Part shown: positions 1 to 44,371 of the stretch, piece after piece
Layout: every line of letters starts with the position of its first letter
Numbering within the stretch: position 1 is the stretch's first letter
NCBI GenBank assembly: GCA_003576975.1
Contig: QEVD01000004.1
Coordinates: forward strand, 1 to 44,371
Length of the DNA: 44,371 nt
Reading direction: 5' to 3'
DNA from: Candidatus Zhuqueibacterota bacterium
Lineage (GTDB): Bacteria; Zhuqueibacterota; Zhuqueibacteria; Zhuqueibacterales; Zhuqueibacteraceae
Notes under the pieces: model-generated
The model's input: only the letters and a program-made list of their open reading frames with translations
Databases searched by the model: none
Told to the model about the DNA's origin: nothing
Program-made: the position numbers and the translations under genes

Positions 1-642
1 GGTTTCAATCTTGGCGTGTGACACGTGAATGCTCTCCACAAAGTGCTGGACCTCCTCCACCGGCAGCGCAAAGGGACTGGCGAGCTGCCATTTGTTGAGT
101 AGATAGCCGAAGACGTGCCGCGGCTCAGGCAGCGGCAATGCTTGCTTGTTTTCGACAAAGCAGGTGGGCGAATGAAAGCGCAGCGTCACATGCTGGCGCA
201 AAGGCTGGTTGCTGCTTTCGCGTGCCACGGTTTGCGCAATCTGAGCAAAAGAACTGAGATCGGCCCAGGGATGCTGGTCGATGCTGTGATAAACCGGGCC
301 GGGCACGAGGCGCCGATCGTCAGGTTGCGGCCCGGTTTGCTGTTTTTCAATGGCATCAAACACGCACTGCAAAAAGAACTCTTCCATGGCAGTCAAGCGA
401 AACCAAACCGTGGCACCGGCTGCAATGCGCATGCGTTCACCTTGGGGCGTGAGTTCGCCTTGCAAGTTGGATAGCGTATAAGGCCGCGGATGATTGGCAT
501 CGTGCAATTGCGCCACCAACTCGGGATGATCGCGCTCGAGCCAGCGCAGAAACGAAGCATGCAGCACGCGCGCGGAGTAGCGCGGCACGGAGGTAGCCTG
601 CGAGGCGGTGAGGGTGAAGACTATACTTGCAAGATTAGACAT
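1..642 (-). CDS. cas6: Cas6 crRNA-processing endoribonuclease (C-terminus beyond window edge)
   Basis: The reading frame opens with ATG at 642 and runs off the left edge; 214 residues are visible. Cas6 cuts the CRISPR precursor RNA inside each repeat and supplies crRNA to the effector complex. The visible part has the Cas6 layout: a ferredoxin-like start (MSNLASIVFTLTASQ), a long middle, then the conserved stretch LRFHSPTCFVENKQALPLPE followed by RHVFGYLLNKW, which marks the junction to the second RAMP-like domain. The C-terminal glycine-rich loop would lie outside the window. It is the most promoter-distal visible gene of the III-D operon, 42 nt after the Csx20-like gene. A CRISPR array could follow to the left, but none is visible. 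Confidence 0.85.
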   Translation of the reverse strand, partial: MSNLASIVFTLTASQATSVPRYSARVLHASFLRWLERDHPELVAQLHDANHPRPYTLSNLQGELTPQGERMRIAAGATVWFRLTAMEEFFLQCVFDAIEKQQTGPQPDDRRLVPGPVYHSIDQHPWADLSSFAQIAQTVARESSNQPLRQHVTLRFHSPTCFVENKQALPLPEPRHVFGYLLNKWQLASPFALPVEEVQHFVESIHVSHAKIET

Positions 643-654
643 GGTAATAGGTCG

Positions 655-675
655 CTGGTTGCTCGTTGCTGGTCA
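655..675. repeat. 21-bp dispersed repeat, intergenic copy
   Basis: The plus strand here reads ctggttgctcgttgctggtc plus a final a. The same 21 bases with one difference (c to t at the tenth base) occur at 881-901 inside the Csx20-like gene. This copy lies in the short gap between the Csx20-like stop and the cas6 start. Confidence 0.7.
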
Positions 676-684
676 GTATTGATA

Positions 685-1095
685 TCACTTCACTTGCTCG
701 TATTCACGGAAGCGAACGAAACGGAACTCCGAAGTTTTGCTGCCATTAGGATGATCCACAGCAATGCGTTCAGTAGTGGAAGCCACACAGCGCAATCCCG
801 CGGCAGTGGCGAGCCTGACAAATTGATAGACGAAGGTCATTTCACCCATGATGTGGATGGCGCAGACTGATCGCCGATTACTGGTTGCTTGTTGCTGGTC
901 AATTTGCTCTTTGCATTTCTGCACATATTCTTGCGCGAGGACGATAATGATGCTCAGGTCGGCATCGGGCGCGATGGCCGGAAATGGCAGGTCACGAATT
1001 TCGCTGAATTCTGTTTCCGCCGCTTCTTTTTGCGCCGCACTCCATTTAGCGACAACGTGGTTGGAGAGATTCAAAAGCATAAACACAAAACTCAC
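685..1095 (-). CDS. csx20: Csx20-like CRISPR ring nuclease candidate
   Basis: A 136-residue protein. The Csx20 family consists of small Rossmann-like proteins linked to type III systems; they degrade cyclic oligoadenylate and so switch off the effectors. Visible features are an opening strand FVFMLLNLSNH (3-13), a helix that includes KWSAAQKEAAETEF, a central strand-turn IHIMGEMTFVYQFVR (80-94), the STTER motif (106-110) and the closing FRFVRFREY (124-132); the last two are typical of Csx20 and its relatives. The start is GTG at 1095, four bases after the TIR stop; ATG at 1080 would cut off the first strand. Residues 65-72 are encoded by the second copy of the 21-bp repeat, so this loop may be an insertion. 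Csx16 or another small ring nuclease is the alternative. Confidence 0.68.
   Translation of the reverse strand: MSFVFMLLNLSNHVVAKWSAAQKEAAETEFSEIRDLPFPAIAPDADLSIIIVLAQEYVQKCKEQIDQQQATSNRRSVCAIHIMGEMTFVYQFVRLATAAGLRCVASTTERIAVDHPNGSKTSEFRFVRFREYEQVK
881..901. repeat. 21-bp dispersed repeat, copy inside csx20
   Basis: Twenty of 21 bases match 655-675. On the minus strand this copy encodes the IDQQQATS segment of the Csx20-like protein, in frame and without a stop, in the linker between the N-terminal helices and the strand at residue 80. Confidence 0.65.
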
Positions 1096-1098
1096 CGA

Positions 1099-1851
1099 TT
1101 AAGGTATATCCATTTGCTTGCCCTGATCGCGCAGCGCCTGCAAGTCCAAAGCATACTTGGTAGAAATCAGAAAGCGGGCGCGCTCCGGCGGCTTGAAGGA
1201 CCACAGTATGCGCGGCGGATAACCCAACATGCCGTGCAAGATCGCAATCACCGCACTGGCCAGCGGCGCATATCCGGGCGGCAGAAAAGCCGCACCTTTG
1301 GCAAGAAACGGCGCCGCGACCTGGGCGATTTCCATTGCTTTGGCGCTGATCTCGTTGGGATCATCCGGATGCGCGACGATGTTGCTGACTGTGCCGACGC
1401 AGTGCAGCCCTTCATCCCAGTCGGCCTCGCGGCCGAGCGCATCGAAAACCGCCAGCGTCGGCGGCAGATGTCGCAGGAGCAATTCCAGATTGGTGGCATA
1501 ATCTTCGTCTTTACGAAAATCGAGATAGCGCCGCGCTTGAAACGACAGCGGAATCTCGCAATCACGGCGCAGCAGCGGAATGAGCGCGCAGCCATGCCCC
1601 TGGCACGAACGCGCCACCGCCATGGCGCACTCCTGCCGCACCCAGGCGGATTGCACCGCCTCCGCCGAGAGCGTGACGATGAAGTAGGCGCAATTGTTAA
1701 TGCCTTCTACGATCTTCTCGCTCATCACCGCGCCGGGCGGAATGCTGGTTTCGTCGATCCACACCGTCAAGCCGCGCTTGGTGAGGTCGCCGTGCAGCCG
1801 ATGCACGAACGGCGCGTCGGCATGGGAGTAGGAGAGGAAGATAGTGCTCAT
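1099..1851 (-). CDS. TIR-domain effector with a Csx15-like C-terminal domain
   Basis: A 250-residue, apparently two-domain protein. Residues 1-128 are a TIR domain: opening IFLSYSHADAPFVHRL, box 2-like TVWIDETSIPPG (29-40) and SAWVRQE (68-74), where E74 sits where TIR NADases carry their catalytic glutamate. TIR domains of this kind usually break down NAD+ when clustered by a ligand. Residues 133-250 contain AHPDDPNEISAKAM, FLPPGYAPLASAVIAILHG (189-207) and ALDLQALRD (234-242). The LHG-x2-GY-P and LQA-x-RD pattern resembles Csx15, a small CRISPR-linked Rossmann-like family grouped with ring nucleases. The gene lies in the III-D operon, 22 nt after the RAMP relic and directly before csx20. I infer a TIR effector carrying its own cOA sensor or eraser. 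No Shine-Dalgarno is seen. The TIR call is firm, the Csx15 call moderate. Confidence 0.8.
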   Translation of the reverse strand: MSTIFLSYSHADAPFVHRLHGDLTKRGLTVWIDETSIPPGAVMSEKIVEGINNCAYFIVTLSAEAVQSAWVRQECAMAVARSCQGHGCALIPLLRRDCEIPLSFQARRYLDFRKDEDYATNLELLLRHLPPTLAVFDALGREADWDEGLHCVGTVSNIVAHPDDPNEISAKAMEIAQVAAPFLAKGAAFLPPGYAPLASAVIAILHGMLGYPPRILWSFKPPERARFLISTKYALDLQALRDQGKQMDIP

Positions 1852-1873
1852 GGTTAGTTATCAGGTAACGACA

Positions 1874-2038
1874 TTAACAGCCGGTTTTGCGAGCTAAATG
1901 AAAACTATCTTGACCCGAGAAATCCTTGTCGGAATCTTTGACAGTGTGCACGACAATCTCCGGCAGCGGCACAAAGTTGTATGACGTGCTGGCGGTGCGA
2001 AAGGCTTGGGGCGAGTTTTGGTGGGTAGGGAGGTCCAT
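1874..2038 (-). pseudogene. N-terminal relic of a second TIGR03986-type RAMP gene (54 codons)
   Basis: ATG at 2038, stop TAA at 1874-1876. The 54-residue product contains SYNFVPLPEIVVHTVKD. The intact RAMP at 4560-7154 has PYNFVPLPERVVTLAMKD at the equivalent place near its own N-terminus, so this is the first part of a paralogous RAMP gene. It ends 22 nt before the TIR start and begins 15 nt after the PLD-like stop, keeping operon spacing. The remaining several hundred codons of a RAMP are absent. It is either a relic left when the TIR segment was inserted or deleted in, or a retained micropeptide; I favour a relic. Confidence 0.65.
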
Positions 2039-2053
2039 GATGAGTCTCACAAT

Positions 2054-3052
2054 TCAAATTGCGGCCAACCTATCAAAAAAATCATTGATGATTTTATCGC
2101 CTTCAAGGCTGTTGAAGATTTCGACGCCTCTAATACGGCCATCTTTTCTCAATAAATCAGTCCCATGACTAACAAACAGGGCGATCTGATCAGTGATCAC
2201 GAAGCGGCTCTTTTTCATCTCAGAGCCTATTCGCTCTTTCTTGACATGCATCACGATTTTGCATCCATATTTGGCAGATCGGCTTGCCGCCCAATCGCGG
2301 AGGTATTGGGCGGCAGTTACTGGATTTTTTGCGCTATCAGTTTCATACATACCAACCGCCGTGTGAATTTCAAAAGATGGCTTCGGCTTTCCACAATGAA
2401 AACTGGCGAACTGTTCTAACATCCAGTCCAGCGCACTCTCAAATCTCGCCTCCAACCTGAAAGTGCTGCCTTCTTTCTTCATAGTTCTGCCTATGAATCT
2501 GTCGAACAATCGAACCCGTTTTCTAGTGTGCCGAAATAATGGCTTCCAAACTCTATCTTCAAAGTCGAACTTGGACCACTCACCTTCATTAAGTTCTATT
2601 CGCTCTTTTTTGCTTCTTTCCTCGTTATAAGTTGATACAACATACTCCTCCAGTATAACTGATCGAGGCATTAAGGCGCAAGTTGCGCACTCGTTTTTTG
2701 TCAAAATCATGTAAATGTCCGGAGTCATAGAAATTTCGCATGCCGCCATACAAGGATGGCAAGGGCAAATCAACGATTGCGAAAATCCACCACTAGGGAT
2801 CACAAAAAGTCGCTTTCGTTTCTTAAGCTTTTCTAACAGTTCCTCTGCTCGCTTGCGACACTTGATCGGCCATCGAGAAATACCGACGGCCATCTCGTTT
2901 GAAATATCCCCCTTTTGATCAACTAGAATAACGCAATTTTTTTCGGAATCCAATAAAGCCTGAATCAGGTGCCCACAGTAGGATAAAGCATTAGCAGAAT
3001 CGGCCGGTATACGAGAGTAAAGTCCAGGCATGTGTATGGTTCGAAAAAGCAT
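2054..3052 (-). CDS. PLD-like (degenerate HKD) partner of the AAA ATPase, CRISPR-operon accessory
   Basis: 332 residues from ATG at 3052, which has GGAG eight bases upstream; GTG at 3061 overlapping the ATPase stop is the alternative. No certain family. The C-terminal third resembles phospholipase D-like nuclease domains found in other defence loci: LFDRFIGR (mid-protein) and SRFVITDQIALFVSHGTDLL near the end parallel the usual DxYIGR and HDRYxxTD patterns, but the histidine that would lead the second motif is missing. A cysteine cluster (CPCHPCMAAC followed by CATC) near residues 95-125 could bind zinc. It overlaps or abuts the DUF3696-type ATPase upstream, which suggests a two-protein module like other OLD/DUF3696 ATPase-plus-effector pairs. 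Function is inferred from context only. Confidence 0.5.
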   Translation of the reverse strand: MLFRTIHMPGLYSRIPADSANALSYCGHLIQALLDSEKNCVILVDQKGDISNEMAVGISRWPIKCRKRAEELLEKLKKRKRLFVIPSGGFSQSLICPCHPCMAACEISMTPDIYMILTKNECATCALMPRSVILEEYVVSTYNEERSKKERIELNEGEWSKFDFEDRVWKPLFRHTRKRVRLFDRFIGRTMKKEGSTFRLEARFESALDWMLEQFASFHCGKPKPSFEIHTAVGMYETDSAKNPVTAAQYLRDWAASRSAKYGCKIVMHVKKERIGSEMKKSRFVITDQIALFVSHGTDLLRKDGRIRGVEIFNSLEGDKIINDFFDRLAAI

Positions 3053-3057
3053 GTCAT

Positions 3058-4545
3058 TCACTCCGATGGTTTTTCATCTTTCTCAATCGTCGAGCTTTCA
3101 TGTAGAACTTCCAAATCAAACATTTCTTTAAAGCCATCCTCGAAAAATCCTTCGGGCCAATCGTCAATAAAGTCACCTTCTTCATCCAATTGCAAAGAAT
3201 GACAGCGAGATTCGCCGCCTCTGCGCGTGACATAGATCACGAAAAGATCGGAAGGCGGAATGACCTGTTTTCGGATGCGTCGTTGTAAACGAAGAATCAA
3301 ATGCTCGCTATGCGTCTCGATCAAAAACCGCACGCCGTCATTAGACTTTTTGATGAACAAATCCGCCAAAACCGCTTGCGCACTGGGGTGCAAGTGCAAC
3401 TCCGGCTGCTCGATGATAACTAAAGAATTTTCCTCTGCCAACAGGCTTTGAATTACAACCGGGACCACCTGCGACGCGCCAAAGCCGATGTCGGCATAGC
3501 TGACGCGACGCACGCCTTTGCTGCCCTCATCCAAATAAAGCTCCGATACAACGCCTCGCTCTGAAATGTCGAAAAGAACATTGGGATCGATATAGATACC
3601 GAGCTCCAACTTTTCTAGCCAAATGCCAAGCTCTTTTAATTGCGCCTCGTTGAGTTCTTTCTTGATGAGCTTTAGAAACGCTCTCAAGCCCTGTCGTTCC
3701 CAGTGACGCTGTTGAGCGTCGTCCAACATGTAAAAGCGTTTCGGCTCTGGGCGCATCGGTCGAGTGTATTCAATGTGATTGAGTAATTCGGCAAGCTCAG
3801 TTCGAAAGTCATTTACGATGCCACGAACCGAGGTCACCTCGTCTCCCCATGAACCTGCCTGTCGCCGAGCCTCGGGCGTCAAATCGAGCATGGGCAGAAA
3901 ACCGGATTGCAAATCAATGAGCACTGCTGGCCATTGATCGGCTTCTCTGTAGGTTTTGCCTGGGAGAGGCAAAAAATCACTACAAAACCACCACGCATTG
4001 GGGTCTTGCCTTGCTTTCTCGTATTCCAAACGATCAGCGCAAAAGATAGTACGCCGTTTTTCGCCGACAAGTGTGCTGGGCGCATCAATCACAAGCAAGA
4101 CGAGTTCGGCATGACCCTGCCTTTCATTCCAGCCAAAGCCAAAGGCGATTTCTACCTGCGCGTCTTTTTCCTCTATCTTCTCGAGGCTCAATAGACGCAT
4201 GAGCGAAGAGGGCGAAACCGTCATGCGAAACTCGAAACGCAGTATGAGTTTTTCCTGTCCGGCTTTTTCTTGCTCTTCTTTCTCTCGCTCGTCTCTTGCT
4301 TTCTGATGGAGCATGGTATTGAAAAAGCCGACATCCACTCCGTCCTCGGTCTTGTAAGCAAAGGGAGAATCCGCCGGCGCATCGGTTAGGCTTTGTTTGA
4401 GCAATCGCAACGCGCGAATGATCGCGCTTTTGCCGCTGGAGTTGCGACCGAACAGCAGCGTGATCGGCTTCAACTCGATCCATTCCGCATCGGTGTCTTC
4501 GCCGAAGGCCATGAAGTTTTGCAAACGTATGGCGGTGATAGCCAC
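3058..4545 (-). CDS. DUF3696-type AAA ATPase (OLD/RecF-like), CRISPR-operon accessory
   Basis: 495 residues from GTG at 4545, chosen because GAGGAG lies six bases upstream and the protein then opens with the usual AITAIRLQNFMAFG strand; TTG at 4569 is weaker. An ABC/SMC-like ATPase: Walker A GRNSSGKS (33-40), GFGASQVVPVVIQSLL (signature region), Walker B LVIIEQPELHLHP, then LIETHSEHLILRLQRRIR and a C-terminal EGDFIDDWPEGFFEDGF block, which is the DUF3696 tail. Such ATPases usually sense DNA ends or a phage product and gate a partner nuclease or toxin. It sits 14 nt after the RAMP-CSD stop, and its own stop meets the PLD-like gene, so it is translated as part of the III-D operon. Whether it answers to cOA or forms a separate system is unknown. 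Confidence 0.82.
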   Translation of the reverse strand: MAITAIRLQNFMAFGEDTDAEWIELKPITLLFGRNSSGKSAIIRALRLLKQSLTDAPADSPFAYKTEDGVDVGFFNTMLHQKARDEREKEEQEKAGQEKLILRFEFRMTVSPSSLMRLLSLEKIEEKDAQVEIAFGFGWNERQGHAELVLLVIDAPSTLVGEKRRTIFCADRLEYEKARQDPNAWWFCSDFLPLPGKTYREADQWPAVLIDLQSGFLPMLDLTPEARRQAGSWGDEVTSVRGIVNDFRTELAELLNHIEYTRPMRPEPKRFYMLDDAQQRHWERQGLRAFLKLIKKELNEAQLKELGIWLEKLELGIYIDPNVLFDISERGVVSELYLDEGSKGVRRVSYADIGFGASQVVPVVIQSLLAEENSLVIIEQPELHLHPSAQAVLADLFIKKSNDGVRFLIETHSEHLILRLQRRIRKQVIPPSDLFVIYVTRRGGESRCHSLQLDEEGDFIDDWPEGFFEDGFKEMFDLEVLHESSTIEKDEKPSE

Positions 4546-4559
4546 GTCTAACTCCTCGT

Positions 4560-7154
4560 TTAGTTCCAACCTTTAAAGACCGCTTTGACCGGCTTTCCCT
4601 TCTCATAAGTCACATTGGCGCGAAATCGCTGGCCCACCTGAGATGCGGGATATCCGGGAAGATTGGTGCAGGCAGCTTCTTCGCCCTGATCGGTTTTAAC
4701 TTGTACTTTGTTGCCGGACATTAGCTTTACAATCGTGACCCAAATTTTTTCTTTGGTTCCGGAGAACCCCACCGGCGCCATCGGGGGCGGAGTCGGTTGC
4801 GAGATCTGCTTACCTTGCGGCCGCGGCGCCGGAGTTTGAGGCGAGCCTTGTGTTTCCAACCGCACGTCTTGCGCCTCTTCTTCGCTCACCTTCTTATCTT
4901 TTTTATCTTCGTAACCGATGGCCACGGGCTTCATGCCTTTGCCCATTTTGAAGATGACCGGCTGCCCAGCTTGCAAAGTTTTCAAGCCACCGGACAACTG
5001 GCTTTTGTGAACAAAGACGAACTTGTCGCTGCCCTCGCGTTTTATGAAACCGTAGGATTGATTCGGGCCGAGGCCGAATTTCTCTACAACGCCGCGAATT
5101 TCGTCTTCTTGCAAAGGCATTCGCTGCACCGGCGTCGAAGCAACTTTTGCCGGAGCCGTTTTGGGCGCTGAAGCTGAGATGGTCTGCTCAAAAAACTGCG
5201 CGGTTGTGGGCAACACCGGCCTGCCGTCATACTCGTTGCGCTTGCCGCGTTTGGCTGTGGGATCGGGGCGTTCGATTTCCATGTAACGCGTCAGCGCCGG
5301 GTCGGGACCGGGCCAACTCAACATGTGCAACAACGCTTTGATACGTTCCAACTCTTCCAATTGGCGTGCGACTTTTTCATTCAATTCCCCCAAAACGAAG
5401 CGTTGAAAGGCGGCAATGGCATCGCGGCTTTTTGTTTCATCTTCGCTCGCGCCTTCGTGCCATTTGTCGCTGCCGAACAATTTCGCGTAGCGGCCCTCGC
5501 GGTCGATGACGTGCAGTTTAGCGTTCACACGCACCGCGCCCATGCCCAGCGGCTTACCCATACCCAGCTTCAAACGATAGCGCTCATCGCTTCCAATTTG
5601 TAAAACCCAGAGCAGCGCGCCAAGCTCTGTCTCGGAGAGATTTTCAAAACGGACTTTGAAACAAAACTTCACGCCGGGCCGCACCGGCTGCATCTGCGTG
5701 TGCTGCGAGTCGCCGTCTGATTTGATCTGTTGCGTTTCCTGAATGTCGCGCAACGCGACGCGGTTCTTGTGCCAATAAAGTTTATGCCCGCGAATCACGG
5801 TTTCGTCGGGCGAACGCGAAGCATAATCAAAGAGACGAATCTCGTACTTGGGCCGGCCATCGCGCGTGCGCCCGATTTGAAATTTGTTGGGTCTCGTTTG
5901 CACGAGATAGTGCTGAAACGTGGTCGGCTTCGGGCCCGAGAGAATTTTGGGAATCACGGTCTTATTCGGCGCGAACCATAAATCTTTCTGATCGGGCACA
6001 AGCGTGGCGTCGGAAATAGAGACCCGTCCGGCATAAGCATGCGTCTGACCGTTTTCAAAGCGTTTGCTATATCCGAAAATTGCCTCGGCCATGTCCAGTT
6101 CTTCATCTCTGCGCAAAGACTCGGGCACGCATTCAAACGGCGAACGCGGATAGGGCAGGCGCAGCATGCGGCAGTGGCCAAAGAAGAAAACTTTGCCTTT
6201 TTCATCCAACACATAAAACACCGGATGGCCATCAACCAACACACCTTTTTCACCGAGCAGTTTCTTGGCTTCTTTGCTGAGTTGCTCGCGATAGGCATCG
6301 ATTTGATCATCGTCTAAATCAAGCGGTTTGACATTTTGATCGGGTTCATAAATTACCGCTTCGGTCTTCTTGCTGAATATCCAGCCGCTGCGCGCAAGAG
6401 TGGCCGACCGCAAGCCTTTTGCCGGTGAAGGGTCCGCGCGCAACACGCGCGCGATTTTAGTGTGCAGGAATCCACCCTTGACCTCAACATAATCATACGG
6501 GCCGGTCTCAATAAAAATTTCGAATGCGGTTTGGCAATTTTTCACCTTGCGCAATTGGTCGAACAAACGCTCGTCGATACGGATGCGTGCAAAGGTTGTC
6601 CCGCCGATATTTTTAGCCGGACGAATCGCCCAATCATTGGTTGCGGTTCTAACCATGTAGCCGCCGTGCATGAGCGGGGTGTAGTGCTTCTCGCCTTCGT
6701 CACGCATCAGGGTTTTTCGATAGTTCTCGCCATGACTGGTGATGTCGCCCACGGCGCGATAGACGGGTCGCTTGTCGGAAACAGACGAGACTTTGCTGAA
6801 AGAGGCGATTTCCACCAAGTTGCGCAACATGCCGCGTAGGCTGCTGCCGGGAATCACCGGCTCACTGGCATCGCGCACATAAAAAAAATCGGACTGGTCT
6901 TTGGTGTCTTTGCCAAGCTGAAAATATTGCGGCGTGATTCCGGCGCGCACGTACAGCGGCGAGGCCGTAGTCAATTCGCAGTCGAGATAACCCGACAACA
7001 GGTTTTTGCCATCATGATCTTTGCCATAGATCCCTTGATCGGGCAAATCTTTCATTGCGAGCGTGACGACACGCTCGGGTAGCGGCACGAAATTGTACGG
7101 CGCCAGCGCACGGCGGCCAGATTCGATGTCGTGAGGTTGTTTGGGAAAGGCCAT
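4560..7154 (-). CDS. Large Cas7-like RAMP (TIGR03986 type) with C-terminal cold-shock domain
   Basis: 864 residues from ATG at 7154, preceded by AAGGAA at the right distance; the GTG at 7256 overlapping csx19 would add 34 residues that include a palindrome, so I reject it. The N-terminus has PYNFVPLPERVV and LLSGYLDCELTTASPLYVRAG, then VIPGSSLRGMLRNLVE, the RAMP helix motif. GMGKPLGMGAVRVNA is a glycine-rich loop. This family forms a backbone or capping subunit of type III-D complexes. Around residues 687-750 is a cold-shock/OB domain (RGVVEKF, QSYGFIKREG, FVFVHKSQL, GQPVIFKMGKG), followed by a Pro/Gln-rich linker and a second small beta domain (about 800-864). The extra RNA-binding domains could hold target RNA or tether the complex. 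Confidence 0.88.
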   Translation of the reverse strand: MAFPKQPHDIESGRRALAPYNFVPLPERVVTLAMKDLPDQGIYGKDHDGKNLLSGYLDCELTTASPLYVRAGITPQYFQLGKDTKDQSDFFYVRDASEPVIPGSSLRGMLRNLVEIASFSKVSSVSDKRPVYRAVGDITSHGENYRKTLMRDEGEKHYTPLMHGGYMVRTATNDWAIRPAKNIGGTTFARIRIDERLFDQLRKVKNCQTAFEIFIETGPYDYVEVKGGFLHTKIARVLRADPSPAKGLRSATLARSGWIFSKKTEAVIYEPDQNVKPLDLDDDQIDAYREQLSKEAKKLLGEKGVLVDGHPVFYVLDEKGKVFFFGHCRMLRLPYPRSPFECVPESLRRDEELDMAEAIFGYSKRFENGQTHAYAGRVSISDATLVPDQKDLWFAPNKTVIPKILSGPKPTTFQHYLVQTRPNKFQIGRTRDGRPKYEIRLFDYASRSPDETVIRGHKLYWHKNRVALRDIQETQQIKSDGDSQHTQMQPVRPGVKFCFKVRFENLSETELGALLWVLQIGSDERYRLKLGMGKPLGMGAVRVNAKLHVIDREGRYAKLFGSDKWHEGASEDETKSRDAIAAFQRFVLGELNEKVARQLEELERIKALLHMLSWPGPDPALTRYMEIERPDPTAKRGKRNEYDGRPVLPTTAQFFEQTISASAPKTAPAKVASTPVQRMPLQEDEIRGVVEKFGLGPNQSYGFIKREGSDKFVFVHKSQLSGGLKTLQAGQPVIFKMGKGMKPVAIGYEDKKDKKVSEEEAQDVRLETQGSPQTPAPRPQGKQISQPTPPPMAPVGFSGTKEKIWVTIVKLMSGNKVQVKTDQGEEAACTNLPGYPASQVGQRFRANVTYEKGKPVKAVFKGWN

Positions 7155-7189
7155 GGATTGTTCCTTGTATATTAGCGACCATTTTGGGC

Positions 7190-7254
7190 GAAGCCGGACC
7201 TTCGCGCCGACTCGCGGTGTAAGAATCAAAATCGTTTGGCGAAAGTCCGGCTTC
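7190..7254. repeat. Imperfect inverted repeat between csx19 and the RAMP gene
   Basis: gaagccggaccttcgcgcc at 7190-7208 and ggcgaaagtccggcttc at 7238-7254 are near-perfect inverse complements with about 30 bases between. It could fold as an mRNA hairpin in the only sizeable gap (98 nt) of the otherwise overlapping core operon. It may tune expression of the downstream genes or be a small transposed element. Confidence 0.6.
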
Positions 7255-7876
7255 ACGCTGTCTCGGCATCATCCAATTTAGCCACATTAACCAACCGGCT
7301 CAGGCCGATGCGGGCTTCGCCGGTGCAGTCATTGTATTCAATGAAGTGATGAACCAGCAAACGCGGACGCTTAGCCTTGTCAGCGGGTTCAATATCCAAT
7401 TCAGCCTGGGTTATTGGAATTGGCAGAACCTGATCCAAACCCTGCTGCCTTTTATCGCGCACATGAGTAAACTCATTTCGTAGCAGAGCATCAACTTGTG
7501 GCTTCATTTGAACAACTTCGCTTCCCCACAGGATTTGCCATTCGATAATGTAATCAGTTGTAGACGCCGGATTGCTGATTTCCCTCGCGGTCCATTCGCC
7601 CAATTCGTCGCGAAACAAACGAATCTCGCTTTTCGCGCCGAAGATGAAAGCTTGCTGCAATGTCTTGCCGAGCAATGGGGGCGAGATGTTCGGCGCAATC
7701 TCATGTGAAGTGTATATCGCACCGTTAGTCCATTTGCCCCAAATCACGCCGTCGTCCGCATGCGCGAGCAGAAAGGGGTGGTCTAAACTCATTTTCGCCT
7801 TGAGCCACTTTTCAACCTCGGCGTCGTTCGTTGGGGCGGGAATGTCATTCTTAACTAAATCTTTCAAGTCACTCAT
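7253..7876 (-). CDS. csx19: Type III-D associated protein Csx19 (TIGR03984-like)
   Basis: 207 residues. The N-terminal part reads FLLAHADDGVIWGKWTNG (35-52), then PPLLGKTLQQAFIFGAKSEIR (66-86), then LFRDELGEWTAREI; these are the characteristic segments of the Csx19 family, found in type III-D loci. Csx19 is a structural subunit in the related III-Dv complex; its role in crRNA or target handling is not firmly known here. Its ATG overlaps the stop of the double-Cas7 gene by four bases (ATGA), so the two are translationally coupled. Together with Csx10 it is the main evidence for subtype III-D. Confidence 0.82.
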   Translation of the reverse strand: MSDLKDLVKNDIPAPTNDAEVEKWLKAKMSLDHPFLLAHADDGVIWGKWTNGAIYTSHEIAPNISPPLLGKTLQQAFIFGAKSEIRLFRDELGEWTAREISNPASTTDYIIEWQILWGSEVVQMKPQVDALLRNEFTHVRDKRQQGLDQVLPIPITQAELDIEPADKAKRPRLLVHHFIEYNDCTGEARIGLSRLVNVAKLDDAETA

Positions 7877-9507
7877 GATTGTACCATTTCTTTGTTGGAT
7901 GCTTTCATAGAATCGTTGAACGCTTTCACAAAGTCTTCGAGTTCAGTGCGGGCGCCTGTGCCGGTCACAGACAGGCCAGCTTCTCCGGCCTTTGTGATTG
8001 TCCAGTTGTTGTTCTGAAAGTTGAGCTTGGCCTCTTTACCAACGAGCCGCCCTCTCCCCACGCCGGATTCGCCGCCGACGGGCAAATCGCCGGTCCACAA
8101 ATCTTTCAAGAGCAAGAGGAGCAAACCGACCTCCGCCTTTTCTTGCTCTTGATTTCTGGGATAAGGCGGGCGGAGGGTTAGTTCAAGTGTAACTTCCGTG
8201 TTTTCTTTGCCGAACAACGGTTCTTCGCTGAACAGCGCGGATTCAAACGCACCGCCGGTGAAACGATCAATTTTGACACGAGTCTGTACCAGCGAATGAT
8301 GGCCTGTTATCTCTTTTTCTTTAACCGACAAGCGGCTCGCCCATGTATGACGATCATTGCGCTTGATTTCAGCAGGGCCGAAAATGCGATTGACAAAATC
8401 TAGTGCTTGCTTCTGCGCTTTTTCATTTTTGTTTGCCAATGTGCGCACAATTTGATTGGCGCGATGACGCAAGACGCCGGCCCAACTGGTGCCTGGCAAA
8501 ATCGGCACAGCCTTTCTTTGATCGACTCGCCACGAATGCAGATGCACGGTGTCCGGCCCAGTGTCGGATTCACCGAAACCGGAGCGAATCAAGAGCGAGC
8601 CATCGAGGGCAAAAGTCGCGGTGAGGGTTGCGCGCTGGCGATGATCTTCTTCTGTTGGCTTCGAAATTGTTGCATCGATCTCTTGCAGCGCCTCGATGAT
8701 TGTCGATTTTACTTTCGCTGGCGCGGCTTGCCATTCCTTCCAGGTTTCGTCGCGCTCACTCGTAAGCCAAGCGAGCAGACCCTCGCCTGTGGTCAAATTG
8801 TAACGTTGCACCTCCCATGAATGCGCCGTGCATTCGCCATAGCCGCGGCGCTTGCGCGCGCCAAGGGTGATGTGACCGTCTTGCAGGCCTTGCAATGCCG
8901 TTGCCAATGCTTGCAGGAGTTGTGTGCGATGTTCGTTAAAGCTTAGCTTCGCGTGTTCCCCTTCTTTTGGCTCGCCGATCAAAAGCTCGAAGTGCAAATC
9001 AAAACTGGAGCCCGCCGCGAGCAGTTCGATGTCGAACTTCTTTTCGTCCGCAGCAGTGCGCGTCTTGGCATCGATTGCCACGCCGTCGCGCAACTCAAGG
9101 CCGCTTATTCTGCCGAGGGCGTCATGCACGATGAGTGGGCTTTGAATGCCTTCGTCGTCACCGCGATAGCCGCCGAAGAGCAGCGTTGTTGCCAATCTGC
9201 GCTCGGCTTTTTGTTCTGCTGCATTTTCTCGTGACGGCAAGGGCACGCCGTCGCCGCGTTCGATTTCTCGCAGATAATTGCGCAACGCGCCCGCGATGGA
9301 GGTGCCCAGCAGCAAAGGCCTCTTGTCATCCACTTCATCCATGATGAGCGGCATGTCAGTGAGATCACTCTGCTCGCCGTTTCCGAAATGAGCAGGCGTT
9401 TTCAGCTCAAGCTTGCCGGTGATGACCCAACGCTCGCGAATGTAACGATGCGTTTTGCGACGACTGTCGTCGTTTTCTTTCACTTGTGTTTGTGTGTGTT
9501 CATTCAT
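7873..9507 (-). CDS. Double Cas7 (two fused RAMP domains)
   Basis: 544 residues with two RAMP folds in tandem. The first starts at LELKTPAHFGNGEQSDL, contains PLLLGTSIAGALRNYLRE (the usual PGSSLKGALR position) and ends with a glycine-rich loop GARKRRGYGEC. The second starts near residue 290 (TATFALDGSLLIRSGFG), contains VPILPGTSWAGVLRHRA, then RVKIDRFTGGAFESALFSEE, a stretch typical of Csm3-like Cas7, and ends with GGESGVGRGRLVG. It would form two backbone subunits gripping the crRNA and probably cleave target RNA at spaced sites. It overlaps csx10 and csx19 by four bases each. Fused Cas7 subunits are typical of III-D and III-E lineages. Confidence 0.85.
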   Translation of the reverse strand: MNEHTQTQVKENDDSRRKTHRYIRERWVITGKLELKTPAHFGNGEQSDLTDMPLIMDEVDDKRPLLLGTSIAGALRNYLREIERGDGVPLPSRENAAEQKAERRLATTLLFGGYRGDDEGIQSPLIVHDALGRISGLELRDGVAIDAKTRTAADEKKFDIELLAAGSSFDLHFELLIGEPKEGEHAKLSFNEHRTQLLQALATALQGLQDGHITLGARKRRGYGECTAHSWEVQRYNLTTGEGLLAWLTSERDETWKEWQAAPAKVKSTIIEALQEIDATISKPTEEDHRQRATLTATFALDGSLLIRSGFGESDTGPDTVHLHSWRVDQRKAVPILPGTSWAGVLRHRANQIVRTLANKNEKAQKQALDFVNRIFGPAEIKRNDRHTWASRLSVKEKEITGHHSLVQTRVKIDRFTGGAFESALFSEEPLFGKENTEVTLELTLRPPYPRNQEQEKAEVGLLLLLLKDLWTGDLPVGGESGVGRGRLVGKEAKLNFQNNNWTITKAGEAGLSVTGTGARTELEDFVKAFNDSMKASNKEMVQS

Positions 9508-11300
9508 GATCGCGCCTCCAGTTTCTTCCTTCTAGTTTTGTTTTCTTTGGCGCACTCAGCCAGCACGGCATCGATCAAGCGAAGTTTGTATTCAAAAGCC
9601 ATCGTTTCATTGGCTTCAAATTTGATCGTTTTGCCCATTTCAAGCATCGGCGGTTTATCATCGGCATAACCCATTTGCCGCCACGGCGAATGTGAACCGG
9701 TAAGTACATCATCGATCCAATCCGTCAATCGAGGCGATGGTTCGTCTTCATTTGGCGACCCAATAGTCCTGAGGCGCGCGCGATCCATCTTTTGCCAAGC
9801 GGAGCTACGCTTGGTGCGTTCTGCCGCGGCAAATTTTGTCAAGCGCGAAGGCTCGGTGCCTTGGGCCAGTACGCTGCGAATGATGACGCGCCAGCGCGAG
9901 AGCTGGCTGTTGGGAATTTCTTCGCGAACTTCTTTTTCACGCACAAACTTCAGGACTTTGCGATCCACGTCGCGTTGCAGCAAGCGCTTGAGCATGAAAG
10001 CGGCCGCGGTTTCCGCCGCCTTTGTGAGCGGGACTTCTTTGGGTGTCTCGTTCTCCGCTTTTGCTTTTGTCCATTTTACAGTGTCCGGCTGATAGTAATC
10101 GATCTTCACACGGCCAAAGCCTTCGTTTCGGCGTTCACCCAAGCCGGTTTCTTCGAGTTGTTTTAAAACTTCCCACTTCACTTCCGGCTCGGCTTTGAGA
10201 ACGAAGACGCTGCCGGCGGCGATGGCTGGAACTTGAGGCAGCGGCAAACCCCAAGTGCGGTTGAAGCCGCCGACGATTTCCACGGCGCGAAAAATTTTCG
10301 GAGCGACTTCGCAGCATTTCTCAAGCGGAACCTCCGGCTCATGCTTCAATGTAACGCCGAGTCTCTTTTTCAAAGCGGGCAAGGGATCCAGCGTGAATTG
10401 CCCGTGATCATCGCGCACCAAGCCTTCGCTGAGAAAGGTGAGGATGAAGCTTTCAACTTCCGTCGGCAGCTCGTCGTCAAACTCCTCTTCGTTGTCGCTT
10501 GTCGTTCTTTTCCAAGTCCGGGCTTCGCGCCAATTGGAGAGATCACCGACAGCTTCAACCTTTGAGCGACCATAGCCGGCCGTGCGCGCTTTGCCGAGCA
10601 CAAGGCTATCGCTGTTCTGTTTCAAGAGCGTTTCGAGATACTTGGCGTCTTCCTTTGTTGCGGTGAGAATCGCGCCCTGCACTTGCAAGCCGGCGGGCAA
10701 GGCTTCATAACGATAGACCGCGCCACGGCCTTCGAGTGCGCGACCGTAAACCGCGTCGCGTTGCGTGTGCAGGTTGAAATAAATCGGCACTTCGCTTGAG
10801 TAAGCCGTTTCTCCGGCTTGATAAAAACACTCGAATTTCACTTTTTCCCAAGAACCTTTTTCTTTCTCCAGATCATCATCTTCTTCAATAGGATCGCGAA
10901 CGGCAAAATTGCAAAGATCGGTCGGAGTTATCTCATCACCCGCCGCATCTTTTTTTCGCACTTTCCAGGCCAGCGGCGCAGGGAGGGTTCTCCTATCTTC
11001 TGCAATCGGATAGGCGTGAAGATAGCGCGTTTTAAAGCGCTCGAATTTACCGTTGCTGGAGGTTGGAGGCGCTTCATTGTTTTCGTCGTGGGGCACGTCG
11101 GTCAAAAACAAACGCCGGAATTCCTCGTCCATGGTATCGCCGCTTGATAGATTTTTGTCGCGCAAATACGCGCCGATGAGAGCGCCGCGAACAAGCCCGC
11201 CAGGCACGAACATCAAACTGCGCGCGCTGTTGGCGTCGCCGGCAAGGCTGTTTGCGAGTACGGGCTCGAGCAGGCGCAACGTATAAGTCAAACCGTTCAT
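9504..11300 (-). CDS. csx10: Csx10, Cas5-like RAMP subunit of type III-D
   Basis: 598 residues. The start TYTLRLLEPVLANSLAGDAN followed by ARSLMFVPGGLVRGALIGAY is the Csx10 N-terminus, with the RAMP helix in place. Two glycine-rich loops are visible: GKARTAGYGRSKVEA near 235 and GERRNEGFGRVKIDY near 398, so there are two RAMP folds. The C-terminal 170 residues are charged and predicted helical. Csx10 takes the Cas5 position, binding the crRNA 5' tag next to Cas10. It overlaps both neighbours by four bases. I see no separate Cas11 small-subunit gene; the helical C-terminal part of this protein could conceivably fill that role, which is a guess. Confidence 0.85.
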   Translation of the reverse strand: MNGLTYTLRLLEPVLANSLAGDANSARSLMFVPGGLVRGALIGAYLRDKNLSSGDTMDEEFRRLFLTDVPHDENNEAPPTSSNGKFERFKTRYLHAYPIAEDRRTLPAPLAWKVRKKDAAGDEITPTDLCNFAVRDPIEEDDDLEKEKGSWEKVKFECFYQAGETAYSSEVPIYFNLHTQRDAVYGRALEGRGAVYRYEALPAGLQVQGAILTATKEDAKYLETLLKQNSDSLVLGKARTAGYGRSKVEAVGDLSNWREARTWKRTTSDNEEEFDDELPTEVESFILTFLSEGLVRDDHGQFTLDPLPALKKRLGVTLKHEPEVPLEKCCEVAPKIFRAVEIVGGFNRTWGLPLPQVPAIAAGSVFVLKAEPEVKWEVLKQLEETGLGERRNEGFGRVKIDYYQPDTVKWTKAKAENETPKEVPLTKAAETAAAFMLKRLLQRDVDRKVLKFVREKEVREEIPNSQLSRWRVIIRSVLAQGTEPSRLTKFAAAERTKRSSAWQKMDRARLRTIGSPNEDEPSPRLTDWIDDVLTGSHSPWRQMGYADDKPPMLEMGKTIKFEANETMAFEYKLRLIDAVLAECAKENKTRRKKLEARS

Positions 11301-11968
11301 GCTTTCACCTCCTTGACAAACTTTTCAAACAAAGTGCGTGTCATGTCGTTCTGTTTTTCGTTCAACAAATCCGCTTGCAGCCAGCCGCGCCCGCGATTGC
11401 GTCCGGTGCCGGCGCGACGAAAATCCAGCACTGTCGCAGCCAAGAGAGCTTCTTGTTCCGCCGTTAGAGTTTGTGTAAAATTCAAACTCGCTTCCAACAC
11501 GAGGCCGCGCAGCAAAACGCGCATGGCGCGTAGAGTGGTCTGTTCCGGTGCCCCGTCGGGGTTCATCGCGGTTTGGCGGCGAATGGCAGTGAGGGCATAT
11601 TCCACCTCCTCGCGTAGAAATGCCGCAGGTGTCTTGGCGCGTTCAATTAAAACCAGCGTGCGCAATGATTCCGGCAGGCGCGCATCACCCACGCGCAAAA
11701 TGCCTCGCTCTTCCAAATCGCGGCCGCGCCCAGGCTTTCCGAAAAGCGCATTCTTCGTGGTGCACCAATCTTTTTGCCCTTGTTTTTCGAGCGCATACAC
11801 CACGTTCTCAGCAGATTCTGCGAGCAGGCCTTTGAGGGTTCTGCCGCGCAAGAAGGGAAAGCCGTCGCGATCCTGCTCGATCTCGCGATCAACGAGGCCG
11901 GCAACGCCGTCACCACGGCCAAATGTTGCTGCGCTTTTCAAGGTCAATTTCAGAGTCATGTTTGTCAT
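11297..11968 (-). CDS. Cas7 (Csm3-like) RAMP backbone subunit
   Basis: 223 residues, single RAMP fold. ATFGRGDGVAGLVDREIEQD (14-33) precedes FPFLRGRTLKGLLAE (37-51); the loop between carries acidic residues D27 and D33 at about the place of the Csm3 catalytic aspartate. RRAGTGRNRGRGWLQ near the C-terminus is the glycine-rich loop. It would polymerise along the crRNA spacer and cut bound RNA every six bases. It overlaps cas10 and csx10 by four bases each. Confidence 0.85.
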   Translation of the reverse strand: MTNMTLKLTLKSAATFGRGDGVAGLVDREIEQDRDGFPFLRGRTLKGLLAESAENVVYALEKQGQKDWCTTKNALFGKPGRGRDLEERGILRVGDARLPESLRTLVLIERAKTPAAFLREEVEYALTAIRRQTAMNPDGAPEQTTLRAMRVLLRGLVLEASLNFTQTLTAEQEALLAATVLDFRRAGTGRNRGRGWLQADLLNEKQNDMTRTLFEKFVKEVKA

Positions 11969-13647
11969 GTTGTTTCCTCCACAGCTTTCAAAGGAACGTG
12001 ATGATCCATCAACTCGATGGCGTCGAAATACACACAGCGGTCACCGGCCCAGCCGTGTTTTTCACCCGCGATGAGCTCGGGCAACGCCGGCAAAGCATAT
12101 TCAAAACAATACTTCTCCACTTCGAGAGGGCCTAAGCGTAAGTGTTCACGCAACCCTTTGACCTTATTGCGGCGCTTTTCCCATTTTTCGTCATTTTGAA
12201 ATTCATGAATGACGCGCTCTATGCCGTCGATCCAATAACGTCCGTGCTGATCGGTATCATCTTTTTTGTACAATCGCACTGGCCGCAAATACAGCTTATC
12301 ACCGTTACTGCGTTCGTATTCGCGTTTACGAATGGCGCCGAGCGAGCCGCTCAAGCCGCTGAGTGCAAAGTGCCAGTCAAGAGCGGAGCAATCTTCTTTC
12401 GCTTCCTCGCGCACGAATTTTTTGGCATTGCCGGCCAATTGCTCGCTCAAAGCGTAAGCGCGCGCGAAGGGATAGTGCATTTTGACCATGGCAATGCCGG
12501 CGCAGGCGTGCATTGCACGCAAATTTCTTTCTTCTTTCTTCGTTTCATATTCGAATGCCTTCAAATATACGGTAGCTAGAGCCAAACCGAGTTGAGCATT
12601 GCAGAGAAAGGTAACGTCGTCGCCGCCGAACACGAGAGGGCGAATGGGAAGATAGAGATTGTCTTCCAACGGCACCTTGTCCGACACAAGATATTTTTTC
12701 TTGTCCTTGCTCCATTTAATCGCCTTGTCCAGCTCTGCGACAACTGCCCCGAGAGCCGCAAGTCCAGCCTTATTTACTTCTTGTGAGAAGCTGCGAATCT
12801 GCTTCACGTATTCACGATTGAATTTTGCGACATCAGTTGCGTCAACTTCTTTGGCAACACGCTCGCCAATTCGATCAATGTGCCCACCCATGCCATTGCC
12901 GTCAGCGTGAATCACGGCAACATAGCTTTCCTCGCCTTCAATACGCCCAAGCTTGTCGATTTCGTAAGGAAACTCAAAGTGCGTGCCGGAAGGCAACGGT
13001 TCGAGATAGTGCAGCAATCGTTCATTCGCTTTGTTGCGCCATCTCAGTTTGCACGCAATTTCCCGCGAAATCAAACGCGTTTCTTCTTCTTTGCGCAATT
13101 TCAGTTTTTCGTTCGTCTGCACTGCGACCAAACCGGTGGATTCGCACGCGGCCGTCACTCCCAATCCTAACAACGGCATAGAGGGCAATCGCGCTTGTTT
13201 GTGCGCGCCCAGCTTTCGCAATAATTCTTTGCGTTTCATGTCTAGGCGATGATCGGGGTTGTTCCATTCGATGGATAAGTGCTGCGCGACAACAGTCAAA
13301 CCTGCGGCTTCCTCCAAGATCTTTCGCGTTAGAACTTGTGCAAACAATTTGGCTTGATCGAGGTTGCGAAAGATGATGAACGTGTTGCCGCCACCGGCAT
13401 ACACCACTTCGGCGTCCAGCGTCGCATCATGCTCAATCGCGCGGTTGGGATCCAAATCCCAATCCAACAAAGCGGGCTTCAGCACATTGTGTTTGAAATT
13501 TGCTTTTGCAAGCGCCTCGAACGCCCACAACGTCGTGGCGCGATACACCAGCTCGGAGGCGCCGATGTTTTCCTGCAAGCGGTTGCTGCCGAAGATGTAG
13601 GGTTGAATGCCGGAGGTGTCCAGCATGGTCAGGATGAAATTGCTCAT
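11965..13647 (-). CDS. cas10: Cas10 lacking the HD domain, with intact GGDD cyclase motif
   Basis: 560 residues from ATG at 13647, which overlaps the preceding stop as ATGA; the longer GTG form would extend 11 residues into that gene. The protein begins directly with the first palm domain (ILTMLDTSGIQPYIFGSNRL), so the N-terminal HD ssDNA nuclease of most Cas10 proteins is absent. VVYAGGGNTF (81-90) is the degenerate first palm. The second palm has VIHADGNGMGG (246-256) and PLVFGGDDVTFL (337-348) with GGDD at 341-344, the site that makes cyclic oligoadenylate from ATP after target RNA binding. Signalling should therefore be intact while direct DNA cleavage is not possible. This fits the several cOA-linked genes in the operon. 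The length is short for Cas10, as expected without HD. Confidence 0.92.
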   Translation of the reverse strand: MSNFILTMLDTSGIQPYIFGSNRLQENIGASELVYRATTLWAFEALAKANFKHNVLKPALLDWDLDPNRAIEHDATLDAEVVYAGGGNTFIIFRNLDQAKLFAQVLTRKILEEAAGLTVVAQHLSIEWNNPDHRLDMKRKELLRKLGAHKQARLPSMPLLGLGVTAACESTGLVAVQTNEKLKLRKEEETRLISREIACKLRWRNKANERLLHYLEPLPSGTHFEFPYEIDKLGRIEGEESYVAVIHADGNGMGGHIDRIGERVAKEVDATDVAKFNREYVKQIRSFSQEVNKAGLAALGAVVAELDKAIKWSKDKKKYLVSDKVPLEDNLYLPIRPLVFGGDDVTFLCNAQLGLALATVYLKAFEYETKKEERNLRAMHACAGIAMVKMHYPFARAYALSEQLAGNAKKFVREEAKEDCSALDWHFALSGLSGSLGAIRKREYERSNGDKLYLRPVRLYKKDDTDQHGRYWIDGIERVIHEFQNDEKWEKRRNKVKGLREHLRLGPLEVEKYCFEYALPALPELIAGEKHGWAGDRCVYFDAIELMDHHVPLKAVEETT

Positions 13648-14906
13648 AGGTACTCCGATGGAATTTCGGTTTGAAACCAATCCGTTAAATGCCTTTCCAA
13701 GTCTTGCAGCTCACGGCGGCCATAGACTTTGATGCGACCCTCAGCCTGCAGGACCTGCGCAGCATCGTATTCAATGCTCTTTGGATCTTCCGACATAGAA
13801 ATCAATGCCGCGCCCGCTTCATCGCCGCCGATCTGTTTGGCGCGAGTGAAGGCTTCGAAAAGTTTATATTTACTGTTTTGCTTGTGATGCCCAGAGTAGC
13901 AGGAAATGAAATGTAGTTGATAACCTCGCATCGCGGCAACATCGACTTGAAAATCGAATTTACCTTTACTTGATTTCAGCTCGATTTTGAAGTCCATTCC
14001 GGAGTTATTCAAAAGACGAGGATAGCGTGTGGCAATCTTCTGGAGCATTGCCAGCACGTAGCTTTCCATCCACTCCCCTTCCAGCCAATTGATGAGTTCC
14101 CCAGCACTTTTGAACGGCCAAACGTCCCTTCGTTGTTGACAAAGTTGCTTCCAAGTTATTTCAGCAGGACCATTTTGCAGCAATGCATTTGCAATTGTTG
14201 GGAACTCTTTCTCCAAATCTTCCAGTGTTCTGTCTTCAGCCTTTGGCTTTGGTTTTTCTAAATCTTTTTTGGACGGATTTTGCAGCTCCATTATCCATTT
14301 GCGCCACTTCAAGTAGCGATCCTCGTTGCCGTGCAACTCTTTCAAGGCTTCGACCACAGACGGAGCAACGGGTTCTCGCTTCGGGTTCTGCATGCCGACT
14401 ACTTCGTGAAAACTCAAGAGCTCTTTTAGTGTTAAACTGGCGCGAGGAGCTAGGCCGACAAAAATAGGCTCGCGGCCGTCGTCGAAATACATTTTCAAAC
14501 TGAGGGCATCGAGATAACTGAAAATCGGAGCGGGCGGGCCTTGTGCGCGCCCGTCTTTGATGGCAAAATAACCATGTACGGACATAACTTTGGTGCCGCC
14601 GGTATAGTTGAAACCGATCTGTCCGGATTTGATGGTTTTCACTTGCTGCTCAAGGGCACGATACACCTCATGGGGAGAAGAAGCGTCCAGCACAGGCACG
14701 TATATCGGAGGGCGATATTGCTGCTTGATTAAAACACCGGCTAAACGACGGGCGACTTCATTGGTTTCTTTTGAATGAACCAAATAAACCTGCCCGTCTT
14801 CGCGCAATAGCACCCTCGCCGCCACCCAATTGGGCAACGGATTGCCGCCAATGAGCAAAAACAAATGATCGCTTTTCAGTTCTTCCGGTATCGGATTATC
14901 TGCCAT
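13644..14906 (-). CDS. Card1/Can2-like CARF plus PD-(D/E)XK-type effector with altered active-site motif
   Basis: 420 residues from ATG at 14906, with GGAG nine bases upstream. Residues 12-150 are a CARF domain of the Card1 type: LFLLIGGNPLPNWVAARVL (15-33), VYLVHSKETNEVARRLAG (40-57) and NYTGGTKVMSVHGY (100-113), the ligand loops. A charged linker follows (190-235), then a DUF1887-like nuclease fold: LINWLEGEWMESYVL (271-285), FDFQVDVAAMRGYQLHFISC (317-336), YSGHHKQ and a closing QIGGDEAGAALIS. Family members usually show NE-x-D followed by ECK or SCK; here these read FQVD and SCY, so D322 remains but the usual glutamate and lysine positions hold Q and Y. Either the lysine is supplied by the nearby HHKQ or the nuclease is weakened. 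Expected role: cOA-activated cleavage of DNA or RNA. Confidence 0.8.
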   Translation of the reverse strand: MADNPIPEELKSDHLFLLIGGNPLPNWVAARVLLREDGQVYLVHSKETNEVARRLAGVLIKQQYRPPIYVPVLDASSPHEVYRALEQQVKTIKSGQIGFNYTGGTKVMSVHGYFAIKDGRAQGPPAPIFSYLDALSLKMYFDDGREPIFVGLAPRASLTLKELLSFHEVVGMQNPKREPVAPSVVEALKELHGNEDRYLKWRKWIMELQNPSKKDLEKPKPKAEDRTLEDLEKEFPTIANALLQNGPAEITWKQLCQQRRDVWPFKSAGELINWLEGEWMESYVLAMLQKIATRYPRLLNNSGMDFKIELKSSKGKFDFQVDVAAMRGYQLHFISCYSGHHKQNSKYKLFEAFTRAKQIGGDEAGAALISMSEDPKSIEYDAAQVLQAEGRIKVYGRRELQDLERHLTDWFQTEIPSEYL

Positions 14907-14988
14907 TTCACTTCTCCAATGTTCCAATCAAATCATCATAATCAACAATCCTGAAACGGGCAAACCCAACAACCTTACCACAACCTTG

Positions 14989-16158
14989 TCATTCCTCTAC
15001 CCGAATCAGCCTCCCGTCCAGTTTCAAGCCATAACATTTGCCATACCGTCCTACGGCACTAATCCGGTAAAGCTCAAAAGTTTCCAGATCGGCCAAAGCC
15101 AAATCTAGCTTGCGGTTGATCTTGCTGATGTATTGCAGCAGCCGCTCCAAAGTCAGGCCCTTGTCGCGTTGCAGGGAATCTTCAAAGCGCTTGAGCATAC
15201 CGGCGGCGCTGTCGAGGGCGCGATATTTGACCAGCAAATCTTTCAAGCTTGCGGCGGCTAAAAAAGCGCTGCCTTCCGGCTTTTCAAAATACTGCTCGTA
15301 AGCTTCACGCGGAATGGTCGGCGACCGCTTTTGGCTGCGCTCGGCAAAGTGCCAATACAAACAAAACTCGATGGGCGGCAGCTCGATCTCCCGGCCGCCG
15401 AGGCGCAGAAGCCGGCGTTTGGGAGCCAGTTGCAGCATGGGCGCACGCGGCAGCGCGGCGATTTCGGCTTGCGTCCACTGTAATAGTTCGGCGAAAGAGG
15501 CGCGGCGCTCAAGAACTTCTACCGGCAATTTCTCCCGCAGGCGGACATACGGAATCTCGACCAACTCGACTTTTACTTTGGCGCTGTCAAACTCGCGACC
15601 GTCGGACAAGCTGAAAATCTGTGACACCGGCGCGGGATAATAGAATTCCGCATGATGCTCCACCTCCGGCGGGGTCAGTAGGACGTGATAGAGCTTGTCC
15701 TGCTCGCGTCCCAGCATTTGCATCACCAGCGCCATGTAGGTGCTCATCGTCTTGCGTCCGCCGGCGAGAGAACAGTGTACAACGTTGTTCGGGTCGCTGG
15801 TTTTCTCCCACAGCACGCGCAAGATCAATTCAAGAAAGTTTTCGCTGTCTTGCCGGGTGCGAATATCCGCCAACGGCAATAGTCCATCCTGCGCTACGAA
15901 GATCTGGCCGGCGGAAAACTGTATTTGCCGGCAGTGATTGGGATAGTCATGCTGCAGTCGATAAAGCCATCCGCCATGCGGTTCGAGCAATTTATCGAGC
16001 GCTACCTGCCGGCCTTCTTGTGTGGAGATGGCCGAGACTTCCGAAATGGGTATCCCCTTCTGTACGCACAGGGCATACAGCGTCTCGGTCAAAACCTGGG
16101 GCGTGCGGCCCAACAGCGCGACCAGCAAATGCCGGTACTCCGGCGCGGGCTTGGACAT
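14989..16158 (-). CDS. Cas_NE0113 (TIGR02584) CARF protein, putative ring nuclease/sensor with winged-helix-like C-terminus
   Basis: 389 residues, first gene of the operon. The N-terminal domain is the NE0113 CARF type: LLVALLGRTPQVLTETLYAL (11-30), ISTQEGRQVALDKLL (44-58), ADIRTRQDSENF (97-108), HCSLAGGRKTMSTYM (128-142), GREQDKLYHVLL (150-161) and EFYYPAP (171-177). Proteins of this family bind cyclic oligoadenylate and are annotated as ring nucleases. From about 240, MLQLAPKRRLLRLGGREIEL then PPIEFCLYWHFAERSQ resembles the start of an OmpR-type winged helix; I infer possible DNA binding and a regulatory role, with modest confidence. The gene is 83 nt upstream of the Card1-like start. No convincing promoter is visible upstream. 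Confidence 0.82.
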   Translation of the reverse strand: MSKPAPEYRHLLVALLGRTPQVLTETLYALCVQKGIPISEVSAISTQEGRQVALDKLLEPHGGWLYRLQHDYPNHCRQIQFSAGQIFVAQDGLLPLADIRTRQDSENFLELILRVLWEKTSDPNNVVHCSLAGGRKTMSTYMALVMQMLGREQDKLYHVLLTPPEVEHHAEFYYPAPVSQIFSLSDGREFDSAKVKVELVEIPYVRLREKLPVEVLERRASFAELLQWTQAEIAALPRAPMLQLAPKRRLLRLGGREIELPPIEFCLYWHFAERSQKRSPTIPREAYEQYFEKPEGSAFLAAASLKDLLVKYRALDSAAGMLKRFEDSLQRDKGLTLERLLQYISKINRKLDLALADLETFELYRISAVGRYGKCYGLKLDGRLIRVEE

Positions 16159-16750
16159 TCTGTTTGAACGAGTTGGTTGAAAACGAGTAAAGAAATGTGT
16201 GATATGCGGAAGAAGGTTCGACTCGGAATTTGCAGAGTGATTTCAAGCGAGGCGGAGCTATCCCCACAAAGCTCACGAAAAGTTGGAAGGATTACAGCCA
16301 AAAAACAATTGAGCATTCCGACCTCACTTCCACCAAGTATTCTGAATTTGGTCGGGATGGCACAAGCGGGCAGCTTATAAAATGCAAAAGCAACCGGGCG
16401 CTTCTGTCTTCCCCAGAGAGGCTCATTTTTCGCGCAATTGCCTCTGCAGGGCAATATAATTCGATGAGAACAAATATCAAGAAAAAATTGAATTCTCTCA
16501 AAAAATTAATTGGAGTGACGATCAATCTGAAAGGCTCAGGAAGGAGACGGTATGGGTCCTTCTCCGCACACCGATACCCAAGCGGTGCACTCACATCGAA
16601 AGAGAATCTAAGGATCAACCGAGGAGACGGCCGTAAGGATCGAATCTGAAAACCAAAGATCGCTCGAGCAAGCCAACTGACTCACCACTACCCAAGCGCT
16701 ATTTTAGCGCTAAACCCTGTCCCCTCCTGTCCCAATTTGTCCCTACCACA
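16159..16750. other. Gene-poor stretch upstream of the CRISPR operon
   Basis: No supported gene on either strand and no repeat array. It must hold the promoter of the minus-strand operon, but I see no clear sigma70-like pair; the best candidate hexamers are badly spaced. Confidence 0.5.
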
Positions 16751-16781
16751 AAACAAAAAAGGGAATCTTTTGGATTCCCTT
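16751..16781 (-). terminator. Rho-independent terminator after the tRNA fragment
   Basis: On the minus strand, AAGGGAATC, a five-base loop, GATTCCCTT, then TTTTGTTTTG: a perfect nine-base stem followed by a U-rich tail. It lies 26 nt past the tRNA CCA end and is the normal place for a tRNA terminator. Confidence 0.8.
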
Positions 16782-16806
16782 GCTACACAAAATCAATGAT
16801 TTAGAT

Positions 16807-16858
16807 TGGTTGCGGGGAGAGGATTTGAACCTCCGACCTTTGGGTTATGAGACCGACG
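16807..16858 (-). tRNA. 3' fragment of a CAU-anticodon tRNA (tRNA-Met/fMet type), probable attachment site
   Basis: Reading the minus strand from 16858 gives the 3' side of the anticodon stem region with TCTCATAA (anticodon CAU), variable loop, the T-arm GGAGG-TTCAAAT-CCTCT type sequence, the acceptor strand CCCCGCA, discriminator A and an encoded CCA. The 5' part (acceptor 5' strand, D-arm, first half of the anticodon stem) is missing: past 16858 the sequence turns into unrelated DNA. A tRNA 3' half with its own terminator is the usual scar of integration at a tRNA 3' end. The geometry puts the inserted DNA on the right (above 16858) and the CRISPR operon on the chromosome side. An intact tRNA copy should exist further right, outside the window. 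Confidence 0.8.
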
Positions 16859-17163
16859 GTGATGCGCGTTTTTCAAGCGTAAGTCCTTGTTTTGGCGAAC
16901 ATCTCCGCAATGTTGGTGATAATTTAGCGTCGAATCCTTCCATAAAATAACTCTAATTTCAGGTATCGAGGCGAACCTCAAGCTCGAAAATCGTTTGCGT
17001 TTGTCACTGAATCGGATCTTAATTGACGATGCCCGACTCTTTCGCAGCCAGGTCATCCTGTTTTTAATTCAGAATACCCATTGCCCGAATTAAATTCACA
17101 TCGACACGCATCCATGATCATTTCTCAGAGGAATATCGTGCCCGTCCTTAACGAAAATCCCGC

Positions 17164-17192
17164 TTGACTCTTTGCTTGGCATTTCGCATAAT
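17164..17192 (+). promoter_or_regulatory. Sigma70-like promoter
   Basis: TTGACT at 17164-17169, a 17-base spacer and CATAAT at 17187-17192. It would drive the short reading frame at 17267, or read towards the IS4 element. Confidence 0.45.
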
Positions 17193-17266
17193 ACGTTTAC
17201 TATTTTGGGGGCGGCTGCTGCGCGCAACCTGCCCGGGATGCTTGGCAGAAGATGAGGAGTTTGGCT

Positions 17267-17587
17267 ATGCAATCTTCATCGTCGCATTTGGGTCGGATCA
17301 CTTCTCCGCGTTTGCATAGCCACGCTCTTCGCGAACTCAACCACCCTCCTACCTCCAAAGATCACTGTTTTTCTCCACCCCAAAATGCAATCTCAATGCT
17401 GCTGCATGAGGAAAGTCCATTTCGATTGGATTTATCCGTTCGTCGCTTACCTTGCAAGACGCAATTTCATCCTGTTTATGATATACTGTTTGCCCCCGGC
17501 CCCTTTGGCATATTTTTCACTTTGGGAATGAACACGAAGCATTTAAAGCAAAATAAGCTTACTCAACTTTCTGACTTCGTGATTTGA
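17267..17587 (+). CDS. Unrecognised short reading frame ending inside the IS4 inverted repeat
   Basis: ATG at 17267 has GAGGAG seven bases upstream and a promoter-like pair 75 bases before that, so expression signals look real. The 106-residue product (MQSSSSHLGRITSPRLHSHA onwards) matches nothing I recognise and has no clear domain or membrane segment. The last eight or nine codons lie within the IS4 end (IS begins at 17561), so the original C-terminus was probably lost when the element inserted. It could equally be untranslated leader sequence. Confidence 0.25.
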   Translation: MQSSSSHLGRITSPRLHSHALRELNHPPTSKDHCFSPPQNAISMLLHEESPFRLDLSVRRLPCKTQFHPVYDILFAPGPFGIFFTLGMNTKHLKQNKLTQLSDFVI

Positions 17588-19089
17588 GGCTGTAAAAACA
17601 GGCCTGTGGCGTCACTTATGAGTTCGTCAATTAATTGGTTTAGAAGTTTTTCACCAAGCTCCCAACGCTGCCTTAACCGTTCAATCACAAATACCACGAG
17701 GCGGTTAATCGCCTGGGCGAGGGTCAAGTCTTTGAGTTCTTGTATACATTCTCGAAAGATGCCGTCGAGCGTGCGTTCATCCACGGCTTGGCGTTGTTGA
17801 CATGCCAACACCAGATAACGCGTAAACACGAGCGTGGTATGCGCAATCAAGGCATCATAACTTTTCGCTTGAATCTCTTTCGCCAGGCGTAGATGCGATT
17901 TGATGACTTTGAAGAAAACTTCGATATCACAGCGCTTGCCATAAATGCGAATGATTTCTTCCTCGGAAAGCGTCAGATCGGTTGACAACAAGGCCACCCA
18001 ACCTTTCTGATTTCGGCCGCTGGCAAATACGATACGCACACGCATGCCACAGGCCAGACGGACGATCACGCTGGCTTTGACGATGGCCTTACCACGGCGT
18101 TTTTTGAGCACGGCATACAAATCGCCCAGCCGTAACGTGCGTCGGCGATAACGATACCGAATGCCGGGCATGTCTTTGAGCATACAGATCACATCGAAAT
18201 TCCGTCGCAGGCGCTTGATGGCGATGATCAAGCCGGGGAACGCGAACCAGCTGTCCATCAGAACATAACGCGCGGACAGTCCGGCAGCGAGCGCACGCTT
18301 GAGCATCAGCAGTACGTTTTCAGGCGCTGTTTTCAAGGCTTCCAAGCGTCTTTGGTAACCGCGACTGCGTTTTGAAATATTTTCGTTGATGGCGTTGATG
18401 CGCTTATCTTCCTTCGTGGCCGCCAGCAAGGCAAAGTCGGCAGGCACCAACGTATTGCCATCCGACCAAGCCAGGGTGAGCAAGCGAAAACCTTTGATGG
18501 ACTTTTCCAGCAGATGATCAAAGACCCAACTCAACAACTCGGTGCATTTGCTGCGCGCACGGGCATAGATCGAACTATCGATGATGAAAACCTTCTCACG
18601 TTGTTCGCTGGTGAGCGGTTGAAAGAAACGGTTGATCAGGGTGACAGAGAGCGTGAGCAAAAATCGGCGCCAATTGTAACGCGGGTTATTCAACAACGCA
18701 TAAATCGTGTCTTTGCACATGCCCGGCAAACCTGCTGCAATTAGATCGTGGTAAAAGGATTGCTGGGCAAAGGGCAGTTGCAGAATCTTGGCCAAAATAT
18801 CAAAGGGCGACGCACCGCGACGTTTCCGAATCTGACAGCATCTGAGCAACGACTTCACGCCGAAGGCTTTCAAAAAAGCGACCATCTTATTTTCGATTTG
18901 GATCGCATGAAAATTTTGCCCATTTTTCATCTTACAGGCCCTTTCTGGTTGCGTGTGGTTTGTTCAAAAAGTGTTTAATGGCATGAACAAATTTACGCAA
19001 ACCATGAGGGCCTTTTCAATTGCTATCGCCAAAAACTACAAGAAAATTCAATAAAATCGCGGTCTAAACGATAAGTCAGAAAGTTGAGT
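17561..19089. mobile_element. IS4-family insertion sequence with 17-bp terminal inverted repeats
   Basis: ACTCAACTTTCTGACTT at 17561-17577 is the exact inverse complement of 19073-19089. The 1529-bp segment between holds one transposase gene on the minus strand whose last codons and stop lie inside the left repeat. I cannot see a target-site duplication: the flanks (aataagctt on the left, ttggaaaaa on the right) do not match, so a rearrangement may have removed it. Confidence 0.85.
17563..18930 (-). CDS. IS4-family DDE transposase
   Basis: 455 residues, apparently full length. It has an N-terminal helical DNA-binding region, then the DDE core: IIDSSIYAR (first Asp), YVLMDSWFAFPGLI (second Asp) and IYGKRCDIEVFFKVIKSHLRL near 330-350, which is the IS4 Y-x2-R-x2-IE-x2-FK-x2-K block carrying the catalytic Glu. 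All three acidic positions are present and no frameshift is seen, so the element may be active. The ATG at 18930 follows a weak purine-rich stretch. The C-terminus (TKSES) is encoded by the terminal repeat. Confidence 0.9.
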   Translation of the reverse strand: MKNGQNFHAIQIENKMVAFLKAFGVKSLLRCCQIRKRRGASPFDILAKILQLPFAQQSFYHDLIAAGLPGMCKDTIYALLNNPRYNWRRFLLTLSVTLINRFFQPLTSEQREKVFIIDSSIYARARSKCTELLSWVFDHLLEKSIKGFRLLTLAWSDGNTLVPADFALLAATKEDKRINAINENISKRSRGYQRRLEALKTAPENVLLMLKRALAAGLSARYVLMDSWFAFPGLIIAIKRLRRNFDVICMLKDMPGIRYRYRRRTLRLGDLYAVLKKRRGKAIVKASVIVRLACGMRVRIVFASGRNQKGWVALLSTDLTLSEEEIIRIYGKRCDIEVFFKVIKSHLRLAKEIQAKSYDALIAHTTLVFTRYLVLACQQRQAVDERTLDGIFRECIQELKDLTLAQAINRLVVFVIERLRQRWELGEKLLNQLIDELISDATGLFLQPQITKSES

Positions 19090-19284
19090 TTGGAAAAAGT
19101 CAAAGATGAACTAACCGAGGAATCAAAACCGGACAAAGGTAGAATTAGGAAATGGCTTGAAAAAGCAAAAACTTGCTTTGAGAACCTTAAACTTGTTAAC
19201 GAAGTGTACGGGAAGGCCAAAGAGGTTTATGATGCATTCAATCTATCAGATTTAATATCGAATATCCCATCTATGCCAACATAA
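19090..19284 (+). pseudogene. C-terminal remnant of an unknown gene cut by the IS4 element
   Basis: The frame leaves the IS4 right end and continues as LEKVKDELTEESKPDKGRIR, KWLEKAKTCFENLKLVNEVY and AKEVYDAFNLSDLI to a stop at 19284. Charged, helical and without a start codon of its own (the only possible start is a TTG inside the IS end), it looks like the tail of a longer helical protein. The N-terminal part is not found left of the element. I do not recognise the family. Confidence 0.45.
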
Positions 19285-20666
19285 AGTTTGTGGCGAAGGA
19301 TAAACGGTGGCGCTAAGCGGGTCGGGGCGGGCTTCTCTCCCGCCCCTCCCACACCACCGGACATGCGGGTCCGCATCCGGCGATTCATTGCGGGTAGTGA
19401 TACGCGCACCAGAGTTCTTTGATGGAAAGCAATCCTTGACGAGCGAGCCAGGCATTATTCACCCCGTAGGATAGATCACATATAGGGCTTTCATACAAAT
19501 AGTGCGTTTATCCAACGGGGTAAATCCCAAGTTGTGTCGCATACGTGCGCGAGAGTTTCCACCAGCCTTTACTGCTCATGCCGAGGGAAATCGCCATGTC
19601 TTGCGGCACGCCGAGTTTGAGTAGCTGACTGATGCGCGTGCGCGGTTTGGGCCATTGTTTGATATAGCACATCCGCACACGACGACGCAGCCACTCGTCC
19701 AACTCTGGCACGGGACGATAATACTCTGACAGCGCATAGTAACCCATCCAGCCACGGAGGTAACGTGACAGCTCTTCCATTCGCCGGCGCATCGAGATGC
19801 CCCAACTGCGTCTCGTCAAGGTTTTGACATTCTGCTTGAAGTCCGCAAGCGATCGATCTGACCAGATGATGCGCTTGTCCTTGAACGTGAAGCCAAGGTA
19901 TTCGCAGTCATCTGCGTTAACGATCTTGCTCTTCTCCTGGTTGACTGCCAGTTTGAGCTTGTCTTGCAGGTAGCGCGTCACGCTCGCCATCACACGATGA
20001 GCCGCGCGCTCGCTTCTGACCAGTATAACAAAGTCATCTGCATAACGCACAAAGCGGTGGCCACGCTTTTCAAATTCTTTGTCAAAATCATCCAAGACGA
20101 TGTTCGCTAGCAATGGTGACAGCGGCCCGCCTTGCGGAACGCCTTCACGCGTTGCCTGGAGTTCGCCATCGACCATGACACCCGCACGCAGGTAACGGCC
20201 GATCAATCGCAGCACGCGCTTGTCTTTGACTTTGCGGGCGACGCGGGCCATCAGAATGTCGTGAACGACGCGGTCGAAGAATTTCGACAGGTCAACATCG
20301 ACGACCACTTTGTAGCCCTGCTTGATTAACGCTCGCACGGTCTTGACCGCGTCATGCGCCGAGCGATTCGGGCGGAAGCCAAAGCTCCATTCCGAAAAGG
20401 TCGGGTCGAAGATTGGTTGCAGCACCTGCAGGACGGCTTGTTGGATCAGGCGGTCGAGTACCGTCGGGATACCGAGCGGTCGTTTGCCGCCACTGCGCTT
20501 GGGAATCTCAACGCGTTTGACAGGAAGCGGCTGATAGGTGCCATCAAGCAGTGCTTGTTTGACACGCGGCCAGTGTTCGCGAATGTAGGCCGGAAAGTCG
20601 TCAATGGTGATGCCATCAACGCCCGCGGCGCCTTGATTCGCGCGCACTTGCTTCCAGGCGCGATTA

Positions 20667-21674
20667 CAGAGTTGTGCACTTGCATGTTCATGAAAATTAG
20701 TTGTAAATTCATGGGTATGAAAGCATACCCACTTGAACTCCGGCGTCGAATCGTGAACGCGGTTGATCTGCAGGAATGAACGATTGCGCAGATTGCCGAC
20801 ATGTTTAGCGTCACTGAGCGTTACGTTTACAAATTGCTCGCCCAACGCAACGAAACCGGTGATGTAGTACCACGTCCTCATGGCGGAGGCGCGTCGGCGA
20901 AATTGGATGAATCACACATATTGAAATTGAAGGAACTGATCACCGCTCAACCCGACGCCACTCTAGCGGAACTCTGCGAGAAGCTCAATCAACGCCGTCG
21001 GCAGAAAGTAAGCATCAGCACGGTCTGCCGGAGCTTGCAGAAGATCGACCTCACGCGAAAAAAAAGTCCCGTCGCTCACGCGAAGCGAGCCCGTCAGAGC
21101 GCGCGGCCTTCGCAAAAAACAGTTGAGCCTGCCCACTGCGCGGCTCTGGTTTATTGACGAATTTGGCGTGCATTTGGGTATGACTCGCGATTACGCGCGC
21201 GCTCCCCGCGGTAAACGCGCAGAAGCGGTGGAACGATTTGAGACGGGTGCCAATATTTCGGTCATCTGCGCTCTCACCTTGGAGGGCGTGCAAGCACCGA
21301 TGATGATTGAAGGCGCCATTGACACGAGCGTGCTAGAACAGTATGTCGAGCATTTTCTCGCGCCTTTGTTGCGCCCGGACGACATTGTCTTGTGGGACAA
21401 CGTCGCAATTCACAAAAACGCAAATGTCATCGCACGGATTCAAGCGACAGGTGCACAACTTGAGCCGCTCCCAGCCTATTCGCCAGACTTTGATCCAATT
21501 GAAGAATGTATTTCAAAGGTCAAAGTTTTTCTGCGTAAAATCAAAGCCGATACTATGATTACTTTGCGACGCGCTTTGAAACAGGCCTTTGCTCAAGTCA
21601 CGAAGCAAGACATTCGCGGTTGGTTTCAACATAGCGGTTATATTATAACATAAACACTCAATTGCAAAACGCTG
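20667..21674 (+). mobile_element. IS630-family element inserted in the intron RT gene
   Basis: Boundaries are directly readable. The left end CAGAGTTGTGCACTTGCATG and the inverse complement of the right end, CAGCGTTTTGCAATTGAGTG, match at most positions, and TA flanks both sides (20665-20666 and 21675-21676), the expected IS630/Tc1 target duplication. Length is 1008 bp. Precise removal restores the RT reading frame as NL-NRAW. Confidence 0.88.
20711..21653 (+). pseudogene. IS630-family transposase with an in-frame TGA and a frame change
   Basis: The expected N-terminus MKAYPLELRRRIVNAVDLQE (ATG 20717) is followed by an in-frame TGA at 20777-20779, then TIAQIADMFSVTERYVYKLL in the same frame, a helix-turn-helix. 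The first frame ends at 21157. The catalytic part continues in another frame from about 21120, at a run of six A: LWFIDEFGVHLG (Asp), VLWDNVAIHKN (Asp), YSPDFDPIEECISKVK (Glu). The DDE triad is complete. IS630 transposases are often made by programmed frameshifting at an A run, but moving between the two frames here needs +1, and the nonsense codon is a separate lesion. The element is probably not autonomous. Confidence 0.8.
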
Positions 21675-22410
21675 TAAGATTCGCTTCACTCAGGATTTGT
21701 TCCAGCATCGAATTGCTCCTGTACACTCAAGGTTCGCAGTCGCCAACGCGCCGCTTAACGACGTCGTCCCGGTCGGGAGTCATGGTCATGATGAGCGAGC
21801 GTGGCGGTGTTACTGCTTGACCACAATGTTCGGCCCTTCACCGTGTCTTGGGCATTACCCCAAGCGTTTGGCTACTATGGCCTCTGCTGACTTCTGCTCA
21901 ATCACCGGGCGTATTTCTACACCCGGCGCTGTGCTGAACAGGATGTCCTGCTGTACTCGATTTGTGTCTTTCTTCCGCGGAGTGCGGAAGAACTCATGCT
22001 TTGCTCGGCAGCAGGAGAGAAAGCATGCCGGGGCTTGTTCTCGGCCAGTGGCCCGGCTGGCAATTTTGACAACCGTGTCCAGTACCGCGTGTTGGGCAGA
22101 TCTCCCCAGATAAGGGACATGAACTTTCGCGACACAACCGCGCCATTTACCGTGCCCAACTTAGATCACAGGGCTTCGTTATCATGTGCTAACTCGCCCG
22201 CAGGCTCAGCCTTCTATGGCATTTCTGTTCGTCGGCTCGTCGCTTTGCGGCCGGCTTCCTTGCTTCGGCAAGCTCAGCAACCATCGGACATCGCCTCACG
22301 GCTCTGCCCTTGCCTTTCGCTAGTAGTTCGCGTTATGCTTCACAGCATTACGGTGATCTTCCTACAAGGGACTTGCACCCTATGAGTTCATACCCATGCT
22401 GGGCGTACAC

Positions 22411-22751
22411 AAGCGCGTGTTGCGGACGCTGGCGCGCGAGTTGTCCTTCAAATCGTGCAAGTTTCAAACGTTTTTTGGATTCGGCTGTGGATCTCGCCGA
22501 GCGCGCCGCGCCGCAAACGCGCATCGTTGATCGTTTTGTATTGAGGAGAATATGGAAATATTTATCTGAAAAAACGGAGACATTGATATGTTTTTAAACA
22601 TAAAATTTAGGAGAGATTTATGGAAAATTGTAAAATAGCATTTTCAATAAACGGGAAAACACTCACTATTGAAAGTTGACAAGAACCATAAAAATTGTTA
22701 TCGACGAAAACAGTTTTGTACATTTATTGTATTAAGTTGGAGGGCTGGGCT
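22411..22751. other. Exon flank of the intron and leader of the DUF4832 genes
   Basis: No supported gene. The first part (22411-22545) is the intron's upstream flank and seems to be a remnant of coding sequence, but no frame is convincing. A 19-codon frame with a good ribosome site (GGAGAG, ATG 22620, stop 22679) may be a relic or a leader peptide. The rest is AT-rich and probably holds the promoter of the next genes. Confidence 0.4.
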
Positions 22752-24569
22752 TTGAAAAAAGTATTCAGAGTGAATGAAATAATGTTCATCGTTGGCCTGG
22801 TGTTGACAGGCTCGTTGTGTGTTGCATGTGCGGGGAAGGCTCCCGGAAACAACACTGTATTGGATGGTATGGATGGTGCGGATGACAGAGATGTTGCCCC
22901 GCTGGTGTTACAGGCGCTTGACTATACGGAGAATCCTGTTGATATACCAAATCCGGACAGGGGCTTTTACAGACCCAAAGAATATGTGGTTCCGGTCGAC
23001 AGCGGAACTCCGGTTTTACCTGACTTGGGAGCCGTTATTAGTGGTACCACGGTCTTTGTCAACGCCCGCATCGTTTATATGTCATTTGACCTCAGGAACT
23101 TTTCGTCGAATGCCCCTCTCACCGGAATGCCCATCGGGCCCTGGAGTGCTGATGGTGCTCTTCCGCCGGATTATGGAACAACTCAACCTTTAACACCCGC
23201 TGCGCTTGATTATGTAAGGGCAGCGCTTCAAAGAGTAAAAGAAAGCGAAGCCGTTGCCATTGTGAAATTTAGTTATGACGGACGGGGCTTTACTTATAAT
23301 AATCGTGGAGGATATAACCAGTTCATTCATGATTGCGAACCAGGGGCGCCACAAGGTCGGGTTTGGTATGAAACAGGTGTTCCACAAGAATCTGATTTGT
23401 GTGGCATCCCCGGTCATGAGGACAAAAACTGGGTGGAATATCATCTTTGGCAGCTTGGAAATGTTTTCAGCGAATTTGAAGAGACCATAATGGCTGTCAA
23501 AGGGGGTATCTTTGGCCCATGGGGCGAAATGCACTCGTCATCATATGCCAGAACAGCGGAAGGTTACCACTGGCTTTTGAAAGCGTTGCTGGGCTATGTT
23601 CCCGCTTCGCGTTCCATTTTAGTACATGCGGGCGGAGTCATGGCGTGGCATAACGTTGAGTATGGTACCGAGTATAGCTTTACTCATTTGATGCCGGCCC
23701 CGGCACGCGGAACACCGGCGCAGCGTTTCGGTATGTTCAACGATAGCTATTCGGCGGGTTCGAGAGGCAGCTCATATGATGACAATGGCTCGCTTTCCGA
23801 GGGGTATAGATTAATTGGAGGCGATTTTGATCGTAACGCTGCTTTAACCTGGATGAGAAATCAAAATAACTTCTACGGCGGTGAAACAGTTGGGCCCGGG
23901 TCTGGCGATAATATCTACCCCAGATTTCCGAACGTTCTCTATGAAGCCGCTTATGCTCAAACAACTCATTTGAATACAAGTTATAGCTCACGCACTTACA
24001 AACTTTGGGGCGATTTTGTCTATAATAAAGAAAATGTCACCGCACCGTTTACCTCTCCACACGATGGAGTGACTCGAACGGCAATCTTTGATCCGGTATA
24101 CAACGGCAGAAACGGAATGGAATATGTCCGCGATAGATTGGGCTACCGGTTGGTGCTGCGCGAGGCTAATGCAAGTGAATGGGTAAAGCAGAATGGTACC
24201 CTGAAGTTCGAAGGGAAGATCCAAAACGTCGGTTTTGGTACTGTAGTCAACAAGAAAAATGTGTCGATAATTCTGAAACCTAAGGAAGGTCATAACACCC
24301 ACACGGCACTTACGAACCTTGACGCAAGGAACTGGCGGCCCGATCTGGACAGCAGGCCGGACAATACCGCTGCATGGCGTGATTTGAACTTCTCGGTAAA
24401 AATGTCCGCATTTGGCAGCGTTCCTGCCGGGGAGTATGATATTTACCTGAAGATCAATGATCCCAAAGAACAAAGCGCTAACAAGCGCTGTATTCGGTTT
24501 GCGAATTATAATATCTGGAATACATCCCTTGGCGCAAATTTGATTGGTTCGACCAAAGTCACCCCCTGA
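22752..24569 (+). CDS. DUF4874/DUF4832 secreted (lipoprotein-like) protein, paralogue 1
   Basis: 605 residues from TTG at 22752, chosen because GGAGGG lies seven bases upstream and because the protein then opens like its neighbour (KKVFRVNEIMFIVGLVLTGS). A signal segment ends at CVACAG, a lipobox-like cysteine with an atypical -3 residue. Then come TENPVDIPNPDRGFYRPKE (the DUF4874 NP-x-RGF start), KFSYDGRGFTYN, GIFGPWGEMHSS and GYHWLLKALLGYVPA, and a C-terminal beta domain with RLGYRLVLREANASEWVKQN and LKFEGKIQNVGFGTV. DUF4874/DUF4832 proteins are extracellular TIM-barrel-like proteins thought to act on glycans; substrate unknown. Closely related to the next gene, 52 nt downstream. Confidence 0.8.
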   Translation: MKKVFRVNEIMFIVGLVLTGSLCVACAGKAPGNNTVLDGMDGADDRDVAPLVLQALDYTENPVDIPNPDRGFYRPKEYVVPVDSGTPVLPDLGAVISGTTVFVNARIVYMSFDLRNFSSNAPLTGMPIGPWSADGALPPDYGTTQPLTPAALDYVRAALQRVKESEAVAIVKFSYDGRGFTYNNRGGYNQFIHDCEPGAPQGRVWYETGVPQESDLCGIPGHEDKNWVEYHLWQLGNVFSEFEETIMAVKGGIFGPWGEMHSSSYARTAEGYHWLLKALLGYVPASRSILVHAGGVMAWHNVEYGTEYSFTHLMPAPARGTPAQRFGMFNDSYSAGSRGSSYDDNGSLSEGYRLIGGDFDRNAALTWMRNQNNFYGGETVGPGSGDNIYPRFPNVLYEAAYAQTTHLNTSYSSRTYKLWGDFVYNKENVTAPFTSPHDGVTRTAIFDPVYNGRNGMEYVRDRLGYRLVLREANASEWVKQNGTLKFEGKIQNVGFGTVVNKKNVSIILKPKEGHNTHTALTNLDARNWRPDLDSRPDNTAAWRDLNFSVKMSAFGSVPAGEYDIYLKINDPKEQSANKRCIRFANYNIWNTSLGANLIGSTKVTP

Positions 24570-24621
24570 TTTACATCGGCGAAGGTATACATTCATGAGA
24601 TTGGGTTGGAGGTTTGGGCTT

Positions 24622-26844
24622 ATGAAAAAAGTCATCAGACTGAATGAAATCGGGTTAATCGTTGGACTAATACTGACAGGATTGTTATGGGTCGCATGTG
24701 CGGGGAGGACTGCAGGAAACGACCTTCAATTGGAGGGCGCGGACGATAGTAAGGAAGGGCCGCTTGTGTTACAGGCGCTTGACTATACGGAGAATCCTGT
24801 TGATATACCAAATCCGGACAGAGGCTTTGAAAGAGGCAATGACGATGCTGCCGGCCTGGGTGCCTTTATCCCTGATAAACCGGGAGGTTCAAACTATTGG
24901 GGGTATATGACAGTTCCGGCAAGCGCCAATACAATTTTAGGCCAACCCTTTGAGATGGCTTACGAAATGACCCCGCCGATTTATTTTGGTCCGGAAGGAG
25001 CAGGTCCCGGGTATTGCAATGTCCCTGTTGAACCACGCATCGTTCAGTTCTACCTTGTCCTGAATGAATTTTCGTCGAATGCATGGTGCGATAGCTCCCC
25101 TGGTACTCCCGCTGACCATACTCGAGTAGGAGTAGACGGACCCATAACCTCCTATGGGCTTGATTTCATAAGTAAACAACTTGAATTCATAAGATCCAAC
25201 ACCAACAGTGTCGCGCATATACGCGTTTGTTATGACCCAAAAGGCTGGAACCATTTTGTTTGGACCGCAGATAATCTTAATTATGAAGACGACGGCCCCA
25301 CATCCGCCAATGAAAGATACTATTATAAGGCAGACTACGAAAAACCGGTTACGGCTGAGAATCGTGCTGCTCACATTGCAAAAGCAGGCGCGGGCACATG
25401 GAGAGGATCTTCGCCAATATTTAGAATGTGTACCGTGCCCGGGTTTACAGATATGAATTGGGTACAGTATCATTATCATCAGCTTAAGCCGATTTTCCAG
25501 GAATACTCAGACGTTTTATGGGCATTTGATTCGGGCACCTTTGGTCCCTGGGGCGAAAGCCACTCAAATTATGAAGCTGAAGTACCGGGCCATTACAAGA
25601 TCATTTTAAATTCATTGCTGGACGCGGTTCCCGATGGTAAACCGATAATGACGCACATTGGCGGGTTCCTGGATTGGTATAACCGCACATACAATACTAC
25701 TTATGACTTTGGCACACTGGATACCTTCCACACCCCGGTACGCGGTACGCCGGAGGCGCGTTTTGGTACGTTCGACGATTCAAATGGCTTTTCAGCGGAC
25801 GAATATTCTTATGGTGACAATGGCTCATTGACCGAAGGGTATAGAATGCTGGCGCATGATCCAATTCTGCCAGGATATAATCCAAACGGAGTGGATCCGT
25901 CACTAACTAGGCCCGGAGTATCACCGGTTATAGGGTATAATGATTCCGGAACCAACAGGCTTGTAGCCGTCCCGGAAGAGTTAGGTGATCCGCGGTGGCG
26001 TGGAGTCTATTTCATTGATTGGGATCGTACCAAGGTTATGAACTTCCTCGGCAAGATGTCCATCTACGGCGGTGAACAAATTGCTGAAGAGCCTGACTCC
26101 GGCACCAACGGAGGCTATGTTCCCGTCGGCAAACGAGTAGACAACCCTTTCAACGACGTGATTTTGCGTTTTCCTTCCATGTTCTATGAACACAGTATTT
26201 CCAAATTTACTTATATGTGTATGCAGCAGGGTCCGGGAAGTTTTAAGTCGAGGGCAGATTATCCTTATACACGAGCCAGCATTGATGTGGAGATAACGTA
26301 CCCGTGGAATGGTCAAACAGTGCAGGTTGTCTATGACCCGGTATATGAAGGCCAAAGCGCATTGGCATATTACCGTGACAGACTTGGCTACCGGCTGGTG
26401 CTGCGCGAGGCGAAAGCAAGTGAGTGGGTAAAGCAGAATGGCACCCTGATGTTCGAAGGCAAGATCCAAAACGTCGGCTGGGGTGAGATTTTTAACAAGA
26501 AAGCCGTGAAGGTGATTCTGAAATCCAGATCCAGCGGGTTTGTGTCCACTGCGGTGCTGACGAACATCGACCCGTATGATTGGCGGCCTGCCGAGGCGGG
26601 TCCGAATGGCGCAATGCCGGACTCCAGGGCAACCAATCCGGCTGCATGGCGTGATTTGAACTTCTCGGTTGAAATGTCCGCATTTGGCAGCGTTCCTGCC
26701 GGGGACTATGATATTTACCTGAAGATCAATGACCCCAAAGAGCGCAGCGCCAACAAGCGCTGCATACGGTTTGCGAATAAGGGAAATAGCTGGAATGCTG
26801 ACCTTGGCGCGAACTTAATTGGTTCGACTAAAGTCGTCCTCTAG
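24622..26844 (+). CDS. DUF4874/DUF4832 secreted (lipoprotein-like) protein, paralogue 2
   Basis: 740 residues from ATG at 24622 with GGAGG upstream. Same plan as paralogue 1: KKVIRLNEIGLIVGLILTGL, lipobox-like WVACAG, NPVDIPNPDRGFERGND, SGTFGPWGESHSN, PIMTHIGGFLDWYNR and the same C-terminal beta domain (RLGYRLVLREAKASEWVKQN). It is longer by insertions of about 130 residues in the barrel, including GTPADHTRVGVDGP and PNGVDPSLTRPGVSP. A 56-nt stretch (24766-24821) is identical to 22905-22960, and the 3' ends are also very similar, so the pair arose by recent tandem duplication or conversion. Probable exported glycan-active enzyme or binding protein. Confidence 0.8.
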   Translation: MKKVIRLNEIGLIVGLILTGLLWVACAGRTAGNDLQLEGADDSKEGPLVLQALDYTENPVDIPNPDRGFERGNDDAAGLGAFIPDKPGGSNYWGYMTVPASANTILGQPFEMAYEMTPPIYFGPEGAGPGYCNVPVEPRIVQFYLVLNEFSSNAWCDSSPGTPADHTRVGVDGPITSYGLDFISKQLEFIRSNTNSVAHIRVCYDPKGWNHFVWTADNLNYEDDGPTSANERYYYKADYEKPVTAENRAAHIAKAGAGTWRGSSPIFRMCTVPGFTDMNWVQYHYHQLKPIFQEYSDVLWAFDSGTFGPWGESHSNYEAEVPGHYKIILNSLLDAVPDGKPIMTHIGGFLDWYNRTYNTTYDFGTLDTFHTPVRGTPEARFGTFDDSNGFSADEYSYGDNGSLTEGYRMLAHDPILPGYNPNGVDPSLTRPGVSPVIGYNDSGTNRLVAVPEELGDPRWRGVYFIDWDRTKVMNFLGKMSIYGGEQIAEEPDSGTNGGYVPVGKRVDNPFNDVILRFPSMFYEHSISKFTYMCMQQGPGSFKSRADYPYTRASIDVEITYPWNGQTVQVVYDPVYEGQSALAYYRDRLGYRLVLREAKASEWVKQNGTLMFEGKIQNVGWGEIFNKKAVKVILKSRSSGFVSTAVLTNIDPYDWRPAEAGPNGAMPDSRATNPAAWRDLNFSVEMSAFGSVPAGDYDIYLKINDPKERSANKRCIRFANKGNSWNADLGANLIGSTKVVL

Positions 26845-26846
26845 CA

Positions 26847-26973
26847 GGATGCTGAGAAAGTCAGAGATTACCCGTTTTTGTCATTCCCGCGAAAGCGGGA
26901 ATCCTTGCTGTTCTTTGAGATTCTGGATGCCCGCCTTCGCGGGCATGACTGCAAAGAGAGTTTTTCAGCATCC
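26847..26973. repeat. Nested palindromic REP/MITE-like element
   Basis: Outer arms ggatgctgagaaa (26847-26859) and tttttcagcatcc (26961-26973) are inverse complements with one mismatch. Inside lie two perfect hairpins, attcccgc-gaaa-gcgggaat (26883-26902) and atgcccgc-cttc-gcgggcat (26927-26946). The three-stem layout fits a non-autonomous palindromic element; it may also end transcription of the DUF4832 pair. Confidence 0.75.
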
Positions 26974-26988
26974 CGGTAAAGGAACCTT

Positions 26989-28497
26989 ATGAACAGAAAA
27001 GACTTTTTGAAAACCGGCACGCTTGCAGCCGCCGCTATGGGAGTCGCTCCCACCCTGCTGTCGTGGATTCCCAAACATTTGCTATCGGTTACTGAGCTCG
27101 AACAAGATCCCTCTTGGAAACCCAAGGGCGGCCACACCGTAGCAGAGCTAAATGCGAAAGTTGAAGAGTATTATGGTGATCCTGATGATGTCAGCGCAGT
27201 TGGGCGCGCCCGCAAGATGCAGGCACTAATAATGGAGGTGGCCATCAAGGCGAAGACTCGAAATCCGAACTTTCAGGTTGTTCCGCAAGACACTTTGGAA
27301 TATGCCCACATCGATGGAGATACGAACAATTCATATGATTGGAATCTCCTTAACCTGCTCGACGGTTGGGGGATTGAAAATTTCAGCCCCACGACGGTAA
27401 CCCGGCTGGCGAACCTGACCAAGGTTGGCATAAAGGGTACGGCGAACACCAATGGAAGCACCGTACAAGCTGTTGCCGACAACCAGAAAATCGCCGCCGA
27501 TAACAATATTCTCTGGCACCCGCGGTTAAGTGCCGAAGTGTATCAGTCACCGGGGAAAGGAAATCCCGGTTACATGCCGATATATTCGCCATCCTCCAAC
27601 AGTTACAACATCATCCATCATCCGATACCCGCCGGTGTGGCGCACACATTAAACAGCAACGATGTCAACAGTATGATGGATGCGAAAAACCACCTGTACA
27701 TGATCAGCACCGGTAAATATACGAATTGGCCGGACTGGGAAGCCAATCCCGCCAGTCGTCTCGATATAACCGCCACTGCCGGTTATCTGGTTCCTTTCGC
27801 AGGCGGACGATTTCGCCCCGCCGGTACTGCGGAGGTGGTGGCTCGAGCGATCGCCGACCACGGGACTGAGTGGGACTTTTTCTGGGTGGCGAAAGGCTAT
27901 ACCCAAAAGGAAGGCAGGAAGGCGTATATTGAGGAGCTCGCGGCCTCCGCGTGGGATGCGTTCTATATTGACGCGCATTTTGACATGGGGTCTCTTACCA
28001 GGGAAGAGGTTGAAGCCCTTAAATGGAAACCCCAGGGCGGCAGGCGGCAGGTCATAGCGTATTTGAGTATCGGCACGACGGAATTGTACCGGTGGTATGT
28101 CGCTCCGGCCATGGTTGATCCCAGCCCAAGATCTTTCCGGCGCGGCACGGTTGAGAGCGGCACATTCATACCTGCCCGCGAAAGATTCAGGGATGCGGGT
28201 ATCCCGAATTGGATGCTATGGGCGGCTTACGCCGGACAATACGCCAGCGAGTCCACCCCGATCTGGTGGCATCCTGAGTGGCGGGACATTATCGTAAGAG
28301 GAGGCAGCCCGTACAAAAATCCCATGTTTAATCATTCCCCGTTTGCGGATGGCAGATCTTCCATCGACAGGATTGTCGACGTGGGATTTGACGGAGTGTA
28401 TTTGGATAATGTGAGCAGAGCCACCTCGTCCGGTGCCAACTGGGCTGCGTTGCAGACCTACAATAATGCACATCCCCGGTGGTATTTAGAACCTTAG
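26989..28497 (+). CDS. Secreted GH114/TM1410-like glycosidase candidate
   Basis: 502 residues, ATG at 26989 preceded by AAAGGAACC. The start MNRKDFLKTGTLAAAAMGVA is a Tat-like or Sec signal (only one of the twin arginines is present). The N-terminal half has no family I recognise. The C-terminal half has the TM1410/GH114 barrel pattern: AFYIDAHFD, VEALKWKPQGGRRQVIAYLS, IGTTELYRWYV, WWHPEWRDIIVRG and IDRIVDVGFDGVYLDNVSRA. GH114 enzymes cleave alpha-1,4-polygalactosamine exopolysaccharide; TM1410 relatives are of unknown substrate. Next to the DUF4832 pair and a GH31 enzyme it suggests one exported glycan-processing set. Confidence 0.72.
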   Translation: MNRKDFLKTGTLAAAAMGVAPTLLSWIPKHLLSVTELEQDPSWKPKGGHTVAELNAKVEEYYGDPDDVSAVGRARKMQALIMEVAIKAKTRNPNFQVVPQDTLEYAHIDGDTNNSYDWNLLNLLDGWGIENFSPTTVTRLANLTKVGIKGTANTNGSTVQAVADNQKIAADNNILWHPRLSAEVYQSPGKGNPGYMPIYSPSSNSYNIIHHPIPAGVAHTLNSNDVNSMMDAKNHLYMISTGKYTNWPDWEANPASRLDITATAGYLVPFAGGRFRPAGTAEVVARAIADHGTEWDFFWVAKGYTQKEGRKAYIEELAASAWDAFYIDAHFDMGSLTREEVEALKWKPQGGRRQVIAYLSIGTTELYRWYVAPAMVDPSPRSFRRGTVESGTFIPARERFRDAGIPNWMLWAAYAGQYASESTPIWWHPEWRDIIVRGGSPYKNPMFNHSPFADGRSSIDRIVDVGFDGVYLDNVSRATSSGANWAALQTYNNAHPRWYLEP

Positions 28498-28554
28498 TTA
28501 GGCAAAATAGAGACACAGTTATGAGACGGTTAAGAAGAATAAAATTGTCTCGTC

Positions 28555-28764
28555 ATGATTCCTCACATGATAATGAATCTAATAAACCATGGGAAAGCGT
28601 TTGAATTGATAATCATTGACAACAAGGAAAACACCATTCTTAACAAGGCTATTCGTGGCAATGAATTTCTTCTTAACGAAAGATTATCGCCAGGCTTATA
28701 CTATTGGACACTTCAGGTTGATAAGGAAATGATCTACGCCGGAAAGTTCCCGGCGATTGCATAA
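28555..28764 (+). CDS. Small unrecognised protein with YYWTLQVDKEMIYAGKF tail
   Basis: 69 residues. The C-terminal pattern LSPGLYYWTLQVDKEMIYAG is reminiscent of short beta-sandwich tails at the ends of secreted or membrane-anchored proteins in Bacteroidota-like bacteria. There is an upstream in-frame stop and no clear ribosome site, so this may be a relic of a longer gene. It sits between the GH114-like gene and the methyltransferase. Confidence 0.4.
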   Translation: MIPHMIMNLINHGKAFELIIIDNKENTILNKAIRGNEFLLNERLSPGLYYWTLQVDKEMIYAGKFPAIA

Positions 28765-28802
28765 ACATCATTCTGGCCATTTTACTAAGGAAATTTTCCA
28801 CA

Positions 28803-29549
28803 ATGGACATCCCACGGATCTTCAACATCTCCGAAAGTGCTCACCGCATCCATAACCCGTTCACACCCGAAAAGCTCGCCACTCTCGGCGCGGCGCTGCG
28901 TCTGGATAAGGGAACCCGAGTGCTTGACCTCGGCAGCGGTTCGGGAGAGATGCTTTGCACCTGGGCACGCGATTACGGAGTCATCGGCACCGGCATCGAC
29001 ATGAGCCAGTTGTTCACCGAGCAAGCGAATTTCCGCGCTGAAAAACTCGGCGTCGCCGATCAAGTCAAGTTCATCCATGGCGATGCTGTCGGCTTCGTCT
29101 CTGACGAGAAGGCCGGTATGGCAGCCTGTCTCGGTGCCACGTGGATCGCTGGGGGAGTCGTCGGCACCATCAAACTTCTGGCGCAGAGCCTCCGCCCCGG
29201 AGGGATCATCCTCATCGGCGAGCCCTACTGGCGGCAGTTACCGCCGACGGAAGATGTTGCCAAGGGGTGTTTTGCCAACTCAATCTCCGACTTTCTCATG
29301 CTTCCTGAACTTCTCGCGTCTTTCGGCCACCTTGGCTACGACGTCGTTGAGATGGTTCTGGCTGACCAAGACGGCTGGGATAGATATGAGGCGGCCAAAT
29401 GGCTCACCATGCGCCGATGGCTTGAAGCCAATCCCGAGGACGAGCTCGCCAAAGATGTTCGAGCCAAACTGGCCTCGGAACCCGAGCGCTACGCCGCTTA
29501 CACGCGTGAATACCTGGGCTGGGGTGTGTTCGCGCTGATGACGCGGTGA
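28803..29549 (+). CDS. Class I SAM-dependent methyltransferase
   Basis: 248 residues, ATG 28803 with AAGGAAATT upstream. Motif I is RVLDLGSGSGEMLCTWARD (39-57), motif II GIDMSQLFTEQAN, motif III VKFIHGDAVGF, and LRPGGIILIGEPYW follows. The Rossmann fold is complete. The substrate is not evident; the family is small-molecule-like rather than DNA- or rRNA-specific. The gene is visibly more GC-rich than the DUF4832 genes, and an attC-like palindrome begins 47 nt after its stop, so it may be an integron cassette. Confidence 0.85.
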   Translation: MDIPRIFNISESAHRIHNPFTPEKLATLGAALRLDKGTRVLDLGSGSGEMLCTWARDYGVIGTGIDMSQLFTEQANFRAEKLGVADQVKFIHGDAVGFVSDEKAGMAACLGATWIAGGVVGTIKLLAQSLRPGGIILIGEPYWRQLPPTEDVAKGCFANSISDFLMLPELLASFGHLGYDVVEMVLADQDGWDRYEAAKWLTMRRWLEANPEDELAKDVRAKLASEPERYAAYTREYLGWGVFALMTR

Positions 29550-29595
29550 TGAGGGGATTATCGGGCGACTCAGAAAGTGGGGAAAATCCAATCAT

Positions 29596-29688
29596 GCCTG
29601 ACAATCGCATGCACTCGTGCAGCAAAAAGCGCCGCTCCTCGTTCCTCGTCGCTCTGCTTTTTGCTGCCGGTGTTGCGAAGCGTTAGGC
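29596..29688 (+). repeat. attC-like integron recombination site
   Basis: The 93-bp segment opens with GCCTGAC (29596-29602) and closes with GTTAGGC (29682-29688), an almost perfect pair of the attC R''/R' boxes (GCCTAAC/GTTAGGC). The flanks TCGCA and CAC-CG also pair imperfectly, and the inner arms gcagcaaaaagc (29619-29630) and gctttttgctgc (29656-29667) pair perfectly. An imperfect palindrome with these ends just after a gene stop is the attC layout. No integrase and no second site are seen. Confidence 0.6.
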
Positions 29689-29720
29689 TTATTAACAGCA
29701 TTGTCTCAGAAAAGGAAAGT

Positions 29721-31325
29721 ATGAACTTATACAGTCACATCCCCAAAATCAGTATTCTTTTATTTAACCTGATCACCGGATTATTGATGTCGGGTGCGGT
29801 TTACGGACAAAATGTTAGCCTTCATGATAGTCTTTATATTAATGTGGAAAAAAATACGTACTGGTGGGCAGGTGTCATCAATCATGGCAACAAAATGCCC
29901 CTGACAGCGCCATATCAAGCGAACTTCAACAGTAATTATGGAAATCAGGTGCAGCCGTTGATGCTCTCCAGCACGGGTGAAGTGATTTGGTCGGATCATC
30001 CTTACCAGATCGATTTTTCTCCGGGAAAATTAAAGATAAAGGGCCCGGTTCAGTATTATAAAGGGAGTGGCACACTCAGGGAAGCCTACCAGTATGCCAG
30101 CCGAACATACTTCCCGCCTTCCGGTAAAATGCCCGACTCGCTGTTATTTGCCCGTCCCCAGTACAATACCTGGATTGAACTGATGTATGATCAAAACCAG
30201 GAAGATGTTTTAGCCTATGCGGGAAATATCATCGCAAATGGTTTTCCACCGGGAGTGCTAATGATTGATGATAATTGGCAGGAAGATTATGGCAAATGGA
30301 ATTTTCACCCGGGACGTTTCCCTCATCCCGGGAAGATGATTGAGCGGTTGCACGATATGGGATTCAAAGTGATGGTCTGGGTTTGTCCTTTTATCAGCCC
30401 CGACTGCGATGTTTACAGGGACTTGTCAAACAAGCAATATCTGGTCACCGACAATAATGGGGAGCCGGCGATAGTGCGTTGGTGGAACGGCGCCAGTGCG
30501 CTGCTGGATCTGACCAATCCCGAAGCATTCAACTGGTTCAAATCACAACTGGACCGATTGATGGATGAATATGGCGTCGATGGTTTCAAGTTTGACGCCG
30601 GAGATTTTGAATATTATAGAGATGTAAATTCCTTTAAACCGGATGCCAAGCCTGAGGAACATTCGGAGCTATTCGGCAAGATCGGTCTCTTTTATCCGCT
30701 GAATGAATACCGGGCAATGTGGAAAATGGGTGGCCAGCCACTGGCGGAGCGTTTACGTGATAAGGGGCATGGTTTTGATGACCTGCAATTATTGATCCCG
30801 AATATGTTAACCGCCGGCCTTATGGGTTATTACTTTTCATGTCCGGATATGATTGGTGGCGGCGAGTTTACATCATTCTTAGATGATGCGGTTCTTGATC
30901 AGGAATCAATCGTTCGCTCTGCACAATGTCATGCGCTGATGCCCATGATGCAATTCTCGGTAGCGCCTTGGCGGGTTCTTGATGACAAGCATCTTGCAGC
31001 AGTTAAAAAATCTGTGGCGATTCGTGAAAGATATAAGGATTATATACTGGAATTAGCTGTCAAGGCAGCCGAAACCGGCGAACCGATAATGAGACCATTG
31101 GAATTTGTTTATCCTGATCAGGGCTATGCGGGTATTATTGACCAGTTTCTATTGGGTGACCGATTACTGGTGGCGCCCGTTTTGGAAAAAGGGGTCGCCA
31201 GGGAAAGGGTGGTAATTCCTAAGGGGCGATGGAAAAGTTTCGATGGACAAATAATCTCCGGGCCAAAGACGGTTGACGTGAAAGTTAACCTGGATGATTT
31301 GCCTTTTTTTGAATTAATAGAATAA
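29721..31325 (+). CDS. GH31-family glycosidase, secreted
   Basis: 534 residues from ATG at 29721 with AAAGGAAAG upstream; the longer frame would run through the attC-like site. Signal peptide MNLYSHIPKISILLFNLITG ending near GAVYGQ. The (beta/alpha)8 core includes PQYNTWIELMYDQNQEDVL, VLMIDDNWQEDYGKW, FKVMVWVCPFISPD and DEYGVDGFKFDAGDFE, where the Asp of KFDAGD is the GH31 nucleophile. FSCPDMIGGGEF is characteristic of the MYORG-like (alpha-galactosidase-type) GH31 group rather than the common alpha-glucosidases. It is shorter than most GH31 enzymes because accessory beta domains are reduced. Expected to act outside the cytoplasm on alpha-linked glycans, with the neighbouring DUF4832 and GH114-like proteins. 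Confidence 0.85.
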   Translation: MNLYSHIPKISILLFNLITGLLMSGAVYGQNVSLHDSLYINVEKNTYWWAGVINHGNKMPLTAPYQANFNSNYGNQVQPLMLSSTGEVIWSDHPYQIDFSPGKLKIKGPVQYYKGSGTLREAYQYASRTYFPPSGKMPDSLLFARPQYNTWIELMYDQNQEDVLAYAGNIIANGFPPGVLMIDDNWQEDYGKWNFHPGRFPHPGKMIERLHDMGFKVMVWVCPFISPDCDVYRDLSNKQYLVTDNNGEPAIVRWWNGASALLDLTNPEAFNWFKSQLDRLMDEYGVDGFKFDAGDFEYYRDVNSFKPDAKPEEHSELFGKIGLFYPLNEYRAMWKMGGQPLAERLRDKGHGFDDLQLLIPNMLTAGLMGYYFSCPDMIGGGEFTSFLDDAVLDQESIVRSAQCHALMPMMQFSVAPWRVLDDKHLAAVKKSVAIRERYKDYILELAVKAAETGEPIMRPLEFVYPDQGYAGIIDQFLLGDRLLVAPVLEKGVARERVVIPKGRWKSFDGQIISGPKTVDVKVNLDDLPFFELIE

Positions 31326-31341
31326 ATTTTAACGCCCAGCG

Positions 31342-31398
31342 ACTCAGAGTTCGCAGCGTCCGCTGCAACTGGAGTGGTTGAATCCCGCCGTGGCGGGA
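31342..31398 (+). terminator. Paired hairpins after the GH31 gene (terminator or degenerate palindrome)
   Basis: Two palindromes follow the GH31 stop: ACTC-AG-AGTTCGCAGCG-TC-CGCTGCAACTGGAGT (31342-31375, imperfect) and TCCCGCC-GT-GGCGGGA (31383-31398, perfect). There is no U-run, so intrinsic termination is uncertain. The remainder of the gap to 31680 shows no gene I can support. Confidence 0.4.
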
Positions 31399-31679
31399 GC
31401 TGCCCCGTATTGGAGTTTCAGTTGAAGCGTTCTTTGTTCAGGTGAGATGATTTCAGGTGAGAAGATGCGTGCGGCTTGAGTCTTGCCGGCTTTGTGAGGT
31501 GATACTTGCCCCGGGGCTTCTGGCAATCGGCGCAGCTTTCATCGACGGCCAAGCTGTAAGAGTATGGCCTAAGCCACTCGTTCCGCGGAGCAACCCGGAC
31601 AATATACTCGGTTGTGCTGTGCTCCGCAAATATCACGCTCCATGCTCCTCGCCATTCGCGGGCTCACGCTGGACGAACC

Positions 31680-33827
31680 ATGGCTATTAAACTCTCCAAC
31701 ATACTACTGGACGAACTGATCGCCTCCGGGCTCAAGCGTAACCTCACCATCTTCGCTGGCGCCGGGATTTCGGCGGCTCCGCCGACTAACCTACCGTTGG
31801 CCAGGGGGATGACTCACGCTATCGTGGGTGGCCTTTGCGGTCAGCGCACAGGCAAAGAGAATAATTCATTTTGGATGGCCGTTGACCGTTTGCGCCCCGA
31901 GCGGCTGCTCTCCATCCTCCACGAAGTGATGGGAGAAGAGGCCTTCACGCCTCTACGGCTACTTGGGGGCGCCGAACCAAACCGCAACCATCGCATGCTT
32001 GCCTCGTTGGCGGCCGCAGATTGCCTTGCTGCCATCATTACCACCAATTTCGACACAGCCATCGAGCAGGCCCTAACACAAGCCCGCATACCCTTTGCGC
32101 TGCTGGTGCTCGAGACAGAGTTCTCCGCGTGGGGCGGGCAGCCCTCGCCACTGCCGCTTCTCAAGTTACACGGCGCTCTTCCCTTTGCCCGTCACGGTGG
32201 CGGTCCCTTGGATGCGATGATGGAGCAGGTAGGTCGCCCGCTACCCAGAGCTAAGGCCGAGGCGCTGGTGCGACTCATCCAGACGACCGACCTGGTGGTC
32301 GTGGGCTACAGTGGGCGCGACGACTTCGACATCTACCCATTGCTCTACGAGACCAAGAGTGACCATGACTGCATCTGGATCGCGCACCCGGTGGCAAAAC
32401 CACCGGTGCGCCGCCGAGTATCTGGTGATGAGGCCGCCCATCTCAATTACGACGACTTCCTGGCTCTTTTCGCGGAATCTGTGGTGGCTGATCCTGTGGA
32501 GCGCCTGGTGGCTGCCCAGCCGCATCGTGTGCATCGCGTCGTGATGGATGCCGGAAAAATGCTCGATGAGCTGTGCTGGCAACTGTCTTACGAAACCTTC
32601 CCGGCGGCCGAAGAGGAACAGAAGCCAACGCTGTGGGAAAAGAAGGTCACAGCATGGGCAGAGCGGTTCCGAGGAACTGAGGTGCCGGCTCGGCTGGCCG
32701 AACGGATCAAGGCTGAAGGCGCAGCAGCCGCCACCAGAGAGTCGGTGATCTCAAGCGCCGCAAGCGCACCGAAAAGTATCGCGGAGTTGGAGGCAACCTT
32801 GCGCCAACAGATTGATCGTGGTGATGTGGTAAATCAGAGCGGTACGCTGCTTGCCCTCGCAAACGCATATGACTTGGCTGGGCAACCCGCTGCTGCTGTG
32901 GACCACTGGGTCGCGTGCTTGGCGATACTTTCCAAGACCCACCAGCTTGGCAAAGTACGGATGCGCACGGTTGTGGATACGCCGCAAGAGTTCACGCAGC
33001 CGATGGCGCGTGAGGCAATGGGACGCTTACTCGGGCATCTCGCCAGCAAGACCGGCTGGCCGCTCGCCAAACCAGCGCTCGCCACGCTCGAACGGCACCT
33101 GGAGGCGACCGACATCCGGCGTTACCTGCGCTCCCACATCTTCTCAGCTCTTCAATCGATCGATGCAGCCGAAATTGACGATGCGACGTGCGAGTGGCTT
33201 GGTTGGGTGATCGAGACACTGTCGGTCATCGATGAACCCGTCGCGATACCAGCCGGCATTGACCCAGAGAATCCAGAGCACCACGGTGAACTGAGAGAGC
33301 TAATGGCCGAGCACACGCTGAAAGTAGGCCGGCCGATTTGGCAGCGGCTGATTGCTCTGCTCGAAATTGTCGATAGTGCGCGGCCAAGCCTGGTACTTGA
33401 TTTCGTCACACGATGGGGCACTGGACCGCACCTTGACGAGCCGCTGCTCCCCTGGTTCACGGCGCTATGGTTGGGGCTTGGTGAGATTGAGCTAGAGGAA
33501 CGTCTGGATCGCTTGGAGTCGCTGGCCACCCACTCCAACCTCGGCGTCCAGGAGGCCGCGGCCTACTCTCTGCGAGTACTATCTCACCGGCATGCGGGTG
33601 CCGTGCTCATGCGGCTTACGCGTCTAGCAGCCCATGATGACGAGTGCGTGCGTGGAAACGTGGCGCTGGCACTCGCGGAGATGGCAAAGACCCGCCGGCG
33701 CGAGTCGCTCGCGCTGCTGAAGGTGCTGCGCCGCGACCGCAGCAGGCGCGTGCGCTCGCTCGCAGCAGAGGGCCAGCGGAGGATTCGTGGGCCACTCTGG
33801 AGGCGACTGCTCGGTTTGAATCGCTAG
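31680..33827 (+). CDS. SIR2-like domain protein with C-terminal HEAT-like repeats, candidate defence NADase
   Basis: 715 residues from ATG at 31680; the longer frame adds 22 residues without family likeness. Residues 20-260 are a SIR2-like domain: LTIFAGAGISAAP (22-34, NAD-binding loop), IITTNFDTAIEQAL (119-132), LLKLHGAL (160-167, with the catalytic-type His) and LVVVGYSGRDDFDIYPLL. Zinc-ribbon cysteines of true deacetylases are absent, as in SIR2-like NADases of phage defence. A helical linker follows (330-420), then an all-helical region ending in HEAT-like repeats (LGVQEAAAYSLRVLSHRH, ECVRGNVALALAEMAKTRRR, SRRVRSLAAEGQRRIRG). SIR2 plus helical repeats fits a sense-and-deplete abortive-infection protein, but a stand-alone role is inferred. 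The gene is clearly more GC-rich than its neighbours, so recent acquisition is likely. Confidence 0.78.
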   Translation: MAIKLSNILLDELIASGLKRNLTIFAGAGISAAPPTNLPLARGMTHAIVGGLCGQRTGKENNSFWMAVDRLRPERLLSILHEVMGEEAFTPLRLLGGAEPNRNHRMLASLAAADCLAAIITTNFDTAIEQALTQARIPFALLVLETEFSAWGGQPSPLPLLKLHGALPFARHGGGPLDAMMEQVGRPLPRAKAEALVRLIQTTDLVVVGYSGRDDFDIYPLLYETKSDHDCIWIAHPVAKPPVRRRVSGDEAAHLNYDDFLALFAESVVADPVERLVAAQPHRVHRVVMDAGKMLDELCWQLSYETFPAAEEEQKPTLWEKKVTAWAERFRGTEVPARLAERIKAEGAAAATRESVISSAASAPKSIAELEATLRQQIDRGDVVNQSGTLLALANAYDLAGQPAAAVDHWVACLAILSKTHQLGKVRMRTVVDTPQEFTQPMAREAMGRLLGHLASKTGWPLAKPALATLERHLEATDIRRYLRSHIFSALQSIDAAEIDDATCEWLGWVIETLSVIDEPVAIPAGIDPENPEHHGELRELMAEHTLKVGRPIWQRLIALLEIVDSARPSLVLDFVTRWGTGPHLDEPLLPWFTALWLGLGEIELEERLDRLESLATHSNLGVQEAAAYSLRVLSHRHAGAVLMRLTRLAAHDDECVRGNVALALAEMAKTRRRESLALLKVLRRDRSRRVRSLAAEGQRRIRGPLWRRLLGLNR

Positions 33828-34054
33828 GCTCGTGGCTTGCGATGCCGGCAAGAATGCAAAGTATTTGCCGGAGTCATCTATGAGACAGGCAAGACTGGTT
33901 GCAGTTCCAGTGAACCAGCCGGGCTGCTCGAACCAGGCCAGCCTTCTGAAACGCATGACGGGAACTGTCGTGTGCGGTACCGAGAGAGGTCGGCGCGTAT
34001 GCTCCGCGATCTACCCGGTATTGTGTAGCATGCTCGCTATATACCATTCAACCA

Positions 34055-34948
34055 ATGAGGAACAACCATGAAACGAGCAACCGTAGAATCATTCTCAGTT
34101 TTCTCGGAAGCAATGCTCTTGCTCATCCCGGATCAGGCATCGTTGTGGATAAGCAAGGAAACGTCTACTTCGTTGACACCGGCTCCGGCGTCTGGAAACT
34201 CACTCAGGAAGGTACACTGATGCGACTTTCGGGCCCCGCGTATCACTGGATGGCGATCGACCTCGACGGTCGATTGAAAAATGTGAGACTACCATACTTC
34301 TCCTCCGGTGGCGCAACCGTCGCACGCGTTGGTGCCAACCCAAACATCCTCCTCTCCAGCGACTTCCCTATCGCAGTCGGACGTGAAGGCGCCCTCTTCT
34401 ACCCGTGGATTCGCGATGGTAACCGCTTGCAGGTCTTCCGCCTCGACACCTCCGGAACCACAACCGTGTTCGCAACACTGCCACCGACCACAGAGAACAA
34501 ACCGCCACGGTGGGTGAATGGCGCAGTGGTGGGACCGGATGGATCATTCTACTATACGGAAGACGGTGCAGTCAGAAAAATCAGCTTGCGAGGGGAAATA
34601 ACAACCTTTGCCTCTAACCTGCCGGTGTCTGGATGTGATTCGGTTCCCGGGATCGGACCGGAGTTCGGGCCATACCTCCGCGGCATCGACGTTGATTCGC
34701 AGGGATCAGTCTATGTTGCCGCTACTGGTTGCGGCACCGTCCTGAAGATCACGACTGACAAAAAAGTGACAACCGTGCTGCGGTGTTCAAGACCGTGGTC
34801 GCCAACAGGAGTTGCCGTATCCGGTGAGCATCTCTATGTGCTTGAGTACCTCCATACTGTGGGTGACGACCGCAGAGAGTGGGTGCCGAGGGTAAGAAAA
34901 GTGACATCCGATGGCCGGATCATCACGGTTGCAGCAATCGACCGCTGA
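34055..34948 (+). CDS. NHL-type beta-propeller protein
   Basis: 297 residues. Repeated blade units are visible: HPGSGIVVDKQGNVYFVDTG, GREGALFYPWIRDGNRLQVF, AVVGPDGSFYYTEDGAVRKI, GIDVDSQGSVYVAATGCGTV and GVAVSGEHLYVLEYL, the NHL/SMP-30-like pattern with a final VRKVTSDGRIITVA. The N-terminus is short and lacks a clean signal peptide; most relatives have one before AHPGSG, so the start may be damaged or lie in another frame (an ATG at 34069 opens a different frame with hydrophobic residues). No substrate can be assigned. It follows the SIR2 gene by 227 nt. Confidence 0.6.
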   Translation: MRNNHETSNRRIILSFLGSNALAHPGSGIVVDKQGNVYFVDTGSGVWKLTQEGTLMRLSGPAYHWMAIDLDGRLKNVRLPYFSSGGATVARVGANPNILLSSDFPIAVGREGALFYPWIRDGNRLQVFRLDTSGTTTVFATLPPTTENKPPRWVNGAVVGPDGSFYYTEDGAVRKISLRGEITTFASNLPVSGCDSVPGIGPEFGPYLRGIDVDSQGSVYVAATGCGTVLKITTDKKVTTVLRCSRPWSPTGVAVSGEHLYVLEYLHTVGDDRREWVPRVRKVTSDGRIITVAAIDR

Positions 34949-35063
34949 TTGCGGAAGACACCGGCGATAGTTTCGGAGACTTCGCTTTGTTTGCGATCCG
35001 ATGGAGCTATTGATAACGCGCTCCGTGATGTCGCACTTCATGCGAAGAGGCAGAGGCACAATC

Positions 35064-35237
35064 CTGAGCGGGTCAGGGCGGGCTTCTCTCCCGCCCCTCC
35101 ACACATCGCCATGTATGTGGGTCGCCATTGGATACTATCTTCCAGGGTGCGTCGACATGCTGATCCCAACTTGCATCGCATATACGCGCGTTGATTGCCG
35201 CCACCCATTCCTGCTCATGCCGAGGGGCGTTTTCATT
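35064..35237 (-). mobile_element. Remnant 3' end of a second group II intron
   Basis: On the minus strand, KMKTPLGMSRNGWRQSTRVY-AMQVGIS is encoded at 35160-35237; it matches the C-terminus of the RT at 19508 (ISLGMSSKGWWKLSRTYATQLGIY). It is followed by a domain V/VI-like end whose hairpin GGGGCGGG-AGAGAA-CCCGCCC and tail GACCCGCT match 19312-19350 nearly base for base. The rest of the intron is absent. It has the same orientation as the intact copy about 16 kb to the left. Confidence 0.72.
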
Positions 35238-35348
35238 TTGTCGCTGTGGAATCACTCTGGTTGCCTATCTCCGTATCACAAATGCGATATTTCCATTGTG
35301 AATAGAGAAGCGAGGCAGTATATTGCCATGAATACGGAGTGACTGTGA

Positions 35349-35711
35349 CCTCTGTGCCGGTATTACAGTCCCTATATTCACGGTATCATCTACACCTGGA
35401 TTAATCCAAAGGAACCCAACATTCCTGTCGATCAGAAAAGAGTCATTGAACTGGCGTTAGCAAGCCTCGAAGAGGAGAGAAAACGCATTGATGATGAGAT
35501 TGCTCAACTCCGTTCCCAGCTTCGAAGAAGGCCCTCCACGAGCAAGGGCAAGGCGAGTGCGGGGAAGGCTCGCAAAAGCAAAGCCGCTCAAGGCCGGACA
35601 GCCAAGCAGACGGTGAAAACCTCTGCTGCCATGAAAAAGCTGTGGGCAAAGGCGCGCAAGGCGGGATTCTCGAATCTCAAAGACTACAAAGCCAGCTTGG
35701 GCAAGGCATAA
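35349..35711 (+). pseudogene. 5'-truncated gene for a small basic coiled-coil protein
   Basis: An open frame without a usual start codon: YYSPYIHGIIYTWINPKEPN, then KRVIELALASLEEERKRIDD-EIAQLRSQLRR (coiled coil), then a Lys/Ala-rich basic tail (KGKASAGKARKSKAAQGR) and AAMKKLWAKARKAGFSNLKD before TAA at 35709-35711. The combination of coiled coil and basic tail resembles small nucleoid-associated or H1-like proteins. An upstream stop TGA at 35346 and no ATG before the tail suggest the 5' end was lost, probably where the intron remnant joins; a non-standard start near IPVDQ is the alternative. It ends 33 nt before a strong terminator. Confidence 0.5.
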
Positions 35712-35744
35712 GCCGCAGGCTTCAGTCGTAATTCAGAGTAAATG

Positions 35745-35782
35745 AAAGATGCCACTCCGTTTAACATTGGAGTGGCATCTTT
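35745..35782. terminator. Bidirectional rho-independent terminator
   Basis: AAAGATGCCACTCC (35745-35758), ten-base loop, GGAGTGGCATCTTT (35769-35782), a perfect 14-bp stem with T-rich flanks on both strands. It separates the convergent frames ending at 35711 (+) and 35818 (-). Confidence 0.85.
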
Positions 35783-35817
35783 GTTTATGGACACTCGCAT
35801 TTCGACAAATCCTACCT

Positions 35818-36588
35818 TTAAGGGCTTCCGATTTTTCGGATCAGGTGTCCGCTCTGAGTCAGGGGCACAACTTCTTCATCAAGTGCTTGACGAAAAGTTT
35901 GAAGACGGCTCATCTGCAGCAGTGCACGAGGGTTGATTGCCTCCAGAGTGAATGGAAACAAGGAAGGGAACCGCACCGCATCAGCCAGTGGCATGGAATT
36001 GACCCTGGTCGAGAGTAGAACGGCCTCAATGAGCCACAGCACCAGTTTCTCGCTTCTGATGGCATATCCTGAGGCGGCCTGATAGACGCCCTTTTCGTCG
36101 CTGTCGCGCAAAACACCCCAGTCCACAAAACAGCGGAGCACACGTTGCGCGGCCCACTGAACTGTTTCGCGTTCGCCGTATTGTTCACGCAACCGCCTGA
36201 GAATTTGAGCGGCCGTGAAATTGTTTTGCAATCGGATTAACCGCCCGACCGTCTCCGCCACTGATCCAAAAAATGGATACACAGCCATCACCATGCCCCA
36301 ATGCACAGCCAGGTGATCTGCGGCCGGCATGCTCTGCAAAAATGCCAAACCGTCGTTGCGAAATGGCTCCAGCCATCTTGGACCCGCGACCCACGTTCTC
36401 AAGCGAATGGTTGTCGCCTTCTCGCGATTTCCTCTGGGCGAACTCCCTGCTGCTGAAAGTTGCTCCTTCAGCAGAGTCTGAAGCTGTGCTTGAATTGCTT
36501 CCCTGGTTTCACCCTGCAAGACGGCCTGCGCGGTGAACTCCAACCATTCCAAACGAATGCGCTGACTGAAACTTGAGCGCAAGTTCAA
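35818..36588 (-). CDS. Unrecognised helical protein, start fused to a transposase remnant
   Basis: About 256 residues. The core reads RLRTWVAGPRWLEPFRNDGL, LAVHWGMVMAVYPFFGSVAE, LQNNFTAAQILRRLREQYGE and QWAAQRVLRCFVDWGVLRDS: all helical, with a possible winged-helix region near the end of this block. I have an impression of similar proteins being linked with helicase-ATPase defence gene sets but cannot name the family. The only start is TTG at 36588, which lies in the transposase-like sequence (TTG AAC TTG CGC in one frame, GTT GAA CTT GCG in the other), so the native start was probably lost. From FSQRIRLEWLEFT onwards the sequence looks native. Whether it is still expressed is doubtful. Confidence 0.5.
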   Translation of the reverse strand: MNLRSSFSQRIRLEWLEFTAQAVLQGETREAIQAQLQTLLKEQLSAAGSSPRGNREKATTIRLRTWVAGPRWLEPFRNDGLAFLQSMPAADHLAVHWGMVMAVYPFFGSVAETVGRLIRLQNNFTAAQILRRLREQYGERETVQWAAQRVLRCFVDWGVLRDSDEKGVYQAASGYAIRSEKLVLWLIEAVLLSTRVNSMPLADAVRFPSLFPFTLEAINPRALLQMSRLQTFRQALDEEVVPLTQSGHLIRKIGSP

Positions 36589-37464
36589 CCGCTTGTTTCG
36601 CCGAAGCGCAGTCTTTGAAAGAACACAACAACCAGCAGTAGCCGCCCTCGCGGCCGTTCATCACCACCAACCACAACGATTCGCCATTCCTATCCAACGA
36701 CACCTGCACCGCGCCACAATCATAAGTCCGTTTGCGCACTTTGTTCTTATGAATGTGTTCCACCGTATGCGTCCATTTCAAGTGGGTTTTGCGTGTGAGA
36801 AAATCAAACCCGCGTTTTTGGCCTTGATGAAACAGATGGCGCTCACCCGTTTGGCGCACAATGAATTGGCGCCTCACAGCCGGATGCGCGGCGAGCAACA
36901 CCCTGCAATCACCGCCGCGATCATGGATGCAAATCGCCTCTTTCGCGCACGCAGGCACCACGGCGTTGTCCGCGTTTAAAATCCTTTCATTGTCACTGGT
37001 GACTTCGGCCTCGTGGCTGGACAACTCCGAGTAGATCGGCAGCACGGTCTTGGCATCATCATCAACCACAGTGACATTGCACAACCAATAACCCATACCC
37101 AGCTCTTTGGTGCTACCATCATAAACTTTTCCATCTGCTCGGCGTAGCCCTTGCATAAATCGGAGAGATCAAAGATGACGAAGCGGCACTTGCGCAAGAA
37201 CGTAACTTGCGTATCGAGGTGGGCTTGTGAAATCTGCTGCCACAGCTCGACTTTATCCAAATGCTTGCCCAAACGTCCGGCAGTTTTCTTCAGGGCACTC
37301 TTTTCTTGCAAGCGGAGTGCGATACTGTTGCGCTACACGCTGCCGCTTTTCAAAATGCCGAACATCATTTCATGAATAAACTTGTGGAGCGGGCGCGTAA
37401 AATCGCTGGCAAAACTGTCGCAGAATTGATGGAGCTTGGCTTGAATCGGCTGTGTGAATTCCAC
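36570..37464 (-). pseudogene. Degraded DDE transposase (stop codon, frameshift, missing C-terminus)
   Basis: Starting at GTG 37464: EFTQPIQAKLHQFCDSFASD, RPLHKFIHEMMFGILKSGSV, then an in-frame TAG at 37333-37335, then SIALRLQEKSALKKTAGRLG and FVIFDLSDLCKGYAEQMEK. A one-base loss in an A run near 37130 shifts the frame to VYDGSTKELGMGYWLCNVTV, AICIHDRGGDCRVLLAA and VVMNGREGGYCWLLCS. The DLSD, GYW and IHDRGGD segments are those of an IS4-like DDE transposase. The end after QAVELAL, where the final catalytic Glu block should be, is replaced by the neighbouring gene. No terminal repeats could be found. Confidence 0.72.
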
Positions 37465-37984
37465 GAATCACACGATCGGCTTCCTTCGCCTTTGAGGTTC
37501 ACAACGAAGATAAGCACGAAACCATGATTTCCCTCACGAAATTTTCAAAAATTCGCCGCGTGCAACACGCTGACTTTCTTCCTACCACCATCGACAGTGG
37601 TGAAACTTTCGGGGATCATTCAGGAAAGATCTGTTTCGGTTCACGCACGAGTTTTTGAACTCATAACGATTCCTACAACGAGAGAAGTGTATTTTATGGA
37701 GGCTGGATTTTTCCCCTCAGCGATCTTTCCAGTACTATCGTTCGTGGTTCCGGCGCTACCAACTCATGAAGCGTGGAACCGCCGCCTCAACTGTGACCAT
37801 GAAGTAATGGCGTATCTGTTCAGGCTGATTCTCAGCCGCTTTGCATCACGGTGGGCGAAGTGAATTCATTTGCCGTTGTGGCTTGTCAAGCACAAGATTC
37901 GTACTGCGCCAAGGCAGTCAAGCCGTTTGTTTCCAAAAAATTTTGTGATGATCAACAACACACTCGTTGCTTTCCGGCAAGAGT
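37465..37984. other. Gene-free stretch
   Basis: I see no supported gene, RNA or repeat here. Short frames on both strands have no ribosome site or family likeness. An anti-sigma factor gene, often found after an ECF sigma gene, is not present. Confidence 0.4.
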
Positions 37985-38641
37985 TCACCGAGAGGAAACG
38001 GACTCCAACCAGTTAAGCTCAAGGCTTCGTCGAAGCAAGGCGCGGGCACGATGAAGCATGACCCAAAGGTTATTCGGGGATATGGCTAGTATATCACAAA
38101 TTTCTTCACTACTACAGCCGTCGATTTCACGGAGGGTAAACGCCTCGGCGAGGCGCGGTGGGAGTTGTTCTAAACAGCGTTTAAAAATGTTCATAAAATC
38201 CTGTTGTTCGACCAACTGACTTGGGTCATTCGTCCATTCCTTGGGCGCTCCTTCCTTGGCCCAATGACCGGCCCAATCTCCCGATTCGAGAAAGGAATCC
38301 TCTTCGGTACTCTCGAAATTCGCCACAGGCCGCTCGCGACCAGCGCGGCGAAAATGATCAACGATTTTGTGTTTTAGTATGCCCACCAACCAAGTCTTCT
38401 CGGAGGATTGCCCCGCAAAGTTACGATACGCTTTGAGCGCTGCAAGAAAGGTTTCTTGTACAATCTCTTCGGCAAGCTCGCGATCACGTAGCCGCAAGAT
38501 CGCATAACTGTACAAATAGTCGCCGTATTCATCGACCCAAGTTTCAGGACCTGCCGCCGAAACTTGGCTGTTTTCCGGCCGTGGCTTCGACGCGACGACC
38601 GGCCCAGCGTATGGCATCGTTAGACTAGACAAGGCGCACAT
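37985..38641 (-). CDS. ECF-type RNA polymerase sigma factor
   Basis: 218 residues. Region 2 is WVDEYGDYLYSYAILRLRDR then ELAEEIVQETFLAALKAYRN (35-73), followed by KTWLVGILKHKIVDHFRRAG, the region 2.3-2.4 helix. A charged linker follows, and region 4 is CLEQLPPRLAEAFTLREIDG, then SSEEICDILAISPNNLWVML and HRARALLRRSLELNWL, the -35 binding helix-turn-helix. Group of ECF factors with the HRAR...CLE-like end that normally pairs with a short zinc-finger anti-sigma gene; that gene is missing here. Start ATG 38641 has AAGAAAG upstream; ATG 38617 is an alternative. Confidence 0.88.
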   Translation of the reverse strand: MCALSSLTMPYAGPVVASKPRPENSQVSAAGPETWVDEYGDYLYSYAILRLRDRELAEEIVQETFLAALKAYRNFAGQSSEKTWLVGILKHKIVDHFRRAGRERPVANFESTEEDSFLESGDWAGHWAKEGAPKEWTNDPSQLVEQQDFMNIFKRCLEQLPPRLAEAFTLREIDGCSSEEICDILAISPNNLWVMLHRARALLRRSLELNWLESVSSR

Positions 38642-38700
38642 TTCTTTCTTAAAAGTTTCGAACCTTGGGACGATAGACTGAAACGCAAAAACCGTCCGCC

Positions 38701-38988
38701 TTATTCCAACACTTTTCTCGAAAGACCCGCGGAATGCAGCATATTACGAACATCCATGCTTGGATTCATAACCAGGATGCCGTTAGAAAGATGCTTTACA
38801 AGAATTCCCATGGCGTTGACGCTCATATTCCAGACTTGACTAAAGTCCAACAAGATATCCCGATTCGCATTCTGCTGCAACGTTTCGAGTTGCTCCGTCC
38901 AGAGTTGCAGATTCTCGTCGGTGATTTTTCCTTCAATCTTGTAAATGTCGACCAAGCCGTTTTCAAAAATTCTCGTCATTTTAAACAT
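38701..38988 (-). CDS. STAS-like (anti-sigma antagonist type) protein
   Basis: 95 residues from ATG at 38988. Pattern: VDIYKIEGKITDENLQLWTE, then ILLDFSQVWNMSVNAMGILV and a final NMLHSAGLSR. The LDFS-x-V-x5-A-x-GIL block is the STAS core, although the usual phosphorylated serine position is held by N-A-M-G here (SVNAMG; the S may serve). Such proteins release sigma factors by binding anti-sigma kinases, or act as simple partner-switch modules. It lies between the ECF sigma gene (60 nt on) and the large kinase-sigma54 regulator, so the three may form a signalling group. A longer frame to 39042 lacks a better ribosome site. Confidence 0.6.
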   Translation of the reverse strand: MFKMTRIFENGLVDIYKIEGKITDENLQLWTEQLETLQQNANRDILLDFSQVWNMSVNAMGILVKHLSNGILVMNPSMDVRNMLHSAGLSRKVLE

Positions 38989-39073
38989 GATTGCTCGCAG
39001 TGAAGTGTCGTTCCGAATGTCAATCACGGCGCCGTTTTGCAAACCTCATCACCAATTCTGGCTCAAGCATTGA

Positions 39074-39087
39074 CCAAAACTATGCCA
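39074..39087 (-). promoter_or_regulatory. Possible sigma54-like promoter upstream of the STAS gene
   Basis: The minus strand reads TGGCATAGTTTTGG. The sigma54 pattern is TGGCAC-N4-TTGC; spacing is exact and 8 of 10 fixed bases match, but the -12 C is a G, which usually matters. It is 86 nt before the STAS start and next to a sigma54-activator gene. Confidence 0.3.
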
Positions 39088-39183
39088 CCTCTGAAGAACA
39101 ATTATTAAGCCAACTAAGCGATTATATTTGTTTCTCTTAAATCACTTGACGCTGATTGGATTCATACAAGATTTTCGCGCGAA

Positions 39184-39219
39184 GTGTCAAAATAATGACT
39201 AGTGTCATTATTTTGACAC
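39184..39219. promoter_or_regulatory. Perfect 16-bp inverted repeat of two GTCA-N6-TGAC units (operator-like)
   Basis: GTGTCAAAATAATGAC (39184-39199), spacer TAGT, GTCATTATTTTGAC plus AC (39204-39219). Each arm contains its own GTCA-N6-TGAC half-palindrome, so the site offers four equally spaced half-sites. It is AT-rich with no T-run after it, so an operator for a dimeric regulator is more likely than a terminator. It lies in the 364-nt gap between the large regulator's stop and the STAS start; the rest of the gap holds no gene I can support. Confidence 0.6.
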
Positions 39220-39352
39220 CAATGGTTCGATGGTTGAGCTTGGAAGTAAAATCGAACAGAAAGACAAGCTACCGCAGAATTGAGGAGGTTCGGGTGAGGA
39301 TCGAGAAGATAGAAAAGTTTGTGAGCGTGCGGCAGAGTATTGCCAAAGGTCA

Positions 39353-42300
39353 TCACGCAGGTTCTTTTTCAATTCCAAGTTTTTTCATTTTGGCGAGGAG
39401 TGTGGTGCGATTCAAGCCAAGTCGCATGGCCGCGCCGTTTGCGCCGCCGACAACCCAGTTCGACTCTTCAAGAGCTTTGAGAATGTGCCGGCGCTCGGCT
39501 TCCTGCATGGTCAACATCTCCGTTTCCGGTTTGACGGGCTGCAACGAAATGCTGAGGTGATCGTTTTGCAGCACGCCGCCGTCACAGAGAATGACGGCGC
39601 GTTCGAGCACGTTGGCCAGCTCGCGCACGTTGCCGGGCCAATCATAGCGCGTCAATCTCTCCAACGCCTCGGAAGCCACGCGATCGATCTTTTTTCCCAG
39701 CCGTCGTGAGAATTTGCTTACGAAATGATGCGTCAAAACCGGAATATCATCGCGACGCTCACGCAGCATGGGCAAATGAATCGGGAAGATATTCAGCCGG
39801 TAGAACAGGTCGGCGCGAAACGAGCCTAATTTGACTTCCTGTTCGAGGTCGCGATTGGTGGCGGCAATCACGCGCGTATTGACTTTGAGAGTTTGCGTGC
39901 TGCCGACGCGCTCGAACTCCTGTTCTTGAAGCACGCGCAGAAGCTTCGCCTGGGTTTCCAAGGGCAGCTCGCCGATTTCATCTAGAAAAATCGTGCCGCC
40001 ATCGGCAAGCTCGAAGCGCCCTTTCTTTTTTGCCGTCGCGCCGGTGAACGCGCCTTTTTCATGGCCGAACAACTCGCTCTCGATCAGGCCGCTGGGCAAG
40101 GCGCTGCAATTCACGGTTATCAACGCACTCTCTTTGCGAGAACTGGAAGAATGAATCGCACGGGCGACCAACTCTTTTCCGGTGCCGGTCGCGCCGGTAA
40201 TGAGCACAGTCGTATCCGTATGCGCGACCTTTTCAATATTGCGGAAGACCGCCTGCATTGCGGCTGAGGCGCCGGCAATTTCTTCAAAATTCTGATGGGT
40301 TCGAATTTCTTCCTGCAAATAGACGTTCTCTGCCTGCAGTCGATTTTTGAGTTGTTCCACTTCATCAAGCGCGGCGCGCAGCGCTTCCTCGGCGCGCTTT
40401 CGTTCCGCGACTTCCTGTTTCATTTCCTCGTACAGCCCGGCATTCTCCAGCGCGATGGCGGCTTGCGCCGACAGCATTTGCATAACGGCGATGCGGTCCG
40501 GCGTGAAAGCCGCGGTGGTCAAGTTATTCTCAAGATACAAAATTCCACTGAGTTTATTCTGATGCAGGATTGGCAGGCAAAAAAGTGATCGCGTTTGGTT
40601 CTGTAGAATATAAGGATCGTGGAGAAACCGGCTGTCGGCCACGGCCTCGGCTACAACCAAGCTCTCGTGAGTCCGCCGCACGTAATTCACAATCGCCGGC
40701 GAAAGCGCGCGGCTCGTTTCGATCGGTATGGATTGCAGGACGATGATCTCGTCTTGCTTTCCCACGGCAGCTTCGGCCTCGATAAAAAGTTTGTCCTCTT
40801 TCTCCAAGATTAAGATACCCTTTTGGGCGCCGGCGTTCTCCAGCACGATGCGCATCAGTTTCTCCAGCAGGCGCGCCAAGGTGATTTCACTGGAAATGGC
40901 GTGCGAGGCTTTGATCACCGTTTGCAAATCGAGAGATTCAAGCCGCCGGCCGATGGTGAATTGGCTCGCCGGCCAGGTGATTGGCGCGTTGCTTTCTTCC
41001 GAGATCGGCGCAAACAATTGCGGATAGCGCTGCTCCAAATCCCGAGCTTTGGCTTGCGCGCCCCACTGTTGATAACCATAGCGGGCCTCGGCCATATAGC
41101 TGCGCGCGATTTTTCCGTTATTTCTTTCCAGCCAAAATTTGGCGCACAGCTCGTTCGCCAATGCTTCATGCTGAATAATGCCCTGCTCGCGCGCCGATTG
41201 AATGGCCTGCTCATAATTCACCACGGCCTCGTACGGCTTCTCGGTGATTCTCGCCATTTCCGCGGAGATCAAAAGAAACTCATGCTGAAAATTCTCCGGG
41301 CAATTGGCGGCCCAGAGTTTCATTTGCGCCTGCAAGCTTTCCAGCTTTTGCCGATCATCTCGCTGTTTTTCATCTTCTGCGGAACCGTAAAGCGCCGCCA
41401 GGGTCAGGGCGTGGTAAAAGCACAGCGTCGTCATCCAGAGCGTGCCGAACAACGCATGAATGGCGCTTTCTGCTTTGAGCGCCATTTTGCGCGCCTCTTC
41501 GTAATTCTCAAACAAGTAATGCACGTTGAGCTTCGTCGTGTAATAAAATGTCTCAAAAAAAGCCGCGCCGGTATAGTTTTTCAAATAGGCTGCTTCATCG
41601 AACGTGGCATCGGTGAAAGAGGTTTTGCTCGAAGTCAAACCCTGCAGCGCCAAGCCCCAGTGCAAAATCAGGCGCTGTGCGTCGGCGAAACTGTAGTTTT
41701 TAATTTGATCCAAGAAATTGACATTCGGGCTGTAATCTTTTTGGAATTGAGGCAATTCATAACCGCTAAAAAACGCGTGCCAGCTTTCATGAATGGCGGC
41801 ATAGGTGGCATACACAAAATCGCCGATTTCCAGGCCGGAACGATAAGCATCTTTCGAATGCGTGAAGCACGTTCGAATCGGTTGGCGCCAGAAATTTACA
41901 AAGCAACTGAACATATGATGCGTCTTGGCGCGCAGCTTCAGGTCATGGAACTTCTCGTTTACCGCCAGCGCCAGACAGCCATATTCATAACCGGATTTAT
42001 AATCTCCCAGGCCCGAGCCGGCCGTAATGGCGTGCGTTACATAACCATAGCTTGAAGCCTCGGTATTGCCATATTCAAGCGAAAGCCGAACCATCATGGC
42101 TGAGACCAGCGTCGCCAAGTCGCCATCTCCGGCAATGTAGGCCGGCGCCCAAACCGTCATCAACAACTTCATACTCATTTTCATTTCCGCATCACCCATC
42201 ACCGGCAAATGAATCAAATCCGCGATGGCGCGATCGCCCCGGCGATTTTGGATGCTCAACAATTCCGCTTCAAAGGCGGACTGCTTTGCTTCCTTCGTCT

Positions 42301-44371
42301 CCGGCAAGACGATACCAAACAGCCGCAAGCCCTCTCGTCCGGCTTGCACGGCCTCCACATATTTTGCCATGTTTTCATATTGAATGATACGCATGCTGTG
42401 AATTTCAGCGCGCTCCAGGCGGGTCGCGGCCTTATCCAAAAGCAGTGCGAAATAACGTTCGGCAGCCTCGAAATTGCCGCAGAGATATTCACACTCAGCC
42501 AGCTCGCGATGCAAAGCGAACGTCAAATCATATTGCAAAGGCCAGCCGTCGTGGCCCAGGAGATTCAAGCCGGCATTGAAATAATTCAAGGTCGGCTTAT
42601 ACGCCGTGGCTGACTTCGCTTTCAAACCGGCTTGCAAGTTCAATTTTGCTAGCTGTACTCTTTCTTCCGCCGCCGTCATTAACTCACTGCCGAGGTTCAA
42701 ATGGTTGACAATGTCAAAAAGCTTCTCTTCCCGTTCGGCGCCCGAGCCGTGCTGCAACATCAGCCTGCCAACCTGCAAATGCACGGACTTTTTGCGCTCC
42801 TCGGGAATTAACGCATACGCCGCCTGCTGCACGCGATCGTGCAAAAACCTGAATTCCGCTTCGGAAGAAGCTTCCGGAAGAAGTTCATAAGCGTTTCCAA
42901 GCGGCAGAATCAAGCCTTCCCGCACGGCTTCCCCTAGTTCACCAACAGTTTGTTGCACCGGTTTTTCATTCACCAGCGCCAAAGTTTTGCCATCAAACTG
43001 ATTGCCAATACAAGCGGCCAACTTGGTGACATGCTGGGTCGCAGCGGGAAGCTTTTGAATTTTTCCGGCCATTAAATCGACGACGTTATCGGTGATGCCG
43101 AGGCGCTGTATGCGCGCCAAATCGAACTGCCAAAAGCCTTCACGATAGTCGAATTCCAGCAATTTCTCCTGATGCAACGTTCTTAAAAACTGCGTAACAA
43201 AAAAAGGATTCCCGGCGGTTTTTTGTGCGATCAAGTCCGTGAGCGAGGCCGCGTCGTGGGCCTCGCGGCGCAGCGTATCCGCGACAAACTGGTTGAGATG
43301 GGCAAAGTCCAGGGCTTTCAGCGTGATGCTGTTCAGCTTGCCACTGGAGTTTTTTGTATCGCTCTTTTCGATCTCCGTGAGCGTCAGCATTAAAGGGTGG
43401 GCCGCATTGACTTCGTTATCACGATAAGCGCCAATGACAAAAAGATAACGGCTCTGCGGGTCGGTCATGAGAGCCTGCAGCAACTTCAGCGTAGCGGAAT
43501 CCGCCCACTGCAAATCGTCCAAAAAGATAACGAGCGGGTGTTCCGGCTGTGTAAAGACGCTGATGAAGCGCTGAAAGACCAGCAGGAAACGGTTTTGCGA
43601 CTCTGCCGGCGGCAACTCCGGAACGGCAGGCTGAACGCCGATGATCCATTCGACCTCCGGAATTACGCCGGTGATGACTTGACCATTCGGCCCGAGCGCG
43701 TTGCTGAGCTTGTCTTTCCAGGCGGCAATCTCCTGCTCGCTTTCAGCCAACAACAGCCGCACCAATTCCTGCAATGCGTGAATGACGGCGCTGTAAGGGA
43801 TATTGCGCTTGAGCTGATCGAATTTGCCGGCAATAAAATAGCCGCGTTGCTTGGCGATCGGCTTGTGTACTTCGTTGACCAACGCCGATTTGCCGATGCC
43901 CGAATACCCGGAAACCAACATGATCTCTGTTGCGCCCCGGCTAATACGATCAAAAGCGGCCAGCAAGGCCGCGATTTCTTGTTCGCGGCCGTATAATTTT
44001 TGAGGGATGTGAAAGCGGTCGGAAAAGTCATTTTGCCCCGGCCTGAAGTTGACAATCTTTCCATTTGCCTGCCATTGCGCAAAGCAACTTTCTAAATCTG
44101 CGTGTAAACCGTGGGCGCTTTGATACCTGTTCTCAGCGGTTTTTGCCATTAACTTCATGACAATATCGGAAAGCGCTTTCGGCACATCAGTATTCAGCCT
44201 CTCTGGCGGCGCTGGGACTTTTGCAATATGGGCGTGCACCAATTCCAACGGATCAGCCAGCTCGAACGGCAGCCTGCCGGTGAGCATCTCGTAGAAAGTA
44301 ACGCCGAGCGAATAAAGATCCGTGCGATAATCAATCGACCGATTCATGCGCCCGGTTTGCTCCGGCGACAT
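39353..44371 (-). CDS. Ser/Thr kinase-AAA ATPase-GAF-sigma54 activator-Fis fusion regulator (N-terminus beyond window edge)
   Basis: 1672 residues are visible; the protein begins outside the window. The first 115 residues are the C-lobe of a protein kinase (SPEQTGRMNRSIDYRTDLYS, the APE/activation segment, and LYSLGVTFYEMLTGRLPFEL). Then YGREQEIAALLAAFDRI and VSGYSGIGKSALVNEV start a STAND-type ATPase, followed by a long helical TPR-like region (about 570-1190). A GAF domain follows (SEITLARLLEKLMRIVLENA onwards), then a coiled coil, then a sigma54-activator AAA+ domain: GATGTGKELVARAIH (Walker A), ELFGHEKGAFTGATAKKKGR (GAFTGA loop, contacts sigma54), GGTIFLDEIGELPLETQAKL (Walker B) and the WPGNVRELANVLERA segment. 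It ends with a Fis-type helix-turn-helix (GGANGAAMRLGLNRTTLLAK). It should turn a phospho- or ligand signal into sigma54-dependent transcription. All AAA+ motifs are intact. Confidence 0.9.
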   Translation of the reverse strand: MSPEQTGRMNRSIDYRTDLYSLGVTFYEMLTGRLPFELADPLELVHAHIAKVPAPPERLNTDVPKALSDIVMKLMAKTAENRYQSAHGLHADLESCFAQWQANGKIVNFRPGQNDFSDRFHIPQKLYGREQEIAALLAAFDRISRGATEIMLVSGYSGIGKSALVNEVHKPIAKQRGYFIAGKFDQLKRNIPYSAVIHALQELVRLLLAESEQEIAAWKDKLSNALGPNGQVITGVIPEVEWIIGVQPAVPELPPAESQNRFLLVFQRFISVFTQPEHPLVIFLDDLQWADSATLKLLQALMTDPQSRYLFVIGAYRDNEVNAAHPLMLTLTEIEKSDTKNSSGKLNSITLKALDFAHLNQFVADTLRREAHDAASLTDLIAQKTAGNPFFVTQFLRTLHQEKLLEFDYREGFWQFDLARIQRLGITDNVVDLMAGKIQKLPAATQHVTKLAACIGNQFDGKTLALVNEKPVQQTVGELGEAVREGLILPLGNAYELLPEASSEAEFRFLHDRVQQAAYALIPEERKKSVHLQVGRLMLQHGSGAEREEKLFDIVNHLNLGSELMTAAEERVQLAKLNLQAGLKAKSATAYKPTLNYFNAGLNLLGHDGWPLQYDLTFALHRELAECEYLCGNFEAAERYFALLLDKAATRLERAEIHSMRIIQYENMAKYVEAVQAGREGLRLFGIVLPETKEAKQSAFEAELLSIQNRRGDRAIADLIHLPVMGDAEMKMSMKLLMTVWAPAYIAGDGDLATLVSAMMVRLSLEYGNTEASSYGYVTHAITAGSGLGDYKSGYEYGCLALAVNEKFHDLKLRAKTHHMFSCFVNFWRQPIRTCFTHSKDAYRSGLEIGDFVYATYAAIHESWHAFFSGYELPQFQKDYSPNVNFLDQIKNYSFADAQRLILHWGLALQGLTSSKTSFTDATFDEAAYLKNYTGAAFFETFYYTTKLNVHYLFENYEEARKMALKAESAIHALFGTLWMTTLCFYHALTLAALYGSAEDEKQRDDRQKLESLQAQMKLWAANCPENFQHEFLLISAEMARITEKPYEAVVNYEQAIQSAREQGIIQHEALANELCAKFWLERNNGKIARSYMAEARYGYQQWGAQAKARDLEQRYPQLFAPISEESNAPITWPASQFTIGRRLESLDLQTVIKASHAISSEITLARLLEKLMRIVLENAGAQKGILILEKEDKLFIEAEAAVGKQDEIIVLQSIPIETSRALSPAIVNYVRRTHESLVVAEAVADSRFLHDPYILQNQTRSLFCLPILHQNKLSGILYLENNLTTAAFTPDRIAVMQMLSAQAAIALENAGLYEEMKQEVAERKRAEEALRAALDEVEQLKNRLQAENVYLQEEIRTHQNFEEIAGASAAMQAVFRNIEKVAHTDTTVLITGATGTGKELVARAIHSSSSRKESALITVNCSALPSGLIESELFGHEKGAFTGATAKKKGRFELADGGTIFLDEIGELPLETQAKLLRVLQEQEFERVGSTQTLKVNTRVIAATNRDLEQEVKLGSFRADLFYRLNIFPIHLPMLRERRDDIPVLTHHFVSKFSRRLGKKIDRVASEALERLTRYDWPGNVRELANVLERAVILCDGGVLQNDHLSISLQPVKPETEMLTMQEAERRHILKALEESNWVVGGANGAAMRLGLNRTTLLAKMKKLGIEKEPA

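Follow-up and report, generated by a model that had tools for sequence, protein, structure and literature searches.

A SIR2_2 protein with a helical C-terminal region as a candidate NAD+-depleting defence protein in Candidatus Zhuqueibacterota

The window analysed here, 44,371 nucleotides of contig QEVD01000004.1 from a Candidatus Zhuqueibacterota bacterium, carries at 31680-33827 (+) a gene (P0001) for a protein in which a SIR2 domain is joined to a long helical-repeat region. Proteins of this general build include enzymes that destroy NAD+ during phage infection, and the locus raises the question of whether its product is such an enzyme, an NAD+-using enzyme of some other pathway, a toxin of a mobile element or a protein deacetylase.

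The SIR2 domain and its predicted active site

The reading frame is intact, with an ATG start and 715 codons without interruption; a GTG at 31614 lies in frame upstream of the ATG at 31680, and its use as the start would add 22 codons. The SIR2_2 domain is assigned to residues 1-303 (31680-32588) and is recognised by Pfam SIR2_2 (PF13289) over residues 118-215 (32.3 bits; cut-off 24.5). The three SIR2 motifs that an earlier note had reported as intact were all located by motif scan: GAGIS, the NAD-binding loop, at residues 27-31 (31758-31772), TTNFD with the predicted catalytic Asn123 at residues 121-125 (32040-32054), and LKLHG with the predicted catalytic His164 at residues 161-165 (32160-32174), the last two being placed also by alignment to SPARSA. 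None of 20,000 shuffles of the 715-residue protein contained the three in this order and spacing. A fourth motif, GYSGRDDFD at residues 209-217 (32304-32330), was found by motif scan and alignment to be common to the nearest relatives. All of these features are on the forward strand. Zinc cysteines, which the same note held to be absent, are indeed missing, as a pattern scan found no C-x(1-4)-C pair throughout the protein; a similar scan found no Walker A motif.

In a single-sequence phmmer comparison (E 0.05), N142 and H186 of the SPARSA Sir2 domain align with N123 and H164. Mutation of either SPARSA residue abolishes NAD+ consumption (PMC10781750, excerpt), and the key residues of DSR2 are N133 and H171 (PMC11263360, excerpt). 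An alignment of ten SIR2 domains, from the window protein and nine relatives, has 20 invariant columns, which include G27, G29, S31, N101, H104, T121, T122, N123, D125, E129, H164, G165, G209, Y210 and D214. This alignment leaves out the viral rows L029-L031 and L032 as well as the plasmid rows L004-L006, which stand in a second alignment of six domains; G27, S31, N123, D125 and H164 are invariant in both (10/10 and 6/6). The catalytic Asn and His are thus present and conserved, contrary to what would be expected of an active site unable to bind NAD, and the SIR2_2 domain is predicted to act as an NAD+ hydrolase through the pair N123 and H164.

The closest solved relatives of the domain are antiphage NADases, in sequence and in modelled structure. 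A profile built from the aligned SIR2 domains and searched against the sequences of solved structures gave 60 matches at E up to 1, with SPARSA (E 3e-12), DSR2 (7.5e-11), KomBC/KomC (2e-9 and 9e-9) and ThsA (9e-8) ahead of both FAM118B (5e-6) and the best-placed deacetylase-type Sir2 (1e-5). The AlphaFold model of the 715 residues has a mean pLDDT of 64, and a large part of the SIR2 core (residues 20-230) reaches 70-93, with several blocks lower. Comparison of the modelled SIR2 part by VIA-align gave Z scores of 21.7 for SPARSA, 19.4 for ThsA, 19.3 for DSR2, 18.5 for KomC and 17.9 for Sir2-HerA, followed by 16.6 for an archaeal Sir2-NAD complex (a deacetylase homologue) and 15.9 for human FAM118B, so that the modelled domain matches the NADases of SPARSA, ThsA, DSR2, KomC and Sir2-HerA better than it matches protein deacetylases. 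In a Foldseek search with the full-length model, ranks 1 to 16 are all occupied by DSR2, at an rmsd of about 30 Å, which confines the real structural match to the SIR2 part. The resemblance to DSR to which the earlier note had pointed holds for the fold of the SIR2 domain but does not reach beyond that domain in sequence. These placements agree with membership of the SIR2_2 group, which includes ThsA, DSR1 and DSR2, is without the zinc module needed for deacetylation, and has members that carry joined Piwi, Macro, HEAT, TIR and TPR domains (PMC12700824, excerpt).

The C-terminal region, its counterparts and known SIR2 systems

Residues 304-715 (32589-33824) are wholly helical in both models, that of the full-length protein and that of the C-terminus folded alone, and seven helices at 605-714 have a pLDDT of about 60-85 over most of their length. 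The HEAT-like helices formerly proposed for the C-terminus are borne out as far as the all-helical structure goes, but the family assignment is less firm, with HEAT_2 matching residues 612-697 (33513-33770) at 21.7 bits in the full protein and 22.7 bits when the C-terminus was scanned by itself, under the cut-off of 27.7. ARM/HEAT-type solenoids head the Foldseek list for the C-terminal model; as the mean pLDDT of this model is 55, the search is read as indicating a helical solenoid and no further. No relatives of the C-terminus were detected in plasmids (E up to 1), in viral contigs or, by sequence, among solved structures, and scans of genome_contigs and viral_contigs with the full protein, which use short patterns and can miss relatives, gave no match to it either. 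The region is presumed to be a sensor, a role that rests on analogy given the sub-cut-off HEAT matches and the poor C-terminal model.

Relatives of the protein share its SIR2 core and carry tails of another repeat type. The scan of genome_contigs yielded 67 candidate stretches, seven of them true relatives, from Acidobacteria, Caldithrix, Desulfobacteraceae, Sigynarchaeota (two), Lokiarchaeota and Rhodospirillales; true relatives also make up four of 46 candidates in viral contigs, and three were found in plasmid records, all conjugative. Seven relatives were scanned for domains: SIR2_2 is above cut-off in each, TPR arrays are above cut-off in five (L020, L021, L024, L025 and L026), and a HEAT match is present in none of the seven. 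The SIR2-TPR proteins from Caldithrix, Acidobacteria, Lokiarchaeota and Sigynarchaeota MAGs (L002, L021, L025, L024 and L026) are 25-34% identical to the window protein in the SIR2 domain and have the GYSGxDDFD motif in common with it, whereas their tail is a TPR array above the Pfam cut-off and that of the window protein is HEAT-like. (L022 lies on the same contig as L020 and is the same protein as L002.) The SIR2_2 core is therefore common to distant bacteria and Asgard archaea, its known range gains a sparsely sampled phylum, and the occurrence of one SIR2 core with different solenoids in related genomes makes sensor exchange testable. A tree of 13 SIR2 domains has long branches and one well-supported inner branch out of ten, for which reason no placement is claimed and the frequency of tail change cannot be read from it.

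The architecture itself is not new, since SIR2 domains fused to HEAT or TPR repeats are already published (PMC12700824 and PMC11263360, excerpts). A close counterpart in layout is DSR2, a single protein in which an N-terminal SIR2 domain precedes an all-helical C-terminus with HEAT repeats (PMC11263360, excerpt). In the window protein the N-terminal domain is likewise of the NADase type with an Asn/His pair, and the helical C-terminus is long and HEAT-like. The two differ in length (1005 and 715 residues), and the HEAT part of the window protein is weaker and placed elsewhere. DSR1 and DSR2 extend over about 1000 residues, in which an HTH, a helix bundle, HEAT repeats and a C-terminal domain are distinguished, and this full-length layout is matched in sequence in its SIR2 part only. 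The activator of DSR2 is a phage tail tube protein.

By definition, the protein does not belong to SPARSA, Thoeris, Avs5 or Sir2-HerA. SPARSA offers the closest solved SIR2 domain by both sequence and structure, but its Sir2-APAZ protein is accompanied by an adjacent short Argonaute, while the window protein lacks any APAZ match beyond residue 215, its pAgo-type profile matches being limited to residues 96-215, and its gene does not adjoin an Argonaute gene. ThsA shares the SIR2 NADase fold; Thoeris has a SLOG or macro domain and an adjacent ThsB, neither of which was found by Pfam or among the neighbours. Avs5 (SIR2-STAND) is alike in its SIR2 effector and in C-terminal repeats that possibly include TPR (PMC12931631, excerpt), but has a STAND NTPase with a Walker A motif; the window protein matches no NTPase family. 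Sir2-HerA has an adjacent HerA ATPase gene, and the window gene is flanked by a GH31-type glycosidase gene and an NHL-type propeller gene instead. FAM118B, a vertebrate SIR2_2 protein, also belongs to the subfamily without the zinc module; the excerpted text of PMC12700824 describes no helical-repeat tail for it, and the window protein has one. The protein thus looks like an added member of the known SIR2_2 defence-like family rather than a new kind of system, and its orphan C-terminal tail is the source of some interest in an otherwise ordinary SIR2 protein.

Distribution and genomic surroundings

The gene is accessory and strain-variable, not housekeeping. The protein finds a match in only three of the 82 genomes of the phylum, one of them the window genome itself; the other two, from the same genus (G001) and the same class (G031), match in the SIR2 domain only, and the G031 match, on Caldithrix sp. 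contig DYKB01000113.1, is the same ORF as the Caldithrix relative above. A wider set, scored for no more than the two top candidates in each genome, gave matches in four of 388 genomes, one of them outside the phylum. The gene is missing from G099, a second genome of this species, where the DNA of 22.4-37.2 kb is matched only in short or repeat-like stretches, while 42917-44371 is 98% identical; as both assemblies consist of hundreds of contigs, the absence could also stem from an assembly gap. SIR2_2 as a family is found in 27 of the 82 phylum genomes, and its genes turn over, numbering four in the window genome and one in G099. The three further SIR2_2 genes of the window genome (L041-L043, on G000 contigs C767, C629 and C593) encode one protein of 1175 residues and two short ones adjoining large NTPase-like or Xre-type helix-turn-helix genes, and are taken to be other SIR2 systems on neighbours read by eye.

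The SIR2 gene stands alone between its GH31 and NHL-type neighbours, neither of which is a defence gene. That it sits on the same accessory block as mobile elements, as had been suggested, is true insofar as 22.4-37.2 kb is poorly matched in G099; the transposase (17563-18930) and the group II intron reverse transcriptase (19508-20881) lie 11-16 kb off. A transposase remnant and intron fragments do occur around the gene, and a stretch downstream of it (35064-35226), which resembles parts of the group II intron at 19.3-19.6 kb, is a probable intron remnant. Upstream, an intergenic sequence at 31367-31501 (+) has diverged copies elsewhere in the genome, two clear and one a weaker pattern match; both clear copies adjoin unrelated genes, and it is consequently classed as a dispersed repeat. 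The idea that the gene is an integron cassette was rejected because cassette-like repeats do not frame it. Import was also considered on the basis of G+C content, which is 61% for the SIR2 gene, 46% for GH31 and 56% for the NHL-type gene, and was dropped since the TIR (61%) and methyltransferase (59%) genes are equally high.

No gene is common to all flanks of the relatives inspected (L019, L020, L021, L023-L028 and the plasmid loci L004-L006). In a same-genus genome (L019, 7288-11602), a TIR-like gene (TIR_2 17.2 bits, cut-off 28) and a gene of unknown family are lined up before a SIR2_2 gene, and an ORF that looks integrase-like by eye lies close to them on the opposite strand. This order is suggestive of a partner set, but it does not recur at other loci and was set aside. 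On a viral contig (L028, 3330-6656), a Schlafen/AlbA_2 gene lies 45 bases ahead of the SIR2_2 gene.

Proposed function and alternatives

Taken together, the SIR2 domain, its intact NAD site and the accessory distribution support the earlier suggestion of a SIR2-like NADase as a candidate. The protein is probably a single-gene, DSR-like effector and sensor that depletes NAD+ upon a trigger from a phage or mobile element. This reading draws on a SIR2_2 match above cut-off, on the conserved N123 and H164, on antiphage NADases as the best profile and model matches, on a rare gene that is absent from the same-species genome while SIR2_2 genes turn over, and on the TPR, HEAT and other domains known from SIR2_2 proteins (PMC12700824, excerpt). 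Against it count the solitary position of the gene and the lack of a shared operon among its nearest relatives. The N-terminal SIR2_2 domain would use N123 and H164 to cleave NAD+ into ADP-ribose and nicotinamide, and would be held off by the C-terminal, HEAT-like solenoid. Binding of an intracellular phage or mobile-element trigger to the solenoid would alter the conformation or the oligomeric state of the SIR2 domains, and the domains so activated would deplete NAD+ and bring the infected cell to growth arrest or death. NADase activity, autoinhibition, trigger, oligomerisation and defence role are all features that we infer. A more specific version, in which the usual TPR sensor of a SIR2_2 NADase has been swapped for an orphan HEAT-like solenoid to give a one-protein phage alarm recognising a trigger novel for SIR2 systems, is possible but doubtful.

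The SIR2 domain might instead serve a different pathway of stress or conflict, in which it would use NAD+ as an ADP-ribosyl transferase or as an enzyme of signalling nucleotides; this is unlikely. A common fold is no proof of NADase activity, a defence partner is absent beside the gene, and human FAM118B (Z 15.9) processes NAD outside phage defence (PMC12700824, excerpt); on the other side, antiphage NADases are the nearest solved relatives in both sequence and structure, and the gene is distributed as an accessory gene would be. Rather improbable, too, is a toxin or addiction module whose depletion of NAD+ would maintain a mobile element or counter rival plasmids, defence being a by-product. 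Such a module would suit a block missing from the same-species genome and three relatives on conjugative plasmids, but neither an antitoxin-like partner beside the gene nor terminal repeats framing it were seen. It is very improbable that the gene is decayed or non-expressed within its island: the remnants around it and the failure to find an upstream promoter consensus could be read in this way, but the scan covered one promoter type only, the 715 codons are open and every active-site residue that is invariant among the relatives is retained in the protein. A canonical sirtuin deacetylase with a substrate-binding helical tail has weak NCBIfam deacylase matches in its favour (best E 5e-4; 19.1 bits, cut-off 243) but is hardly credible, as the zinc cysteine pairs on which deacetylation depends (PMC12700824, excerpt) are absent and profile and structure scores are higher for antiphage NADases.

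The SIR2 protein had been paired, as a second NAD-depleting candidate, with the TIR protein of the same window. The TIR gene (1099-1851, -) is 30 kb off, on the other strand and beside a type III-D CRISPR locus, and no functional link between the two genes was found in the window, so the pairing is unsupported. The C-terminus of the TIR protein (residues 190-245) matches Csx15, and the gene next to it, at 685-1095 (-), is Csx20-like (E 1.4e-31). Both genes lie beyond the CRISPR locus, at the left margin of the window, and the TIR protein is possibly a CRISPR-linked effector. The locus itself (2054-16158, -) holds type III-D effector genes (Cas10, Csx10-type Cas5, Cas7 fusions and Csx19), and further genes in it encode a CARF-PDDEXK protein, a CARF protein of the ring-nuclease type and an AAA ATPase. 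Between this locus and the SIR2 gene, at 22695-26844 (+), lie two tandem lipoprotein-like genes that are similar by eye in their N- and C-terminal parts and have apparently arisen by duplication.
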